Shown one piece after another: positions 1-64,000 of a DNA stretch of 64,000 bases. Origin of the DNA: Geothrix limicola (GTDB lineage: Bacteria; Acidobacteriota; Holophagae; Holophagales; Holophagaceae); NCBI RefSeq assembly GCF_030268085.1, contig NZ_BSDE01000004.1, positions 1-64,000 on the forward strand, given 5' to 3'. Each line of letters opens with the position of its first letter. Position 1 is the first letter of the stretch. The position numbers and the translations under genes are program-made. The notes under the pieces were generated by a model. That model was not told the DNA's origin. It searched no databases and was given only the letters and a program-made list of their open reading frames with translations.

Positions 1-139
1 GTTGATGAGTAAGCAATAACGCCATTCTTGGATTGCTGAAGTAATGAGAAATCGCACGGATCGGCGCTGGTAAATGACGAGACGACGGGCCTGCGTGACC
101 CGCGCGCACCCAGAAGACCGCATTGAACGGGCGAACGAG
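1..139 (-). repeat. Partial copy A of the repeated ORF-less cassette (its 5' part in cassette orientation)
   Basis: It closely matches the right parts of the cassettes at 3166-3479, 4443-4756 and 6087-6400, including the shared stretch at 1-29. It carries a one-base insertion near position 41-42 relative to those copies, which shifts every reading frame across it. The remaining part and its attC lie left of the window. Confidence 0.9.
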
Positions 140-263
140 GCCTAACGAAAACGGCTAACCGGCACCGCCTGCGCCGAGGCGCTGAACGAAGCCGAGGAAG
201 CAGGGAGATGAGAGAGAGCGGAAGGTAATGCAGGCGGGGTCCGAGTTGAGCTAGGGGTTAGCA
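140..263 (-). repeat. attC, long type (124 bp), of the DUF4145 cassette
   Basis: Starts GCCTAAC and ends GTTAGCA. The left arm has CTAACCGG and the right arm the matching CCGAGTTGAG, the 'C/G-swapped' variant. The R box GTTAGCA is mirrored by TGCTAAC at 966, the other end of the same cassette. Confidence 0.95.
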
Positions 264-274
264 CCTGACGGAAC

Positions 275-946
275 CTACGACTTATTCTCTGCGGCCTGGA
301 TAAGGGCGGACATTCTGATTTTTCGCTCTTCCCTTGCTATGTACCATTCACGTAATAGGGTTTCGACCAGTCCAATGAGTAACTCGGCTTCTTGAGGGTC
401 GACATCGACTATTGTGTCGATGTCCTTTTCCATGTGTGCTCCAATGTTCCCCAGCTTCCTGAGGGAGTCGATTGCACTCCATGTGAGAGGATCAATGCGA
501 TCTCTGATTTGATCTATTTCATTTACCAATCGTCCCGGCTTAACTGACCAGAAATCTCGAAGAATTCCCTGCAAGCATCGTCGTGAAAGCGTTGCTGACG
601 CTTTAGGGCTCAAGTCACGAATTAGGCAGGCTTCACGGTAGTCAGACAGAATAGCTACCGGAATATAAGTGGGGAAACTTTTTATGGCTGCACTTGGGAC
701 CAGATTCCAACTCTGAAGTTTTTCTCCCAAATCTTGATTGCCTGCTTGAAGGTTCTTTACGTGAAGTGCGGCAGTCAATGTGAACTTGTTACATTCTGGG
801 TTTGGGCAAACGAAATAATAGGAGGCAAGAGACCGTGGCCCATCTGCGTTTGGAATCCATAGGCGATGCTCATTCGCCGAGAATCGATCATCGGTGATGG
901 TCACATGTCTTTCGCAATGGGGGCAGGTCCAGTTTACGCCTGACAT
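275..946 (-). CDS. DUF4145 domain protein with N-terminal zinc-ribbon-like cysteines (cassette gene)
   Basis: 223 aa. Cysteines at 8, 11, 47 and 52 (CPHC and CPNPEC) form a likely zinc ribbon. The DUF4145 signature lies at about 115-175: a KASATLSRRCLQ-like helix, then LRKLGNIGAHME. This family has unknown biochemical activity and often occurs alone or fused to restriction or defence enzymes, so a nucleic-acid or defence-linked role is possible but not shown here. The start at 946 is supported by GGAG five bases upstream. The stop lies 11 bp from the attC, so the gene fills its cassette. Cytoplasmic, with no signal peptide. Confidence 0.85.
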   Translation of the reverse strand: MSGVNWTCPHCERHVTITDDRFSANEHRLWIPNADGPRSLASYYFVCPNPECNKFTLTAALHVKNLQAGNQDLGEKLQSWNLVPSAAIKSFPTYIPVAILSDYREACLIRDLSPKASATLSRRCLQGILRDFWSVKPGRLVNEIDQIRDRIDPLTWSAIDSLRKLGNIGAHMEKDIDTIVDVDPQEAELLIGLVETLLREWYIAREERKIRMSALIQAAENKS

Positions 947-965
947 GTGGACTCCATTTGGAAAG

Positions 966-1089
966 TGCTAACGAATGAAGCTAAGCGGCCGCGCCTGCAC
1001 CGAGGCAATGAGCGAAGCAGGGATAGCGAAATGTTGAGAGAGAGCGGAAGGCAATGCAGGCGGGGTCCGACTTGAGCGAGAGGTTAGGC
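966..1089 (-). repeat. attC, long type (124 bp)
   Basis: Starts TGCTAAC and ends GTTAGGC. Belongs to the cassette that carries the genes at 1108-1368 and 1416-1547. Confidence 0.95.
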
Positions 1090-1107
1090 GCTTTACTGAA
1101 TTTTTGG

Positions 1108-1368
1108 TTAAGGTGAACGAAGGAGTTTGATGAGCCCTATAATTCCAGCCGGAATGCCGATTATTAGAGTTATCGCTTCGAATAACCATTTCCACCTTTC
1201 CCACCACGCTTTAAGTCTAGCGGCCTTGCGTGCGTTTTCTGGTGGGAATGGGTGATCTCTCCAACCCTTGAACCACGCCCATCTAGCTTCCTCAGCAGAA
1301 TTGAAGATCTTGCTCTCATGGCTTGGATGATGGAGCCACCGCGGATAGAGTTTAGGGCTTTTTGCCAT
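1108..1368 (-). CDS. Small tryptophan-rich protein with C-terminal membrane helix (cassette gene)
   Basis: 86 aa, not recognised. The first 60 residues are basic and Trp/Arg/Lys-rich. Residues 63-84 form one hydrophobic helix rich in Ile and Gly, so a single-pass protein with a cytoplasmic basic N-terminus is likely. The stop lies 18 bp before the attC arm, as expected for a cassette gene. The ribosome-binding site before the ATG at 1368 is weak. A second small ORF lies upstream in the same cassette (1416-1547). Confidence 0.7.
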   Translation of the reverse strand: MAKSPKLYPRWLHHPSHESKIFNSAEEARWAWFKGWRDHPFPPENARKAARLKAWWERWKWLFEAITLIIGIPAGIIGLIKLLRSP

Positions 1369-1373
1369 GGGAA

Positions 1374-1420
1374 TAGCCTAGCGAATCGGGGGCTGTAGAG
1401 GATCTAGCGAATGAGCTAAT
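1374..1420 (-). repeat. Possible decayed attC end or R-box remnants
   Basis: GCCTAGCGAAT at 1376 differs by one base from the normal attC start GCCTAACGAAT. A second near-copy, CTAGCGAATGAGCTAA, follows at 1404. The rest of an attC is missing. This could mark the scar of a cassette fusion that joined the ORFs at 1108 and 1416. Confidence 0.4.
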
Positions 1421-1547
1421 CACCTTTCTTATGCTTGTGAGGCTTGAGCGATGGCGTATTCTTTGGAGTTTCTTTGTTATCGCGTTGACGCCGATCTGGC
1501 TTACCCGTTGATTTGGCGATTTTTTTTGGACCTGGCTTGATTCCCAT
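1416..1547 (-). CDS. 43-aa very basic small protein (cassette gene)
   Basis: ATG at 1547 preceded by AAAGGAGAAA, the best ribosome-binding site in this part of the array; stop TAG at 1416. The product begins MGIKPGPKKIAKSTGK and is about one-third Lys/Arg/His with several Pro, so it is probably unfolded or nucleic-acid binding. No family recognised. The strong ribosome-binding site and clean lysine codons favour a real gene. It shares one attC with the 86-aa gene downstream, which is unusual, since most cassettes carry one gene. Confidence 0.6.
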   Translation of the reverse strand: MGIKPGPKKIAKSTGKPDRRQRDNKETPKNTPSLKPHKHKKGD

Positions 1548-1603
1548 GGTTTTCTCCTTTTTGGTTTTTCCGATGAAGAATCTACTCGACGTGGATGGTG
1601 AGC

Positions 1604-1669
1604 GCCTAACGAATGAAGCTCAGCGGACCAGGCGCTTGCGCCTGGGTCCGTTGCAGCGAGAGGTTAGGC
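1604..1669 (-). repeat. attC, short type (66 bp), of the YbjQ cassette
   Basis: Starts GCCTAAC and ends GTTAGGC. The central hairpin pairs GGACCAGGCGC with GCGCCTGGGTCC, leaving one unpaired G. Confidence 0.95.
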
Positions 1670-1676
1670 GTTTTAT

Positions 1677-2009
1677 TCACGACGCCCGCTTGGTAATCAC
1701 GACAGCAGTTCCATAGCAAAGGACTTCTACGGCGCCGCCGCGAGGTTCGACGGATGAAGCATCGTAACGGACACCCACGATTGCGTTAGCGCCCATGGCT
1801 TTGGCGTGGGCGACCATTTCGTCGTAGGCCTGTGAACGAGTCTGTTCGCACATTGTGGTGTAAGCACCGATCTGCCCACCAATGATGTTCTTAAGTCCAC
1901 CCAAAATGCCTTGTGAAATCGTCGGTGAGCGGACGATGATGCCCCGGACTAGACCCTTCGTTTCCACGATGTCATAGCCATCAACGGTGAAGGTGGTGGA
2001 GGCGATCAT
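1677..2009 (-). CDS. YbjQ / UPF0145 family protein (cassette gene)
   Basis: 110 aa, the full usual length of this family. Typical features are visible: the GIIVRSPTIS segment near 24, a GG-containing loop, and the GANAIVGVRYD block at about 73-83. YbjQ proteins form pentamers and were once called heavy-metal binding; their role is still unclear. ATG at 2009 is preceded by AAAGGA at good distance. The gene nearly fills its cassette, and its attC is the short type. Soluble and probably cytoplasmic. Confidence 0.9.
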   Translation of the reverse strand: MIASTTFTVDGYDIVETKGLVRGIIVRSPTISQGILGGLKNIIGGQIGAYTTMCEQTRSQAYDEMVAHAKAMGANAIVGVRYDASSVEPRGGAVEVLCYGTAVVITKRAS

Positions 2010-2049
2010 AAGAATCCTTTTAGTGGGAATTGGGTGAGGTTGGGTAAAC

Positions 2050-2174
2050 GCCTAACGATTCGAGCTAACCGGATCCCGCCTGCGCCGTGGCGCTGAACGG
2101 AGCCGAGGAAGCGGGTGGATGAGAGAGAGCGGAAGGGAATGTAGGCGGGGTCCGAGTTGAGCGACCGGTTAGGC
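2050..2174 (-). repeat. attC, long type (125 bp), of an apparently gene-poor cassette
   Basis: GCCTAAC to GTTAGGC, with the CTAACC / GAGTTG arm pair. A further GTTAGGC occurs at 2218-2224 inside the following cassette. Confidence 0.93.
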
Positions 2175-2372
2175 CGAACGCCGACCGACTGATGAACCGA
2201 GACCAAGTGACGGGCACGTTAGGCGGAGGTGGGCGGGTAAGGCCACGCAGCCGAATCCAACGGCCCAAGCGCTGAGAATGGAAAAGAGCGGAAGAACGGA
2301 AAGCCTGAAACAGTGGGAAGTGACGGTGAATAGATAACCCACTCTAGCGCGACGGGACCTCGGGGAAGTCAT
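2169..2372 (-). CDS. Doubtful 67-aa single-pass membrane protein (cassette ORF)
   Basis: The only candidate in the 233-bp cassette 2175-2407. ATG at 2372; stop TAA lies in the attC R box, as in several real cassette genes here. Residues about 23-45 are hydrophobic, giving one possible membrane helix. There is no ribosome-binding site before the ATG and the last third is low-complexity Ser/Gly/Arg. The cassette may equally be ORF-less. Confidence 0.3.
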   Translation of the reverse strand: MTSPRSRRARVGYLFTVTSHCFRLSVLPLFSILSAWAVGFGCVALPAHLRLTCPSLGLGSSVGRRSA

Positions 2373-2407
2373 ACCAGAAGAGGTTTTGGCCGAGCCCGCC
2401 CACGTCG

Positions 2408-2531
2408 GCCTAACGAAAGCAGCTAAGCGGCCCCGCCTGCGCCGAGGCGACGAGCGGAGCCGCGATAGCAAAACGATGAAAGAGAACGGAAGGCAATGCA
2501 GGCGGGGTCCGACTTGAGCGAGAGGTTAGGC
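2408..2531 (-). repeat. attC, long type (124 bp)
   Basis: GCCTAAC to GTTAGGC, CTAAGCGG / CCGACTTGAG arm pair. Belongs to the secreted-protein cassette 2541-3047. Confidence 0.95.
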
Positions 2532-2540
2532 GTGTGGACC

Positions 2541-3047
2541 CTATTTGGCTGCTGCTACGTGAAACTGCCAGTTTTCGGTGTCTGATACCAAGGCGTAGTC
2601 ACCAGGCGTAAGAGGTTCAGGAAGGGTTAGAGTCCAAATTCCATCCGGTTGCTTAACTGGCTCTGGTGCTTTCTTGCCCGGATAGGGGATGGATTCTTCG
2701 TAGGCGCTGAACCCAGACATACCTTCCTTCAGGACGGCCTTAAAGTATTCCCCATCTTTCGACAAGCGGACCAAAACTGTATTGCGACCCTTCGTGGGGC
2801 GGATCTTTCCGAAAGAGATAGTTTCTGGCTGTGCCTCTACGGTCTTTTCCGCCGGTTTCATGAATGCAGTAAACGTCTTGGTGAAAAGCTGGACCACCTT
2901 GTTGTGATGGTGCGACCCAGGTGTTAACTCGACAGACCCAGTCTTAGAAATGAGTGTGATCTTCTCGTTGGTTCCACCCGGATTAAGGTTGATTGTGATC
3001 TGGGCGGCCAAGGGAACCGCAAGCAAGAGAGAGAAGAGAGCTTTCAT
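2541..3047 (-). CDS. Secreted protein of unknown function (cassette gene)
   Basis: 168 aa. Residues 1-16 form a signal peptide ending around AAQ, so export is expected. The mature part is beta-rich with many Thr, Lys and Pro, has a His triplet at about 46-48 and ends WQFHVAAAK. No cysteine pair or lipobox. ATG at 3047 is preceded by AAGGA. I recognise no family; the composition resembles small periplasmic or surface beta-domain proteins. Codon use is less GC-biased than in the genes right of the integron. Confidence 0.75.
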   Translation of the reverse strand: MKALFSLLLAVPLAAQITINLNPGGTNEKITLISKTGSVELTPGSHHHNKVVQLFTKTFTAFMKPAEKTVEAQPETISFGKIRPTKGRNTVLVRLSKDGEYFKAVLKEGMSGFSAYEESIPYPGKKAPEPVKQPDGIWTLTLPEPLTPGDYALVSDTENWQFHVAAAK

Positions 3048-3099
3048 TCTTAATCCTTGAGAGTTGCCCGGAGCCCGGGTTTGGTTGTGGAGAGTTGAC

Positions 3100-3165
3100 G
3101 CCTAACGAAAGAAGCTCAGCGGACCAGGCGCTGGCGCCTGGGTCCGTTGCAGCGAGAGGTTAGGC
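3100..3165 (-). repeat. attC, short type (66 bp), of repeated cassette copy B
   Basis: GCCTAAC to GTTAGGC. Nearly identical to the sites at 4377 and 6021, which serve the other copies of the same cassette. Confidence 0.95.
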
Positions 3166-3479
3166 CGAGCCCGAAGTAATGGTGCCCCGAGGGTGCACCA
3201 CCTTGGGATTTGAGCCTGAATGGATGGGAGCGAAAGTTCATGCCGACGACCCCAAAGGGAAAGTGCCGGAGTTATTGCGTGGAGTTGAAGGATCAGGCGC
3301 AGAAGCGGCTTCAATGATGGCAGAAATCCATGGGCCGACTGTTGATGAGTAAGCAATAACGCCATTCTTGGATTGCTGAAGAATGGGGAATCGCACGGAT
3401 CGGCGCTGGTGCATGACGAGACGACCGGGCCTGCGTGACCTACGCACACCCAGAAGACAGCATTGAACGGGCGACCGAG
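3166..3479 (-). repeat. Repeated ORF-less cassette, copy B
   Basis: About 314 bp, shared with copies C (4443-4756), D (6087-6400) and the truncated copy A (1-139). Short ORFs run through it, for example 3238-3447 with 69 aa, but start sites differ between copies. Copy A has a frameshift and copy D a TAG in the frame that copies B and C keep open. A non-coding cassette, or a decayed gene, fits best. Confidence 0.85.
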
Positions 3480-3603
3480 GCCTAACGAATGAAGCTAAGC
3501 GGCACCGCCTGCACCGAGACGATGAGCGGAGCCGGGATAGCGAAATGCTGAGAGAGAACGGAAGGCGATGCAGGCGGGGTCCGACTTGAGCGGAGGGTTG
3601 GGC
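3480..3603 (-). repeat. attC, long type (124 bp), with GTTGGGC end
   Basis: Starts GCCTAAC and ends GTTGGGC. The odd R box GTTGGGC is matched by GCCCAAC at 4377, the far end of the same cassette. Confidence 0.95.
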
Positions 3604-3624
3604 GACTTGAGAGCGGACAAGAAC

Positions 3625-4350
3625 TTAGGCTTTCATGTTTAAACCAAGTGGCCAAAGTGTTGATTTAGAAATCAACTCTGACTCGTAGGCCTTGGCTTCG
3701 GCTTCTGTAATGCCGAACGCAGATACATCATGGACTTGAATGACCCGCTGCCCTTGCATTTTTCTCATTGCTTCATGGAAGCGGGTTGATGACGCCTCCT
3801 TTGCCTTTTCAACATGCTCGCCGTATCTTTCCTGCCATGACCGTTTCGTGATGCCAACGTAGCTCATCCCAGGAATCGATTCGTAACCATTTCTGGATTT
3901 TGTCAGGAAGAAGATTCTTAGTTGCTCCTCAGGGCTGCCCGAAGCCATTATTTGGCGCACCTCATTTTCATCAAAAGCGGGTCGCTTATAGGTATGGCGG
4001 TAGACAAGGTAGTTACCAGTTGGCTGATAAACCGAGGAACAAAAAACCAGTGGAATGCAGGTAAGCGTGCTTCCACCAAAAACACGATGGCTGCTCTCTG
4101 CAAAGAAGGATATTCCGCTTAGGGCTTCTGGATCGCGCATCATGGCGACAATAGTGACTCCAGTATCAACATTGTGGTACCCAACAAGTTGTAGCCCTAA
4201 ATGAGGACGATTGGCAGTAATCGAATCTTCAAGTTCCTGAGATAGTGACGAGATGCCCTCGTAGTGAGTAATTGTCTCCATAGCGACATCAGGATTGACT
4301 AGAGAGCCGAAGAAAAACCTGAGCGTGTCTGGATTAAATATTTCAGGCAT
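3625..4350 (-). CDS. GIY-YIG-like nuclease domain protein (cassette gene)
   Basis: 241 aa. The C-terminal part (about 160-241) shows the GIY-YIG layout: SYVGITKR at 163-170, Arg175, His179, an EAEAKAYESELI helix with Glu224, and PLGLN ending at Asn238. The first GIY strand may be NYLVY at 113-117, in which case about 45 extra residues separate the two halves. The N-terminal 110 residues match nothing I know. Such nucleases act in DNA cleavage, homing and some defence systems; activity here is inference. No signal peptide. The start at 4350 lies close to the cassette edge. Confidence 0.7.
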   Translation of the reverse strand: MPEIFNPDTLRFFFGSLVNPDVAMETITHYEGISSLSQELEDSITANRPHLGLQLVGYHNVDTGVTIVAMMRDPEALSGISFFAESSHRVFGGSTLTCIPLVFCSSVYQPTGNYLVYRHTYKRPAFDENEVRQIMASGSPEEQLRIFFLTKSRNGYESIPGMSYVGITKRSWQERYGEHVEKAKEASSTRFHEAMRKMQGQRVIQVHDVSAFGITEAEAKAYESELISKSTLWPLGLNMKA

Positions 4351-4376
4351 GTGGTTCCAATCAAAATTGCGAAGTC

Positions 4377-4442
4377 GCCCAACGAAAGAAGCTCAGCGGA
4401 CCAGGCGCTGGCGCCTGGGTCCGTTGCAGCGAGAGGTTAGGC
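4377..4442 (-). repeat. attC, short type (66 bp), of repeated cassette copy C
   Basis: Starts GCCCAAC (carrying the upstream cassette's variant end) and ends GTTAGGC. Confidence 0.95.
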
Positions 4443-4756
4443 CGAGCCCGAAGTAATGGTGCCCCGAGCGTGCACCACCTTGGGATTTGGGCCTGAATGG
4501 ATGAGAGCGAAAGTTCATGCCGACGACCCCAAAGGGAAAGTGCCGGAGTTATTGCGTGGAGTTGAAGGATCTGGCGCTGAAGCAGCTTCAATGATGGCAG
4601 GAATCCATGGGCCGATTGTTGATGAGTAAGCAATAACGCCATTCTTGGAGCGCTGAAGAATGAAAAATCGTAAGGATTGGCGATGATTTGTGACGAGACG
4701 GCCGGGCATGCGTGACCCGCGCATACCCAGAAGACAGCCTTGAATGGGCGAACGAG
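4443..4756 (-). repeat. Repeated ORF-less cassette, copy C
   Basis: Same length and order as copy B, with many single-base differences along its length. The frame ending near 4515 stays open, but its start region is not conserved. Confidence 0.85.
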
Positions 4757-4880
4757 GCCTAACGAATGGAGCTAAGCGGCCGCGCCTGCACCGAGGCAAT
4801 GAGCGGAGCCGAGATAGCGAAATGATGAGAGAGAACGGAAGGCAATGCAGGCGGGGTCCGACTTGAGCGAGGGGTTAGGC
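4757..4880 (-). repeat. attC, long type (124 bp)
   Basis: GCCTAAC to GTTAGGC, CTAAGCGG / CCGACTTGAG arms. Serves the VOC cassette 4914-5315. Confidence 0.95.
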
Positions 4881-4913
4881 CGCAGGGTAATCATGTTTGA
4901 TTTGCGCAGACTA

Positions 4914-5315
4914 CTAAGCTTCAGGTTGGGGAGCCATGTGGAGGACCCCCCACCCATGACCATCCAAGTCAACGAAGCTGTGTGTGTACATGAATCCGAA
5001 ATCTTCTGGCTTATCGTGAGTTGAACCACCAGCCGCAAGGGCCTTGGCGACCAATTCATCGACCTGTTCACGGCTCTCACAGCTGAGAGATATCAAAACT
5101 TCGACGGCCTGACTGGTGTCGCAGATAGCTTTGGGAGTGAACTCACGAAACTTGGCGTGAGTGCCCAACATGACAGAAATTGCATCATTGATGACGATGC
5201 ACGCAGCCGTATCGTCGCTGAACTGTGGGTTGTGCGCGAATCCAAGCGCCTTGAAGAAGGCGACTGATCTCTGGAGGTCAGCGACAGGGAGAGTAAGGAA
5301 AACCTGGTTGATCAT
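4914..5315 (-). CDS. VOC (glyoxalase/bleomycin-resistance fold) family protein (cassette gene)
   Basis: 133 aa, a single two-repeat VOC domain. Landmarks: LPVADLQRSVAFFKALGF at the N-terminus, and FVDLDGHGWGVLHM near the C-terminus, typical of the last strand. The family includes glyoxalases, dioxygenases and antibiotic-binding proteins; the substrate cannot be read from sequence. ATG at 5315 is preceded by AAGGAG at ideal distance. Cytoplasmic. Unrelated in detail to the second VOC cassette at 17646. Confidence 0.9.
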   Translation of the reverse strand: MINQVFLTLPVADLQRSVAFFKALGFAHNPQFSDDTAACIVINDAISVMLGTHAKFREFTPKAICDTSQAVEVLISLSCESREQVDELVAKALAAGGSTHDKPEDFGFMYTHSFVDLDGHGWGVLHMAPQPEA

Positions 5316-5357
5316 GCCAATCTCCTTTGACCTGGTCGTAGTGACGATGGGGTTGCG

Positions 5358-5481
5358 GCCTAACGAATGAAGCTAACCGGCCGCGCCTGCACCGGGACGC
5401 CGAACGAAGTCGGGATAGCGAGAAGTCGAGAGAGAGCGGAAGACAATGCAGGCGGGGTCCGAGTTGAGCTAGGGGTTAGGC
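5358..5481 (-). repeat. attC, long type (124 bp), CTAACC/GAGTTG variant
   Basis: GCCTAAC to GTTAGGC. The stop codon of the gene at 5476 lies inside its right R box. Confidence 0.95.
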
Positions 5482-5985
5482 CGAACAAAATTCTGAATTG
5501 GTCGAGCAGAATTCCTTGATCGTCTTCTCAAGAGTGAGAGCGTTGTTGTATTCGAGATAGTCGATATCGATGGTTTCTGTATCGGAAAGATTGATCAAAA
5601 TGCGAGAAGAAAGAAAGCGACCCTTCACTTCAACTTTCAGAACATCGGCGAATTCAGCAGGTAAATGTTTATTGCCTTTGATTCGGATAATCCGTTTGGA
5701 TGTGAGTAGTAATGAAGATCGAAAATATTCTAGCGCCATGTATACGTTGACACTGGCGCCAACTGCAACGACTGCGCTGAACAACAAAACCAACCACTTG
5801 GGTTCATTGCGAAAAAGATCTAGAACGGCAACAGGGTTTATCATCGCATATACAAGGAGTGGGATAACTGCAATGGCTGGACAGCCACGGTTGAATAGTA
5901 TTTGCAAAATGAGGGCATAAGGACGTTTCTTCGAACGAGCGAGAATGGTTTCGTCGGGGTCAAGATAGTTCTGAGGGTCAAGCAT
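5476..5985 (-). CDS. Membrane protein with bacterial PH-like (YdbS/YdbT-type) domain (cassette gene)
   Basis: 169 aa from the ATG at 5985, chosen because GGAG lies five bases upstream; a GTG one codon earlier is too close. A short N-terminus (DPDETILARSKK) is followed by two membrane helices at about 28-50 and 62-85. The segment LLLTSKRIIRIKG then marks the PH-like fold typical of bPH_2 proteins. These are envelope proteins of unclear function. The stop TAA is part of the attC R box, so the gene runs to the very end of its cassette. Confidence 0.8.
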   Translation of the reverse strand: MLDPQNYLDPDETILARSKKRPYALILQILFNRGCPAIAVIPLLVYAMINPVAVLDLFRNEPKWLVLLFSAVVAVGASVNVYMALEYFRSSLLLTSKRIIRIKGNKHLPAEFADVLKVEVKGRFLSSRILINLSDTETIDIDYLEYNNALTLEKTIKEFCSTNSEFCSA

Positions 5986-6020
5986 CACGACTCCGAACGA
6001 AATGCCAGCGGTTGCAAGAG

Positions 6021-6086
6021 GCCTAACGAAAGAAGCTCAGCGGACCAGGCGCTGGCGCCTGGGTCCGTTGCAGCGAGAGGTTAGGC
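6021..6086 (-). repeat. attC, short type (66 bp), of repeated cassette copy D
   Basis: GCCTAAC to GTTAGGC, same central GGACC...GGTCC hairpin. Confidence 0.95.
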
Positions 6087-6400
6087 CGAGCCCGAAGTAA
6101 TGGTGCCCTGAGCGTGCACCACCTTGGGATTTGAGCCTGAATGGATGGGAGCGATAGTTCATGCCGACGACCCCAAAGGGAAAGTGCCGGAGTTATTGCG
6201 TGGAACTGAGGGAGTAGTCGCTGAAGCAGCCTAGATGATGGCAGAAATCCATGGGCCGATTGTTGATGAGTAAGCAATAACGCCATTCTTGAACTGCGGA
6301 AAATTGGGAAATCGCATCGATTGGCGCTGGAGAATGACGTAATGACCAAGCTGGCGTGACCCGCGTACACCCAGAAAGCAGCATTGGAAGGGCGAACGAG
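6087..6400 (-). repeat. Repeated ORF-less cassette, copy D
   Basis: Most diverged full copy. It has TAG at 6232-6234 (read on the minus strand), in the frame that is open in copies B and C. It otherwise keeps the same blocks, for example the shared 29-bp core around 6260-6290. Confidence 0.85.
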
Positions 6401-6524
6401 GCCTAACGAATGAAGCTAAGCGGCCGCGCCTGCACCGAGATGACGAGCGGAGCCGAGGTAGCAAAATGTTGAGAGAGAGCGGAAGGCAATGCAGGCGGGG
6501 TCCGACTTGAGCGGAGGGTTAGGC
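6401..6524 (-). repeat. attC, long type (124 bp)
   Basis: GCCTAAC to GTTAGGC, CTAAGCGG / CCGACTTGAG arms. Serves 6537-7004. Confidence 0.95.
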
Positions 6525-6536
6525 GCACGACGCTGA

Positions 6537-7004
6537 TCATGGCCATTCGAAACCTTCACCAATCAGAGTTAATGGGCCACCTGTGTGGTAGATCTCAGAC
6601 AGAATCCGATTTGCCAATGATTCGATATTAGCCCCAGTTACCTTGATAAGTGGGCATCCGTTCTCTGCGACCATTTCCACTGGTGTGAAGCCATTTCTGC
6701 TCATGAAATCAATCACAAGCGACTTGTCTTCGATGTTCTTTGGGGCGAGTAGGCACCAATTGAATTCAAGCTGACCGTTTGCCACTGAGTAATCGAGTGC
6801 AATATCAGAGTCCTTCAGATTGGGATCCGTTACGGCAATGACTTGAGCCCACGCCAGAGTGGTGTCGCCCACCCTTAGCTTTGATATGAGCTGTGGGATG
6901 TCTTCAGGCTGAATTTGCCATTCCTTGGCAATCCGAGACCGAATAAACACGACGAGACCAATAACCACGGCGAGGATGATGGTTCCGGTGAGGACTGAGT
7001 TCAT
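6537..7004 (-). CDS. N-terminally anchored protein of unknown function (cassette gene)
   Basis: 155 aa. One membrane helix at about 5-21, then a soluble domain of about 130 residues with mixed alpha/beta character (segments DTTLAWAQVIAVTD and NGQLEFNWCLLAPKN). No family recognised. The ATG at 7004 lies only nine bases inside the cassette and no ribosome-binding site is visible there, so translation may depend on the sequence of whichever cassette sits upstream. Confidence 0.75.
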   Translation of the reverse strand: MNSVLTGTIILAVVIGLVVFIRSRIAKEWQIQPEDIPQLISKLRVGDTTLAWAQVIAVTDPNLKDSDIALDYSVANGQLEFNWCLLAPKNIEDKSLVIDFMSRNGFTPVEMVAENGCPLIKVTGANIESLANRILSEIYHTGGPLTLIGEGFEWP

Positions 7005-7010
7005 GGTGGC

Positions 7011-7134
7011 GCCTAACGAATGGGGCTAACCGGCCGCGCCTGCACCGTGGCATTGAGCGAAGCCGAGATAGCGAAATGATGAGAGAGAGTGAAAGGTAAT
7101 GCAGGCGGGGTCCGAGTTGAGCTGAGGGTTAGGC
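7011..7134 (-). repeat. attC, long type (124 bp), CTAACC/GAGTTG variant
   Basis: GCCTAAC to GTTAGGC. Shares the GGGGCTAACC / GAGCTGAGGG arms with the site at 12121. Confidence 0.95.
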
Positions 7135-7146
7135 CGACTTTGGGGA

Positions 7147-7680
7147 TCATTTTTTAGCCAGCCTTTGAATCAAATCAGAGAATGTAACCAGTTCGGTTAA
7201 TGCAGAATCGCGATGAGCAATGCCAGTGCTGTCGATGAAGCGTTCTCGCGCGACGACCACGCCGTTTTTCATTTGAATGAGATCAATTGTTTCGGTGGTC
7301 GTAGAGAAATGTGCAACAGAGAGGCCAGGTTCCGCTGGAGCTGGCCGATACAGTTCTATTAATTTGTCTAAACCAATGAGATCGGCTGGAAGCAATTTGA
7401 TTGGAATGTTGTTAATGGGGCCTTTCCTATCAATCCATTTTTTTTCCTTTTGAGACAAGATTGGGGCTCGCTCACTAATCAGAACTTCTGGATTGAGCCC
7501 AAATCGGAATAGAAGGTGATGGCTTGTATATCCAAAACACCCTTGTTCACTGTATTTAACTAAAACGGTATTCCCCGAAGACATCTCTGTGAATTTCCCA
7601 ATATGCCCTTGCCCCCTCATAGGAATGGAGACGCAAAGGAAGGCCAAGGAGAGGAGGCGTATCGGAATAATCGAGTTCAT
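7147..7680 (-). CDS. Secreted protein of unknown function (cassette gene)
   Basis: 177 aa. Residues 1-22 look like a signal peptide (basic start, LLSLAFLCVS core). The mature part has no recognised domain. It has one central cysteine (QGCFGYTSHH) and ends in two Lys. The ATG at 7680 is six bases from the cassette edge, again without its own ribosome-binding site. Confidence 0.72.
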   Translation of the reverse strand: MNSIIPIRLLSLAFLCVSIPMRGQGHIGKFTEMSSGNTVLVKYSEQGCFGYTSHHLLFRFGLNPEVLISERAPILSQKEKKWIDRKGPINNIPIKLLPADLIGLDKLIELYRPAPAEPGLSVAHFSTTTETIDLIQMKNGVVVARERFIDSTGIAHRDSALTELVTFSDLIQRLAKK

Positions 7681-7685
7681 GAGAG

Positions 7686-7809
7686 GCCTAACGAATGAAG
7701 CTAAGCGGCACCGCCTGCGCCGAGGCGACGAACGGAGCCGAGATAGCGAAATATTGAGAGAGAGCGGAAGGCAATGCAGGCGGGGTCCGACTTGAGCGAA
7801 AGGTTAGAC
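7686..7809 (-). repeat. attC, long type (124 bp), with GTTAGAC end
   Basis: Starts GCCTAAC, ends GTTAGAC. Here the other cassette end (8374) is the ordinary GCCTAAC, so the R boxes do not match perfectly. Confidence 0.94.
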
Positions 7810-7815
7810 CGCGCC

Positions 7816-8367
7816 TCACTGTTCATCTTGGGGTTGTAGCGGCGAATAGGACCATTCCAATGCTTGAAGGATAGCTTGGGACTCATGATCGAATTCGCTG
7901 TTATAGCAGTGCTGATGTGGGGATGGTACCAGAGGGTGACCTTCTGAAAAGCCTTGTTCTCGAAGCTCGGCAACGAATTTTGAGAGCGGTCCGTAGGCAT
8001 ATATCTGGTTGTGACGATCCCATACGATCGTCGCTTTCTCATTTGGTGAATGAACCCAAAGATCGTATCGACCATCAGACCCAAGGAAGACCCTGAATCT
8101 GGAGAGGAATGTTGAAACCTGCGAACTTGATAATTCTGGACTTTGATACCGACCTGCCATTCCCTCACCTCTGGGTGTATGGAGGATGTAAAGAAGGAAG
8201 AATGGTGGCTCGAGAAGCGAGGTGAGTCGCTCGAAGATATCGAAATCCTCAGAGGCAATTGCGGCAACGATTCTTGAGGTTCGGTCGTTTGCCTTTTCAA
8301 TTTCATAGACCGGATCCGGTGCATATTCAATCCAGTTGTCCGAATCGAGGTAGCCAAGTCTATGCAT
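7816..8367 (-). CDS. Soluble protein of unknown function (cassette gene)
   Basis: 183 aa, acidic, no signal peptide or membrane helix. Contains aromatic-rich segments (LLEPPFFLLYILHTPRGE, YDLWVHSP) and His-rich SPHQHCYNSEFDHE near the C-terminus. I do not recognise the family. An overlapping 218-aa frame at 7701-8357 is rejected because it runs into attC sequence and is low in complexity. The start at 8367 lies close to the cassette edge. Confidence 0.72.
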   Translation of the reverse strand: MHRLGYLDSDNWIEYAPDPVYEIEKANDRTSRIVAAIASEDFDIFERLTSLLEPPFFLLYILHTPRGEGMAGRYQSPELSSSQVSTFLSRFRVFLGSDGRYDLWVHSPNEKATIVWDRHNQIYAYGPLSKFVAELREQGFSEGHPLVPSPHQHCYNSEFDHESQAILQALEWSYSPLQPQDEQ

Positions 8368-8373
8368 GAAGCG

Positions 8374-8496
8374 GCCTAACGAGTGAGCTAAGCGGCACCG
8401 CCTGCACCGAGGCGACGAGCGGAGCCGAGATAGCTAAATGCTGAGAGAGAACGGAAGGCAAAGCGGGCGGGGTCCGACTTGAGCGGAAGGTTAGGG
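8374..8496 (-). repeat. attC, long type (123 bp), with GTTAGGG end
   Basis: Starts GCCTAAC, ends GTTAGGG. Its cassette's other end at 8821 is CCCTAAC, the exact complement. Confidence 0.95.
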
Positions 8497-8505
8497 CGAT
8501 GCGAT

Positions 8506-8811
8506 TCAATATGAGATTTTCTGATAAAGCCGGTTACCTGCAAAGGCAAATAGCAGGCCAGACAGAATGAAGCGATTTCTCCATGTTCCGAAGCCAATGT
8601 AAGAACCTTGCAGCTCGATGAGAAGAACCCCGATTCCTGCGACTACTGCCGCGACCGACAGTCCCCAGTCAGTGAAGATTGTGAGGCGCTCCGATGATTT
8701 CCAGCCATCAGGGCTCGGAAGAAAGATCGGAATGAGAAAAACAGAGATGCCGATGAGCATTCCCAAGAGGATAAGCAAACCAGGTGCAGTCGTGAGAATG
8801 CTGCTCAACAT
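8506..8811 (-). CDS. Small integral membrane protein (cassette gene)
   Basis: 101 aa with three hydrophobic helices, at about 10-30, 48-66 and 80-92, joined by short loops. No family recognised. ATG at 8811 is near the cassette edge. Composition alone marks it as an inner-membrane protein. Confidence 0.7.
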   Translation of the reverse strand: MLSSILTTAPGLLILLGMLIGISVFLIPIFLPSPDGWKSSERLTIFTDWGLSVAAVVAGIGVLLIELQGSYIGFGTWRNRFILSGLLFAFAGNRLYQKISY

Positions 8812-8820
8812 TTGTAAGAG

Positions 8821-8886
8821 CCCTAACGCATGAAGCTCAGCGGACCAGGCGCTGGCGCCTGGGTCCGCTGCAGCGAGAGGTTAGGC
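8821..8886 (-). repeat. attC, short type (66 bp)
   Basis: Starts CCCTAAC and ends GTTAGGC. Serves the lipoprotein cassette 8912-9238. Confidence 0.95.
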
Positions 8887-8911
8887 GTTAACGGCGTTCC
8901 GTGAAAAGTCA

Positions 8912-9238
8912 TTAAGGAGCGACAGTAATAGAGGCAATGTGAATTTCACTGCTCGTGGTCTTGGACGTAGCAGTGACTCTGGCTGAACCTGGTGACGACG
9001 GAGCCGTGTAGAGCCCTTGAGGTGTGATAGTGCCCTGGTCAGTGGTCCAGTTGTAGTTTTCGACCGGCTGCGGGGCTAGCCCAATGATTTGGAATTGCTG
9101 GGTACTGCTGACCTTGACTGTTGTCTGAGAAGGAGAGATTTGAAGAGCATCGTAAACTGGAGCAGACGCTGAATTACCTCTATGCCCCGTACAGGCAAGA
9201 AGTCCAAGCAGAAGAACGGGGATAAGTGGAATTCTCAT
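8912..9238 (-). CDS. Ig-like (BIG2-type) domain lipoprotein (cassette gene)
   Basis: 108 aa. Lipobox LLAC with Cys16 predicts a lipoprotein. Residues about 32-105 form one bacterial Ig-like domain: ISPSQTTVKVSSTQQFQ, then WTTDQGTITPQGLYTAP and SARVTATS. Such domains usually sit at the cell surface and mediate contacts. ATG at 9238 has GGAGGA upstream at good spacing, so this cassette brings its own ribosome-binding site. The 110 bp upstream to the next attC hold nothing recognisable. Confidence 0.85.
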   Translation of the reverse strand: MRIPLIPVLLLGLLACTGHRGNSASAPVYDALQISPSQTTVKVSSTQQFQIIGLAPQPVENYNWTTDQGTITPQGLYTAPSSPGSARVTATSKTTSSEIHIASITVAP

Positions 9239-9348
9239 TTCTATCCTCCATTTGATGTTCTGGTTTGGATAATAACGCCCTACGAAGAATTCAGAGAATC
9301 GGAATGAAGATATGACCTGAACCTCGTTTCCGCCAGGCCATAGTTAAC

Positions 9349-9471
9349 GCCTAACGAGTGAGCTAAGCGGCCGCGCCTGCACCGAGGCGATGAGCGGAGC
9401 CGAGATAGCGAAATGCTGAGAGAGAACAGAAGGTAATGCAGGCGGGGTCCGACTTGAGCGGAGGGTTAGGC
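9349..9471 (-). repeat. attC, long type (123 bp)
   Basis: GCCTAAC to GTTAGGC, CTAAGCGG / CCGACTTGAG arms. Serves 9495-9887. Confidence 0.95.
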
Positions 9472-9494
9472 CGAAAGGGTGTTCGCATTAAGAA

Positions 9495-9887
9495 TTACCA
9501 GAAATAGAAACGGCGAGTTGAGCGAACAAGAGCTTGAAGAGAATCGTAGGTAGGACCTGACGCCCAGGTAATTCGCCCTGATCGTTTGTGAAGGCGGATG
9601 GGGTCCTTGTGGGGAGTGCCTTCGATACCGATTTGTGGAAAAGAAGACCAATATTCGCCCTCATCTTTGAGGTTTGCTGGGAATCCACATCCACTGACAT
9701 GAGTTTCGAAGTAAAACGAGATTATCTTTTCCGCATCAGTTTTAGATATTTCTGGTGCCAATTTGATTGCCAGGATTTCACGACCCTTTTCTCGAATCTG
9801 CGCTTGAGCAGGATTGGGTTGGCAGTTGAGCAGCGGTAGGACCGCCGTAAACACTGCTACTGAAAATTTGAAGGGTCTACCAGCCAT
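9495..9887 (-). CDS. Secreted protein of unknown function (cassette gene)
   Basis: 130 aa. Signal peptide at about 1-29, ending near AQAQ, with a Cys at 22 that is not a clear lipobox. The mature part contains SGCGFPANL and a C-terminal aromatic run (RRFYFW). No family recognised. The start at 9887 is close to the cassette edge. Confidence 0.7.
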   Translation of the reverse strand: MAGRPFKFSVAVFTAVLPLLNCQPNPAQAQIREKGREILAIKLAPEISKTDAEKIISFYFETHVSGCGFPANLKDEGEYWSSFPQIGIEGTPHKDPIRLHKRSGRITWASGPTYDSLQALVRSTRRFYFW

Positions 9888-9895
9888 TGGATGAG

Positions 9896-10019
9896 GCCTA
9901 ACGAATGAAGCTAACCGGCCCCGACTGCACCGAGGCGCTGAACGGAGCCGAGGAAGCGGGAAGTTGAGAGAGAGCGGAAGGCAATGCAGGCGGGGTCCGA
10001 GTTGAGCTAGGGGTTAGGC
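9896..10019 (-). repeat. attC, long type (124 bp), CTAACC/GAGTTG variant
   Basis: GCCTAAC to GTTAGGC. Serves 10029-10388. Confidence 0.95.
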
Positions 10020-10028
10020 CGGCCGGGA

Positions 10029-10388
10029 CTAGCTGCCAAGTGACAGGAGCAATGAAAAGATAGCAATCGCAGCCGCAAAATCGATAAATAAATAGATTCT
10101 GAGCTTTTTTTGAAATGAATTGCCCTCGGAGACAAGGGGGAGCCAATTCGGCGTGGCGAAGGCGAGTTGGATCGCCAAAATCGTGCCCGCAATATTTCCG
10201 GAAGCCGACCTACCTTCTGGTGGTTCCCAGGAGAAAATGGCCCATGGCTCGCCTTCGTTTCTCCAGATTTCTTTGTTGCTTGTATACATCGATTCGAAAA
10301 GATTGCCCATGACACGCGGTATCAACACCCATGTCGATATCCAAATAGGGAAGATCAGCAAGAGCCCAACAATTTGAACAATTTTCAT
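10029..10388 (-). CDS. Small membrane protein of unknown function (cassette gene)
   Basis: 119 aa. Helix at about 4-26 (IVQIVGLLLIFPIWISTWVL) and helix at about 98-118 (IYLFIDFAAAIAIFSLLLSL), with a soluble loop of about 70 residues that may face the periplasm. No family recognised. The other frames over this stretch contain no better candidate. Confidence 0.7.
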   Translation of the reverse strand: MKIVQIVGLLLIFPIWISTWVLIPRVMGNLFESMYTSNKEIWRNEGEPWAIFSWEPPEGRSASGNIAGTILAIQLAFATPNWLPLVSEGNSFQKKLRIYLFIDFAAAIAIFSLLLSLGS

Positions 10389-10393
10389 GGGCG

Positions 10394-10517
10394 GCCTAAC
10401 GAATGGAGCTAAGCGGCCGCGCCTGCACCGAGGCGCTGAGCGGAGCCGGGATAGCGAAATGTTGAGAGAGAGCGAGAGGCAATGCAGGCGGGGTCCGACT
10501 TGAGCTAGAGGTTAGGC
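10394..10517 (-). repeat. attC, long type (124 bp)
   Basis: GCCTAAC to GTTAGGC. Serves the cupin cassette. Confidence 0.95.
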
Positions 10518-10544
10518 CGACGATGTTAGATGTTGGACCTGAGA

Positions 10545-10994
10545 TTATTCTTGCCTGACGATATCGACCGAAATCTCTACTGCTGGAATCGTTCCTCTGT
10601 TCTCAAGCCAGTGCGTAGTGTTTCTATCTTCGGGCCAGCCGACTCCGGGCCCATAGTCTGTAGCGATGCCATTTCTATGATCGGTGATTGTGCCTTGCAA
10701 TATATAAACGGTTCCTGGTCGATCCTTATGATCGTGAATTGGACCGAAAACGCCTCCTGGCTCGATGGTTACCATCCGCATTCGAAGTTTGCGCCCGGCC
10801 ATGCCTTTGATCTCAGGGCCGAGATCAACCGTTGATAACAACTTCACCGTAACGCCCTTGGTTTCAGGGGCGACTTGCTCGTTGATCTTCGTGCTCTGCT
10901 CAGTGTAATCGTGAGGCATAAGAAAGGAATTCGTCGCTTTGGCTGGAGCACAAGCAAACAAGATTGCCAATGGAATCACAGAAAGGTTTCGCAT
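10545..10994 (-). CDS. Exported cupin-domain protein (cassette gene)
   Basis: 149 aa. Residues 1-20 form a signal peptide (ILFACAPAKA). The cupin core lies at about 70-145: metal-ligand candidates in GPIHDHKDRPGTVYILQG (motif 1), with the second motif weaker around WPEDRNTTHWLENRG. Cupins of this size are often periplasmic binding proteins or small oxygenase/isomerase-like enzymes; the ligand is unknown. ATG at 10994 has GAGG upstream. Confidence 0.85.
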   Translation of the reverse strand: MRNLSVIPLAILFACAPAKATNSFLMPHDYTEQSTKINEQVAPETKGVTVKLLSTVDLGPEIKGMAGRKLRMRMVTIEPGGVFGPIHDHKDRPGTVYILQGTITDHRNGIATDYGPGVGWPEDRNTTHWLENRGTIPAVEISVDIVRQE

Positions 10995-11018
10995 GTGGCA
11001 CCTCGGGATGTGGTTGAG

Positions 11019-11142
11019 GCCTAACGAATGAAGCTAAGCGGCCGCGCCTGCACCGAGACGACGAGCGGAGCCGAGATAGCGAAATGCTGAGAGAGAGCGG
11101 AAGGCAATGCAGGCGGGGTCCGACTTGAGCGGAAGGTTAGAC
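11019..11142 (-). repeat. attC, long type (124 bp), with GTTAGAC end
   Basis: Starts GCCTAAC, ends GTTAGAC; the cassette's other end (11583) is GGCTAAC, a near but not exact partner. Confidence 0.94.
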
Positions 11143-11176
11143 GGCTCGAGACGAACCTAGAGATGTTGAACTTACT

Positions 11177-11572
11177 CTAGGCTTTGATGGCATTGATGAG
11201 AAGTGGGAACAGAAGGAGCAGGAAAAGGCCTATCAGAATGAGATTGCCTTTTGTGGGGTTGAAGTCTGCGATTACAACCTTCCAAGGCAATCGAGCGACA
11301 TACCTGCCAATGACGATATCGAAAGTGGCCATAAACCCAGAAAGTGCCACACCAAGGAATAGCAGAGGCCCCGTTGAATGAAGGCCGAGAGTCGGGACGA
11401 GGAAATCGCAGACTCCGAAGGCCAGCAACGAGCCGGTAACAATGCTGACGCGTTGAGCGCGCAGCTTGCCTATGCGTGGGACGAGGAATCGCATTCTGGC
11501 GATGCCATGTATTGTCTCAACCCCGGCGAGGATGAGGCATATGCAAGTGACACGAAGAAGCGTTACCACCAT
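11177..11572 (-). CDS. Four-helix membrane protein of unknown function (cassette gene)
   Basis: 131 aa with four hydrophobic helices, at about 3-22, 43-61, 68-90 and 109-128, and a conserved-looking loop RFLVPRIGKLRAQR. I do not recognise a named family. Inner-membrane location is clear from composition. The start at 11572 is near the cassette edge. Confidence 0.72.
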   Translation of the reverse strand: MVVTLLRVTCICLILAGVETIHGIARMRFLVPRIGKLRAQRVSIVTGSLLAFGVCDFLVPTLGLHSTGPLLFLGVALSGFMATFDIVIGRYVARLPWKVVIADFNPTKGNLILIGLFLLLLFPLLINAIKA

Positions 11573-11582
11573 TGAGGGAGCC

Positions 11583-11706
11583 GGCTAACGAATGAAGCTA
11601 AGCGGCCGCGCCTGCACCGAGACGATAAGCGGAGCCGAGATAGCGAAATGATGAGAGAGAGCGGAAGGCAATGCAGGCGGGGTCCGACTTGAGCGAGAGG
11701 TTAGGA
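11583..11706 (-). repeat. attC, long type (124 bp), with GTTAGGA end
   Basis: Starts GGCTAAC, ends GTTAGGA. The same cassette's other end at 12121 is TCCTAAC, an exact complement. Confidence 0.95.
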
Positions 11707-11709
11707 GGC

Positions 11710-12111
11710 TCACTGGAAGAGACCCTTCTCGATCTTTACAGAACCATTTTGGTGAACCGAAACAGTTCTGGAGTCAGCCTTGCGTCCGAATTTCTCGGCG
11801 TAGAAGACAATGTAATAGACTTCACCACCAGTCTCTTCGTACCCACCTTCAGAGTAAATTCTCATTCCATTGGCTGAAAACCCGCTGAGTTGTCTTAGAT
11901 CGGATGCGGAGAGTGAAAAAGTTTTCTTGAAGACGCGGATTTCGACCTTGGTGAGACCCTTCGGGCCTTCCTGTCCCATAACTACGGCATCGCCTGACTC
12001 CACTTTGAAATTGGACCAGGGCGAAGAACAAACTTGTGAAGAGTGAAGAGGCATTGGAGTAAGAACAGCGAAGATTAGAGCGTTGATCAAGAGGGCGGCT
12101 TTCGCTGACAT
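11710..12111 (-). CDS. Secreted protein of unknown function (cassette gene)
   Basis: 133 aa. Signal peptide 1-25. The mature protein is beta-rich (AVVMGQEGPKGLTKVEIRVFKK, GGEVYYIVFYAEKFG) and ends KIEKGLFQ. No family recognised. The cassette's variant end reads TTAGGAGGCAACGCC-ATG, so the recombination core itself supplies a GGAGG ribosome-binding site. Confidence 0.72.
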   Translation of the reverse strand: MSAKAALLINALIFAVLTPMPLHSSQVCSSPWSNFKVESGDAVVMGQEGPKGLTKVEIRVFKKTFSLSASDLRQLSGFSANGMRIYSEGGYEETGGEVYYIVFYAEKFGRKADSRTVSVHQNGSVKIEKGLFQ

Positions 12112-12120
12112 GGCGTTGCC

Positions 12121-12244
12121 TCCTAACGAATGGGGCTAACCGGCCGCGCCTGCACCGAGACGATGAGCGGAGCCGAGATAGCGTGAAGCTGAGAGAGAGC
12201 GGAAGGCAATGCAGGCGGGGTCCGAGTTGAGCTGAGGGTTAGGC
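12121..12244 (-). repeat. attC, long type (124 bp), CTAACC/GAGTTG variant
   Basis: Starts TCCTAAC and ends GTTAGGC. Serves 12239-12565. Confidence 0.95.
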
Positions 12245-12565
12245 GCTGGGTTCAGCTCTTACGGTGCGTCGGCGCTGAATGAAATCTGAGACGATACTTG
12301 AAGCCAATATACCTGCGCCGCCCCAGATAATGATGAATACGAACTGCCAGGCGGCATATTCACCAGACGTACCGCCTTCAGCCCTAGCTGTATGCCAATA
12401 AAGGAAATATGCCAACAGAATGGGGACGCCGTAAAGAGCGATCCAGCGAATCAGTTCTGGCTTGATCCAGGAAGTTGCCAGGGCAGCAATGGCCGAAAGC
12501 ACTCCAATAACCACGATTCCTGAGATAGGTGAGAACGATAGAAGGAATTGGTCGAACATGTGCAT
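12239..12565 (-). CDS. Three-helix membrane protein of unknown function (cassette gene)
   Basis: 108 aa with helices at about 12-32, 38-57 and 72-92 and a basic C-terminal tail (QRRRTVR). The stop TAA is formed by the attC R box. Two in-frame ATGs (12565 and 12559) compete; neither has a strong ribosome-binding site. No family recognised. Confidence 0.7.
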   Translation of the reverse strand: MHMFDQFLLSFSPISGIVVIGVLSAIAALATSWIKPELIRWIALYGVPILLAYFLYWHTARAEGGTSGEYAAWQFVFIIIWGGAGILASSIVSDFIQRRRTVRAEPSA

Positions 12566-12572
12566 CAGTAGC

Positions 12573-12696
12573 GCCTAACGAATGAAGCTAAGCGGCCGCG
12601 CCTGCACCGAGACGATGAGCGGAGCCGAGATAGCGAAATGCTGAGAGAGAGCGGAGGGCAATGCAGGCGGGGTCCGACTTGAGCGGAGGGTTAGGC
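12573..12696 (-). repeat. attC, long type (124 bp)
   Basis: GCCTAAC to GTTAGGC. Serves 12706-13128. Confidence 0.95.
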
Positions 12697-12705
12697 CCTG
12701 CCGAG

Positions 12706-13128
12706 CTACTTGGTTATTGCTGGTAGGGCGCAAAAATAACCTCGCTCGGACTCAATAGTGATGGTGCCAGCCTCTGGGTCAAACTCCATTCTGGACTTGG
12801 ATCCTTCTTTGTCGGAGGTTCGAAAAACTATGTGGAGTACAACTTCACCTGAAAAGCTCGAATGGAATTCAATCAGCTTGGCATCTTCGACTGCTGATTG
12901 CGCGAGTTGTGGAATGCGAAATTTATCTTCGCCGTCTGACGGTCGAATCGAAGTGACCTTCCCGCTTTCTACCGTAAGGGTCATGTTGAGTTGGCCATGA
13001 ATTTTCGCGACCTTGGCCAGGGCCGGGTAACGAAAGAAGGGAAGGTGCAGGAGTTGATATTTTAGGGGAATTATCTGAGAGAACAGGCCCGTGGAAGCAA
13101 CAAGACTAATAATGAAGAATCGAATCAT
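12706..13128 (-). CDS. Exported TonB C-terminal-like domain protein (cassette gene)
   Basis: 140 aa from the ATG at 13128, which has GGGAG five bases upstream. Signal peptide of about 17 residues. Residues about 30-105 follow the TonB-C pattern: YPALAKVAKIHGQLNMTLTV, a GKVTSIRP turn, then AVEDAKLIEFH and a final beta strand. No proline-rich linker and no membrane anchor beyond the signal, so it is not a full TonB; such solitary domains are common but unstudied. The fold assignment is inference from pattern. Confidence 0.7.
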   Translation of the reverse strand: MIRFFIISLVASTGLFSQIIPLKYQLLHLPFFRYPALAKVAKIHGQLNMTLTVESGKVTSIRPSDGEDKFRIPQLAQSAVEDAKLIEFHSSFSGEVVLHIVFRTSDKEGSKSRMEFDPEAGTITIESERGYFCALPAITK

Positions 13129-13159
13129 TGTGGCTCCCAATTTGCGTTCACGCGGGGTG

Positions 13160-13283
13160 GCCTAACGAATGAAGCTAAGCGGCCGCGCCTGCACCGAGGC
13201 GATGAGCGGAGCCGGGAAAGCGAAATGATGAGAGAGAACGGAAGGCAATGCAGGCGGGGTCCGACTTGAGCGGAGGGTTAGGG
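13160..13283 (-). repeat. attC, long type (124 bp), with GTTAGGG end
   Basis: Starts GCCTAAC, ends GTTAGGG; matched by CCCTAAC at 13869. Confidence 0.95.
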
Positions 13284-13298
13284 CGACCAGGACTTGAT

Positions 13299-13832
13299 TC
13301 ACTTGGTGATTGGTGTTCCGAGAGTGCCACCATGGAAAGGTGCGAGTGTTCGGAAACAATTATGTTTAAGATATACAAATTTGTTATCACCCAACTCGGT
13401 TCTTAATCTGGTGTACGCATTATTTTGAAGTTCATTTTTTCGGGTTAGAAAATTAACGGGGAAACCTGGAGCTGTCCATGTTGAGGACCCACTCCGACTC
13501 AAAGGGTGATTCTTTTTCCAGATAATTTCGTTGAATCGGCATTCGGCCAACAAGTCACTGTATTTTTCCTTGTACTCGATAACAACAGAGGTGATCGAAT
13601 CGATTTCTGAGTGAGTCAACTCTAAAGATTCCGAGAGGGAGTACAGAATTAGAGCTGATTCTTCTGGTTTGCCAGCAGCTCTCCGCCGGGCTGCGTAGTC
13701 GGCATTTTTGGATGCCATATCAAACAGCCAATCAAATCCAATCTGCTCAGAAGGTGAAATGGACAATATGGGACTATCAGCAGCTTGAATGACAGAAAGG
13801 AGGGTTGTGATTAGAAGGGCGCTACGGATCAT
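13299..13832 (-). CDS. Secreted protein of unknown function (cassette gene)
   Basis: 177 aa. Signal peptide 1-17 (LLITTLLSVIQA). The mature protein is helical in the middle (DYAARRRAAGKPEESALILYS) and carries cysteines at CRFNEI and HNCFRT that could pair in the periplasm. ATG at 13832 has AAGGA upstream. No family recognised. Confidence 0.72.
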   Translation of the reverse strand: MIRSALLITTLLSVIQAADSPILSISPSEQIGFDWLFDMASKNADYAARRRAAGKPEESALILYSLSESLELTHSEIDSITSVVIEYKEKYSDLLAECRFNEIIWKKNHPLSRSGSSTWTAPGFPVNFLTRKNELQNNAYTRLRTELGDNKFVYLKHNCFRTLAPFHGGTLGTPITK

Positions 13833-13868
13833 GGCTGAGTCCTTGGAGGTTTCTGGGGGAGGAGTGAG

Positions 13869-13992
13869 CCCTAACGGATGAAGCTCACCGGCCCCGCCTG
13901 CACCGAGGCGCTGAACGAAGCCGAGTTAGTAAGAAGTTGAGAGAGAACGGAAGGCAATGCAGGCGGGGTCCGAGTGCAGCGGAGTGTTAGGC
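13869..13992 (-). repeat. attC, long type (124 bp), CTCACC/GAGTGC variant
   Basis: Starts CCCTAAC, ends GTTAGGC. The arm change CTCACCGG is compensated by CCGAGTGCAG on the other arm. Confidence 0.95.
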
Positions 13993-14505
13993 ATTGGCAC
14001 CGAAAACTTCGAATTCGGCGTCGAGTTCATTCAGGTTGCTGATGAAGGTGGTAGATAGCGGAACACTGGCGAACTTAACGCTGAAACCGTCCGAGAAGAC
14101 GTGATGATCCCAGGCTGCAAGGATTTCGCCTGAGCAGGAAATGAAGTATGGATCGAATTCGATGATTTTAAGACTACTTTGAAGGGCAATCATCGAGGAA
14201 ACAGTGCCCTCAACCGACTCGCTTGAGACGATCGCCGCAGAAGAAGCCGAACGTTCAATTCCAAGAAGGTCAGAGGGACTTCCATACCGGGGAAAAACGA
14301 ACCAGTTGGGCTCGAGTGCGAATAAGGCACGCAGCACGTTCTTCTGATTTTCCTCAGGCTCATCCTCTTGGAAGTGAATCGTCACAATTCGACGGCGATG
14401 ACGGTCTGAGGAAAGTTGAGAACCAATTCCAACATTCCTCGGTGACAGAGTGATTCCACTCTGTGCGAGGAAACGGATGAACTCTGCTTCGGTTTGATGA
14501 CTCAT
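13987..14505 (-). CDS. Soluble protein of unknown function (cassette gene)
   Basis: 172 aa from the ATG at 14505; the longer frame would need a TTG. No signal peptide or membrane helix. Contains ALEPNWFVFPRYGSPSDLLG and ends in an acidic segment (NELDAEFEVFGANA). The stop is the TAA of the attC R box. No family recognised. Confidence 0.72.
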   Translation of the reverse strand: MSHQTEAEFIRFLAQSGITLSPRNVGIGSQLSSDRHRRRIVTIHFQEDEPEENQKNVLRALFALEPNWFVFPRYGSPSDLLGIERSASSAAIVSSESVEGTVSSMIALQSSLKIIEFDPYFISCSGEILAAWDHHVFSDGFSVKFASVPLSTTFISNLNELDAEFEVFGANA

Positions 14506-14515
14506 TGATTCCAAT

Positions 14516-14641
14516 GCCTAACGAATGAAGCTAACCGGCCCAACCTGCGACCGAAAAGCTAAACAGAGACGAGAAAGACAGGAACAAGAGAGAGGAAAGC
14601 AGGCCGTGCAGGTTGGGTCCGAGTTGAGCGGAGGGTTAGGG
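14516..14641 (-). repeat. attC, long type, most diverged interior (126 bp), with GTTAGGG end
   Basis: Starts GCCTAAC, ends GTTAGGG; arms CTAACCGG / CCGAGTTGAG are normal, but the interior (CCCAACCTGCGACC ... CAGGTTGGG) differs from all other sites. Matched by CCCTAAC at 15644. Confidence 0.93.
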
Positions 14642-14672
14642 CGCCGATGGTTTCGTAGGACTGTGAGCTTGG

Positions 14673-15638
14673 TTACTTGGCGATAATTGTTCCAGGACCA
14701 GCAAGACATATCGGCAGGTCAAGCCAGTTTGGTTTATCGGGCATTAATACAATTGCTTGAGCATTTTCGTTGAACGAGACGAGGGTGTAAGCAAATCGTG
14801 TTTGTCGGATTCCTTTTGTATAGGGAGATTTGTAACTGAGGCAACCATAGACTACCGGCGTGATCATTTTGAAATCTTTCCCCTCAAGTGCAGCCTCGAT
14901 ATCGGCGTTTGGGATAAAGACCATCTGGTTGAACAGCTTAATTGCTTCTGGAAATATTGCCTCCGCCTCGTGACCGGCATGTTTAATGATGGTGTCGCAG
15001 TAATCGGCCATACGCTCCTCCATCGAAGGACTCCCTGGACCAAGTAACGCAATTTCGGCGTGGAAACTCACGCTCGTTGCTGGCGAATGGCCATGGTTTC
15101 TTGAAGTGCTCTCTACGTTGAAATAAATTCCTTCAACGCCCAAGTGCGTCTTTCCTCTAGTGGGCTTTCCAAGTCGACACTCAACGGAAACCCAGGCACG
15201 GCTTTGGGCTTCGTTTGTTTCTCTGGCGACGAGGACCGCGTTCTGGGCAGCGTTGGTGGCCTTGTTATTCAGGCGAAGTGAGTAAAGGAGCGCGAACAGC
15301 CCACCTGCACTCAAAATTAGCCCCATGAGCGAAGTGAAGTAATTACGCTTGGCCCACTTGACCATGCTCTCCTGGGCATCCAGGTTGCGACTAGCGTAGC
15401 TGTCCGGTTTATCAGTTTGCTGCTGATCCTGCCCAATGACTTGTGTCTGAGCAGTGGGTTTGAAGCGGTCTTCGGTCACAGGAGGTTTAGTTGACTGTGT
15501 CTGCTGACTAACTAAAGTTTGACTCTGAGATTTAAGTGTTTGTGCGCTGGCAACATTGCTAAGTAATAGACCGAGCACCAGCAAAGCCATTATTTTCCAA
15601 ACAGGAAATTGTCGTAAAACCGGATGATGGTTGCTCAT
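14673..15638 (-). CDS. Two-helix envelope protein of unknown function, Gln/Thr-rich linker (cassette gene)
   Basis: 321 aa from the ATG at 15638; the longer open frame begins inside the neighbouring attC and is rejected. N-terminal signal or helix at about 13-32, then a Gln/Thr/Ser-rich stretch (about 33-75), a membrane helix at about 97-118 and a coiled NNKATNAAQNAV segment. A soluble C-terminal domain starts RAWVSVECRLG. Proteins with this helix-'SRAWVSV' layout are widespread and uncharacterised. It is the largest gene in the array. Confidence 0.75.
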   Translation of the reverse strand: MSNHHPVLRQFPVWKIMALLVLGLLLSNVASAQTLKSQSQTLVSQQTQSTKPPVTEDRFKPTAQTQVIGQDQQQTDKPDSYASRNLDAQESMVKWAKRNYFTSLMGLILSAGGLFALLYSLRLNNKATNAAQNAVLVARETNEAQSRAWVSVECRLGKPTRGKTHLGVEGIYFNVESTSRNHGHSPATSVSFHAEIALLGPGSPSMEERMADYCDTIIKHAGHEAEAIFPEAIKLFNQMVFIPNADIEAALEGKDFKMITPVVYGCLSYKSPYTKGIRQTRFAYTLVSFNENAQAIVLMPDKPNWLDLPICLAGPGTIIAK

Positions 15639-15643
15639 GAGAG

Positions 15644-15767
15644 CCCTAACGAATGAAGCTAAGCGGCACCGCCTGCACCGAGACAATGAGCGGAGCCGAG
15701 ATAGCGAAATGCTGAGAGAGAACGGAAGGCAATGCAGGCGGGGTCCGACTTGAGCGGAGGGTTAGGG
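15644..15767 (-). repeat. attC, long type (124 bp), with GTTAGGG end
   Basis: Starts CCCTAAC, ends GTTAGGG; the other cassette end (16299) is GCCTAAC, so here the R boxes differ by one base. Confidence 0.94.
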
Positions 15768-15793
15768 CGCCGCGAGTGACCATTGGGCCTCTT

Positions 15794-16291
15794 TCAATCG
15801 AAGTTGGAATCCAGACGGATTTCTGAAACCCTGCCTGTGCTTTTATTGATTGTAATGATCAATTCATTGTAATCGCCGAGGCCAGGATCACCTGAGTACC
15901 AAAGCTCTGTACCAGATTTGGCCGGATTCTCCGAGCGGGGTAGACCTAGGATTTTGAGGACTTCAGCCTTGGACATGCCAACCCGAATTCCTTGGTCGAG
16001 AGGAATCGATGGCGACCAAACATCGATAGTCATTAGGGACTCATGACCACCTTTTAATTCCTCGAAGGTGAAGCGTGCACCTGAATAGGCGAAGACAATC
16101 CGAGCCCCATAGCCAACAATCGTGCCTTCATTCCACTTCAGGGAGACCTTGAGGGGTTTTCCGAATTTCTCGACTGTTGCCGTTTTCGATGCACCTAATC
16201 GAAGCCCTTTGAAGGAAGGATCCAACTTTTCAGACCCCGGTGAAGGAGCCTGCGAGATGAAGGCTAGGGCCATGAATTGCGGAAGGAACAT
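15794..16291 (-). CDS. BamE/SmpA-like two-repeat exported protein (cassette gene)
   Basis: 165 aa. Hydrophobic start (residues 1-15) suggests export. Two similar units follow: GLRLGASKTATVEKFGKPLK at about 29-48 and GIRVGMSKAEVLKILGLPRS at about 101-120. The second is the hallmark of the SmpA/OmlA (BamE-like) fold, in which a G-M-S helix precedes a Gly-x-Pro turn. A role in outer-membrane or ligand binding is inference. There is no lipobox, unlike true BamE. Confidence 0.75.
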   Translation of the reverse strand: MFLPQFMALAFISQAPSPGSEKLDPSFKGLRLGASKTATVEKFGKPLKVSLKWNEGTIVGYGARIVFAYSGARFTFEELKGGHESLMTIDVWSPSIPLDQGIRVGMSKAEVLKILGLPRSENPAKSGTELWYSGDPGLGDYNELIITINKSTGRVSEIRLDSNFD

Positions 16292-16298
16292 TCGGCGG

Positions 16299-16420
16299 CC
16301 TAACGAAGAAGCTAAGCGGCCGCGCCTGCGCCGAGGCGATGAGCGAAGCCGGGATAGCAGAATGATGAGAGAGAGCGAAAGGCAATGCAGGCGGGGTCCG
16401 ACTTGAGCGAGGGGTTAGAG
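16299..16420 (-). repeat. attC, long type (122 bp), with GTTAGAG end
   Basis: Starts GCCTAAC, ends GTTAGAG; matched by CTCTAAC at 17213. Confidence 0.95.
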
Positions 16421-17206
16421 GGCCTGGGCGGAATCAATGCTCTGTTCTCTTAGAAAATTTTGCAGTGCTAGGTATTGGGCTTTGTAACGGTCGCTCTTAA
16501 TTTCTTTTGGACTGAACCAAAGGCTTATCTCGTGAACCTTCTCACTCCTTTCTCTGAAGAACAGAGGTGAGAGCTGGTGAAGGATATCAATTGATGTTTG
16601 ATGCAATTTTTCATTTTGTTGAGTAAAAGCATTGATCGATAGTCTCATTGAGCCAATGATTACATCAACAAGGCTGCAGAAATGTGATTGTCCTATCGCC
16701 GTATAGTGAAAACCGAGTACGCGCTCTAGTTTCCGTTCGTCGCTATATGGTAGGTTTCCAGTTAACCCGACAGCCAGTTTTTCTCTTAAGTGTTCATCAA
16801 TCTTTTTGTCTGAGAATCGGTCTATCAGGACCAAGCCTGCCTCATTCGGGCGAGCCAACCAGCAATCAAAATGGAAACATAGCGTATTAATGCCGAACCT
16901 ACGAGCCTCATCGGATGATTTAGCTATGTCGTGAAGAAGAAGATTGATTAGCAAAATGCATTGATGATTGACTGCCGCCTGAATCACTTGCTTTTTCAAT
17001 TCAATAAATTGTTCGTGAGAGAACCCTTGAGGCCCAGGGTTGAACTTCAAAATGTAATCTCGAGGTACACCAAGGGATTTCCTTATTCCTTCGATTTCAG
17101 AATGCAGAGCTTTGGCATTGGATGCAGGAATGACTAGGCCGCCATAAACGAAGAAATCCCCGCTCGATTTTTCTAGATTTGTTTCATCGCAGTAGAGCAA
17201 ATGCAT
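16415..17206 (-). CDS. DUF3800 family protein (cassette gene)
   Basis: 263 aa, close to the family's usual length. Signature parts: LLYCDETN at the N-terminus (acidic Asp-Glu pair), FFVYGGLVI, LVLIDRFSD in the centre and HFCSLVDVIIGSM near 195. DUF3800 has an RNase-H-like fold with conserved acidic residues and often travels with mobile elements and defence genes; its activity is not established. The gene ends at the attC R box (stop TAA). The start at 17206 lies at the cassette edge. Very AT-rich compared with the host genes. Confidence 0.9.
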   Translation of the reverse strand: MHLLYCDETNLEKSSGDFFVYGGLVIPASNAKALHSEIEGIRKSLGVPRDYILKFNPGPQGFSHEQFIELKKQVIQAAVNHQCILLINLLLHDIAKSSDEARRFGINTLCFHFDCWLARPNEAGLVLIDRFSDKKIDEHLREKLAVGLTGNLPYSDERKLERVLGFHYTAIGQSHFCSLVDVIIGSMRLSINAFTQQNEKLHQTSIDILHQLSPLFFRERSEKVHEISLWFSPKEIKSDRYKAQYLALQNFLREQSIDSAQAL

Positions 17207-17212
17207 GAGGGC

Positions 17213-17278
17213 CTCTAACGAATGAAGCTCAGCGGACCAGGCGCTGGCGCCTGGGTCCGCTGCAGCGAGAGGTTAGGC
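17213..17278 (-). repeat. attC, short type (66 bp), of an ORF-less cassette
   Basis: Starts CTCTAAC and ends GTTAGGC. Confidence 0.95.
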
Positions 17279-17506
17279 GCGGCGTGAAATGGGTGCGAGT
17301 GCGACCCGAATTGCCGCGCCAAGAGTATTGAGAACTGAAAAGCAAAGAACGAGTGATGCAGCAAGAAGGCTTGAAGTGTCGGGCGTGGACCCAGGTTACC
17401 AACGCTGATTAGGAATGGCTGGGCGTTTCTGGGTGGGCCATGGCGATTGGTGTGACGTTGCGGCGCAATGGGACAAGCGCTCCAGCAGCGAGAAAAGCTT
17501 GGTTAC
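17279..17506 (-). other. ORF-less cassette
   Basis: About 228 bp between two attC sites. The longest minus-strand ATG frame is about ten codons. It is unlike the repeated cassette of copies A-D, although it also uses the short attC. It may carry a promoter or small RNA, or be a dead cassette; I see no clear -35/-10 pair. Confidence 0.7.
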
Positions 17507-17630
17507 GCCTAACGAATGAAGCTAAGCGGCCGCGCCTGCACCGAGGCGACGAGCGGAGCCGGGATAGCGAAATGATGAGAGAGAACGGAAGGCGATGCAG
17601 GCGGGGTCCGACTTGAGCGGAGGGTTAGAC
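17507..17630 (-). repeat. attC, long type (124 bp), with GTTAGAC end
   Basis: Starts GCCTAAC, ends GTTAGAC; partner end GGCTAAC at 18067, the same near-match pair as 11019/11583. Confidence 0.94.
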
Positions 17631-17645
17631 CGCGAACCACGGCGC

Positions 17646-18053
17646 TCATTTTGCACTAGTTTCGGTTGTTACAGGGCGATAGGTGCCGAAAGTCCAGAGG
17701 TGCCCTTCGATGTCTCGTGCATGGTACTCGCGGGAGCCGAAATCGGTATCACGAGGTGGGCTGATGATCTCTGCGCCAGCCGATTGCGCTCGTTCAAAAT
17801 GCTCGTCGAGGTGGTCGACGAAGACGTAAATGGCTTGGGTTGAAGCTCCGAGAGAGTTAGGGCTTGTCATGGATTCTTCTGGTCTGACAGACCCAAGCAT
17901 GACGATGTTTTCGCCGAGCTTGAGTTGGGCATGTCGTACGAATGGCCCCGAGTCCGGGACGGAGAACAATTCCTCGAAGCCAAATGAGGCACACAGCGAT
18001 TGAATCGCGGTGCGAGCTTCTGTGTATCGGAGTATTGGGAAGATTGTCTGCAC
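17646..18053 (-). CDS. VOC / glyoxalase-like protein, PhnB-like type (cassette gene)
   Basis: 135 aa. Starts QTIFPILRYTEARTAIQSLCASFGFEE and ends with the YHARDIEGHLWTFGTYRP strand, a VOC pattern. The central FVDHLDEHFERAQSAGAEIISPPRD is typical of the PhnB-like and bleomycin-resistance branches. Start is GTG at 18053. Substrate unknown; cytoplasmic. Confidence 0.88.
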   Translation of the reverse strand: MQTIFPILRYTEARTAIQSLCASFGFEELFSVPDSGPFVRHAQLKLGENIVMLGSVRPEESMTSPNSLGASTQAIYVFVDHLDEHFERAQSAGAEIISPPRDTDFGSREYHARDIEGHLWTFGTYRPVTTETSAK

Positions 18054-18066
18054 GCTTCACCTAGCG

Positions 18067-18190
18067 GGCTAACGAATGTGGCTAACCGGCCGCGCCTGCA
18101 CCGAGACGCTGAACGAAGTCGGGATAGCGAGAAGTTGAGAGAGAGCGGAAGACAAAGCAGGCGGGGTCCGAGTTGAGCTAAAGGTTAGGC
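18067..18190 (-). repeat. attC, long type (124 bp), CTAACC/GAGTTG variant
   Basis: Starts GGCTAAC, ends GTTAGGC. Belongs to the first cassette after attI. Confidence 0.95.
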
Positions 18191-18196
18191 GCCTGT

Positions 18197-18451
18197 TCAT
18201 GGTTTTCGGCTTTTCTTCACAATGAAGAACAGAGCCCATACCGCCGCTGCAATGGACCACTTGAGTAAAGGTTCATTTCCTCGTACCAGAATCCTGAGAA
18301 ACCAGTGTTCGGAGTGTAGGAAATGGGACTTCAGCCATAGCTCGATCCCGGTGAGGAGAAGAACGAATGGGACAATGGCTAGAAGACAATAGATCAGGGA
18401 CCGACGCTGCCATCGAATGAATCCTTTGATCTCTGATGCCGGAATAGTCAT
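18197..18451 (-). CDS. Two-helix membrane protein, first cassette of the array
   Basis: 84 aa. Helices at about 19-38 (IYCLLAIVPFVLLLTGIEL) and 61-78 (KWSIAAAVWALFFIV). Unknown function. The ATG at 18451 is only three bases from the attI recombination core, so the leader and ribosome-binding site must come from the attI side. As the first cassette it is probably the newest insertion and the best expressed. Confidence 0.75.
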   Translation of the reverse strand: MTIPASEIKGFIRWQRRSLIYCLLAIVPFVLLLTGIELWLKSHFLHSEHWFLRILVRGNEPLLKWSIAAAVWALFFIVKKSRKP

Positions 18452-18454
18452 GGC

Positions 18455-18530
18455 GCCTAACTTTAAATTGGACGATTGGGTTTTGGGGTTTGGTTGTTCG
18501 TCTAGTTTGGGGGAAGGCGTTGGGGGTGGG
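18455..18530 (-). other. attI recombination site (core exact, outer limit approximate)
   Basis: On the minus strand the core reads AAAGTTAGGC, immediately followed by the first cassette. This is the same core as the well-known attI1 end. The AT-rich block before it and the GT-rich stretch to about 18530 should contain the extra integrase-binding sites, but I cannot define them. Confidence 0.8.
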
Positions 18531-18545
18531 GTAGGTGGCGGAGGG

Positions 18546-18722
18546 AATTAGGCGGATTGGGGTGGGGGTTGACGGGCGAAAAAAAAGCGATAGATTGAAC
18601 TGTCCCCCGCTTGGATGCTGCGTGAGGCTTGGGAGGGCTGATCCCAAGATTAGCGTGTTAGGCGGCTGGGGGGAGATGGGAGCGGGCCCATGCTGGAAGG
18701 GATTAGGCAGACGGGTGGCGGG
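18546..18722 (+). repeat. Three direct TTAGGCGG-like motifs in the integron platform
   Basis: AATTAGGCGGATTGGGG at 18546, GTTAGGCGGCTGGGG at 18657 and GATTAGGCAGACGGG at 18701, all in + orientation, opposite to the attI core. The middle one contains a full GTTAGGC core. They could be integrase-binding or regulatory sites. Confidence 0.5.
18569..18596 (+). promoter_or_regulatory. Candidate integrase promoter (Pint)
   Basis: TTGACG at 18569-18574, a 16-bp A-rich spacer and TAGATT at 18591-18596. Transcription would start near 18603, giving an intI leader of about 85 bases. I saw no convincing LexA box. Confidence 0.5.
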
Positions 18723-19703
18723 CGGATCGGGGAGGAGGAGACGCCACCACCGAAGTTCCTGGATCAGCTGCGGACGTGTCTGCGGGCCCGGCACTACAGC
18801 CTGCGCACGGAGGATTCGTACCTGGATTGGGTGCGCCGCTTCATCCTCTTCCACGGCAAGCGGCATCCGAAGGATCTGGGTGCGCCGGAGGTCCGGGCCT
18901 TCCTGAACCATCTGGCGGTGGAGCGCTCGGTCTCGCCCTCCACGCAGAACCAGGCGAAGGCGGCCCTGCTCTTCCTCTACCGCGAGCTGCTGCAGGTGGA
19001 CCTGCCCTGGCTCACGGAGGTCATCCAGGCCAAGCGCCAGGCGCGCCTGCCCGTGGTGCTTACGCCGGGCGAGGTGCGCACGCTGCTGGATCAGATGGAG
19101 GGGAGCATGGCCCTGGTGGCGCGTGTGCTCTATGGCACGGGCATGCGGCTGATGGAGGGCCTGCGTCTGCGCGTGAAGGATCTGGAATTCGAACGGCGGG
19201 AGATCGTCATCCGCGACGGCAAGGGCGGGAAGGACCGCGTCACCATGCTGCCGGATTCGCTGGCGGCGCCGCTTCGCGCGCACCTGGAGCGCGTGCATGC
19301 CCTGCACGAACGGGATCTGGCGGAGGGATTCGGCGAGGTCTATCTGCCGGATGCCCTAGGGGGGAAGTTCCACGCGGCGCCCCGGGCCTGGGGCTGGCAG
19401 TGGGTCTTTCCCTCCAACCTGCGCTCGGTGGACCCACGCTCGGGCGTCGTGCGCCGCCATCACATCCAGCCGGAGAGCGTGCAGAAGGCCGTGCGGATGG
19501 CGGCCCGCGCGGGGGAGCTGGTGAAGCCTGTCACGCCGCACGTGCTGCGGCACAGCTTCGCGACGCACCTGCTGGCCGCGGGCCACGACATCCGCACGGT
19601 GCAGGAGCTGCTGGGCCACAAGGATGTGGCGACGACGATGATCTATACCCACGTGCTGAACAGAGGCGGGCGCGGTGTCGCGAGCCCCCTGGACGGGCTG
19701 TAA
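18690..19703 (+). CDS. intI: Integron integrase IntI
   Basis: 337 aa tyrosine recombinase that inserts and excises cassettes by attI x attC and attC x attC exchange. The N-terminal SAM-like arm-binding domain covers about 22-105. The catalytic set is complete: Arg153 ([12 protein letters not shown]), Lys178 (DGKGGKDR), His284 and Arg287 (TPHVLRHSF), His310 (LLGHKD), Tyr319 (MIYTH). The IntI-only patch lies between, about 216-272, with [25 protein letters not shown], which separates it from XerC/D. Start ATG at 18690 has GGGGGGAG upstream. GC-rich like the host backbone and unlike the cassettes. No frameshift, so it is probably active. Confidence 0.97.
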
Positions 19704-20358
19704 GGCCGATTTGAAAAAGAGGGTCAGCCACGGATGAACACGGATGGACACAGATAAATGGAAATTGAGGTGATTGGAGGTGGGTGATCTTGGCTTTTCA
19801 GGGCCAGGTGAGTTTCTGGTTTTTTTGAGTGGATGCCGGAGAGATGCAAGTCAGGGGGCGGGGGGCAAGCTCAGTCCTGAAAACATGGCTCAAAGCGACG
19901 ACGCAAGGCCTGCACGGGCTTTCTTCGGAGACCAAGCGCCCAAAGAAATCGCCGCGGCGCTAGCAACGACGGGGCGCGGCGATCTTACGAAGCCATCACC
20001 GTCCATCTCCGTTCATCACCGGTTTCTTGCTTTGTCGCTTGTCCGGCGCGTCAGTCGGGATAGGGAGCGCCGGATGGGGGTGTTTCCTCGGCTTTTAAGG
20101 CGCGCCATGGTTTCGGCTGGTCGACGCTTGAAGCCGGAGGCAGAGGTGTGGGGCCACCCTTCGATCCCGTGAACTTGGTTCCAAGCGGCATCAGGCCGGC
20201 ATGCACAGGCTTCCTCTGGCACCAAGCGGTCGATAAGTTCGCCACCCGCACGACCCGCGAAGGGGCCGGCGATTCCGAGCAGGCAGAACGATCCTTCGCA
20301 CCCATCCGCGTTCATCCGCGGCCCATCCCTTCTTCTCCAGGGGGAGTAACCTCGTCCC
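19704..20358. repeat. Repeat-rich stretch without a convincing gene
   Basis: Holds word-type repeat arms: GCCACGGATGAACACGGATG at 19725, CATCACCGTCCATCTCC at 19994 with the rest of that arm to about 20031, and CATCCGCGTTCATCCGCGG at 20303. A 132-aa + frame at 19774-20172 has no ribosome-binding site, is built partly from these repeats and is not accepted. Confidence 0.7.
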
Positions 20359-20730
20359 ATGCACGTATCGGATCGCACCTTCCGCAGGCTGGTGGACGAG
20401 GCGCTGGCGCTGGTGCCGGAGGAGTTCAGGCCCTATCTGAAGGGGGTGCCGGTGATCATCGAGGACTGGGCGGCAGACGAGCTGCTCGATGATCTGGGTG
20501 TGCCGGAGGACGAGACGCTGTACGGCCTCTACACGGGCCACGCGCTGACGGAGGGGCCGCCCCTGCCGGGCGACCTGCCGCCCCGCATCACCATCTACCG
20601 GGGGCCTCTGCTGGAGGACTGCGTGGACGAGGCGGACCTGCGAGACGAGATCGCCACCACGGTCATCCACGAGATCGCCCACCACTTCGGCATCGGCGAA
20701 GAAAGGCTGGAAGAGCTGGGCTGGGATTGA
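20359..20730 (+). CDS. Zincin-like metallopeptidase family protein (MMP-like, DUF1025 type)
   Basis: 123 aa. The zinc motif HEIAHHFG at 104-111 (ligands His104, His108, catalytic Glu105) is followed by the family's ERLEELGW end. Also seen: IYRGPLLEDC before it, typical of this small acidobacterial and proteobacterial family. Probably a cytosolic protease-like protein; the substrate is unknown. A G-rich ribosome-binding site (GGGGGAG) lies about 12 bases before the ATG. Stands alone between repeats. Confidence 0.88.
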   Translation: MHVSDRTFRRLVDEALALVPEEFRPYLKGVPVIIEDWAADELLDDLGVPEDETLYGLYTGHALTEGPPLPGDLPPRITIYRGPLLEDCVDEADLRDEIATTVIHEIAHHFGIGEERLEELGWD

Positions 20731-20744
20731 TCGTGCGTCGAGGA

Positions 20745-20885
20745 GAAGGATCCGCCACGGAGGCACGGAGCACACGGTGGGATCACGGAGGGGGGCACGG
20801 GAAGCACGGCACCGCTTTGCACGCCTCGTGCTTTTCTCCGTGTTTACCTCTGCGCCTTCCGTGTCTCCGTGGTGTCCTCTACAGC
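20745..20885. repeat. Palindromic word-type repeat (CACGGAGG / CTCCGTG words)
   Basis: Left arm with repeated CACGGAG words (20755-20808), right arm with CTCCGTG and CTTCCGTG words (20832-20877), arms inverted to each other. Lies just past the stop of the SHOCT protein gene, between convergent genes, and may act as a transcription terminator. Confidence 0.7.
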
Positions 20886-21676
20886 GTCTTCAGGATGGCT
20901 TCGCGCTTCTCCTGGTATTCGGCTTCGCTGATGAGGTTCTCCTCGCGCAGTTTCTTGAGGGCTTTCAGGCGCTCGGTTTGGGCCGCGTAGAAGGCGGCAT
21001 CGCGGGTGGGCTGGGGCTCGGCCTTGGCGGCGGGTGTGGGCGTGGGAGCCGTCGCGACGGGGCCTGGCGCCGCGGCTTGAGACGTCGCGGGGGGCAAGGC
21101 CTGAGGCAGGGGCAGGGCCAGCCAGTCGCCGCGCAGGCGGGTGGCGCCGGGGGCCTGGAGGCTGGTGCCGGGCGCGGCGGCCGTGCGCGAGCCGTAGACG
21201 AAGGTGGGCAGGGTGGCATCGGCGGCGAAGCGGTCCATGAAGGGCAGGCGAACGTCGTGCACGATCAGGTTGAGGGCGCCTTCCCGCACGAAGAGCCGCG
21301 CCGTGAGGCCCTGGCCCATCTCCAGGAATCCGCCGCCGCGCTTGTGGGTGCTGAGCAGGATGAGATCCTCGCCGGGCCGCGCGGCGGCGAGGGCTTCGCT
21401 GAGGGCCTTGGACAGCGGCTTCAGCTCGTCCTTGGCGAAGAGGGCCGTGGGGGCCTCGTCGAGGGTGGCCTGGACGGGGCCAAGGGTGGCCACCAGGGCC
21501 TCGGCACTGAGGGTGGCGGGGTGGGCGTTGGCGGGGGCGCCGGGCTCGGCGGGCACCAGCTTCACCCAGGTGAAGTCCGCGAGCTTCCACTGGGTGCGGC
21601 GCGATTCGGCGATGGCCTGGGGTGCGGCCAAGGTCGAGAGCAACAGGGTTCCAAGCATCCAGGTCTGGGGCCGCAT
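20879..21676 (-). CDS. Exported protein with C-terminal SHOCT domain
   Basis: 265 aa. Signal peptide 1-23 (LLLSTLAAPQAIA). Residues about 30-190 are a soluble domain I do not recognise, followed by an Ala/Pro-rich linker (about 195-225). The final 28 residues, LKALKKLREENLISEAEYQ..., are a SHOCT module, a short helical pair often at protein ends. The start at 21676 is chosen by the signal peptide; much longer open frames continue upstream only because the region is GC-rich. Function unknown. Confidence 0.8.
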   Translation of the reverse strand: MRPQTWMLGTLLLSTLAAPQAIAESRRTQWKLADFTWVKLVPAEPGAPANAHPATLSAEALVATLGPVQATLDEAPTALFAKDELKPLSKALSEALAAARPGEDLILLSTHKRGGGFLEMGQGLTARLFVREGALNLIVHDVRLPFMDRFAADATLPTFVYGSRTAAAPGTSLQAPGATRLRGDWLALPLPQALPPATSQAAAPGPVATAPTPTPAAKAEPQPTRDAAFYAAQTERLKALKKLREENLISEAEYQEKREAILKTL

Positions 21677-21817
21677 GGGATTCCTCAAAAGGGTGTCCCC
21701 AGCATAGCCCCAGGGCCTGTTTTCAACGTGGGGACGGGCAAGGAATTCCGATGCCGGGGCCCCGGTGCCATCCGTTATCCTGACCGATCCGGCAGCCGGG
21801 TCCGGACGGGGTGTCGG

Positions 21818-22708
21818 ATGCTCAAGCGTGTCGGGTCCATGCTCAAAGGTGGCCTCGCCAGTTCGCTGCTGGTGGCGAACGTGGTGGCGGTCTTTTCGGG
21901 CATGATCCCCGTGGCGCTGCTGAAGCTGACCCTGCCCTTCGGCGCCGTGCGGCGGGGCGCGGACCGCCTGCTCAACGCCCTGGCCGAGGGCTGGATCGCC
22001 GTGAACGGATGGTGGATGGCCCTGGTGCGCCGCATCCGCTGGGACGTGTCGGGCCACGAGGGCCTTCGCCGCAAGGGCTGGTATCTGGTGAGCAGCAACC
22101 ACCAGAGCTGGGTGGACATCCTGGTGCTGCAGAAGGTCTTCCACCGCCGCGTGCCCTTCCTGAAGTTCTTCCTCAAGCGCCAGCTGCTCTACGTGCCCGT
22201 CATGGGCCTGGCCTGGTGGGCCCTGGACTTCCCCTTCATGAAGCGCCGCACGGGCAGCCGTTCGGCGGATTTGGCCACGGCCCGACGGGCCTGCGAGAAG
22301 TTCCGCCAGATCCCCACCTCGGTGATGAACTTCCTCGAGGGCACGCGGTTCAGCCGCGCCAAGCACGCCTCCCAGGGCTCGCCCTACCGGCACCTGCTGA
22401 AGCCCAAGGTGGGCGGCCTGGCGACGACGCTCTCGGCCATGGGCGAACGCTTCGACGCGCTGCTCGACGTCACCATCGTCTACCCCGACGGGGTGCCCAG
22501 CTTCTGGGACCTGCTCTGCGGCAAAGTGAAGCAGGTGGTGGTGCGGGTGCGTGAGCGGGAGATCCCGAAGGATCTGCTGGGCGGGGACTACGAGGGCGAT
22601 CCCGCCTTCCGCGCGCGCATGCAGGCCTTCGTGCAGGCCATGTGGGCCGAGAAGGACGCGCGCATCGAGGAGATCGTCCTCTCGCTGCGGAGCCGCGCTG
22701 AGGCTTAG
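21818..22708 (+). CDS. PlsC/YihG-type lysophospholipid acyltransferase
   Basis: 296 aa. One N-terminal membrane helix at about 15-40. Acyltransferase motif 1 NHQSWVD at 94-100 (catalytic His95, Asp100) and motif 3 EGTR at 174-177. Size and the YLVSSNHQSWVDI segment resemble YihG-like 1-acylglycerol-3-phosphate acyltransferases of membrane lipid synthesis. The start ATG at 21818 lacks a strong ribosome-binding site, and the ATG seven codons later is possible. Divergent from the SHOCT gene, with about 140 bp between them. Confidence 0.88.
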   Translation: MLKRVGSMLKGGLASSLLVANVVAVFSGMIPVALLKLTLPFGAVRRGADRLLNALAEGWIAVNGWWMALVRRIRWDVSGHEGLRRKGWYLVSSNHQSWVDILVLQKVFHRRVPFLKFFLKRQLLYVPVMGLAWWALDFPFMKRRTGSRSADLATARRACEKFRQIPTSVMNFLEGTRFSRAKHASQGSPYRHLLKPKVGGLATTLSAMGERFDALLDVTIVYPDGVPSFWDLLCGKVKQVVVRVREREIPKDLLGGDYEGDPAFRARMQAFVQAMWAEKDARIEEIVLSLRSRAEA

Positions 22709-22730
22709 GGCATTCCTGGCGCAAAGACGA

Positions 22731-22859
22731 AGGAATGTTGAAAGCGGAGGAGAGCGGAGAAGCTGAGGAGAGCGGAAGATGCACGACCCCTCACTGCCAA
22801 CCCTCTGCTGTCCTCCGCCCCTCAGCTGCCCTCCGCTTATGGAATTCTTTTGATCCTTT
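22731..22859. repeat. Palindromic repeat family 'GGAGAGCGG', copy 1
   Basis: Starts AAGGAATGTTGAAAGCGGAGG and ends TCCGCTTATGGAATTC, with inverted arms of AGAGCGGA and TCCTCCGC words. Copy 2 follows 171 bp later. Confidence 0.85.
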
Positions 22860-22901
22860 GCGTCTGGACAGGGAGGCGGCGGAGTGCGGGAGTGATCAAA
22901 A

Positions 22902-23030
22902 AGGAATGTTGAAAACGGAGGAGAGCGGAGAAGCTGAGGAGAGCGGAAGACGCACGGCCCCTCACTGCCAACCCTCCGCTGTCCTCCGCCCCTCAGCTCT
23001 CCTCCGCTTATGGAATTCCTTTTGTTCCTC
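22902..23030. repeat. Palindromic repeat family 'GGAGAGCGG', copy 2
   Basis: Nearly identical to copy 1; arms and centre are conserved with a few substitutions. The pair fills the 331 bp between two convergent genes. A third copy is at 36711. Confidence 0.85.
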
Positions 23031-23039
23031 TGGTCCTGC

Positions 23040-24734
23040 TCAGATGAGGAGCAGGGTGCCGAAGGGGGATCCAAGCAGGGGCGGGCGGCCGGGGATGCGG
23101 TCCTCGTAGAGGCCCGCCAGGCCGGCGTCGGGATGGTACGAGTTCTTCTCGGGCAGGGCGAGGCCGTGGAAGCAGACCTGGGCGCAGAGGTTGGAGACGA
23201 GGGCGGCCTCGTCGCCGGCCTTGATCTGGGCGGTGCCGAAGGCGCGTGAGGCGGCCTTGTGGTGGTGGAGGTGCTTGCGGACGCGGTCGAAGAGGCCCGC
23301 GTAGGCTTCGAGCGGAAGGGGCGCGCCGAGGCGCTCCAGGCGGTCGAGGGTGGCGAAGATGTGCAGCAGCACCTGGACGGAGAGGCGGGAGGAGGCCGGT
23401 TCGTCGCGGAAGCGCGCGTGGATCGCGGCGAAGGCGTCGAGCGGGCCCTGGAGCCGCGTCTTGCTGTAGCCCGCGGCGTGGGCCAGGTGGGTGCCGAAGA
23501 GGAGGGTGGTGCCGCGGTCGCCCAGGTCGTAGGGGGCGCAGCGGGCGGCCTCCAGGACGGTGTCCAGGGCCTGGCGGACGAAGCGGTCCATGAGGATGCC
23601 CGGCGAGAAGTTGCGCACCCGCGCCGCGTGGGCGAGGACGAGGGCCAGGCGGAAGGACTGGCCGTCGCGCACGCGGGCCTCCGCCAGCACCTCGGTTTGG
23701 ATGCGCTGGACGGCCTCGAAGAGGCGGATGCGATGTTCGGCCTGGGTCTCGTCGCCCGAGACGCCGCCATCCACGAGGAAGACGTCGGCCGTGTAGGGCA
23801 GGTGCCAGCCCGAGGCGGCCACCGTGGGGGGCAGCAGCGCGCGCATGCGCTGGGCCGCGGCGGCCAGGCGGTCGCGGTTGCACCAGAGGTAGGCCTTCTT
23901 GGGATCCTCGCGGAAGGCGCGCAGCAGGCGCACGAGGACGCCGATCTTCGCGCGGAGGGGCTGGAGGTCGGCGAAGGCCGGGATGCGGTCGAAGGCCGTG
24001 AGCAGGTCCTCGTACTCGCCGACGACGCTGGAAGGGCGGTCCCCCGCGGCCATGCGGCTCATGAGCAGGGTGAGGAGGGCCGAAGGGTCCTCCTTGAAGT
24101 GGGGGAAGCTCGGGCCTCGGGCGCCGGTGCCGAAGGCAGCCTGGAGGGCGCCCTCCAGCAGGGCCATGACGGGGGCTTCGGGCAGGGCGGCCTCGCCGGC
24201 GGGCGTGAGGCGGAAGTAGCCGAGGCCCTCCACCTGGGTGCCCGGGAGGATCTCCTTCTGGGCCTGGTCGATCTCGCGATCCGTGTCCGCCAGGCGGTCG
24301 AGGCAGTCGCGGCCCTCCACCACCAGGTAGTCGAGGATGCGGTCCAGGTGGGGCACCACGTCGCCCGAGGCGCTCACGCCCCTGATCTGGAGCCGGAGGA
24401 CCTCCAGGTGCGAAAGGAGCTGCACGGCGTCCGGATCGTCGGCCTTGGGCCCCGCAGGCGCACCAATGGGGAACAGGCCCGCCAGCCGCGACTTGGGGGC
24501 GAGGCGGCGCTGCAGGCGGTCCACGCAGCCCTTGGCCTCGACGATCTGGCGGTGGGTCTCCTGCAGGGCGGCGTAGCGGCTTTCCAGGCTGGCCTGCTTG
24601 GGCCGTTCGTCCTTGAGGATCAGGCCCTGGGCGACCAGGTGGTCGAGGGCCTCGCGGGAGATGGCCTCCGGCGGCACGGACTCCGCGGCGGCCAGCAGCT
24701 TCAGGTGATCGAGCCAGGTCGGGGAGGTGTCCAT
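23040..24734 (-). CDS. 564-aa cytoplasmic protein of unknown function
   Basis: Start ATG at 24734 (MDTSPTWLDHLKLLAAAES). Upstream open frame lacks a ribosome-binding site and a conserved-looking start. The product is mostly helical: a winged-helix-like start, a coiled segment at about 50-75 (SLESRYAALQETHRQIVEA), a central Ala/Leu-rich helical domain and a His-rich HLHHHKAA piece near 495. No catalytic motif, signal peptide or membrane helix. I do not recognise it. Flanked on both sides by word-type repeats. Codon use matches the backbone. Confidence 0.75.
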   Translation of the reverse strand: MDTSPTWLDHLKLLAAAESVPPEAISREALDHLVAQGLILKDERPKQASLESRYAALQETHRQIVEAKGCVDRLQRRLAPKSRLAGLFPIGAPAGPKADDPDAVQLLSHLEVLRLQIRGVSASGDVVPHLDRILDYLVVEGRDCLDRLADTDREIDQAQKEILPGTQVEGLGYFRLTPAGEAALPEAPVMALLEGALQAAFGTGARGPSFPHFKEDPSALLTLLMSRMAAGDRPSSVVGEYEDLLTAFDRIPAFADLQPLRAKIGVLVRLLRAFREDPKKAYLWCNRDRLAAAAQRMRALLPPTVAASGWHLPYTADVFLVDGGVSGDETQAEHRIRLFEAVQRIQTEVLAEARVRDGQSFRLALVLAHAARVRNFSPGILMDRFVRQALDTVLEAARCAPYDLGDRGTTLLFGTHLAHAAGYSKTRLQGPLDAFAAIHARFRDEPASSRLSVQVLLHIFATLDRLERLGAPLPLEAYAGLFDRVRKHLHHHKAASRAFGTAQIKAGDEAALVSNLCAQVCFHGLALPEKNSYHPDAGLAGLYEDRIPGRPPLLGSPFGTLLLI

Positions 24735-24835
24735 GCGGTGAGGAGCATCCAGGAAAGCGCGGGGCTTGCAGGTCGTCGGCGGGAGAAGGGTAAGGTCCAA
24801 GCATAGGCCCAGCGGGAGGCTTTGGAAAAGCGGGT

Positions 24836-24955
24836 TCACCGCAGAGAGCGCAGAGAACGCGGAGAACGCGGAGAAAAGCTTGGGAAGCCAGGGATGGACA
24901 CGGATGAGGTCGGTGATGCGACCTCATTCGCGCACATTCGCGTCATTCGCGGTTA
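24836..24955. repeat. Mosaic word-type repeat (GCAGAG, CACGGATG and ATTCGCG words)
   Basis: Left arm CACCGCAGAGAGCGCAGAG... (24838-24877), centre GGATGGACACGGATGAGG (24892), right arm CATTCGCGCACATTCGCGTC... (24925-24954). The two arms use different words, unlike the simple copies elsewhere. Confidence 0.75.
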
Positions 24956-24958
24956 AAC

Positions 24959-24987
24959 AAAGGACCCGGCCTGGGGCCGGGTCCTTT
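24959..24987. terminator. Perfect hairpin after serC
   Basis: AAAGGACCCGGCC-TGG-GGCCGGGTCCTTT, a 13-bp perfect stem. It lies 19 bp past the serC stop with A/T runs at both ends, so it can stop transcription in both directions. Confidence 0.9.
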
Positions 24988-25006
24988 GCATTCGTGGTTG
25001 TGGGTC

Positions 25007-26107
25007 TCAGCCGTTGACCTTGACGAACTGCTCCATGAAGTCGACGAGGGTCTTCACGTTGTCCACGGTGACGGCGTTGTAGGTGCTGACGCGGATGCCG
25101 CCGACGTCGCGGTAGCCCTTCAGGCCCACCATGCCGGCCTTCTTGGCCTCCTTCACGAACTGATCGTCCAGCTCGGGCGTGGGCAGGAAGAAGTCCACGT
25201 TCATGACGCTGCGGTGGGCCTTCTCGGTGACGAAGCCCTTGTAGAAGCCGCTGTGCTTGTCGATGCAGCCGTAGAGCAGCTCGGCCTTCTTCAGGTTGTT
25301 GGCTTCGATGGCCTTCAGGCCGCCGATGCTCTTGTTGTAGGCCAGCACGTTGCGCAGGATGTAGATGCCAAACGTCGGCGGGGTGTTGTAGAGGCTGTTC
25401 TTCTCGGCGTGGATCTTGAAGCGCAGGTAGCTGGGCAGGTCCTGGGCCTCGCACATCTCGAGGAAGTCCTCGCGGATGATGGTGAGCGTGACGCCCGAGG
25501 GGCCGAGGTTCTTCTGGGCGCCGCCGTAGATGAGGCCGAAGGGGCTCACGTCGAAGGGACGCCACATGAAGTCCGAGCTCATGTCGCAGATGTAGGGCAC
25601 GTTGCCGACCTTGGGAAACTCGTGCCACTGCGTGCCTTCCACCGTGTTGTTCGACGTGAAGTGCACGAAGGCGCTGTCCGGGCCGACCTTGATCTCGTCG
25701 GCGTGGGGCAGGCGGCTGAACTTGAGATCCTTGGTGCTGGCGGCCACGCGCACGCGGTCGCCGGCGACGAGCTTGGCTTCCTTGGTGGCCTTCTCCGCCC
25801 AGTTGCCCGTGACGATGTAGTCGGCCTTCTTGTCGTTGCGCAGCAGGTTCATGGGGATCATGCCGAAGCTCAGGTGCGCGCCGCCCTGGAGCATGAGAAC
25901 CTTGTAGTTGTCGGGCAGGCCCATCAGCTCCTTGGTGAGGGCGATGGCCTCCTCGTGCACCGCGTCGTACTCCTTGGAGCGGTGGCTGACTTCCATGACG
26001 GACATGCCGGTGCCGGCGAAGTCCAGCAGCTCAGCCTGGGCGCGCTCGAGGGCGGGCAGGGGCAGACCGGCGGGGCCGGCGTAGAAATTGATCACGCGAT
26101 GGGTCAT
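25007..26107 (-). CDS. serC: Phosphoserine aminotransferase
   Basis: 366 aa from the ATG at 26107, with GGAGG upstream. Converts 3-phosphohydroxypyruvate and glutamate to phosphoserine, the second step of serine synthesis. Class V aminotransferase landmarks: NFYAGPAGLP at the N-terminus, GNWAEKA, the PLP lysine in GGAQKNLGPSG, and GGIRVSTYNAV near the end. Third gene of the DUF1015-serA-serC operon. A word-type repeat fills the 97 bp between serA and serC. Confidence 0.96.
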   Translation of the reverse strand: MTHRVINFYAGPAGLPLPALERAQAELLDFAGTGMSVMEVSHRSKEYDAVHEEAIALTKELMGLPDNYKVLMLQGGAHLSFGMIPMNLLRNDKKADYIVTGNWAEKATKEAKLVAGDRVRVAASTKDLKFSRLPHADEIKVGPDSAFVHFTSNNTVEGTQWHEFPKVGNVPYICDMSSDFMWRPFDVSPFGLIYGGAQKNLGPSGVTLTIIREDFLEMCEAQDLPSYLRFKIHAEKNSLYNTPPTFGIYILRNVLAYNKSIGGLKAIEANNLKKAELLYGCIDKHSGFYKGFVTEKAHRSVMNVDFFLPTPELDDQFVKEAKKAGMVGLKGYRDVGGIRVSTYNAVTVDNVKTLVDFMEQFVKVNG

Positions 26108-26120
26108 GGGAACCTCCAAA

Positions 26121-26204
26121 AGAATGGAACCGCGAATTTCGCGAATGGGCGCGAATGAAAACGGGTTATTGATTCGCGTTCATTCGCGTCATTCGCGGTT
26201 TCTT
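26121..26204. repeat. Palindromic word-type repeat (CGCGAAT words) inside the ser operon
   Basis: Left arm AGAATGGAACCGCGAATTTC..., three CGCGAAT words at 26131, 26140 and 26150; right arm with ATTCGCG words (26172-26198), ending GGTTTCTTTT. Can fold into a long hairpin between serA and serC. Confidence 0.8.
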
Positions 26205-27077
26205 TTAAGCTTTGAAATCCTGAAGGATCAGCACCACCTCGTCGCCGATGCGGCCGAGGTTCTCTTTGGAGCTGGCGCCGATGTGGGGGGCCATGAAGAC
26301 GTTGGGGGCGCCGAGCAGGGGGCAGTCCGCCGGGGGCGGGTCGCTGGGCCAGACGTCCGTGCCGTAGGCGCGGAGCTTGCCGCTGGTGAGGGCGGCCACC
26401 ACGTCGGCCTCGACGATGCACTTGCCGCGGCCGGTGTTGATGAGGATGGCGCCATCCTTCATCTTGGCGATGAAGGCGGCGTTGACCATGCCGCGGGTCT
26501 CGTCCGTGAGCGGCGTGTGCATGCTGATGACGTCGGCCTTGGCGGCCAGCTCATCGAGGCTCACGAGCTTGGCGATGGGGTGCTCCTTGAGGAAGGGATC
26601 GAAGGCGATCACCTCCATGCCGAAGGCCTGGGCGCGCTTGGCGACTTCGCTGGCGATGGCGCCGGCGCCGATGAGGCCGAGGGTCTTCTTGAAAAGCTCC
26701 GTGCGCTTCAGCTCGTTCTTGAGGAACTTGCCCTCCTTCATGGAGGTGTGGGCCTCGATGAGGCGCGCGGGGATGGCGACCATGAAGGCCATGGCCATTT
26801 CCGCCACGGCCACGCTGCTGGCGCGGGGCGTGTTCACGGCCTTGATGCCCTTTTCGGCGCACACCTTTTTGTCCACGTTGTCCATGCCCACGCCGCCGCG
26901 GATGACGAGCTTGAGCTTGGGGGCCCTGGCCACGAGGTCGGCGTCGACCTTGGTCTTCGAACGGACGAGGAGGACCTCGGCCTCGCCGAGGGTGGCCATG
27001 TCGGAGCTGACGGTGCCGAAGGCCGCGAGGCGCTCGGGCAGTTTGGCGTCGAAGGCGTCTGCGATGAGGATGTTCAT
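26205..27077 (-). CDS. serA: D-3-phosphoglycerate dehydrogenase, short type without ACT domain
   Basis: 290 aa. Oxidises 3-phosphoglycerate with NAD as the first step of serine synthesis. Seen: NAD-binding loop LIGAGAIASEVAKRAQAFGM, RGGVGMDNVD before it, NTGRGKCIVEADVV, and catalytic His in MAPHIGASSKENLGRIG. It lacks the C-terminal serine-binding ACT or ASB domain, so it should not be inhibited by serine in the usual way. GGAGA ribosome-binding site at 27077. The DUF1015 gene ends 11 bp upstream. Confidence 0.95.
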   Translation of the reverse strand: MNILIADAFDAKLPERLAAFGTVSSDMATLGEAEVLLVRSKTKVDADLVARAPKLKLVIRGGVGMDNVDKKVCAEKGIKAVNTPRASSVAVAEMAMAFMVAIPARLIEAHTSMKEGKFLKNELKRTELFKKTLGLIGAGAIASEVAKRAQAFGMEVIAFDPFLKEHPIAKLVSLDELAAKADVISMHTPLTDETRGMVNAAFIAKMKDGAILINTGRGKCIVEADVVAALTSGKLRAYGTDVWPSDPPPADCPLLGAPNVFMAPHIGASSKENLGRIGDEVVLILQDFKA

Positions 27078-27088
27078 GGTGTCTCCGA

Positions 27089-28339
27089 TCAGCCTTCGTA
27101 CATCCGGACCAGGAGGCCGGAGCGCAGCTTGGGTTCAAACCAGGTGGACTTGGGGGGCATGACTTCGCCGGCGTCGGCGACGTTCATGAGCTGGGTGAGC
27201 GAGGTGGGATAGACGGAGAAGGCCACGGCGTAGCCTTCCTTCACGCGGCGCTCGAGCTCGTCCATGCCGCGGATGCCGCCCACAAAGTCGATGCGGGTGT
27301 TGGTGCGGGGATCGTCGATGCCGAGGATCGGGTTGAGCAGGTTCTCCTGGAGGATGCTCACGTCGAGGCCGCGCACGGGATCGCTGGCGGGGAAGCTGCC
27401 GGGCTTGGCCTTCAGCTCGTACCAGGTGCCGCCCAAGTACATCCCGAACGTGGTGGGCGCCTGGGCCTCGCGGTGGGTCGATACCGCCACGTCGAACTTC
27501 TCGCCGACCTTGGCGAGGAAGGCCTCGGGGCTGAGGCCGTTGAGATCCTTCACGACGCGGTTGTAATCCATGATCTTGAGCTGGTCGTGGGGGAACACGA
27601 CGGCCATGAAGCTCTCATAGGGCTCGTCGCCGTCCACCGTCAGGCCCTTGGCCTGGGCTTCGGCACGGCGCGCCTGGCCGTAGCGGATGGCGGCGGCGGT
27701 GCGGTGGTGCCCGTCGGCGATGTAGAGGGCCTCCACGCCGTTGAAGAGGTGCACCAGTTCGTAGACGACCGTCTCGCCGGAGACGACCCACACGGTGTGG
27801 CCGATGCCATCGGGCGTGACCACGTCATAGACCGGCACCTGCTTGCGCACGTCGTTGACGATGTGATCGATGTAGGGCACGGCCTTGTAGGTGAGGAAGA
27901 CGGGCTCGGCGTTGGCGGCCTGCTCGGTGACGTGGCGGGTGCGGTCGTCCTCCTTGTCCTTGCGGGTGAACTCGTGGCGCTTGATGGTGCCGTTCTCGTA
28001 CTCGGCCACGGAGCAGAGGCCCACCAGGCCCGCCTGCACGTGGTCGCCCATGCGCTGCTGGTAGACGTAGAGGCAGGGCGTGTTCTCGTGGAACAGCGTG
28101 CCGCTCTCGATGAGGCCGCGCAGGTTGGACACGCCCTTGGCGTAGACCTCGTCGGCGTGCACGTCGATGCCCGCGGGCAGGTCGATCTCGGGGCGTCCTA
28201 CGTGGAGGAAGGAGTGGGGGTTGCCCTTGGCCAGCTCGGCGGCCTCCTGGGTGTTCACCACGTCATAGGGAACGGCGGCCACCTGGGCGGCCAGTTCGGG
28301 CCGGGGGCGATACGCGCGGAAGGGCTTCAGCTGGGACAT
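27089..28339 (-). CDS. DUF1015 family protein in the serine operon
   Basis: 416 aa from the ATG at 28339; an in-frame GTG two codons earlier is less likely. DUF1015 landmarks: LKPFRAYRPRPELA at the start, VPYDVVNT, YIADGHHRTAAAIRYG near 200, and a C-terminal LRSGLLVRMYEG. In many anaerobes this gene adjoins serA/serC. Its activity is not established to my knowledge. First gene of the operon; a promoter should lie in 28346-28540, but I could not place it firmly. Confidence 0.92.
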   Translation of the reverse strand: MSQLKPFRAYRPRPELAAQVAAVPYDVVNTQEAAELAKGNPHSFLHVGRPEIDLPAGIDVHADEVYAKGVSNLRGLIESGTLFHENTPCLYVYQQRMGDHVQAGLVGLCSVAEYENGTIKRHEFTRKDKEDDRTRHVTEQAANAEPVFLTYKAVPYIDHIVNDVRKQVPVYDVVTPDGIGHTVWVVSGETVVYELVHLFNGVEALYIADGHHRTAAAIRYGQARRAEAQAKGLTVDGDEPYESFMAVVFPHDQLKIMDYNRVVKDLNGLSPEAFLAKVGEKFDVAVSTHREAQAPTTFGMYLGGTWYELKAKPGSFPASDPVRGLDVSILQENLLNPILGIDDPRTNTRIDFVGGIRGMDELERRVKEGYAVAFSVYPTSLTQLMNVADAGEVMPPKSTWFEPKLRSGLLVRMYEG

Positions 28340-28445
28340 GGACACCTGCCTAGGAAGGGGCCCCCACGGGGCCGCACACGCGCCATTATTCCGTGAGAGG
28401 CCCCTTTTCGACGACCCTTTGGTACGCTTTTGACGAAAGTCCTGA

Positions 28446-28490
28446 AATGTGATATTTTTATAGCCCCTTTCCCCGCAAACGGGGATTTGC
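28446..28490 (-). terminator. Possible hairpin after the REC-DUF4388 gene
   Basis: CCCCG-TTTG-CGGGG stem at about 28471-28485 in the 195-bp gap, followed on the minus strand by AAAGGGGCTATAAAAATATC. It could end transcription of the upstream gene; the AT-rich block may belong to the promoter of the serine operon. Confidence 0.4.
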
Positions 28491-28540
28491 GTTGACGGCC
28501 CGTCAAAGCGCTCCCGCGGGTGCGGCCGCGTGGGGACGGA

Positions 28541-29275
28541 TCAGGCCTCGCCGAACTCGGGCCGCCGGTTGTCCGTGAGCAGGGCGGCGTTCATGAGCAG
28601 TTCGGTGAGGGGCAGGTCGATGGTCTGGTCGACCCGGCAGGTCTCGACGAATTCGATGTCGGGCCGGTCCCAGGTGAGGATCTCATAGGCGGCGGGCAGG
28701 CCTTCGTCGGCCTTGTAGGCCGCGTGCACCACCTCGCCGTTCTTCAGGTAGAGCAGGCCCATGCCGGCGTCGGATTTGACCGTGAGGGTGCAGGACTTCT
28801 TCTCCCAGCTCAGCAGCTGGAGGATGCTGTTCAGCCCGATGCCGCGGATCATGCCGCTGGGCTCGAACTGGGCCGCGGCGCGGATGGCGTCCATGAGCAG
28901 GGTGAGCCGGGGCGGCTTGGTGAGGATGCGGATGGCGCCCAGCTGCAGGGGCGTGTTCAAGTGCTGGCTCGGCTCCAGGCCCGTCATGACGATGATGGGG
29001 ATCTGGGGGTAGAGGCGGCTGGCCTTGGCGATGAGGTTGAAGCCGTCCATGACGGGCATGTTGAGGTCCGTCACGAGCACGTGCACGGGCTCGTTGCGGA
29101 GCATCTCCAGGGCCTGGCCGCCGTTCTCGGCCATGATGATCTTGAAGCCCTGCAGCCCCTTCAACCCGGCCCGGTAGAGGCTCAGGGTGGCGCGGTCATC
29201 CTCCACCACCAGCAGGGTCTTGGTGGCCGGGGTGCTGGCGAGGGATTGGGGGCGCGGACGGCTGGGCAGGCTCAT
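28541..29275 (-). CDS. Response regulator receiver domain fused to DUF4388 (PATAN)
   Basis: 244 aa. REC domain at about 19-137: acidic pair VVEDD, phospho-acceptor Asp70 in VLVTDLNMP, Thr in IIVMTG and Lys in RILTKPP. The C-terminal DUF4388 runs about 140-235 with GIGLNSILQLLSWEKKSCTL and GLLYLKNGEVVHAAY. DUF4388 is frequent in deltaproteobacteria and acidobacteria and is thought to mediate protein contacts in gliding or signalling. No DNA-binding part. No kinase next to it. Confidence 0.92.
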   Translation of the reverse strand: MSLPSRPRPQSLASTPATKTLLVVEDDRATLSLYRAGLKGLQGFKIIMAENGGQALEMLRNEPVHVLVTDLNMPVMDGFNLIAKASRLYPQIPIIVMTGLEPSQHLNTPLQLGAIRILTKPPRLTLLMDAIRAAAQFEPSGMIRGIGLNSILQLLSWEKKSCTLTVKSDAGMGLLYLKNGEVVHAAYKADEGLPAAYEILTWDRPDIEFVETCRVDQTIDLPLTELLMNAALLTDNRRPEFGEA

Positions 29276-29306
29276 AGGCTTGGTTGAGCATACAATCGGC
29301 AGGGAA

Positions 29307-30581
29307 TCAGCGCTCCTCTCCTTTTGGCACGCGACGGGCCGGGGCGGGCTCCTTGGCGAGGATGGCCCGGGCCTCGGCGGCGTCGGCGGGACGGCTGGCC
29401 TCCCAGTCCAGCACCCAGGGCGGCAGCTCGGCGTCCTCGTAGTCGCGCACTTTCCGGTGCCAGCTCACGAGGCTCTGCACCACGGCTTCGTGGATGTTCT
29501 CGGCCCTGGGCGGGATGTGGCCCTCCCAGATGGGCTCCTTGAAGTAGGTGCGCAGGGTCGCTTCGGCGGGTTTGCCCCAAACGGCGTAGGTGCGGTCCAG
29601 GGGGCCGCCGATGGGCTTCTGGTTGAGGTTCTCGCCGTAGAGGTAGTAGAAGACGGCGTCGCCGTCGCTCCAATGCCGCAGCACGCCGAAGGCACCCTTG
29701 AGCAGCTGGTTCTGCAGGGCCAGGTCCAGGGGCTTGCCGGTCCGGAAATCCCAGGGGCCCACATGGGCGTGGGCGACGGAGGGATAGCCCACCTCGGTGA
29801 TCATCACGGGCTTGGGCCCCCGGGGGCCGGCGAAGCGGGCCGAGAGCGTGCGGGCCTTGTAGACGATCCACCACCAGGCGTCGCGGATCTGATCGGCGCT
29901 GGGGTATTCGTCGTATTTGGCGATGGGATCGTAGGTGTTGATGCCGATGACATCCAGGCAGTCGCCGAAGGTGAAGCTGTCGTGGCTGTCGAAGTTCACG
30001 CTGTAGATGAGCTTGCCCTTGTAGACCTTGCGGACCTCGGAGGCCAGGGCCCGCCAACGCTCGGGGAAGGCATGGGTGGAGGCCATCTCCGTGCCGAGGC
30101 TGTACCACTCCACGCCGCCCTCCTGGGCCAGGGTCGCCAGCCGCACGTTGAAGGCCGTGTAGTTCTTCCACCAGAGGTCCCAGTCGTCGGGGGCGATGTT
30201 GCCGCGCCACCAGTCGGCGTTCTCGGCCTCGTCGCGCATGTTGATGGTGGGGAAGAACATCATGCGCAGGCCGCGCACGTGGGCCTGGTGGAAGGTGCGG
30301 CGCAGGCTCTCCTCCGTGGGGCTGGAGGTGGGGTGGCGGTGGATCTCGTTGCTGTGCCCCGTGTCCATGCGGTAGATGGCCTGCAGGCTGACGCAGGTGG
30401 CGCCGGTCTCGGCGATGCGGTCCAGCTCCTCGTGGTAGTCGTAGTCCGGCACCCCCGCGTAGAGCCCCAGCACCATGCCGCGCGGCTGGGGCACCAGGGC
30501 CTTCCGCCGCATGCGCCGCACGAAGAGCAGGGTGAGGGGCAGGGCGAGGATGGCGATGAGGATGAGGATGCGACGGATCAT
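29307..30581 (-). CDS. GH113-like TIM-barrel glycosidase, membrane-anchored
   Basis: 424 aa from the ATG at 30581 with GGAG nine bases upstream. N-terminal anchor helix (RRILILIAILALPLTLLFV). The barrel shows LGLYAGVPDYDYHEELDRI, an acid/base Glu candidate in WYSLGTEMAS and a nucleophile candidate in VMITEVGYPS, the layout of GH113 beta-mannanase-like enzymes. The substrate is uncertain; tandem aromatic residues (DAWWWIVYKA) fit a sugar cleft. It may act on cell-surface or external polysaccharide on the periplasmic side. Confidence 0.75.
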   Translation of the reverse strand: MIRRILILIAILALPLTLLFVRRMRRKALVPQPRGMVLGLYAGVPDYDYHEELDRIAETGATCVSLQAIYRMDTGHSNEIHRHPTSSPTEESLRRTFHQAHVRGLRMMFFPTINMRDEAENADWWRGNIAPDDWDLWWKNYTAFNVRLATLAQEGGVEWYSLGTEMASTHAFPERWRALASEVRKVYKGKLIYSVNFDSHDSFTFGDCLDVIGINTYDPIAKYDEYPSADQIRDAWWWIVYKARTLSARFAGPRGPKPVMITEVGYPSVAHAHVGPWDFRTGKPLDLALQNQLLKGAFGVLRHWSDGDAVFYYLYGENLNQKPIGGPLDRTYAVWGKPAEATLRTYFKEPIWEGHIPPRAENIHEAVVQSLVSWHRKVRDYEDAELPPWVLDWEASRPADAAEARAILAKEPAPARRVPKGEER

Positions 30582-30594
30582 GCAGGCAACTCCG

Positions 30595-30690
30595 ATGTCC
30601 AGCCTAACGGCTGAACCTCGGAGATAGGAACTGCTTCGCAGTTCCATGTTTTTCCAATCTCGCAAACCGCAGGTTTGCGAGCTGGCCGAA
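30595..30690 (-). terminator. Two hairpins after the CorC-like gene
   Basis: CTCGCAAACC-TGC-GGTTTGCGAG (30657-30680) then GGAACTGC-GAA-GCAGTTCC (30627-30645) on the minus strand, with a short A-run between. The two lie in tandem between two genes read in the same direction. Confidence 0.6.
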
Positions 30691-30692
30691 CC

Positions 30693-31973
30693 CTAGTTTC
30701 GTTCGATCCGTACCTGCACCACCCGCGCGCCTTCCATGCGCAGGACGGTGAGGCGGGCGCCCTCGACCTCGACGATTTCCTGGGCCCGGGGCACGTGGCC
30801 GAGGCGGGCCATGATCAGGCCGGCCAGGGTGTCGAAGCCGTTGCGCTCCCAGGCCAGGCCCAGGGTCTGGGCCACGTCGTCCACGTGGGCCTGGCCCGAG
30901 ACGAACCAGACGCCCGGCGCCTGCTCCACGAGGCCGGCGGGGGCCTCGTGCTCGTCCTGGATCTCGCCGAAGACCTCTTCCAGCAGGTCCTCCATGGTGA
31001 CCAGGCCCGAGACGCCGCCGAACTCGTCCACCACGAGGGCCAGCTGGGTGCGGGCCCGCTGCAGGTCGCGCAGCAGGTCGGCCACGGGCTTGCTCTCGGG
31101 CACGAAATGGGGCGGTTTCAGCAGGGTGGCGAGGGGCAGCTGGGTGCCGTCGGGCAGCTGCATGAGGTCCTTGAGCAGCAGCACGCCGCGCACGTGCTCG
31201 ATGCTGCCTTCGTAGACGGGCAGCCGGGAATGGCGGCTTTCCGTGAAGGCCTCCCAGGCTTCGCGCAGGCTGGCGTCGATGGGCAGGGCGACGATGCGGG
31301 TGCGGGGCGTCATCACTTCGCGCACCACCGTGTCGCCGAAGGAGACGACGTTGCGGATGAGTTCGCGGTCCTCGGCTTCCAGGATGCCCTCGGCCTCGCC
31401 TTCCTCCAGCAGCGCCGTCACGGCCTCCTCGGTGGTTTCCTCGTCGTCGTCATCCTTGGCGCGCTCCTCGGCGTGGCGGCGCTCGATCATGCGCGCGAGG
31501 GGATCCACCAGGGGGCCGAGCAGGGCCTGGGCGGGGGCGTAGAGCGGGAAGAGCTGCGTCAGCCAGAGGGCGGGATCCCGCGAGGCGAGCAGGGCGGGCA
31601 GGAGCAGGTCCAGCAGCCAGAGGCCCACGAACATCAGCAGGCTCAGCGTCCAGGCGCCGCCCGGCAGCGAGGGGTGGAGGGGCCAGAGCAGCAGCAGCAG
31701 GATCAACAGCAGCACCCGGTTCCAGAAGCCCAGCCCCATGCCCAGGGCCTGGGGTTTCTCCAGCAGGGCCGCCAGGCGGGAATCGGCGATGGCGCCTTCC
31801 TCGAGCAGGCGGCGCCGCTGCAGCGAAGGCACGGCGTGGAAGGCCGACAGCAGGACCGCCATGGCGGCACGGTAGATCAACACCGCGAGGGCGGCGTAGA
31901 GGTGCCAGGTCGGGAGGGCGGTGACGCCGATATCAGTCATGATCCGATTCATCTTAGGGCCAATCAGGGCCAA
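30693..31973 (-). CDS. CorC/HlyC-type transporter-associated protein (CNNM-like with CBS pair)
   Basis: 426 aa. Hydrophobic N-terminal part with about four helices (20-40, 83-98, 107-128, 135-150), then an acidic linker. The CBS pair begins VVREVMTPRTRIVALP, continues SRLPVYEGSIEHVRGVLLLKD and includes LALVVDEFGGVSGLVTMEDLLEE. A C-terminal CorC_HlyC domain follows (GFDTLAGLIMARLGHVP). The family is linked to Mg/Co export and membrane stress. The start is uncertain among three ATGs at 31973, 31952 and 31940. Confidence 0.92.
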   Translation of the reverse strand: MALIGPKMNRIMTDIGVTALPTWHLYAALAVLIYRAAMAVLLSAFHAVPSLQRRRLLEEGAIADSRLAALLEKPQALGMGLGFWNRVLLLILLLLLWPLHPSLPGGAWTLSLLMFVGLWLLDLLLPALLASRDPALWLTQLFPLYAPAQALLGPLVDPLARMIERRHAEERAKDDDDEETTEEAVTALLEEGEAEGILEAEDRELIRNVVSFGDTVVREVMTPRTRIVALPIDASLREAWEAFTESRHSRLPVYEGSIEHVRGVLLLKDLMQLPDGTQLPLATLLKPPHFVPESKPVADLLRDLQRARTQLALVVDEFGGVSGLVTMEDLLEEVFGEIQDEHEAPAGLVEQAPGVWFVSGQAHVDDVAQTLGLAWERNGFDTLAGLIMARLGHVPRAQEIVEVEGARLTVLRMEGARVVQVRIERN

Positions 31974-32036
31974 CGGGCGCCCCCGGTCCGGCCCGCGCGG
32001 GCGGAAGGCCTAAAATAGAGGCAGGAGGTCCCGCCG

Positions 32037-32270
32037 GTGGCAACGAATGACCTTCTCCTGATCGTGGTCGCCGCCTTTTTCGGCTACCTGCTGCTGGCCA
32101 TCCGTCAGGACGAGAAGCGCAAGGTGGAGCGGCGGACGCGCGACCTCGGCCCGCCGGGGGACCTCGAACGGCGCTCGATGGAGCGGCGGCTGAGCAGCCC
32201 GTCCCTGGTCTGGGCCTTCCGCGCCATGGGCCGGTCCCTGGGCCGGCACCTGGGCGGGCGGCGGCTTTAG
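32037..32270 (+). CDS. Small single-pass membrane protein
   Basis: 77 aa, GTG start at 32037 with AGGAGG ten bases upstream. One helix at about 5-22 (LLLIVVAAFFGYLLLAI), then a very basic Arg-rich tail (DEKRKVERRTRD...). Function unknown. It sits between convergent larger genes and overlaps the stop of its minus-strand neighbour by a few bases. Confidence 0.7.
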   Translation: MATNDLLLIVVAAFFGYLLLAIRQDEKRKVERRTRDLGPPGDLERRSMERRLSSPSLVWAFRAMGRSLGRHLGGRRL

Positions 32271-33826
32271 CGATTCTCGCTGCGAGCGAGGATCAGCCGG
32301 GTGAGGTCGGCCTTGGCTTCCGGGCTCAGCCGCAGCTTCCGGCCCTCGGCTTCGCGGAAGTATTCCTCGGGATCGCGGCAGAGGCCGTCGGGCGTGGGAG
32401 TCAGGCCCTTGCGGGCGCGGGCGGCATTCAGGAAGTGGTAGGGCTCCTTGGCCAGCTCGGGGCTCTGCAGGAAGTGGCGGAAGGTCCACCAGCCGCCCAG
32501 CACGAACCAGATGCCCAGCAGGGCCACGGCCCGGTGCTGCAGGCGTCGCATGATGTCGGGCGTGTGGCGCACCTTCTGCCAGGCCACGCCCGCCCAGAGG
32601 TTGAGCCCGATGACGGCGGCGGTCAGCAGGAGGGTGCCGGTCCAGCCCAGGCTGCCCCAGCCCAGGCCCGTGAGGGCGAGGACGGGCGGCGCGAGCAGCA
32701 CGCTGAAGAGCAGGTTGAGGTGCAGCATGTAGAGCAGCAGGGATTCGTTGCTGGCAGCCTTGATGGGGTTCGAGCCCGCCCCGTGGGGGCGCACCAGTTC
32801 GATGGCGCCCATGAACGACCCGCCGAGGAGGATCCAGCCCAGACGCGCCGCGACGCTGGGCAGGGTGGTGTTGGCGATGGCACCGAGTTCGCTGTAGGTG
32901 AAGGCGCCCGCCCGGCCGTGCAGCATCCAGATGCCGTTCTGCTGGATCCACCGGCCGCCCCAGAGCCAGGCCTGCTGGGCCGACGAGCCCCAGGCCAGCA
33001 GCCCCGCGCCGATGAGGGCCAGGAGCGCGAGGAACCGGGGTTCGCTCCAGCGGGCCTGGCCGACAGACGCGGTGGTCGGGCTTTGCCCGTCCGCCGCGTG
33101 GGGGAGCGCGAGGGGGGACGCAGAGGGTGCGGAGCTGCCGGGCGGTCCACCCTCGCCCCTGATGGCCTCCACGCGCAGGTGGCGGTAGAGGCCGCCGAGG
33201 AAGGCGCCGAAGGCGGGGAAGGCGAACCAGGGGAAGAGCGGGAAGAGGGCCTGCACGCCGCGGTCCGCGTTGCCATTGAAGAGCCCGCGGATGGGCAGCC
33301 ACAGACCGTCCGCGACGCCCGTGGCCCAGAGGTGGGGCGACACCAGGGGCACGAAGAGCGCGAGGATCAGGGCGAGGCCCGTGAAGATCCGCGGGTTTCG
33401 CACCAGCCGGGCCAGGCCCTGGAGGATGAGCAGGGAGAAGACGATGCACTGCAGCACGTCGACCTTGAAGAGCTCCCGGGCCTTCTGGGCCGTGTTGAGC
33501 ACGGTCCAGTCCGCGGCGGTGATGCCGGGCGCGTGCAGGGCGTAGGCGCAGAGCAGGATGAAGCCCAGGCGGCGGGCCGTGTCGGGCCAGAAGGGCCGCA
33601 GCGTGCCGTCGGTTCGGAAGGTCGAAATGGCCAGGCTGCATCCCGCGGCCATGGTGAAGCTGGGCGCCACCAGGCCGTTCAGGTAGTTCAACCAGTCCGG
33701 GCGCAGCCCCGGGTGCAGCCAGACGTTCACCACGTGCACTTCGATCATCACGATCACCGCCCAGCCCCGCAGCTGGTCGATCCAGTCGCAGCGGCGGGAG
33801 GGGGTCAGGTCGTTCCATAAACTCAT
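32267..33826 (-). CDS. HGSNAT/DUF1624-like multi-helix membrane protein (possible acyltransferase)
   Basis: 519 aa from the ATG at 33826 (GGGAG upstream). The N-terminus RRCDWIDQLRGWAVIVMIEVHVV, with the Arg and His of the first helices, is typical of the heparan-alpha-glucosaminide acetyltransferase / YeiB / acyltransferase-3 superfamily. About ten membrane helices follow, and the last ~65 residues are soluble. The Leu/Ala/Gly-rich helices fit an inner-membrane acyl transfer to a sugar or envelope component; substrate unknown. Confidence 0.8.
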   Translation of the reverse strand: MSLWNDLTPSRRCDWIDQLRGWAVIVMIEVHVVNVWLHPGLRPDWLNYLNGLVAPSFTMAAGCSLAISTFRTDGTLRPFWPDTARRLGFILLCAYALHAPGITAADWTVLNTAQKARELFKVDVLQCIVFSLLILQGLARLVRNPRIFTGLALILALFVPLVSPHLWATGVADGLWLPIRGLFNGNADRGVQALFPLFPWFAFPAFGAFLGGLYRHLRVEAIRGEGGPPGSSAPSASPLALPHAADGQSPTTASVGQARWSEPRFLALLALIGAGLLAWGSSAQQAWLWGGRWIQQNGIWMLHGRAGAFTYSELGAIANTTLPSVAARLGWILLGGSFMGAIELVRPHGAGSNPIKAASNESLLLYMLHLNLLFSVLLAPPVLALTGLGWGSLGWTGTLLLTAAVIGLNLWAGVAWQKVRHTPDIMRRLQHRAVALLGIWFVLGGWWTFRHFLQSPELAKEPYHFLNAARARKGLTPTPDGLCRDPEEYFREAEGRKLRLSPEAKADLTRLILARSENR

Positions 33827-33856
33827 GACTCGAACTCCCATGTCCTGAGGCTTTTC

Positions 33857-33890
33857 ATCACTGTCCATCACCGTTCATCACCGGTTCCAT
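33857..33890. repeat. Left arm of a perfect 34-bp inverted repeat around the GxxExxY gene
   Basis: Three ~10-bp words (ATCACTGTCC, ATCACCGTTC, ATCACCGGTTCC). Exact reverse complement of 34298-34331. The gene's last ten codons and stop lie inside this arm. Confidence 0.95.
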
Positions 33891-34283
33891 GTTTTCCACA
33901 GCTCTGCTGTCACTCCGGTCCAGCATCAGGCGGCGGATTTGGATCCTTGGTTTGTCGAAGTTCATCAGCAGGCAGATTTTCAATCCGGTGGCTTTGAGGT
34001 AGTTCAGGCATTGGGCCAGATGGACGTCATCGAGGTCCCGGCAGGCTTTGAGCTCGACGAGGACCTGGTCTTCAATAAGCAGATCAGCCACATACTCACC
34101 CACCTTCACCCCGTCGTAGTGGACGACGATGCTGTGCTGCTGGGAGAGGTTGAACCCTGCCTTCCTGAGTTCATGAACCAGGGCGTTCTCGTAGACCTTC
34201 TCCAGGAAACCCGGGCCAAGCTCATTGGCCACGCGGTAGGCGCAGCCGATGATCCTGGATGTGAGTGGGTCGTCTTCTGGCAT
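33858..34283 (-). CDS. GxxExxY family protein (PDDEXK-like), inside an inverted repeat
   Basis: 141 aa. Family motif G-F-L-E-K-V-Y within NELGPGFLEKVYENAL (about 21-36), then YDGVKVGEYVADLLIEDQVLVELKA with the Asp, Glu and Lys expected of a PDDEXK nuclease core, and QCLNYLKATGLKICLLMNF. The family is common in multiple copies per genome; its function is not established. The C-terminal tail MEPVMNGDGQ and the stop codon are encoded by the repeat arm, so the protein is partly built from the repeat. The start at 34283 is chosen by the family N-terminus. Confidence 0.92.
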   Translation of the reverse strand: MPEDDPLTSRIIGCAYRVANELGPGFLEKVYENALVHELRKAGFNLSQQHSIVVHYDGVKVGEYVADLLIEDQVLVELKACRDLDDVHLAQCLNYLKATGLKICLLMNFDKPRIQIRRLMLDRSDSRAVENMEPVMNGDGQ

Positions 34284-34297
34284 GGAAGGCTAAAAGA

Positions 34298-34331
34298 ATG
34301 GAACCGGTGATGAACGGTGATGGACAGTGAT
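34298..34331. repeat. Right arm of the perfect 34-bp inverted repeat
   Basis: ATGGAACCGGTGATGAACGG... reads toward GATAAAAAA. The preceding AAAAGAATGGAACCG is also found at 26118 in front of the CGCGAAT-word repeat, showing shared edges with different words. Confidence 0.95.
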
Positions 34332-34356
34332 AAAAAAACTGAATATCGATGTTTAT

Positions 34357-35865
34357 TTAACGGGCCTGGTTCCGCATGACGCTGTGCCTCCTGCCATAGG
34401 CGAAGTAGATGACGAAGCCGAGGGCGAGCCAGGCGATGAGGCGCCACCAGTTGGCCACGGGCAACGAGAACATCAGCATGAGACAGGTGAGCACGCCCAT
34501 GATGGGCACGAAGGGCACCCAGGGGCAGCGAAAGGGGCGCTCGGCTTCGGGGTGCTTCTTGCGCATGATCAGCACGGCGGCGCAGACGATGACGAAGGCC
34601 AGCAGGGTGCCGATGTTGGCCAGGTGCAGCAGGGCGTCGATGGGCAGGAAGCCCGCCAGGGCGCCGACGAAGGTGCCCACGAGCATGGTGGACTTCCAGG
34701 GGGTGCGGAACTTGGGGTGCACGTCGCCGAAGGTGGCCTTGGGGAGCAGGCCGTCGCGGGCCATGGCGAGGAAGACGCGGGGGCCGCTGAGCATCATGAC
34801 GAGCAGCACGGAGGTGATGCCGCTGACGCCCGCCGTGGCGATGAGGCCCTCGGCCCAGCCGATGCCCTTCTGCTTGAAGGCGGTGGACACGGGGGCGTTG
34901 ATGTCGAGCTGGTCGAACTTCACCATGCCCGTGAGCACGGCCACCACGGCGATGTAGAGCAGGGTGCAGACGAGCAGCGAGACGATGATGCCGATGGGCA
35001 CGTCGCGCTGGGGGTTCTTGGCCTCTTCAGCGTGGGTCGAGACCGAATCGAAGCCGATGTAGGCGAAGAAGATGATGGCCGCGCCGGCCATGGTGCCGAT
35101 GGGCGCGCCGCCGCCGTCCACCATGCCCGCCACGCGGTGTCCGAAGAAGCTGATGCCGGTCCAGCCGAAGGGTGCGAAGGGGTGCCAGTTGGTGGTGTTG
35201 ATGAAGAAGGCGCCCACGCCGATGACGAAGAGCACGGCCGCGACCTTGATGGCCACCATGACACCGTTGAAGGTGGCGCTCTCCTTGATGCCCTTCACGA
35301 GGATGGCCGTGATGATGGCCACGATGATCAGGGCGGGCAGGTTCATCACGGCGCCGGTCGAGGCGAAGTGGCCCGTGGCCGGATCGTACTTCCAGGGCGA
35401 TTCACTCAGGAGCTTGGGAATGTGGATGCCGATCTTGCTTACGGCACTCTGGAAATAGGCGCTCCATCCCGTCGCCACGGCCGCGCTCGATACGCCGTAT
35501 TCGAGAATGAGATCCCAGCCGATGATCCAGGCGAAGAGTTCGCCCAGGGTGGCGTAGGCATAGGTGTAGGCCGATCCCGCCACGGGCACCATGGCGGCGA
35601 ATTCCGCGTAGCAGAGCGCGGCGAAGATGCAGGTGATGCCGGCGATGACGTAGGAGAGCATCAGCGAGGGGCCCGCAATGTTGTGGGCCGCCGCGCCCGT
35701 GGCCACGAAGATGCCCGCCCCGATGATGGCGCCCACGCCTAGGGCCGTGAGCTGCACGGGTCCGAGGACGCGGCGCAGGCGGTTCTCGCCCTTGGCCTCT
35801 TCGAGGAGCAGGGCCAGGGGCTTGCGCGCAAAGATCTGCGAAGTCGGGCTTGAATCGTTCGACAT
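34357..35865 (-). CDS. APC-superfamily amino-acid permease (CAT/YfnA type)
   Basis: 502 aa from the ATG at 35865, with GGAG upstream. About 12-14 helices. APC signature LGVGAIIGAGIFVATGAAA in helix 1, AMVPVAGSAYTYAYATLGE in helix 3, and FFAYIGFDSVSTHAEEAKNPQRDVP in helix 6. This last is typical of cationic-amino-acid-type transporters, likely a proton-coupled uptake system. Stands alone. Divergent from comF with about 100 bp between. Confidence 0.93.
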   Translation of the reverse strand: MSNDSSPTSQIFARKPLALLLEEAKGENRLRRVLGPVQLTALGVGAIIGAGIFVATGAAAHNIAGPSLMLSYVIAGITCIFAALCYAEFAAMVPVAGSAYTYAYATLGELFAWIIGWDLILEYGVSSAAVATGWSAYFQSAVSKIGIHIPKLLSESPWKYDPATGHFASTGAVMNLPALIIVAIITAILVKGIKESATFNGVMVAIKVAAVLFVIGVGAFFINTTNWHPFAPFGWTGISFFGHRVAGMVDGGGAPIGTMAGAAIIFFAYIGFDSVSTHAEEAKNPQRDVPIGIIVSLLVCTLLYIAVVAVLTGMVKFDQLDINAPVSTAFKQKGIGWAEGLIATAGVSGITSVLLVMMLSGPRVFLAMARDGLLPKATFGDVHPKFRTPWKSTMLVGTFVGALAGFLPIDALLHLANIGTLLAFVIVCAAVLIMRKKHPEAERPFRCPWVPFVPIMGVLTCLMLMFSLPVANWWRLIAWLALGFVIYFAYGRRHSVMRNQAR

Positions 35866-35962
35866 GAACACAACTCCATGCGATCCGGGGGATGGGTCCC
35901 GGAAGGGATTCCAGGGGATGGGCCAGGGGGGCTTCCGGCGATCCTAGCAGATAAGATGGCCC

Positions 35963-36679
35963 ATGCTTCCGGCCTCCCTTCGATCGCACCTGGCCCGAAC
36001 CGCGGCCCGGACGCGGGGTTCCCTGCTCCTCTGCCGGGGCTGCCTTGGCCCGGTGGGCGAGGGATCCGAAGCCGGGCTGTGCGCCCGCTGTTGGGATGGG
36101 CTGCGACCCTTGTCAAACAACCGCTGCCCGCGCTGCGCCCTGGTGCATGGCGACGAAGCCTGCCCCGAGGCCACGGCCTGGGAGCTGGGCGACGCGCTCT
36201 GGGACTACCACGGCGGACGCCCGCCCCTGGGGGCCCTGCTGCTGCCGGGCATCAAGCAGGGCGAGGCCGGCTGGCGCCAGGCCCTGCTGGGCCGCGTGGC
36301 AAAGGCTCCGCTGCCCGCCTGGGCGGCTGAGGTGGACGCCGTGACCGCCGCGCCCAGCACGCTCCACCGGCGGTGGCTGCGGGGCTTCGATCTCGGAGGA
36401 GAGGCGGGTCGCCTGATTGCCGGGCGCCTGGGTCGCCCCTTCGAGGCGACGCTCACGAAGGGCTGGCTCGCGGGCCGTCAGGCCGCACGGACCGAAAGCG
36501 AACGGCGGCGCCTGCGCCGCAGGGCCATCGCGCTGCGCCGGGGCTGTCTTCCGCGGGGCATCATCCTGTTGGTGGACGACGTGTGGACCACCGGCACCAC
36601 CCTGTTGCGCTGCGCCCAGGCCCTGATGGAAGGTGGCGCCGGCGAGGTGCGCGTGCTGACGCTGTTCCGGGCGCTGTAG
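35963..36679 (+). CDS. comF: ComF family phosphoribosyltransferase-like protein
   Basis: 238 aa. N-terminal zinc ribbon with Cys24, Cys27, Cys40, Cys43, and again Cys55, Cys58 and Cys67. The C-terminal type I PRTase domain has AAPSTLHRRWLRGFDLG and the PRPP loop ILLVDDVWTTGTTL at about 207-220. In transformable bacteria ComF helps take up DNA; elsewhere its role is unclear. Family length is normal. Confidence 0.93.
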   Translation: MLPASLRSHLARTAARTRGSLLLCRGCLGPVGEGSEAGLCARCWDGLRPLSNNRCPRCALVHGDEACPEATAWELGDALWDYHGGRPPLGALLLPGIKQGEAGWRQALLGRVAKAPLPAWAAEVDAVTAAPSTLHRRWLRGFDLGGEAGRLIAGRLGRPFEATLTKGWLAGRQAARTESERRRLRRRAIALRRGCLPRGIILLVDDVWTTGTTLLRCAQALMEGGAGEVRVLTLFRAL

Positions 36680-36710
36680 GTGCGCCAGATTTAGACAGGG
36701 AATTTCGAGA

Positions 36711-36839
36711 AAGGAATTTTTGAAGCAGAGGAGAGCGGAGAGGCGGAGGAAAGCGGAGAAAAATCAGGAGCCACGAGGCGTTTCTCAGCTCTCCTCCGCT
36801 CCTCCGTTTTACTCTGCTTATTCCATTCCTTTGATCCTT
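36711..36839. repeat. Palindromic repeat family 'GGAGAGCGG', copy 3
   Basis: Starts AAGGAATTTTTGAAGCAGAGG and ends TTATTCCATTCCTTTGATCC. More diverged than copies 1 and 2. Lies between the convergent comF and ene-reductase genes, where it may stop transcription. Confidence 0.85.
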
Positions 36840-36853
36840 GTTCCGGATGGCTC

Positions 36854-37936
36854 CTATCGGATCGGCACGGGGCCTTTGGCGGCGCGGGCGTACGAGGCGG
36901 GCCAGGGGACTTCGGCGCCGAGTTGCTGGGCCGCGCGCAGGGGCCAGCGCGGGTTGCGCAGCAGCTCGCGGGCGAGCAGGACGAGGTCGGCGGAGCCTTC
37001 CGCGAGGATGCGCTCGGCCTGGTCGGGTTCGGTGATGAGGCCCACGGCGCCCGTGGGCAGGCCGGCTTCGGCGCGGATGCGGGCGGCGAAGGGCACCTGG
37101 TAGCCGGGGCCCAGGGGGATCTTCGCCAGGGGGGACAGGCCGCCGGAGGAGCAGTCGACGAGGTCCACACCGAGGGCTTTGAGTTCCTTCGAGAGCGCCA
37201 CGGACTGATCGAGATCCCAACCGCCCTCCACCCAGTCCGTGGCCGAAAGGCGCACGAAGAGCGGCAGGTTCGCGGGCCAGGCGGCCCTCAGGTCGGTCGT
37301 GATTTCGCGGAGCAGGCGCGTGCGGTTCTCGAAGCTGCCGCCGTAGGCATCGCTGCGATGGTTGGAGAGGGGCGAGAGGAACTGATGCAGCAGGTAGCCG
37401 TGGGCGGCGTGCAGTTCCACCACCCGGAAACCCGCATGCAGGGCCCGTTTCGCGGCATCGACGAAGGCCTGCCGGATGCCTGCGAGGCCCTCGGCATCCA
37501 GGGCCGTGGGCATCGTCCAGGAGGCCTCGAAGGGTAGGGCGCTGGGCGCCACGGGGGTCCAGCCTCCGGCCGAGATGGGAATGCTGCCGCTGCCTCGCCA
37601 GGGCGCGTGGGTCGAGGCCTTGCGTCCCGCGTGGGCCAGTTGAATGCCGGGCACGGCGCCCTGGGAGGCGATGAAGCGCACGATGGGCGCCAGGGCTTCG
37701 GCCTGCTCGTCGTTCCAGATGCCCAGATCCTCGGGGCTGATGCGGCCCTCGGGCAGGACGGCCGCGGCTTCCGTCAGCACGAGCCCCGCTCCGCCCTGGG
37801 CCAGGCCCCCCAGGTGGACGAGGTGCCAGTCATTGGGCAGCCCTGCCTGCGCCTGGTACTGGCACATGGGCGAGACGGCGATGCGGTTGGGCAGGCTGAG
37901 GCCGCGGAGGGTGAGGGGTTCGAAGAGGTGGACCAT
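36854..37936 (-). CDS. namA: Old-yellow-enzyme family NADPH dehydrogenase (YqjM/NamA type)
   Basis: 360 aa from the ATG at 37936, GGAG upstream. FMN TIM barrel that reduces activated C=C bonds. YqjM-class features: LFEPLTLRGLSLPNRIAVSPMCQYQA (the Cys of class II enzymes), QLAHAGRKAST, HAAHGYLLHQFLSPLSNHRSDAYGGS with the His/His and Tyr, and GLITEPDQAERIL with LVLLARELLRNPRWP. The longer frame upstream is not supported. Likely an oxidative-stress or detoxification enzyme. Confidence 0.93.
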   Translation of the reverse strand: MVHLFEPLTLRGLSLPNRIAVSPMCQYQAQAGLPNDWHLVHLGGLAQGGAGLVLTEAAAVLPEGRISPEDLGIWNDEQAEALAPIVRFIASQGAVPGIQLAHAGRKASTHAPWRGSGSIPISAGGWTPVAPSALPFEASWTMPTALDAEGLAGIRQAFVDAAKRALHAGFRVVELHAAHGYLLHQFLSPLSNHRSDAYGGSFENRTRLLREITTDLRAAWPANLPLFVRLSATDWVEGGWDLDQSVALSKELKALGVDLVDCSSGGLSPLAKIPLGPGYQVPFAARIRAEAGLPTGAVGLITEPDQAERILAEGSADLVLLARELLRNPRWPLRAAQQLGAEVPWPASYARAAKGPVPIR

Positions 37937-38002
37937 GGGGACTCCGGGCTCAGAATGGGGCCCCTTCCCCATTCTGAGATAGGGTAAGGCGCGAGGTGGT
38001 CG

Positions 38003-38668
38003 GTGGACGATCCAATCCGGATCTGGATGGACGATCGGGAGGCCCGGGGATCGGGCATTGCGAACTTGTTCGCGGATATGAAGGACGTGTCACTCGCGGT
38101 GAAACGGCTCCGGGTGGGGGATTACGTGATTGAAGGCAAGGCCGTGCTGGAGCGGAAGCGGGTGCCGGACTTTTTGGGGAGCCTGTTTGACGGGAGGCTT
38201 TTCGCGCAGGCCAAACGATTGGCCGATTCTCCATTGCGAGCCTTCCTCATTCTGGAAGGTCCGGCTTCGGAGTGGACTCACCGCCACATCCAACGAGAGT
38301 CCGTCCAAGGCGCCATGCTCACGCTATCGGTGGTGTTCGGTATCCCAGTGCTGCGATCCCAGGGCGAAGAGGAGACTGCACGGTTGATCCGGTACACGGC
38401 CCGGCAGCTCCAGGCCACGTCTTCGGCCCCGCCGAAACGTCCAGGGCGCAGGCCCGTCGGTAAAGGGGCCATCCAACTACGGGTGCTGACGAGTTTTCCG
38501 CGGATTGGATCGAAGCGCGCCCTGCGCCTCATCGAGCATTTCGGGACCCTTGAACACATGATGGCCGCCACCTGCGCGGAACTGGCCGCTGTTCCAGGCA
38601 TCGGCAAGCGAACGGCCCAGTCCATTCACTGGGCCGTTCACGAAGACTCTTTGCCTTACCGCGTGTGA
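38003..38668 (+). CDS. ERCC4-type nuclease with helix-hairpin-helix domain
   Basis: 221 aa. XPF/ERCC4 active site: DDREARG at 10-16, G39-D40, and ERKRVPD at 50-56 (the ERKxxxD motif). The C-terminal HhH2 (about 163-212) reads TSFPRIGSKRALRLIEHFGTLEHM and AVPGIGKRTAQSIHW. This is a compact stand-alone relative of archaeal XPF nucleases, which cut branched DNA; a repair role is likely. Start is GTG at 38003. The gene begins 66 bp from the divergent ene-reductase. Confidence 0.9.
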   Translation: MDDPIRIWMDDREARGSGIANLFADMKDVSLAVKRLRVGDYVIEGKAVLERKRVPDFLGSLFDGRLFAQAKRLADSPLRAFLILEGPASEWTHRHIQRESVQGAMLTLSVVFGIPVLRSQGEEETARLIRYTARQLQATSSAPPKRPGRRPVGKGAIQLRVLTSFPRIGSKRALRLIEHFGTLEHMMAATCAELAAVPGIGKRTAQSIHWAVHEDSLPYRV

Positions 38669-38690
38669 ATCGTGGGGCCAGCCCCGCGAT

Positions 38691-40022
38691 TCACACGTGC
38701 GCCAGCACCTTCAGCGCCTTCTCGACCTCGCCCTTCAACTGGCCGGGCTTCACTTCGGCCAGGTCGTAGGTGGCGCGGATCATGGGCTTGTTGACCTTGA
38801 GCACGCGGGTGATGTCGATGGGCGTGGCCGAGAGCACGACGTCGCAGGGGGTGGCGTCGATGGTCTTCTCCAGATCCTTCACCTGGGCATCGCCGTAGCC
38901 CATGGCGGGCAGGATGCCCTGGGCATTGGGGTACTTCCGGTAGGTGGCGGCGATGGAGGCCACGGCGTAGGGCAGGGGGTCGACGATGCGGGCGGCGCCG
39001 CAGTTCTTGGCTGCGACCACACCGGCGCCGTAGGTCATGGAGCCGTGGGTGAGCGTCGGGCCGTCCTCGATGACGAGCACGTTCTTGCCCTTGATCATCT
39101 CGGGCTTGGCGCAGGATACCGGGCTGTTGGCGCGGATCACGACGGCCTTGGGATTGAGTTTCGCGGCGGCGGCCTCGATGCCCTTGATGTCGAGTTCCTT
39201 GGCGGAGTCGCACTTGTTGATGACGATGACGTCGGCGCGGCGGAAGTTGGCTTCGCCGGGATGGTAGATGGACTCGTGGCCCGGGCGCAGGGGATCGGCG
39301 ATGACGATGTGCAGGTCGCAGGCGTAGAAGGGCAGGTCGTTGTTGCCGCCGTCCCAGAGGATGACGTCGGCTTCCTTCTCGGCGTTGCGGATGATCTGCT
39401 CGTAGTCCACGCCCGAGTAGATGACGAAGCCGTTGTCGATGTGCGGTTCGTACTCCTCGCGCTCCTCGATGGTGCACTTGTGCTTGTCGAGGTCGCTGTA
39501 GTCGGCGAAGCGCTGGCAGGCCTGCTTGGCGAGGTCGCCGTAGGGCATGGGGTGGCGGATGGCCACCACCTTCTTGCCCAGGCCCTTCAGGATGTTGCTG
39601 ATGTAGCGCGTGGTCTGGCTCTTGCCCGCGCCCGTGCGCACGGCCGTGATGGCGATGACCGGCACCTTGGACTTGATCATCGTCTTGTCGGCGCCCAGCA
39701 GCTCGAAGTCCACGCCCAGGGCGATGCACTGGCTGGCCAGGTGCATGACCGTTTCGTGGGTCACGTCTGAGTAGGAGAACACCGCCACGTCGGGCTTCTC
39801 GCGCTTGATGACCTCCGTCAGCTCGGATTCATCGAAGATGGGGATGCCGTTGGGATACAGCTTGCCGGCCAGTTCGGCCGGGTAGCGGCGCCCCGCGATA
39901 TCGGGAATCTGGGTGGCGGTGAAGGCCACCACCTGGTAGTCCGGGTTGTCCCGGTACACCGTATTGAAGTTGTGGAAGTCGCGTCCGGCGGCTCCCAGGA
40001 TCAGCACTCGTCGTGTCGCCAT
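38691..40022 (-). CDS. Cyclic 2,3-diphosphoglycerate synthase-like P-loop NTPase
   Basis: 443 aa from the ATG at 40022. The N-terminal Rossmann-like part starts RRVLILGAAGRDFHNFNTVYRDN. The P-loop ITAVRTGAGKSQTTRYI lies near 140. Further conserved pieces are VIRANSPVSCAKPEMIKGKNVLVIEDGPTLTHG and LPAMGYGDAQVKDLEKTI. It aligns in layout with archaeal cDPG synthases and bacterial homologues called 'GTPase'. Whether bacteria of this type make cyclic diphosphoglycerate is not certain, so the reaction is inference. Confidence 0.85.
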   Translation of the reverse strand: MATRRVLILGAAGRDFHNFNTVYRDNPDYQVVAFTATQIPDIAGRRYPAELAGKLYPNGIPIFDESELTEVIKREKPDVAVFSYSDVTHETVMHLASQCIALGVDFELLGADKTMIKSKVPVIAITAVRTGAGKSQTTRYISNILKGLGKKVVAIRHPMPYGDLAKQACQRFADYSDLDKHKCTIEEREEYEPHIDNGFVIYSGVDYEQIIRNAEKEADVILWDGGNNDLPFYACDLHIVIADPLRPGHESIYHPGEANFRRADVIVINKCDSAKELDIKGIEAAAAKLNPKAVVIRANSPVSCAKPEMIKGKNVLVIEDGPTLTHGSMTYGAGVVAAKNCGAARIVDPLPYAVASIAATYRKYPNAQGILPAMGYGDAQVKDLEKTIDATPCDVVLSATPIDITRVLKVNKPMIRATYDLAEVKPGQLKGEVEKALKVLAHV

Positions 40023-40174
40023 GACACTATGCCTTTCGGTCCAGCGGGAGGCCGACACGCTCGGTGGTGGCAGTCCTGGCCATCCGCGACCCAGGGAGGA
40101 TAGCCCCCTTCATGGGCCGATGAAAACGGGAATGTGGCCTGAATCACAGGCCTCGAAGCGTCTATGCTTTTCCC

Positions 40175-43057
40175 ATGCCAATTCCTCCTGTCCTCTCGGC
40201 CTTTTTTCGACGCTGGCGCCGGCTCATCCTTGTCCTGACGGGCATCTACGCCCTCTGGCTGCTGGTGGGGTTCTTCCTCATCCCGGCCCTGGTCCGCCCC
40301 CGCCTCGAGCAGGCGGCGACCAAGGCCCTAAAGCGCCCCGTCACGGTGGCGAAGCTGGGCTTCAACCCCTTCACCTTCGGCACCACCCTGCAGGGCCTGC
40401 GGGTGGCGGAGCCGGGCGGCGGCGACTGGATCACCCTCCGACGCCTCTACGTGAATTACGACGTGTGGCGCCTGCTGCGGCACACCCTGGCCTTCTCACG
40501 CATCGAGGTGGAGGGCCTGCTGGTGAAGACTTCGCTGGATGGATCGGGCCGCCTCAACTTCCAGGACCTGCTGGAAGAAGAAGGTCCGAAGGAGCCTGAA
40601 TCCAAGGAGGCCTCCACCTGGATCCTGGACGTCGGCCGCTTCCAGATGACCGAAGGGCGCCTCGACTTCTCGGATCGTTCGGCGGCCTCGCCCTTCCACA
40701 CGGTCGTCGGCCCCATCGCCTTTCAGGTGGATCACATCCGCACCGAGGTGGGCCACCGCAGCGGCGTCTCCCTGGAGGCCTGGACCGAAGCCAAGGAGCA
40801 CCTGGCCTGGAGGGGCGACCTCAGCCTCCAGCCCTTGAGTTCTAAGGGCAGCCTGCTCATCGAGAACCTCTCCCTGCCCAAGTACCGGCCCTACGAGCAG
40901 GAGCAGGTCTCCAGCGAGATCCGCAGCGGCACCGCCAGCCTGCACGCCCAGTACCGCTTCGCCTGGGGGAAGGAGCATCGCGAGGTCGGCTTGTCGGACC
41001 TGGGCTTCACGCTGAAGGGGCTGAAGGTGGGCGAGCGCGGCGTCGCCGAGTCCGCCGTGGAACTGCCGCTGCTGGAGATCTCGGAGGGTCGCGCCGACCT
41101 GCTGGCGCCCTCGGTGGAGCTGGGGGCCATCCGCGCGGAAGGCGGCGTGGTGCGCCTTCAGAAGGCCAAGGACGGCAGCCTCAACCTGGCCCGCATCTTC
41201 AAACCGATCAAACCCAAGGAGAAGAAGGAGGACGAAAAGCCCCTTCAGATGCTCGTTCGCGAGCTGGCGCTGAAGGGTTTCCAGCTTGGATGGGAGGACC
41301 AATCCCTGGCCCGTCCCGCGAAGACCGAGGTCAAGGATCTGAACCTGCACTGGCACGGGCTGTCGCTGGATCCGGCGGCCTCCAGCACGGTGGCCCTGGA
41401 TCTGAAGGTGGGAGAGGGTTCGCTATCGGCGGAAGGCAGCCTGGCCCCGCTCAAGACGGCGGGTGATCTGAAATTGAAGCTCGCGGGCCTGGCCCTGAGC
41501 CCCTTCGATCCCTACCTGGATTCGGCCCTGGACCTGCGGATCGCCTCGGGCCAGGTGGGCGCCGAGGGCCGCGTGCGCTTCGCTTTTGAAGGCCGCAAAT
41601 CGGACGGTCTGACCTATCAGGGCGGGGCCTCCGTGCAGGGCCTGGAGGTGCGCGACGCCAAGCTGGGCGAAGCCTTCCTCCGCTGGAAGCAGCTCAAGGT
41701 CGCGGGCGCGGATGTCCACACGGCGCCCCTGGCCCTGGCCATCCAAGCCGTGGACTGGACGGACATCGAAGGCCGCCTCGTCGTGCAGCCCGACGGCAGC
41801 ACCAACGTAGCCCGAGCCCTGCGCTTGGAAACAACCCCCAAGGAGGGCGCGAAGCCTGCGCCCGTGACGGCCTCGGCCCTGCCCGCCACGCCGGCCTCGG
41901 CGCCCGATATCAGCATCACGAAGCTGGGGATTTCGGGCGGGCGCCTGAGCTTCATCGACCGCTCGCTGCAGCCCAACGCCGCCCTCGTGCTCAGCGATCT
42001 GGAGGGCTCGTACCTGGGCCTGTCCAGCCGTCCCGACGTGGCCTCCAAGGTGCTCTTCAAGGGCAAGGCGGGCGGTCTCGCGCCCATCACCATCTCGGGC
42101 CACGCCATGCCCCTGCGCAACGATCTGGATACGGACGTGGCCCTGAAGATCCAGGGCGCCGATCTCACGGACTTCACGCCCTACACGGGCAAGTACCTGG
42201 GCTACACCGTGCAGAAGGGCAAGCTGGACGTGGACGCCCGCCTGCGCATCGACCACCGCAACCTGAAATCCGAAAACGCCGTGAAGCTCGACCAGTTCTA
42301 CCTGGGCGACAAGGTGCAGAGCCCCGACGCCACGGGCCTGCCCGTGAAGCTGGGGCTGGCAATACTACGCGATCGCAGGGGCGTCATCGCCTTCGACCTG
42401 CCCATCGAAGGCAGCCTCGACGATCCCGACGTGAAGTACGGCAAGCTCGTGTGGAAGGCCATCTTCGGCCTGCTCGGCAAGATCGCCGCCTCGCCCTTCA
42501 CGCTGATCGGCAACCTCTTCGGTTCGGATGCCGGCGACCTCAGCAGCCTGGGCTTCACGCCGGGTTCAAAGGCCCTGGATGCGGCGGCGACGACCAAGTT
42601 GCAGGCCCTCGCCAAGGCGCTGCAGGAGCGGCCGGAACTGCGGCTGGAGGCCGAGGGTGCCGTGGATGCCGATCAGGATGGCGCGGCCCTGCGCAAGGCC
42701 GCGCTGGAAACCCTGCTGCGGCAGACGCGGATGAAGGCCCTCAAGCTGGCGGAGGAATCACCGGTGCCCGCCGCCGAGCGGGAGCGCTGGATCGGCGCGG
42801 CCTTTGAAACAGCCTTCCCCCAGCCCCCGACGCCGAAGGGCGCCAAGCCCGCGCCGCCGCCACCACCCGCGGAAATGGAGCAGCGCCTGCTGGGCACCCT
42901 GAAGGTGGAAGCCGTCGACCTCGACCAGTTGGCCGATGGCCGGGTGAAGGCCGTGCTCGGCTGGCTGCTCAACACCGCCAAGGCCGATCCCGAGCGCGTC
43001 TTCGAGGTGCAGACCGGCAAGGCCAAGGGCCCGGCCGTGGTCTTCTCGCTGAAATAG
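40175..43057 (+). CDS. Giant AsmA-like DUF748 envelope protein
   Basis: 960 aa. One N-terminal membrane helix (about 16-38), followed by repeated beta-rich DUF748 segments, e.g. KALKRPVTVAKLGFNPFTFG and VEGRLVVQPDGSTNVARALR. A C-terminal region resembles a degenerate OmpA-like domain (about 790-870, TKLQALAKALQERPELRLEAEGAVD). AsmA-like proteins bridge the periplasm and are thought to move phospholipids to the outer membrane. Length is normal for DUF748 proteins. The divergent 150-bp gap to the cDPGS-like gene should hold both promoters. Confidence 0.9.
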   Translation: MPIPPVLSAFFRRWRRLILVLTGIYALWLLVGFFLIPALVRPRLEQAATKALKRPVTVAKLGFNPFTFGTTLQGLRVAEPGGGDWITLRRLYVNYDVWRLLRHTLAFSRIEVEGLLVKTSLDGSGRLNFQDLLEEEGPKEPESKEASTWILDVGRFQMTEGRLDFSDRSAASPFHTVVGPIAFQVDHIRTEVGHRSGVSLEAWTEAKEHLAWRGDLSLQPLSSKGSLLIENLSLPKYRPYEQEQVSSEIRSGTASLHAQYRFAWGKEHREVGLSDLGFTLKGLKVGERGVAESAVELPLLEISEGRADLLAPSVELGAIRAEGGVVRLQKAKDGSLNLARIFKPIKPKEKKEDEKPLQMLVRELALKGFQLGWEDQSLARPAKTEVKDLNLHWHGLSLDPAASSTVALDLKVGEGSLSAEGSLAPLKTAGDLKLKLAGLALSPFDPYLDSALDLRIASGQVGAEGRVRFAFEGRKSDGLTYQGGASVQGLEVRDAKLGEAFLRWKQLKVAGADVHTAPLALAIQAVDWTDIEGRLVVQPDGSTNVARALRLETTPKEGAKPAPVTASALPATPASAPDISITKLGISGGRLSFIDRSLQPNAALVLSDLEGSYLGLSSRPDVASKVLFKGKAGGLAPITISGHAMPLRNDLDTDVALKIQGADLTDFTPYTGKYLGYTVQKGKLDVDARLRIDHRNLKSENAVKLDQFYLGDKVQSPDATGLPVKLGLAILRDRRGVIAFDLPIEGSLDDPDVKYGKLVWKAIFGLLGKIAASPFTLIGNLFGSDAGDLSSLGFTPGSKALDAAATTKLQALAKALQERPELRLEAEGAVDADQDGAALRKAALETLLRQTRMKALKLAEESPVPAAERERWIGAAFETAFPQPPTPKGAKPAPPPPPAEMEQRLLGTLKVEAVDLDQLADGRVKAVLGWLLNTAKADPERVFEVQTGKAKGPAVVFSLK

Positions 43058-43218
43058 GAAGCCATCCGGAGCATCGGCTGCCTGGCACAGGGCTGTGCAG
43101 ACACCGATGCTTCCGAGGGGTACCATGGCCGCACAGTCATCCATCCGGCCGGGGCAGCCAGTGCCCTATTTCCTTGAGGACGCTGGATTCAGAACTCGAT
43201 CGGGAGGCGCACCACCAG

Positions 43219-43812
43219 ATGAGCAGATGTCGGGGAGCGGGGGCTGGACAGGGGAGACGGGGCCTTGCAGGCATCCTCCTTCTGGCCCTGCCCTGGACGC
43301 CGGCCCTGTCAGCAGGGGCGCCCGAGGCGTATCTGCGGCCCCAGGCTTTTGAGGAATACGAAACGCGGGCCGCCCTCCTCCTATCGGTGGCCAAGTTCAC
43401 CGAATGGCCCGGGGAGGCTTTCCGGGAAGGAGATGCCTTCGTCATCGGGGTGCTGGGCGAGAGTCCCATCGCCGCGGCCCTGGAACAGATGTCCGGCCTC
43501 ACGCTGCAAGGCCGGAAGGTGGTGGTTCGTCGCTTCCGAAGCAGTTCCGAGCTGCAAGCCTGCCATGTCCTCTACTTCGCGCGGGCAGAGGAACGGTCCA
43601 TGGCCCAACTCAAGGACAGGCTGGCCTCCCGCTACGTTCTCACCATCGGGGAAACCAGCTTCTTCCTGGGCTTCGGGGGCGCCATCCAGCTCTTCCGCGA
43701 GGAGGGCGGGCGGCTCCGCTTCGTGCTCAACCGGTCGGCCCTCGACCAATCCCGCCTGCGGGTCGCCCCCCAGGTCCAGAAGTTCGCCAAACAAATCTAC
43801 ATCCAACCCTAA
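43219..43812 (+). CDS. YfiR-like (DUF4154) periplasmic protein
   Basis: 197 aa from the ATG at 43219 (GGGAGG upstream); the longer frame would need a TTG. Signal peptide to about residue 30. DUF4154 features: LLLSVAKFTEWPGEAF, VIGVLGESPIAAALEQM, VLTIGETSFFLGFGGAIQL and LRFVLNRSALDQSRLRV. In other bacteria YfiR represses a membrane diguanylate cyclase. Here the next gene is a hybrid histidine kinase, and only five bases lie between stop and start, so the pair probably forms a sensor unit. Confidence 0.9.
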   Translation: MSRCRGAGAGQGRRGLAGILLLALPWTPALSAGAPEAYLRPQAFEEYETRAALLLSVAKFTEWPGEAFREGDAFVIGVLGESPIAAALEQMSGLTLQGRKVVVRRFRSSSELQACHVLYFARAEERSMAQLKDRLASRYVLTIGETSFFLGFGGAIQLFREEGGRLRFVLNRSALDQSRLRVAPQVQKFAKQIYIQP

Positions 43813-43817
43813 ATCCC

Positions 43818-46025
43818 GTGAGCCACCTGACCCACACCTCCCTGCGCCACAAGCTGATCCTCGTGATCATGCTGACGGCTGGAATGGCCCTCCTGGCGGC
43901 GGGCATCTCCTTTGTGGCCATCGCCAGGTCGGAATTCCGCGCCTCCGTTCAGCGCGAGCTGCAGCTGCTGGCCGAGGTGATCGGGGAGGGCAGCGCGGCG
44001 GCCCTGGAGTTCAAGGAACCCGCCGAAGCGAACCGGCTGCTCGCCAACCTCCGGGTCAACACCGACATCGTCGAGGCGGCCATCCTGGACCGGAATGGCC
44101 AGCCCTTCGGGACCTATCGCCGGGAGGGCAGCGGTCCCGTCAGCCTGCCAACCGACCTGCACGGGCGGACCTTCCAGTTCGAGTCGGGGCGCATCTGGCT
44201 TGCCGCGCCCATCGTGCATTCAGGCGAGCGGCTGGGAACCATCTACCTGCGTGCCGACACCAAGGCCCTCACCACCCGCCTGCTCTGGGTGGCCGGAACC
44301 ACCCTGCTGGCGACCCTGCTCATCGCCTCGGCGGCCATGGGGCTTGCCTTCAAGATGGGGAAGCTGGTCTCAGAGCCCATCCTCCACCTGACAGAGGCCG
44401 CCCACCGCATGGCCAAATCCAAAGATCCGGGGCTGCGGGTGGCCCGGGAATCCGAGGATGAGGTGGGCTCCCTGGTGGATGCCTTCAACGACATGCTGGA
44501 CCGGCTGGGAGAGCGCCAGGCCCGGTTGGAGGAAGCTCAGCATCTGGCCCGCCTGGGGAACTGGGCGATCCAACCCGGCCTGCAGCACACCGAGTGGTCT
44601 GAGGAGACCTTCCGGATCTTCGGCCTCGAGCCGGGTGTCCACCCGATACCAGACCAGGAGGCTTTTCGCGCCCTCATCCATCCGGAGGATCTGGTTCCGC
44701 TGGAGGCCGCCTTCCTTCGCTGCTGGAAGGAGGCTGGCCGCTTCGAGATCGATCACCGCATCCTCCGCCCGGATGGCAGCCTCGGCTGGGTCCACACGTC
44801 GGGCATCTGCCTCCGGGATGGGGAAGGCCAGCTGATGATGCGCGGCACCGTCATGGACATCACGGAGCGCAAGCATGCCGAGGCGGCCATGCTCCAGGGG
44901 CAGAAACTCGAAAGCCTGGGCGTGCTCACCGGAGGCATCGCCCATGACTTCAACAACCTGCTGGGGGCTCTCCAGGGCTACCTGGACATGGCCCGGATGG
45001 ATCTGCCTGAAGGGAGTTCTGCGGAGAGCTATCTCGGCAAGGCGGAGCGGGTGATCCAGCGCGCCTCCGAGCTCATCCGCCAGATGCTCGCCTATTCGGG
45101 GCGGGGCCAGTTCCAGGTGAAGCCCCTCGATCTGGGCCAGCTGGTGAAGGAGATGGGCCATCTGCTCTCCATCTCCATCCCCAAGAAAGCGGAACTGGTG
45201 GTCCAGACGGCGGATCCCCTTCCTGCGGTGGTCGCGGACGCTGCCCAGATCCAGCAGGTGATCATGAACCTGGTGATCAACGCCGGCGACGCCCTGAAAG
45301 AGCAGGGGGGCTACATCAAGGTGCGCACCTATGCGGAGTCCCTGGATGAGGAGAGCCTGGCCGCCACCTACGCGGGGCAGGCCATGGTGCCGGGTCCTTT
45401 CGTGGTGCTGGAGGTCGAGGACAACGGGCATGGCATGGACGGAGATACCCTGGCCCGCATTTTCGACCCCTTCTTCACCACCAAGTTCAAGGGCCGGGGC
45501 CTGGGCCTGGCGGCCCTTCTCGGCATCGTGAAGGGCCATAACGGGGGCATTAAGGTCTACAGCGAAGTGGGACAGGGCACGACGTTCAAGGTCCTCCTGC
45601 CCGCCTCCCAGGAGGTGGTGGCCGCGGCGGAGGAAAAGGTCCAGGAGGATGCCTATCGGGGATCCGGAACCGTGCTCCTGATCGATGACGAGGCCAGCAT
45701 CCTTTCGGCCACCGGGGATTTCCTCAAACGGATGGGGTTCGAGGTGCGGACCGCCAGCAATGGCTTGGAGGGTGTCTCCCAGGTCCTGGAGCACCCGGGA
45801 GAGTGCCGGCTGGTGCTGCTGGACCTCACCATGCCTCAGATGGACGGAGTCGAGTGTTTCCAGCGCATCCGCGAACTGGAACCGGGCCTGCCCGTCATCA
45901 TGACCAGCGGATTCAGCGCAGGCGAAGGCATCGAGGGACTCTGGGACCAGGGCCTGTCCGGCTTCCTGCAGAAACCCTACAGCCTTGCGACGCTTCGCGC
46001 CAAAGTCAGGGAGACCCTCGGATGA
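43818..46025 (+). CDS. Hybrid sensor histidine kinase (periplasmic sensor, HAMP, PAS, HisKA, HATPase, REC)
   Basis: 735 aa from the GTG at 43818. Membrane helices at about 11-33 and 153-176 enclose a periplasmic CHASE8-like sensor of about 120 residues. Then HAMP (about 178-230) and a PAS domain (about 245-355, LGNWAIQPGLQHTEWSEETF). The HisKA phospho-acceptor is His376 in GGIAHDFNN. HATPase boxes follow (NLVINAGDAL, DNGHGM). The C-terminal receiver has Asp669 (LVLLDLTMP). No separate response regulator is near, so output probably goes by the fused receiver. Overlaps the receptor gene by ATGA. Confidence 0.93.
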   Translation: MSHLTHTSLRHKLILVIMLTAGMALLAAGISFVAIARSEFRASVQRELQLLAEVIGEGSAAALEFKEPAEANRLLANLRVNTDIVEAAILDRNGQPFGTYRREGSGPVSLPTDLHGRTFQFESGRIWLAAPIVHSGERLGTIYLRADTKALTTRLLWVAGTTLLATLLIASAAMGLAFKMGKLVSEPILHLTEAAHRMAKSKDPGLRVARESEDEVGSLVDAFNDMLDRLGERQARLEEAQHLARLGNWAIQPGLQHTEWSEETFRIFGLEPGVHPIPDQEAFRALIHPEDLVPLEAAFLRCWKEAGRFEIDHRILRPDGSLGWVHTSGICLRDGEGQLMMRGTVMDITERKHAEAAMLQGQKLESLGVLTGGIAHDFNNLLGALQGYLDMARMDLPEGSSAESYLGKAERVIQRASELIRQMLAYSGRGQFQVKPLDLGQLVKEMGHLLSISIPKKAELVVQTADPLPAVVADAAQIQQVIMNLVINAGDALKEQGGYIKVRTYAESLDEESLAATYAGQAMVPGPFVVLEVEDNGHGMDGDTLARIFDPFFTTKFKGRGLGLAALLGIVKGHNGGIKVYSEVGQGTTFKVLLPASQEVVAAAEEKVQEDAYRGSGTVLLIDDEASILSATGDFLKRMGFEVRTASNGLEGVSQVLEHPGECRLVLLDLTMPQMDGVECFQRIRELEPGLPVIMTSGFSAGEGIEGLWDQGLSGFLQKPYSLATLRAKVRETLG

Positions 46026-48256
46026 GATTTCGCCTCGGGGCAGGTCCAATATTCGCATCGGCCGCCGAGGCGGCCGATGAAGCGGGCAAGCGCCCGAGGT
46101 CTGCCATGGGTCATGGGGATGGATGGAGGCGATGCACCCTTTCCGCAGGGCTCCTGCTGGGAGGCCCGCTATCGGCTTCGTCCTTTTCTGCAGCGGGCGA
46201 TGCCCAGGTGAATGCCGGTCCCCAGCTGAACGAGGTGCGCGGCCTGCCCCAGATGAGCCTGGAGGAGCTGCTTTCCGTGAAGGTGTCCGTGGCCACCCGA
46301 ACCGAATCCACGGTGCTGGAGGCGCCATCCATCGTGTCGGTGTTCACGGCCGATGACTTCCGGCGGATGGGGGCCCGGGACCTGAGGGATGTGCTGCGAA
46401 CGGTGCCGGGCTTCGAGCTGGGCATCCGCAGCCAATTGGGCTACACGGAATTCGGGGTGCGGGGCGTCATCACGGACAACACCGAGAAGGTGCGCATCCT
46501 CGTGGATGGCCTGCCCGTCAACGAGAACCTGGAAGGCAGCGGCACCATCATCTTCGGCGACATGTCCCTGGACAACGTCCAGCAGATCGAGATCATCCGG
46601 GGGCCCGGCTCGGCGCTCTACGGCACCAACGCCTTCCTGGGCGTGATCAGCATCCTCACGAAGGATGCCTCCAACTCCGGTGGGGCCACCACCGTGTCGG
46701 CCCGTGGCGGCAGCTTCAACACCCGCGAGGGCAGCGTACTCAGCGGATGGTCCGGCGGGCGGTTCCGGATCTCGGCCTACCTGCACTACCTGGATACCGA
46801 TGGACCCGCGCCCTCTGTCGCGCAGGATGCCCTCCAAGTCTTGGCGGGTCCGCCCGACTTCTCGGCCCTGAACCGGGGCATCTCCCTGGCGGGCACTCCG
46901 GCGGGCCACATCCACGCCTTCCGCAGACAGCTCAGTGCGCAGGTCAAGCTGGACTACCAGGGCCTCACCTTCAACGGTGTGTTCACCAATGCGCACAAGG
47001 GCCCCTATCTGGGCACCTATTTCGCCGTGAACGAGCATTCGGACGCCCACCCCAGCCAGGCCCAGGGAACCCTGAGCTACACCCTACGGCCCGCGGAGGA
47101 CTGGGTGATCGAGCCCCGGCTCTACGCCTTGCACTACATCGCCGACAACCGCTGGAACGACGCCCCGAACGGGTACCGGATGCCCGATGGGCAGGGCGGA
47201 ACCGTCGACTACACCCAGGGGAGCTACGAGATCAACCGGGCCACGCAGCAGACCCGGGGCGCCGAGGTCAAGGCCACCTGGTCCCCGGCCGGGCCCCACC
47301 GGGTCATCCTGGGTGGTTCTCTGGAGGAGCAGAAGCTTTACGCCCTGACCAACTTCGCCAACGTCCCTGGCTTCGGGCTGGATCGGATGGTACCAACGCC
47401 CTCCATCATGCGGAAGGAACCGGTCCGCACCCTGTCCTCGGCCTACCTGCAGGACCAGTGGGCGCCCGCCCAGGCCTTTGCCCTCACCACGGGGTTGCGG
47501 ATGGACCGCTACAACGATGCGGGGACCTCGATCACGCCCCGCCTGGCGGCGGTCTGGAGGCCGGATCCGGCCTGGCACGTCAAGCTCCTCTACGGCGAGG
47601 CCTTCCGCGCTCCGACCTTCGTGGAGTCCTACCTCTTCGCCGCCAACGGTTTCATCCAGGGCCGTGAGGACGTCAAGCCCGAGACCATCCGGACTGGGGA
47701 ATTCGAAGTGGGCCGTCGCCTGGGTTCCGCGGCCCTCTGGCGCGTCGTGTTCTTCGAGAACCGCATCACGAACCTGCTCAACCTGGTGCCCGTACCCGGC
47801 GGACTCCGGTATCAGAACCTCCCCGAGGTCACCACCGTCAAGGGGATCGAGACCGAACTGACCCTCACACTCTCCAGCACGCTGAGCGGCTACGTGAACG
47901 CCTCAGGGCAGAGCGGGCGGAACGGGGCCACCGGCGAGACCCTGGTGGGCATGGCCAACTGGCGCGGCAACCTCGGCCTCAATGCGGCCTTCTCGGATCG
48001 CCTGAACCTTCATGCGGCCCTGGGCGTGGTGGGACCGCGACTGCGGGGCACGGGGGATGCCCGCCCCGATCTCCGGGGATATCGGACCGTGGACCTGGCT
48101 CTCACCTTCACGCCTGTTCCCGCCCTGGATCTCAGCCTCTCGGCCCACAACCTCTTCGACGCCGACCAGCGCTTCCCCTCCGTGTCCGTGCCCCTGCCCG
48201 GGGACCTGCCCTGGGAAGGGCGTTCCATCCAGGCGGGTCTGAGCTGGCATTTCTGA
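46022..48256 (+). CDS. TonB-dependent outer-membrane receptor
   Basis: 744 aa; ATG at 46022 overlaps the kinase stop (ATGA), indicating translational coupling. A long N-terminal leader precedes a hydrophobic export segment (LSAGLLLGGPLSASSF). The plug domain runs about 75-200: EAPSIVSVFTADDFRRMGARDLRDVLRTVPGFE, VRILVDGLPVNE and IEIIRGPGSALYGTNAFLGVI. The rest is a 22-strand barrel ending in ...GLSWHF with C-terminal Phe, as outer-membrane proteins do. Ligand unknown; the YfiR-kinase-receptor triad suggests ligand-coupled signalling. Confidence 0.93.
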   Translation: MRFRLGAGPIFASAAEAADEAGKRPRSAMGHGDGWRRCTLSAGLLLGGPLSASSFSAAGDAQVNAGPQLNEVRGLPQMSLEELLSVKVSVATRTESTVLEAPSIVSVFTADDFRRMGARDLRDVLRTVPGFELGIRSQLGYTEFGVRGVITDNTEKVRILVDGLPVNENLEGSGTIIFGDMSLDNVQQIEIIRGPGSALYGTNAFLGVISILTKDASNSGGATTVSARGGSFNTREGSVLSGWSGGRFRISAYLHYLDTDGPAPSVAQDALQVLAGPPDFSALNRGISLAGTPAGHIHAFRRQLSAQVKLDYQGLTFNGVFTNAHKGPYLGTYFAVNEHSDAHPSQAQGTLSYTLRPAEDWVIEPRLYALHYIADNRWNDAPNGYRMPDGQGGTVDYTQGSYEINRATQQTRGAEVKATWSPAGPHRVILGGSLEEQKLYALTNFANVPGFGLDRMVPTPSIMRKEPVRTLSSAYLQDQWAPAQAFALTTGLRMDRYNDAGTSITPRLAAVWRPDPAWHVKLLYGEAFRAPTFVESYLFAANGFIQGREDVKPETIRTGEFEVGRRLGSAALWRVVFFENRITNLLNLVPVPGGLRYQNLPEVTTVKGIETELTLTLSSTLSGYVNASGQSGRNGATGETLVGMANWRGNLGLNAAFSDRLNLHAALGVVGPRLRGTGDARPDLRGYRTVDLALTFTPVPALDLSLSAHNLFDADQRFPSVSVPLPGDLPWEGRSIQAGLSWHF

Positions 48257-48273
48257 AGGCCGGCCCGCCTCGA

Positions 48274-49617
48274 TCAGCGCTTAAGGGTCTCCGCCCAGGC
48301 CTCGATGCCTTCGGCGAGGTCGGGAACCCCGGGCCCGAAGCGGGCGCCGCCCAGCCAGTGCAGGTTGGGCGGCAGTTCCTGGAGCAGCCGCGCCGCTCGG
48401 GCGCCGTGGCCCGGTTCCAGCAGGGGGAAGGCGCCGGGGGCCTGCTCCAGGCGCGTCTGGACCGGGGGAGCCAGCTCGGGCAGCCAGCGTTGGAGCTCCT
48501 GGAAGACGCCGGGCCAGGCCTCCAATTCCGCCTCCACCGGATAGGCGCCGCCCAGATAGGCGCGCAGCTGCAGCAGGCCGGGCACGCCGCGGGGATCATC
48601 GGCCGCGAGGCCCACAACACCCAGCAGGCCACGGCCTTCGAGCGGATGGAGGAGCAGCCCGAAGCCCCGCTCGCAGCCGGGGACGGCCGGATGGCGGCTG
48701 TGCCAGACGCGCAGATCCAGGTGCGGAATCCCGCCGAGCCGATCCGCCGCGACGGGCGCCAGGGGCCGCAGCAAGTCAGCGGCGACGCGCGCGGGAAGGG
48801 CCAGCACCACGGCGTCCACGTCGAGACCGGAATCCTCGCCCCGGATGCGCCAGCGCCCGCCGGGCAGGGCTTCCAGGGTCCGCACCGGGTGGTTCCTCCG
48901 CACGCACCCGAGGGCCTTCGCGAGGGCGCCTGCCAGCGCGCCTGTGCCGCCCGCGGGCAGGCGCGTGCGTTCGCGGCCCGCGCCTGGCCTTCCGCTCAGT
49001 CCTGCGCCCGGTCCTGCGCCCAGTCCTGCGCGTAGTCCGCCGAGGAGCAGTCCGCCCCGCGCTTCCAGGCTGCGGAGACGAGGCAGGGCCTCCATACCGA
49101 TGCGTTCCGGCGGCGCGGCGAAGACGCCCGCCACCAGGGCCGGCAGCAGCTCCCGCGCGAAACCTTCGCCGAGGCGGCGGGCGAAGAAGGTGTGCAGCGA
49201 ATCGTCCACCATGCCACCGGCGGGAATGAAGGGTTCCGCCAGCATCCGGAGCTTGGCGGCGAGGCTCAGCCCGGGGGCCTGCAGGAGCCCCCCCAGGCTG
49301 GCCGGGCTGGGATGACGCCGGCCCCCCTTTCCCAGCCACCGGGGGCCCTTGGGAGCGGTGGGACGCAGCTCGAGGTTCAGCTCGCGCAGCACGCGGTCCA
49401 GGGCGCCGCCCCGCCCCACGAGCAGGCCCTGGGGCCCGCGTTCCAGGCTTCCGGGTTCGCCGTCGGGCCCCGGCCAGGCGAGGGTCTGGGCCCATCCGCC
49501 CACGCTCGCCGAGGCCTCCCAGACCTCCACCTCCAGGCCCGCACGGTGCAGGTGCCAGGCCGCCAACAGGCCGCTGAGGCCGCCGCCGAGGACGAGGAAG
49601 GTCTTGGGGGCGGTCAC
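48274..49617 (-). CDS. hemY: Protoporphyrinogen / coproporphyrinogen oxidase, HemY-like
   Basis: 447 aa, GTG start at 49617. FAD-binding Rossmann start FLVLGGGLSGLLAAWHLHRAGLEVEVWEAS, GGWAQ, and a C-terminal HWLGGARFGPGVPDLAEGIE that closes the FAD site. Size and layout fit oxygen-dependent HemY-type oxidases in heme synthesis. No other heme genes lie next to it. A low-complexity Gly/Ala insert (GLRAGLGAGPGAGLSGRPGAG) near 195-215 is unusual. It follows the acyltransferase gene by 10 bp. Confidence 0.85.
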   Translation of the reverse strand: MTAPKTFLVLGGGLSGLLAAWHLHRAGLEVEVWEASASVGGWAQTLAWPGPDGEPGSLERGPQGLLVGRGGALDRVLRELNLELRPTAPKGPRWLGKGGRRHPSPASLGGLLQAPGLSLAAKLRMLAEPFIPAGGMVDDSLHTFFARRLGEGFARELLPALVAGVFAAPPERIGMEALPRLRSLEARGGLLLGGLRAGLGAGPGAGLSGRPGAGRERTRLPAGGTGALAGALAKALGCVRRNHPVRTLEALPGGRWRIRGEDSGLDVDAVVLALPARVAADLLRPLAPVAADRLGGIPHLDLRVWHSRHPAVPGCERGFGLLLHPLEGRGLLGVVGLAADDPRGVPGLLQLRAYLGGAYPVEAELEAWPGVFQELQRWLPELAPPVQTRLEQAPGAFPLLEPGHGARAARLLQELPPNLHWLGGARFGPGVPDLAEGIEAWAETLKR

Positions 49618-49627
49618 GCGTCCGGCC

Positions 49628-50278
49628 TCAGGCGAGGGGGCGGGTCCGCAGTCCCCGCACCTCGCGGAACAGCGCCTGGATCAAGGGCAGATCCTGCTCC
49701 AGGTTGCCGCTGGGCGAGAAGGGGGGCATCAGGTGGATCACGTGCTCCGCGAAATCGAAGGACACGGGGAGGATGGGCACGCCGGCCCCCACGGCGATCT
49801 GGTAGAAGCCCGTCCGCCAGCGGCTGACGCCCTTGCGCGTGCCCTCAGGCGCCAGCCCGAGAATGAGCGCGGGAGAGGATTCGAAGGCCTTCACGCAGGC
49901 CTCCACCACGCCATGGCTGGCCCGGCGGTCCACGGGGATGCCGCCCAGCCAGCGGAGGAAACCCTTGAACGGGGCCTTGAAGAGCGAGTGCTTGCCGAGC
50001 CAGGAGACGCGCAGCTCAACGGCGAAGACCAGCGCCACGCCCAGGGGGAAATCCCAGTTCGACGTGTGGGGCGCCACGACAGCCACGCACTTGGTGGCTT
50101 CGGGGAACGCGCCTTCGACCCGCCAGCCCGCCAGGCGCAGGTAGGCCTTCCCGAAGGCCCGCCAGAACCAGCCGCGGTCCTGGCGCAGGATCGCGGGGGG
50201 CAGGGGATGGGCGGCGGCTGGCTTCAAGGGCACCTTCTGAGGCGGGCATCCAGAGTAGCCGGGACTTTTGGTAGACAC
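49628..50278 (-). CDS. Lysophospholipid acyltransferase (PlsC-like)
   Basis: 216 aa from GTG at 50278; a GTG at 50233 is an alternative, and the family-like part begins at LRQDRGWFWRAF. Motif I APHTSNWDF (His and Asp), FLRWLGGIPVDR in the middle, and GLAPEGTRK. Resembles small 1-acylglycerol-3-phosphate-type acyltransferases. The region upstream of 50278 is the terminator hairpin of the peroxiredoxin gene, so the longer open frame to 50362 is not used. Probably cotranscribed with hemY. Confidence 0.82.
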   Translation of the reverse strand: MSTKSPGYSGCPPQKVPLKPAAAHPLPPAILRQDRGWFWRAFGKAYLRLAGWRVEGAFPEATKCVAVVAPHTSNWDFPLGVALVFAVELRVSWLGKHSLFKAPFKGFLRWLGGIPVDRRASHGVVEACVKAFESSPALILGLAPEGTRKGVSRWRTGFYQIAVGAGVPILPVSFDFAEHVIHLMPPFSPSGNLEQDLPLIQALFREVRGLRTRPLA

Positions 50279-50306
50279 GAAGCGGGCGCCGCCAGGCGCC
50301 CGCTTC
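50279..50306 (-). terminator. Strong hairpin after the peroxiredoxin gene
   Basis: GAAGCGGGCGCC-TGGC-GGCGCCCGCTTC, a 12-bp perfect stem, no T-run on the minus strand. Lies 18 bp past the stop. Confidence 0.75.
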
Positions 50307-50324
50307 GCACGTTCTCGGTCGACT

Positions 50325-50906
50325 TTACTTGGAGGCGACGTAGGCCTTGAGACCAGCAGCATTGGGCTTCATGGCCTTTTCGCCCTTGTGCCAGTTGGCG
50401 GGGCAGACTTCGCCGTGCTCTTCGCTGAAGTCCACGGCGTCCAGGAGGCGCAGGACTTCTTCGACGCTGCGGCCCAGGTCGTTGTGGTTCACGGTGATGT
50501 GCTTGAGGATGCCTTCCTTGTTGATGATGAACAGGCCGCGCAGGGCGATGCCGGCGGGCAGCAGGACGTTGTAGTCCTGGGCGATGGTCTTGTTCAGGTC
50601 GGAGACCAGGGGGAAGGTCACGCCCTGGATGCCGCCCTCCTTGCGGGGGGTGTTGACCCAGGCGTGGTGGCTGAACTTGGAATCGACGCTCACGCCGATG
50701 ACCTGGGTGTTGCGGGCTTCGAATTCCTTGATCGCGTCGGCGAAGGCCAGGATCTCGGTGGGGCAGACGAAGGTGAAATCGAGGGGGTAGAAGAAGAGAA
50801 CGACCTTCTTGCCCTTGTAATCGGACAGGGAGACCTGCTTGAACTCGCCGTTGACCAGGGCGTCGGCCTTGAAGTCGGGTGCGGGCTGGGTCACGAATGC
50901 GGCCAT
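50325..50906 (-). CDS. 2-Cys peroxiredoxin (AhpC/Prx1 type)
   Basis: 193 aa from the ATG at 50906, GGAGG upstream. Reduces hydrogen peroxide and organic peroxides with thiols. Peroxidatic Cys48 in DFTFVCPTE, resolving Cys168 in EVCPANW, and Arg in the VSVDSKFSHHAWVNTPR block. Prx1-type length. No reductase gene next to it; thioredoxin is the likely donor. A GACCA-AAA-TGGTC palindrome lies about 90 bp upstream (50996-51008). Confidence 0.95.
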   Translation of the reverse strand: MAAFVTQPAPDFKADALVNGEFKQVSLSDYKGKKVVLFFYPLDFTFVCPTEILAFADAIKEFEARNTQVIGVSVDSKFSHHAWVNTPRKEGGIQGVTFPLVSDLNKTIAQDYNVLLPAGIALRGLFIINKEGILKHITVNHNDLGRSVEEVLRLLDAVDFSEEHGEVCPANWHKGEKAMKPNAAGLKAYVASK

Positions 50907-50995
50907 GATGCCTCCATTTCGGGGGGGATCCCCGTGGGTTTCGGTAGGAAGAATCAGGCTACGCCGGGGCACCAGGGGGTTCAAGGAAATTGTCT

Positions 50996-51008
50996 GACCA
51001 AAATGGTC
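50996..51008. promoter_or_regulatory. Short palindrome upstream of the peroxiredoxin gene
   Basis: TGACCAAAATGGTCGA contains a GACCA/TGGTC pair. It lies in the only AT-rich part of the 250-bp divergent gap. A possible operator, but not matched to a known regulator. Confidence 0.3.
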
Positions 51009-51156
51009 GACTATATCAAACCCATGGGTCAACTGATTGACGGGATCGGGGGATTTTTCCGTTTCGGATTTCCAGAGTGTCAATGCCGAGGCCGGCACCG
51101 GGGCCCGGGATGCAGGCACGTGCTAGGCTGCGAGGTTTGGGATCCGAGGCATCCGC

Positions 51157-52458
51157 ATGCAGCCCATCCAGCTATCCATCTTTTCCGAAACGGCCCGCCT
51201 CAAGCAGGTGGTGGTGCACAACCCCGGCCCCGAGGTGGACCAGATGGTGCCCGGGATGATGGAGAAGCTGCTCTTCGACGACATCCTCTATGGCGACCTG
51301 GCCCGCCACGAGCACGCCCAGTTCCGCCAGGTGCTGGCGCGGGTGGCCGACGAGGTGCTGGATATCCAGGATCTCTTCATCGAGGCCCTGCACGACGAGG
51401 GCGTGAAGCTGGGCTTCATCGAGGATCTGCGCCGGCTCGTGGGCCTGCCGGACGACACCTGCAACCTGCTGCGCGACATGAGCTCGGCGGACGCGGCCCG
51501 CAGCGTCATCGGGGGCCTGCCCTGGGAGGACATGCCCAGCCATACGCCCTGGGAGCAGGAGTTCGACTACCGGGTCCGTCCCATCCCCAACCTCCTCTTC
51601 ATGCGCGATCCGGCCTCGGTCATCGGCGACGGCTACAGCGTGAACTCCATGGCCACCTGGGCTCGCGAGCGCGAGCCGCTCATTCTCAGCTACGTCTTCC
51701 GCCACCACCCGCGCCTGAAGCACCACACGGACCACGACAAGTGGTTCGATCAGGTCACGCCCCTGGTGCGCGGCGACATCAAGGCCCCCGTGAGCATGGA
51801 GGGTGGCGACATCCTCGTGCTCAGCCACAAGGTGCTGGCCGTGGGCTGCAGCGAGCGCACCCAGGCCGACGCCATCCAGCTGCTGGCCGAAAGCCTGCGG
51901 GCCCACAGGGCCGAGGATGAAAGCAGCTTCGACCACCTGCTCATGGTGCTGATGCCCAAGAAGCGCAGCGCCATGCATCTGGACACCATCTTCACGCGCA
52001 CCAGCGAGGACGAGTGCCTCGTCTATCCGCCCTACTTCCTGGAGGGCAGCCGCGAACTGCTGAACGTCACAAGCATCGATCTGCGCCATCCCGAGCTGCG
52101 CATGAGCACCCACCCCAGCCTGCTTCAGTCGCTCAGGGCCGTGGGCATCGACCTAAAGCCCATCTTCTGTGGCGGCAAGGATTCCATCCTGCAGCAGCGG
52201 GAGCAGTGGACCGACGGCGCCAACGCCTTCTGCCTGGCGCCGGGCGTCATCACCAGCTACGGCCGCAACCTGGCCACCGCCGAGGCCCTGGACCAGGCGG
52301 GCTACCGCGTGGTGACGGCCAAGCAGGTGCTGACCGACGAAAGCCTGGATCTGCTGGACGGGAACAAGTACCTGGTCCAGATCGAGGCCAGCGAACTGAG
52401 CCGGGCCCGGGGCGGCCCCCGCTGCATGACCATGCCCCTGGCCCGGGCCGGAGCCTGA
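51157..52458 (+). CDS. arcA: Arginine deiminase
   Basis: 433 aa. Hydrolyses arginine to citrulline and ammonia. Guanidino-group modifying fold with LLFMRDPASVIGD, SMEGGDILVLS (acidic pair), HLDTIFTRTSEDECLVYPP (catalytic His) and catalytic Cys in ELSRARGGPRCMTMPL at the C-terminus. No arcB or arcC next to it, so it is not part of a full ADI operon here; arginine use as nitrogen source or acid resistance is possible. GAGG ribosome-binding site. Confidence 0.95.
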   Translation: MQPIQLSIFSETARLKQVVVHNPGPEVDQMVPGMMEKLLFDDILYGDLARHEHAQFRQVLARVADEVLDIQDLFIEALHDEGVKLGFIEDLRRLVGLPDDTCNLLRDMSSADAARSVIGGLPWEDMPSHTPWEQEFDYRVRPIPNLLFMRDPASVIGDGYSVNSMATWAREREPLILSYVFRHHPRLKHHTDHDKWFDQVTPLVRGDIKAPVSMEGGDILVLSHKVLAVGCSERTQADAIQLLAESLRAHRAEDESSFDHLLMVLMPKKRSAMHLDTIFTRTSEDECLVYPPYFLEGSRELLNVTSIDLRHPELRMSTHPSLLQSLRAVGIDLKPIFCGGKDSILQQREQWTDGANAFCLAPGVITSYGRNLATAEALDQAGYRVVTAKQVLTDESLDLLDGNKYLVQIEASELSRARGGPRCMTMPLARAGA

Positions 52459-52524
52459 TGGATCCGGCTATTTGGTCATCTAAACCATTGAAAACAATAG
52501 TCAAGCGAACCTGAACCCGGTTGC

Positions 52525-52575
52525 TGTTAAGCTGCCTCTTCGCTCCTCGTTCCCTCGAGGCGCTTTTTTTTATGG
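52525..52575 (+). terminator. Hairpin with T-run after arcA
   Basis: GCTCCTCG...CGAGGCGC stem at about 52541-52564, followed by a run of eight T (52564-52571). The next gene's ATG at 52572 falls at its end. Confidence 0.6.
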
Positions 52576-53519
52576 CCCCCATGACCCCGAACCCCACCCC
52601 CACCCTCCGGCACCGCCTGGAGTACGGGACCTTCCTCCTGCTGGAGGGCATCCTCGGCCGCCTGCCCTGGGCCACGGTGCAGGCGGTGGGCGAGGCGACG
52701 GGCCTGCTCTTCTACCTGGTGGATCCGCGGCACCGCCGCATCGTCCGGGAGAACCTGCGCTTCGCGGACCTGGGCCTGGACGAGGCCCAGACCCGGGCCC
52801 TTTCCCGGGCCTGCTTCAAGCATTTCGGCGCCCTGTTCGTGGGCCTGCTGCGCCTGCGCCGGGCCACCCCCGAAGAACTGGACCGCTGGATCAAAGTGGA
52901 AGGGCTGGAGCACTTCGACGCCGCCCAGGCGGGTGGCAAGGGCTTCATCCAGCTCACGGGCCACTACGGCAACTGGGAGGCCATCGCCCTGGCCCAGAGC
53001 CGCCACGGACGTACCCTGGATGTCATCGGCCGGGAACTGGACAACCCGCTGCTGGAGCCCATTTCCAACGGATTCCGCACGAAGTTCGGGAACCGGGTGA
53101 TCTTCAAGGATGGGGCCGTGCGGGAGTCCCTGAAATCGCTGAAGGCCGGTCGGGGCGTGGGCTTCCTGCTGGACCAGGACGCCCTCACCATGGGTGTGTG
53201 GGTGAAGTTCCTGGGGCAGTGGGCCTCCACCTTCGGCACGGCCGGCACCCTGGCCACCCGCTTCAAGCTGCCGGTGCTGCCGGTCTTCAGCTGGCCCAAC
53301 CCCGACGGCACCATCACCGTGCGCTTCGAACCTCCCTTCGAGGTGCCCGTCACCGGCGACGCCGCCGAGGATGTCCGGGTGGCCACCCAGATCATGACCA
53401 GCCGCATCGAAGCCCAGATCCGGAAGGATCCCCGCTGGTGGTTCTGGATGCACCGCCGCTTCAAGACCCGCCCCAGCGCAGGCCACCCCCTTCCCCCGTC
53501 GCTTCTGTCCCAGGAATGA
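52572..53519 (+). CDS. LpxL/HtrB-type lipid A acyltransferase
   Basis: 315 aa from the ATG at 52572; the longer frame starts inside the upstream terminator and is rejected, and an ATG three codons later is equally possible. Acyl-ACP-dependent transfer of a secondary chain to lipid A. HX4E motif HYGNWE at 131-136, an N-terminal helix (LLLEGILGRLPW), and LLDQD and WWFWMHRRFKTRP near the C-terminus. Its presence implies an LPS-bearing outer membrane. Confidence 0.88.
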   Translation: MAPMTPNPTPTLRHRLEYGTFLLLEGILGRLPWATVQAVGEATGLLFYLVDPRHRRIVRENLRFADLGLDEAQTRALSRACFKHFGALFVGLLRLRRATPEELDRWIKVEGLEHFDAAQAGGKGFIQLTGHYGNWEAIALAQSRHGRTLDVIGRELDNPLLEPISNGFRTKFGNRVIFKDGAVRESLKSLKAGRGVGFLLDQDALTMGVWVKFLGQWASTFGTAGTLATRFKLPVLPVFSWPNPDGTITVRFEPPFEVPVTGDAAEDVRVATQIMTSRIEAQIRKDPRWWFWMHRRFKTRPSAGHPLPPSLLSQE

Positions 53520-53550
53520 GTAGAATGGCTCTCAACCTCCCCTGACTGAC

Positions 53551-53576
53551 CCGGGCCCCACGGCCCGCCTTTTTTT
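53551..53576 (+). terminator. Rho-independent terminator
   Basis: CGGGCC-CCAC-GGCCCG stem (53552-53567) followed by seven T (53570-53576), just past the LpxL-type gene. Confidence 0.9.
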
Positions 53577-53600
53577 GACCCTCCTTTCCCGGAATGCCCC

Positions 53601-54071
53601 ATGCCCAAGCACGTGCTCGCCAAGCTCGAGAAGGAACTGAAGGACATCAAGCAGGCCCTCCTGGTGGACATCCCCCAGGAGATCGCCCGCGCCGCCGGGC
53701 AGGGCGACCTGTCCGAGAACGCCGAATATGAACAGGCCCTGGCCAAGCGCGACATGTTCCAGAACAAGATGGTGACCCTGGAGAAGCGCATCGCCGAGGT
53801 GGCCAGCCTGGACATCAGCCGCCTGCCCAAGACCCGGGCGGCCTACGGCTCCAAAGTCACGATCCTGGACCTGGATTCCGAGGAGGAGTTCACCTACACC
53901 CTGGTGCTCCCGGAGGAACTGGATGGCCATCCGCAGCATCTCAGCATCAGCTCCCCCATCGGCAGCGCCCTGGTGGGCCAGGAGGAGGGCAACGAAATCC
54001 GCGTCCTGATCCCCGCGGGAGTCCGGCGCTTCGAGATTCTGGAACTCAAGACCATTCACGATGTAGCCTAG
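53601..54071 (+). CDS. greA: Transcription elongation factor GreA
   Basis: 156 aa. Rescues stalled RNA polymerase by stimulating transcript cleavage. N-terminal coiled coil with the tip GDLSENAEY (acidic residues reaching the active site) at about 36-44, and C-terminal FKBP-like domain with ISSPIGSALVGQEEG. Slightly shorter linker than E. coli GreA. Followed 18 bp later by clpX, so greA-clpX-lon may form one unit. Confidence 0.95.
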   Translation: MPKHVLAKLEKELKDIKQALLVDIPQEIARAAGQGDLSENAEYEQALAKRDMFQNKMVTLEKRIAEVASLDISRLPKTRAAYGSKVTILDLDSEEEFTYTLVLPEELDGHPQHLSISSPIGSALVGQEEGNEIRVLIPAGVRRFEILELKTIHDVA

Positions 54072-54089
54072 ACGTCCCCAGGAGGGGAG

Positions 54090-55334
54090 ATGAATAAGTA
54101 CAAGCGCGAGCAAAAGTGCTCCTTCTGCGGCAAAGAGCCTCACGAGGTGGAGCAGCTCCTCGCCGGGCCCGAAGCCTTCATCTGCAACGAATGCCTGGAG
54201 GCTGGCCAGCTGCAGCTGCGCATGAGCCGCCAGGGCAAGCCCCTGGGCAAGCACGAGGCCCGACTCAGCCGGCCCAAGGAGATCAAGGCCTTCCTGGATG
54301 ACTACGTCATCGGCCAGGAATCCGCCAAGAAGCGCCTGAGCGTGGCCGTCTACAACCACTACAAGCGCATCCTCACCCCCCGCAAGGCCCTGGGCGCCAC
54401 GGAAGTCGAGCTCTCCAAGAGCAACATCCTGCTGCTGGGCCCCACGGGCACCGGCAAGACCCTGCTGGCCCAGACGCTCGCCCGCTTCCTGGACGTGCCC
54501 CTCGCCATGGCCGACGCCACCACGCTGACCGAAGCCGGCTACGTGGGCGAGGATGTGGAGAACATCCTCACCAAGCTGCTGCAGGCCGCCAACTACGACG
54601 TGGAGCGGGCCCAGCGCGGCATCGTCTTCATCGACGAGATCGACAAGGTGGGCCGCAAGAGCGAGAACCCCAGCATCACCCGCGACGTGTCGGGCGAGGG
54701 CGTGCAGCAGGCCCTGCTCAAGCTGGTGGAAGGCACCGTGGCCAACGTGCCGCCCCAGGGCGGGCGCAAGCATCCGCACCAGGAGTTCATCCAGCTCGAC
54801 ACGAGCAACATCCTGTTCATCTGCGGCGGCGCCTTCGTGGGCATCGAAGACATCATCAAGCAGCGCATCCGCGCCAAGGCCGTGGGTTTCGGCAGCACGC
54901 CCTCCTCCAAGGAGGACAAGGAGAACCTGCTGCGCCTCGTCGAGCCCGAAGACATCATCAAGTTCGGCCTCATCCCCGAGCTGGTGGGCCGCCTGCCCGT
55001 GGTGGCGGGCCTCTCGCCCCTGGACCGCGAAGCCCTCGTCGCCATCCTCACCCAGCCGAAGAACGCCATCACCAAGCAGTTCGTGAAGCTCTTCGACATG
55101 GACGACGTGGACCTGAGCTTCGAGGACGGCGCCATCGACGCCATCGCCGAGCAGGCCCTCACCCGCAAGCTGGGCGCCCGCGGCCTGCGCAGCCTGGTGG
55201 AGCAGATCCTACTGGAGCCCATGTACGAGCTGCCCTCGGACAAGCGGACCTCCCGCGAGGCGCTCCGCATCACCCGCCAGAAGGTCGAAGAAGTGCTGGG
55301 CCTGCCCTCGCACCCCATCTCGGCCGCAGGCTGA
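54090..55334 (+). CDS. clpX: ATP-dependent Clp protease ATPase subunit ClpX
   Basis: 414 aa. Unfoldase that feeds ClpP. Zinc-binding domain Cys10, Cys13, Cys32, Cys35. Walker A GPTGTGKT at 117-124, [23 protein letters not shown] and Walker [10 protein letters not shown]. The GYVGEDVE pore loop, substrate loop, sensor and C-terminal small domain are in place. An RBS AGGAGGGGAG precedes the ATG. No clpP gene lies next to it, unlike the common tig-clpP-clpX order. Confidence 0.97.
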
Positions 55335-55366
55335 ACCGAGGCCACCTGCCCTAAGGCGAACTGATT

Positions 55367-57823
<2,457 letters not shown>

Positions 57824-57870
57824 TCCCGGAGCGCCAGCCTGCTACCCCCCAGCCTGCTAACCTAGGTCTC

Positions 57871-58071
57871 ATGCGTTTCCTCTCCAGCCACGTCCTCCAC
57901 TTCGTCGTCATGGGTCTGGGCATCGCCCTGGTGCTGGGGCTCCTGCATCCGACCACGCGGCCCGAGCGGACGCGGGCCTCGATCCTCAAGCACGCGGCCG
58001 GGCTCATCGGCATCGGGCTGGCCCTGGCCTGGCTGATGTACCTGCTGCCCCGTCATCCCGTGCGCTTCTAG
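57871..58071 (+). CDS. Small two-helix membrane protein
   Basis: 66 aa. Helices at about 6-24 (SHVLHFVVMGLGIALVLGL) and 43-60 (AAGLIGIGLALAWLMYLL). Unknown function. It starts 47 bp past lon and ends 8 bp before the YihY gene, so it is probably cotranscribed with the latter. Confidence 0.7.
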   Translation: MRFLSSHVLHFVVMGLGIALVLGLLHPTTRPERTRASILKHAAGLIGIGLALAWLMYLLPRHPVRF

Positions 58072-58079
58072 GAAGGCCG

Positions 58080-59042
58080 ATGGTCGAGAAGGTCCTGGGC
58101 CTGTGGGCCACGCTGGAAGCGGGCTGGGAGCGGGCCCGGAGGACGGCCGCGGAGCTGTGGCACGAGATCGCCCGGGCCGTACCGCCCCTGGGCCGCGCGG
58201 GCTCCTTCACCTTCGAAGTGCTGAGCAAATACCAGAAGGATGACTGCCTGAGCTACGCGGCAGGCCTCAGCTTCTGGCTCATCGTGAGTCTGGTGCCGCT
58301 GTCCACGCTGCTCTTCAAGCTGCTGGGCACCATCCTGGGCAGCCGCGCCTACGGCCCCGGCACGCTCAAGACGCTGCAGGAGATCGTGCCCTATCTGCCC
58401 AAGGAATTCGTCTACGACGCGGTGGCCAACAGCCAGAAGATCGGCGGCATGGGCCTTTCCTGGATCGTGCTGCTCTTCGGCAGCTATTGGGGCGTCAGCC
58501 AGCTGGACACGAGCCTGGCCCACGTCTTCGGTCTGCGCATCAAGAAGCACCGGCAGACCCGCAAGAACCACCTGCTGCGCCAGGTGGTCTTCCTCGTCGT
58601 CGGCCTCCTGTCGACGGTGTTCTTCCTGGCGGTCCTGATCGGCGGCGCGCTGCGGAAATTCCTCCCCGTCAAGCAGATCGACCTGCTGCCCTTCCTGGGG
58701 CCCCTGATCGGCCTGGTGGTGATGACGATGGTGCTGCAGCACCTTCCCCGGCTGCACGTGAAGTTCCGCCACGCCTTCCTCGGCGCGGGAATCTCCACGG
58801 CCCTCTGGTGGGTGGCGAAGTGGGGCTTCGGCGTCTACCTGCGGCACACCATGACCTGGGGCATCATGTACGGCTCCCTGCTGGGCATCGTGGCGGGCCT
58901 CACCTTCCTCTACTACAGCTGCGCCATCCTCCTGCTGGGCGCCGAGATCACCGCCATCTTCTACCGCCACGAGACCGCCGCCACCACCGTGCCTCCGGGG
59001 CTGCGGATGAAGGCCGGGGAGCTCGTAAGGCCCGGACGTTGA
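58080..59042 (+). CDS. YihY/UPF0761 (BrkB-type) membrane protein
   Basis: 320 aa. About six helices, with family landmarks YQKDDCLSYAAGLSFWLIVSLVPL at the start and YFYYSCAILLLGAEITA-like end (FLYYSCAILLLGAEITAIFYRH). Once annotated as RNase BN; now regarded as an inner-membrane protein of unknown transport role. Good ribosome-binding site AGGAAGG before the ATG. Confidence 0.93.
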   Translation: MVEKVLGLWATLEAGWERARRTAAELWHEIARAVPPLGRAGSFTFEVLSKYQKDDCLSYAAGLSFWLIVSLVPLSTLLFKLLGTILGSRAYGPGTLKTLQEIVPYLPKEFVYDAVANSQKIGGMGLSWIVLLFGSYWGVSQLDTSLAHVFGLRIKKHRQTRKNHLLRQVVFLVVGLLSTVFFLAVLIGGALRKFLPVKQIDLLPFLGPLIGLVVMTMVLQHLPRLHVKFRHAFLGAGISTALWWVAKWGFGVYLRHTMTWGIMYGSLLGIVAGLTFLYYSCAILLLGAEITAIFYRHETAATTVPPGLRMKAGELVRPGR

Positions 59043-59144
59043 ACCGCTAGGGGCCCGGTCGCGATTCTTCATCGACTCTTCATGGAGCCGGGCCTTCGGG
59101 TCGATGATGGAGCTGTCGCACAGTGGGCACAGAGGAGGCGGACC

Positions 59145-59963
59145 TTGGGGTTTTTCACGAACGACGAGGCGGAACTGGCGCGGACCTTCCTGACCCAGGG
59201 CCACGTGCTGGCCCCGGCCGCGGATCGCGTGCAGCTGGACCGGATCCGCCAGTTCGTGGTGGAACGCACGGCGGCGGCCCTGGGCGAGGCGCCCGGCGGT
59301 GATCATGGTGAAGATCCAGGCGCCTACCTGGACGGCATCCACACGCGGCTGGACCGGAGTCGCCTCAACGAGCTGCGCCTCGGCCTCATCGAGGGCCTGC
59401 GGGCGACGGACTGGTTCCGCGAGGCCTACTTCGCCTGCGGCCGCCCGCTGCTGGAGGCCCTCGTGGGCAACGAGCTGGTGATGCAGCGGGGCCTGGGCCT
59501 CTCCATCCAGCTCCCGGGGGACGAATCCTCGCTGCTGCCACTGCATTCGGACGTCTGGTCCGAGGATTCGCCCTTCGAGGTGGTGCTCTGGATCCCGCTG
59601 GTGGACTGCTTCCGGACCAAGAGCATGTTCATCCTCCCGCCCGAGGCCGACGCGCGCTGGCGGGACCGCATGCACGCCTTCGCGGGAGGTTCCGCCGAGG
59701 CCTTCACCGAGGCGGTGGCCGACGACCTGCACTACCTCGAGGCGCCCTACGGCACGGTGCTCTGCTTCACCCACACGCTGATGCACGGCAATCGCGTCAA
59801 CCGCGAACCGACCACGCGCTGGTCCCTCAACGTGCGTTTCAAGGGGCTCTTCACGCCCTACTCCGACAAGCAGCTCGGCGATTTCTTCGATCCCATCACC
59901 CTGCGGCCCGCCACCCGGATCGGCATGGGCTACCGCATGCCCGGCGGGTTCGGAGGTGAGTAA
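59145..59963 (+). CDS. Sporadic carbohydrate cluster 2OG-Fe(II) oxygenase
   Basis: 272 aa from the TTG at 59145, preferred because AGGAGG lies six bases upstream; an ATG 21 codons earlier has none. A jelly-roll dioxygenase with iron ligands His134-x-Asp136 (LPLHSDVWSE) and distal His214 with Arg for 2-oxoglutarate (LMHGNRVNREPTTRWSLNVRF). The sequence matches the sporadic carbohydrate cluster oxygenase family, normally found with glycan genes. Overlaps the next gene by 8 bp. Substrate unknown, probably a sugar nucleotide or glycan. Confidence 0.85.
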   Translation: MGFFTNDEAELARTFLTQGHVLAPAADRVQLDRIRQFVVERTAAALGEAPGGDHGEDPGAYLDGIHTRLDRSRLNELRLGLIEGLRATDWFREAYFACGRPLLEALVGNELVMQRGLGLSIQLPGDESSLLPLHSDVWSEDSPFEVVLWIPLVDCFRTKSMFILPPEADARWRDRMHAFAGGSAEAFTEAVADDLHYLEAPYGTVLCFTHTLMHGNRVNREPTTRWSLNVRFKGLFTPYSDKQLGDFFDPITLRPATRIGMGYRMPGGFGGE

Positions 59964-60426
59964 GGGCCATCGCGGCTACATCGCCAGCCGCCCGGTGCGC
60001 GGCACCTCGACGCCGCAGCGGGTCCAGAACCTCGTTGTGCGGGACTATGCCCGGCGCCGCGGCCTGACCTACCTGCTGAGCGCCACGGAATACGCCATGC
60101 CGGGCTGCACCATGGTGCTCGAGAACCTGCTGGCGGAACTGCCGCGGCTGGACGGCATCATCTGTTTCAGCATCTTCATGCTGCCCCCGGAACCCGAGCG
60201 CCGGGCCGCGATCTACGCCCGCATCCTCGCCGCCGGCGCGACCTTCCATGCGGCGCTGGAGAACCTGTCGCTGAGCTCAGCTTCGGACGTGGGGCCCCTG
60301 GAGGACCTCATTGCCAGCGCGCTGCTGCTGCCGGAGGTCCCCTTCGCCGGGCGTTACGAGAAGGCGGAGCAGTCGCTGCTGGAGCAGGGCGGTGCTTTTG
60401 CCCGGGCGCTTCACCTAGAGGATTGA
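59956..60426 (+). CDS. LIC12192-family sporadic carbohydrate cluster protein
   Basis: 156 aa, GTG start overlapping the oxygenase stop. Strong family match by eye: HRGYIASRPVRGTSTPQRVQNLVVRDYARRRGLTYLLSATEYAMPGCTMVLENLLAELPRLDGIICFS. Function is not known. The gene pair is typical of scattered carbohydrate-modification clusters, but here no glycosyltransferase lies within the window next to it. Confidence 0.88.
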   Translation: MSKGHRGYIASRPVRGTSTPQRVQNLVVRDYARRRGLTYLLSATEYAMPGCTMVLENLLAELPRLDGIICFSIFMLPPEPERRAAIYARILAAGATFHAALENLSLSSASDVGPLEDLIASALLLPEVPFAGRYEKAEQSLLEQGGAFARALHLED

Positions 60427-60435
60427 AGACCGGGC

Positions 60436-61953
60436 TCAGTCCTCGTCGCGTCCGCGCATGCTGGCGGGGATGCTGTAGCCGTCGGCCTTGTACTCGTTGA
60501 TCTTGTTCCGCACGGTGCGCAAGGCGATGTCGAGTTGATCGGCACAGTGGGTGCGGTTGCCCTTGAGGGCGCTGAGGGTCGAGAGCAGCCAGAAGCGTTC
60601 AAGTTCGGGCAGGCTGAGGCCCAGGGGCAGCACGACGGGGGTGCCCATGGGAACGCCGACGAGGGGCTTGCGGGGGTCGGCCAGCACGGCACCGGCGGGC
60701 GCAGCGGTTTCGCGGCGGGCGGGTGCAGGCGCGGAAGGCGGCATCCAGGCTTCGGTCTGGTGGTCTTCCGGCGGGTCCTCGGGCAGGCCTTCGAAGGCTT
60801 CAGCGGGCAGCAGCCAGCGCAGGTCCTGCTGGCTGAGGCGCCGACCCTGGCTGAGCACCACACAGCGCTGGATGACGTTCTCCAGTTCGCGGATGTTGCC
60901 CGCCCAGGGATGGCGGGCCAGCGCCGCGAAGAAGCTGGGCATGAGCTCGGGCACGGGGCGGTCATTCTCGCGGGCGTAGCGTTCGGCGAAGTGCGAGGCC
61001 AGCAGGCTCAGGTCGCCGGGCCGGTCGCGCAGCGGCGGCAGGTCCAGCGGGATGACGTTCAGGCGGTAGTAGAGATCTTCGCGGAAGCGTCCGGCCTTCA
61101 CCTCGGTCTGGAGGTCGCGGTTGGTGAGGGCGATGAGGCGCACGTCCACGGGGATGGGGCGGTTGCCGCCGAGCCGGTCCACCGTGCGCTCCTGAAGCAC
61201 GCGGAGCAGCTTGCCCTGCAGGCCCAGGGGCAGTTCGCCGACCTCGTCGAGCACGAGGGTGCCGCCGTCGGCCTGTTCGAAGCGGCCCTGCTTCATGCCG
61301 GTGGCGCCGGTGAAGGCGCCCTTCTCGTAGCCGAACAGTTCGGATTCCAGCAGGTTCTCGGGGATGGCCGCGCAGTTGATGGCGACGAAGGGGCCGCTGC
61401 GGCGGGGGCTGGAGCCATGGATGAGCTTGGCCAGCAGTTCTTTGCCCGTGCCGCTCTCGGCCTGGATGAGGATGGTGGCGCGGCTGTCGGCGGCGCGGCG
61501 GGCCAGGGCCAGGGTTTCGCCCAGGGCCGGATCCTGCGTGAGGATCACCGGAGCTTCGGAGGCCTCCTCGGCCTTGAGGTGGGTTTCGGATTTCAGCGCC
61601 TTGTTCAGGGCGGTGGTGAGTTCTTCGGGGCTGAAGGGCTTGGACAGGAAGTCGAAGGCGCCGAGGCGCATCGCTTCCCGGGCGGATTCCAGGCTGCCGA
61701 AGGCGGTGATGAGCAGGACGGGCAGGCCGGGGTCCACGGCCTTCAGGCGGGCCGTGAGCTGCAGGCCGTCCATGCCGGGCATGCGCAGGTCCGTCACGAC
61801 GGCGTCGTAGGCGCCGGGCCTGACCATCCGGAGCGCCTCTTCGCCGCCCCGGGCCTGTTCGGCGAAGAAGCCGGATCGCTTGAGGCTCATGGCCATGCCG
61901 TCCCGCATCCCGGGATCGTCGTCCACCACCAGCACCCTAAGGGGAGTCGCCAT
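60436..61953 (-). CDS. Sigma-54-dependent NtrC-family response regulator
   Basis: 505 aa from the ATG at 61953. REC domain with phospho-acceptor Asp55. AAA+ activator domain with Walker A AESGTGKE at 165-172, the sigma-54 contact GAFTGA at 212-217 and Walker [11 protein letters not shown]-terminal Fis-type helix-turn-helix ([24 protein letters not shown]) after a Pro/Ala-rich linker of about 90 residues. The partner kinase is not next to it. Ends convergently, 9 bp from the LIC12192-family gene. Confidence 0.95.
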
Positions 61954-61992
61954 AGCTGAGCATCCATGTGGTCGACGTGACCACTTCACCCG

Positions 61993-62724
61993 TTATCGGG
62001 TGCCCGGATCGGGACTGGAGTTTTGTGCGGAGCGGCGCTTCTGGATGCGCTTCTGCACCCGCAGGGGCAGGTCGCCGCTGGCGGCCTCCCCGCGCACGGG
62101 ATCGCCGTGGCGGCGGATCAGCAGGTAGAGCTGGCGGCGGCTCACGCCCAGGCGCTGGGCGGCCTCCACCCGGTTGCCGTAGGCGCGTCGCAGGGCCTGG
62201 TGGAGCAGGAAGCGCTCGAGGGCGTGCAGGTTGGTGGCCAGATCCTCGGCTTCGAAGCGGGGCGGTCCGCCGGCCTCCTCCACGGGCAGCTGGCCCAGCA
62301 GCTTCCAGCGCAGCAGGCGGTTCCGCAGCTCCCGCAGGTTGCCCGGGCAGGGCAGGGCGCCGAGCAGGGTGGGCAGCGACCCTTCGAGACCCTCCTCCGC
62401 GGCGAGGGCGGCCAGCAGGGCGGGGATGGCCTCGGGGTGCTCGTCCAGCCCCGGCAGCCGCAGGGCCAGGCAGGGCAGGGCGGGCGGCGGGGCCGTGCGC
62501 GCGGCCACCAGGCCCCGGGGATGCTCAGACAGCCAGGCGGCGCCGGCCTCCGCGCTGTCGGCGTCGAAGCAGGGCAGACCCCGCCGCGCCGCGAGTTCCG
62601 CCGCCAGCACCGACACGCCCGAACCGGCGGCGCCGTAGATCCAGAGGGGCTCGGGCCGCGCGATCAGCTCGTCCAGATGTCCGCCCCATTGGGCGTGGCC
62701 CGGCAGGAGGGCGAGGGGGATCAC
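61993..62724 (-). CDS. Degenerate NtrC-like regulator without ATPase motifs
   Basis: 243 aa. The N-terminal 150 residues keep the outline of an AAA+ activator, but Walker A reads GAAGSGVS (Val37 where Lys is required) and there is no GAFTGA or Walker B. A Fis-type helix-turn-helix (ALRRAYGNRVEAAQRLGVSRRQLYLLIRRHG) lies near 180-210. It probably binds DNA without driving sigma-54 opening. It lies just upstream of the intact regulator (40-bp gap, same strand). Confidence 0.8.
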   Translation of the reverse strand: MIPLALLPGHAQWGGHLDELIARPEPLWIYGAAGSGVSVLAAELAARRGLPCFDADSAEAGAAWLSEHPRGLVAARTAPPPALPCLALRLPGLDEHPEAIPALLAALAAEEGLEGSLPTLLGALPCPGNLRELRNRLLRWKLLGQLPVEEAGGPPRFEAEDLATNLHALERFLLHQALRRAYGNRVEAAQRLGVSRRQLYLLIRRHGDPVRGEAASGDLPLRVQKRIQKRRSAQNSSPDPGTR

Positions 62725-62728
62725 GGCC

Positions 62729-63490
62729 CTACTTCCCCGGGATCACGTGGAAGAGCACGGCGAAGACGTGGCAGGCGCTGCCGGCCACCACGAAGAGGTG
62801 CCAGAGGGCGTGGTGGAAGGGGATCTTCTTCAGGCTGTAGACGCCGGCGCCCACGCTGTAGAAGAAGCCGCCGCCGAAGAGCCAGTACAGTCCGTGGGTG
62901 GAGAGCGAGCGCCCCAGCGGCGCCGCGGCGATGACGATGATCCAGCCCATGGCCAGGTAGATGCCCGTGGAGATCCAACCCATGCGCCTCACGAAGGCGG
63001 GATCGACGGGCTTCACCGGGGGCGAGTGCAGGTGGTCCACCGGCCCCGGGCGGAGGGCCGACTTGGCGATACGGCCGTAGAAGACCGCCTTGAAGGTGAT
63101 GCCGAAAACGGCCAGTCCCCACACGATGCCGAAGACGGTCCAGCCCCAGGCAGGGCTGATGCGGCCCAGGGCCGACAGGCAGAAGGGCGTGTAGGTTCCG
63201 GCGATGAGGAGGAAGATGGCGGAGTGGTCGAAGACCTTGAAGACCAGCTTCACCTTCGGCCCGCGGAAGGCGTGGTACAGCGTCGACATGAGGTAGAGCA
63301 GGATCAGCGTCGATCCGAAGATCGCCGCGCCCACCACGTCCCGGGCCGTGCCGCGCTGGGCGGCGAAGACCACCATCAGCACCAGGCCCGCGATGGCCAG
63401 GGCCGTGCCCAACCCGTGCGTGAGGCTGTTGGCCCATTCCTCCCGCGGCGTCTGCGGGGTGGATCCGTGGATGGTGGCCGAGCGGGACAT
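62729..63490 (-). CDS. Hemolysin III / TrhA family membrane protein
   Basis: 253 aa from the ATG at 63490. Seven membrane helices. Family landmarks: EEWANSLTHGLGTALAIAGL at the start, STLYHAF, KVFDHSAIFLLIAGTYTPFCL, and HALWHLFVVAGSACHVFAV near the end, with the His/Asp/Ser of the PAQR-like metal site. Linked to membrane-energetics homeostasis in other bacteria. An insert of about 20 residues (PGPVDHLHSPPVKPVDPAF) is longer than usual. Confidence 0.93.
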   Translation of the reverse strand: MSRSATIHGSTPQTPREEWANSLTHGLGTALAIAGLVLMVVFAAQRGTARDVVGAAIFGSTLILLYLMSTLYHAFRGPKVKLVFKVFDHSAIFLLIAGTYTPFCLSALGRISPAWGWTVFGIVWGLAVFGITFKAVFYGRIAKSALRPGPVDHLHSPPVKPVDPAFVRRMGWISTGIYLAMGWIIVIAAAPLGRSLSTHGLYWLFGGGFFYSVGAGVYSLKKIPFHHALWHLFVVAGSACHVFAVLFHVIPGK

Positions 63491-63558
63491 GGCCTCAAGG
63501 ATGACAGACTCTAGGGCGGGCACCCATGCCCGGGAACCCATCCCCGGGGGACATGGAG

Positions 63559-64000
<442 letters not shown>

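Follow-up and report, generated by a model that had tools for sequence, protein, structure and literature searches.

The described system that comes closest to the element analyzed here is that of the REP sequences and REPINs with their RAYT (TnpA-REP) proteins (PMC3116915; PMC8266576). In both systems, dispersed extragenic palindromes are cognate to a gene that is flanked by the same palindrome, the class of the enzyme matches the class of the repeat, inverted doublets are able to form hairpins, and the enzyme gene remains single-copy and mostly fixed at its locus while the palindromes multiply. The enzymes are unrelated in fold, RAYTs being HUH/Y1 transposases whereas GxxExxY proteins are PDDEXK nucleases of RecB/Cas4-like type. 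The arms of the latter system also differ in being composed of approximately three tandem words of 9-10 bp, and the loop of the palindrome is usually where the gene lies. The comparison with REP/RAYT was made in an initial annotation of this DNA, and is apt with regard to both architecture and evolution. The GxxExxY system is nevertheless not filed as REP/RAYT, because an HUH/Y1 enzyme was tested for and found to be absent, and because the repeat grammar differs. No intact Y1 transposase was found in the home genome, which has merely a 35-codon Y1_Tnp fragment, and a RAYT was rejected as the mover on this ground. The novelty of the system rests on its enzyme fold and repeat grammar, and its way of life resembles that of REP/RAYT.

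Other known systems share a more limited set of features. RecB, Cas4 and lambda exonuclease (4ic1, 3slp, 3syy) have in common with GxxExxY proteins the predicted fold, the D...E-x-K active site and the QxxxY motif, but GxxExxY proteins are about 120-150 aa in length, carry no helicase domain and are linked to repeats. MITEs and DDE insertion sequences likewise are short inverted-repeat elements occurring in gene-bearing and gene-less forms, whereas GxxExxY units possess neither a DDE transposase domain nor an excess of target-site duplications, and have internally tandem-repeated arms whose words evolve with the enzyme. The PDDEXK homing endonuclease I-Bth0305I (3r3p), which appears low in our list of fold matches, is also a small PDDEXK nuclease within an element that displays presence/absence alleles without an excess of target-site duplications. 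However, the arms and the many gene-less cognate palindromes have no counterpart there, and no single conserved target sequence was found for GxxExxY units. In those portions of the searchable open-access literature available to us, in which mentions of GxxExxY/PF13366 include a gene-table entry and a passing remark, no role for the family was found, and strings of arm words yielded no relevant paper in the searchable literature. This widespread nuclease-palindrome system is therefore undescribed in literature of that scope, which leaves subscription papers and most preprints uncovered.

The window, by which we mean the entire 64,000-nucleotide stretch of Geothrix limicola DNA that was analyzed, contains a GxxExxY gene on the reverse strand at 33858-34283, encoding a 141-aa protein assigned as a RecB/Cas4-like PDDEXK nuclease by its matches to PF13366 and TIGR04256, its active site and its fold match. 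The segments at 33857-33890 (ATCACTGTCCATCACCGTTCATCACCGGTTCCAT) and 34298-34331 are exact reverse complements, confirming the perfect 34-bp inverted repeat previously noticed around this gene. When stretched to 44 nt, the arms retain 93% complementarity and constitute the top-ranking inverted repeat of the window. The left arm comprises three tandem words, ATCACTGTCC-ATCACCGTTC-ATCACC, followed by GGTT towards the gene, and the right arm comprises AACC followed by GGTGATGAAC-GGTGATGGAC-AGTGAT. These words also occur in the arms of orthologous genes in three other genomes (G009, G026 and G040), and have 19 tandem-word matches in the home genome. The left arm does supply the last ten codons of the gene and its stop (MEPVMNGDGQ*), as had been pointed out in the initial annotation. 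Because the gene ends within the arm at only 32 of 146 loci, and because the arm-encoded tail is disordered in the predicted model (pLDDT about 55), this C-terminus was rejected as a functional feature and is incidental. The home genome (4.23 Mb) has six GxxExxY matches, five of which, including one truncated gene, reside within matched arms whose words are all different. Four of its gene-bearing elements (L001, L003, L005 and L006) lie within runs of housekeeping genes; from the translations of the neighbors, we take three to be located between ftsA and ftsZ, purH and alaS, and queC and queF, respectively, and one beside mutS.

The window protein matches PDDEXK_3 (PF13366) with an E value of 5e-41 and GxxExxY (TIGR04256) with one of 1e-42, and its scores of 140.1 and 144.8 bits lie above the respective curated cut-offs of 22 and 35; no domain other than PDDEXK_3 was matched in the gene. 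Its AlphaFold model has a mean pLDDT of 90.8. Among 61 sequences, the G..E..Y motif (containing E28), D67, E77 and Y95 are invariant, and K79 and Q91 are conserved in at least 90%. The structures nearest to the predicted fold are Cas4 SSO0001 (4ic1, Z 10.0), lambda exonuclease (3slp, E 5.6e-4), LHK-Exo and AddAB, with Holliday junction resolvases following after these top matches. Thus, the hallmarks of a RecB/Cas4-like PDDEXK nuclease (an E/D/ExK active site, QxxxY and the fold) are present, although the fold is predicted rather than solved and no convincing solved relative was found by sequence. Nuclease activity is expected because the active-site residues are conserved, which is an inference made without biochemical data. 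No cysteine occurs among the invariant or nearly invariant columns of the 61 sequences, and therefore no iron-sulfur cluster of the Cas4 type is expected. Assignment as Cas4 proper was rejected, as the four conserved cysteines of that cluster are not among these columns.

A usual arm, read from the outside inwards, consists of an A-tract, 4-8 nt, ACC or GCC, and then about three words of 9-10 bp, examples of which are CGCGAATGG, CACCAAGA, GCGGAGGAAA, ACAGGATTA and CGCAGATGAA. Gene-less copies are laid out as an arm, a loop and a mirror arm, often with a T-tract thereafter. At most loci a single palindrome whose ACC ends point outward accommodates the gene in its loop, and at a minority the arms are reversed or a complete palindrome lies on each flank. 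The window gene belongs to the rarer reversed type, in which the ACC end of each arm faces the gene. Copies with a single arm occur as well.

That repeats of the same grammar but with different words lie across the window had been proposed from its sequence, and four gene-less palindromes together with single arms bear this out. A palindrome with the GCGGAGGA word resides at 22742-22838; its cognate GxxExxY gene is the one next to mutS in this genome (L005). It is followed at 22899-23023 by a second, tandem GCGGAGGA palindrome with AAAAGGAATG...CATTCCTTTT-like ends. The palindrome at 26128-26200 carries the CGCGAATGG word and is the cognate of L003; at the orthologous position, three genomes (G001, G014 and G033) carry a CGCGAAT GxxExxY gene. 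The fourth, at 36710-36832, again has the GCGGAGGA word, and many relatives are empty there. The single arms are a CGCGAAT arm at 24926-24951 and an arm at about 19994-20033 with the GGTGAT word that it shares with the window gene.

Arms of this kind are a general property of the family. Under one fixed scoring, 33 of 35 loci in the genus reach an arm score of at least 33, compared with 1 of 296 control placements within the window. At a strict threshold, matched arms, each with approximately three 9-10-bp words in tandem, are found at 97 of the 117 GxxExxY loci in the genus, a set that includes one locus (L182) left unscored for being too near a contig end; approximately one fifth miss this threshold, and several loci below it are weakly positive. 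Outside the genus, 87 loci representing some 20 further phyla (archaea among them) and viral contigs were scored, and 56 have arms (shifted-position controls, 1/282); so do 20 of 30 loci drawn evenly from a second phylum, that of G057 (query locus L069, titled Verrucomicrobia; controls, 2/90). It had been suggested that the arms be sought around GxxExxY genes in related genomes, and by these counts most GxxExxY genes have them. Eighty of the loci outside the genus are those closest to a Geothrix-based profile and hence were selected by similarity; the evenly drawn sample was added against this bias and covers one phylum only. Arms are present also at loci titled Methanosarcinales, on a Sphingomonas plasmid, where the gene lies between fabD and fabG, and on a Gemmatirosa plasmid. 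A Fusobacteria plasmid locus did not pass the arm test, and no arms were found in one subfamily (L230-L232, IRQTSFQIHSYLG.GHLEKVYEN), which may have a different role. GxxExxY genes are carried by 40 of 47 genomes of the genus and by 26 of 59 genomes sampled from another phylum. The loci derive mostly from draft genomes and metagenome-assembled genomes, not all GxxExxY genes were fetched, and the first loci had already been seen when the thresholds, patterns and word classes were set.

The similarity of arm words tracks the identity of the proteins, a covariation that the initial annotation had proposed to test. For 146 loci the Mantel r is 0.52 (at most 0.05 in 1000 shuffles); outside the genus alone it is 0.37 (shuffles at most 0.13), and between genus and outside loci it is 0.29, against 0.19 for shuffles. 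Such shuffles leave in the shared ancestry of protein and arms within one element, which is offset in part by comparisons made at the same locus and within the same genome. At three orthologous loci, which from translations are presumably located beside pyrG, between genes for a thiolase and a hydroxyacyl-CoA dehydrogenase, and between purH and alaS, respectively, there are alleles with different words in both arms, and the proteins fall into matching groups. Protein identities are 0.78/0.81 within and 0.68 between CGCCAAG and CACCAAG alleles, 0.81/0.79 within and 0.62 between CGCAGAT and CACAGATT alleles, and 0.71/0.81 within and 0.56 between CGCGAAT and CGCGAAA alleles. Moreover, at one orthologous gap the gene-less words fit the arms of the nuclease resident in their genome more closely than the arms found in other genomes (p no greater than 2e-4; p 0.007 at a third site). 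Two loci at which the word switches from CGC to CAC show parallel differences at positions 33 and 95 of L180; as candidate specificity residues, these positions provide only a lead, with phylogeny uncontrolled.

The number of palindromes also follows the cognate gene. Tandem-word patterns were counted over 47 genomes, without a census of hairpins. CGCGAAT matches number 86, 34, 59, 35 and 13 in carriers of the cognate gene, with a median of 0 in non-carriers (p 7e-5); GTGATGNAC matches number 19, 13, 24, 3 and 5, again with a non-carrier median of 0 (p 2e-4); and the CGCCAAG medians are 38.5 and 8, respectively (p 9e-4). A reversed control pattern gave zero or single matches. GAT-word counts likewise separate GAT-word carriers from others among 20 mostly distant genomes, including archaea (p 0.001), the exception being one genome with 80 matches and seven GxxExxY matches; these genomes, mostly of other phyla, were reached via the 80 profile-closest loci. 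Carrier lists were compiled by eye from fetched arms, the counts include the arms of gene-bearing copies (a few per genome), and the rank tests take related genomes as independent. Since not all GxxExxY genes were fetched, some carriers were counted as non-carriers, which weakens the associations. In some genomes, for example G004, G009 and G010 for CGCGAAT and G013 for CGCCAAG, cognate-like palindromes are present although no cognate gene was identified; the genes may have been lost or not fetched, or another agent may spread the repeats.

We think it probable that a GxxExxY protein and the palindromes bearing its own word form a two-part system in which the enzyme spreads the repeats in trans, although binding, cutting and transfer have not been shown. 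Under this hypothesis, a small nuclease resembling RecB, Cas4 and lambda exonuclease would recognize a palindrome in each arm of which its own 9-10-bp word is repeated about three times in tandem, each word spanning approximately one helical turn. Its gene, single-copy and mostly locus-fixed, would lie between arms of that word, and in trans the enzyme would maintain and spread gene-less palindromes of the same word in intergenic gaps. We infer that it might bind the word array on the palindrome, probably as an extruded hairpin, and cut or resect there, after which a copy of the palindrome could enter a new gap or replace an older palindrome through repair of a break or of replication. Copying by host repair, initiated by the nuclease, is proposed because there is no excess of target-site duplications, no strand-transfer domain and no intact Y1 transposase; host repair must be invoked because a RecB-like fold offers a cutter and not a joiner. 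The nuclease is the likeliest driver because its family predicts the word, its gene lies between copies of that word, its presence predicts palindrome number and its fold cuts DNA. That the GxxExxY nuclease itself drives or processes the repeats is strongly suggested by inference but not shown, and the lack of biochemistry and the failure of gene-bearing units to multiply within genomes stand against the proposal.

Alleles at orthologous sites bear on how the palindromes arrive. The window site, between two co-directional genes (33826-34356), is reduced to 24-34 bp in empty-site species, and in other relatives it holds either a gene with the same word (G009, G026 and G040) or a gene-less palindrome with another word. 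At a second site (26109-26208), the gap measures only 13-15 bp in four genomes, is occupied by a CGCGAAT gene-bearing element in three and, in the remaining genomes, contains palindromes without a gene, which belong to at least six word classes. The empty-site alleles sought in the initial annotation are therefore present beside filled ones; with arms around most genes and words that follow the protein, none of the three conditions named there for a refutation was fulfilled. In a flank-based tree the word classes occur in scattered positions, and sisters do not agree with each other (G018 is empty and G014 gene-bearing; G022 has CGCCAAG and G020 CGCGAAA). No target-site duplications were found in excess, direct flanking repeats being no longer than in shuffled pairs at 117 loci, and none is claimed despite the duplicated look of single cases at the window site (L136, 12 bp). 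A second gap, about 1020 bp from the second site, holds palindromes with different words in different species (L234, L236, L241, L243, L244, L246, L249, L252 and L261), from which it follows that gaps differ in how frequently they are occupied.

These alleles leave room for a possible, though less favored, explanation based on homing or gene conversion, in which the nuclease cuts its own-word or older palindromes and the cut site receives a copy of the gene or of a cognate palindrome, so that palindromes would mainly replace one another at fixed gaps rather than move to new ones. Such replacement would account for the inserts, of at least six word classes, that occupy precisely the same gap (the second site) in 26 genomes out of the 30 for which this allele was read, with sisters differing in class, for the similar occupation of the gap approximately 1 kb away, for the presence of the gene in three genomes and of a gene-less palindrome with the same word in two at a single gap, and for the lack of excess target-site duplications. 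However, the truly empty gaps beside filled ones indicate that new gaps have been entered or left, and at one site the classes are not alike in their outer flanks, suggesting separate entries. The alleles are compatible both with entry into empty gaps and with replacement of older palindromes. Gene copies are single per genome and class, the closest within-genome pair among those fetched sharing 67% identity, and copies of one class are mostly found at one shared locus across species, from which we conclude that inheritance and loss of the gene mostly occur at a fixed locus, and that it is the palindromes that turn over. Thus, the original description of an autonomous gene-plus-ends unit with gene-less relatives is upheld as to the arms and the relatives, but the word autonomous overstates the case, as it is the gene-less palindromes that multiply.

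We regard as doubtful the alternative that unidentified machinery spreads the palindromes, with GxxExxY as a passenger or controller that, for example, regulates itself through operator arms. In its favor, strand transfer is not a known activity of the nuclease fold, no cognate gene was identified in some genomes rich in palindromes, and gene copies mostly stay at their loci. Against it, the word goes with the GxxExxY protein in many phyla and also when alleles of a single locus are compared, palindrome number follows the cognate gene, and of a Y1 transposase the genome has merely the 35-codon fragment. Least probable is a host function, whereby the palindromes would be bidirectional terminators or mRNA stabilizers under selection and the nuclease an adapted surveillance cutter of hairpins: A/T tracts often border the hairpin, at the sites read, copies in operons are located after a stop codon and before the next ribosome-binding site, and the fold is similar to that of DNA-end nucleases, but the same gaps are often empty, close relatives carry different words at one gap, and a terminator needs no specific word in common with a nuclease.

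If the two-part nuclease-palindrome hypothesis is correct, the dispersal of repeats can be driven by a DNA-end nuclease fold. We lean, with less assurance than for the system itself, towards the broader proposal that GxxExxY proteins and their word palindromes constitute a large class of mobile DNA in bacteria and archaea, in which the nuclease copies or rewrites dispersed palindromes of its own tandem word and evolves in concert with all of them; this would be a second solution to the RAYT way of life, unrelated to the HUH RAYTs. Each GxxExxY protein gains a predicted substrate that can be read from its own flanks, which makes its function directly testable, and the words provide a natural library of matched protein-DNA specificities. 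An explanation is also obtained for one type of short palindrome that is dispersed in environmental genomes.

Further observations concern variants of the repeats and their surroundings. Phage records yielded no match, and no PHROGs or PADLOC family match was obtained, the latter library comprising described defense systems only. Chrysochromulina parva virus has a GxxExxY gene in its gene listing (PMC12085832). GxxExxY genes of the IMG/VR viral contigs L118-L121 are flanked by inverted repeats of another grammar, such as GGTCGCTTCGC...TTGAAATTTTACTTAAAATTT, and members of one clade (LTERIIGCAFKVANTLGHG; L169, L181, L193 and L226) have GC-rich palindromes on both sides, for example CATGGGGGGCGCCAGGGCCGCG, instead of tandem words. 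Many CGCGAAT palindromes carry a small hairpin, CGCCCTTCGGGCG or a close variant, between the words of one arm and in a similar place (home-genome copies L309, L314, L318, L322, L327-L330, L332 and L335). Rfam has no matches in the window between 18000 and 40000. At 19729-20320, CACGGATGAA-like arms lie about 550 bp apart with no recognized GxxExxY gene between them and with the GGTGAT single arm inside the pair; this is possibly a decayed gene-bearing element. Positions 1-18200 of the window are occupied by a long integron-like cassette array with about 25 attC-like repeats (GCCTAAC...GTTAGGC) spaced 0.4-1.8 kb apart.
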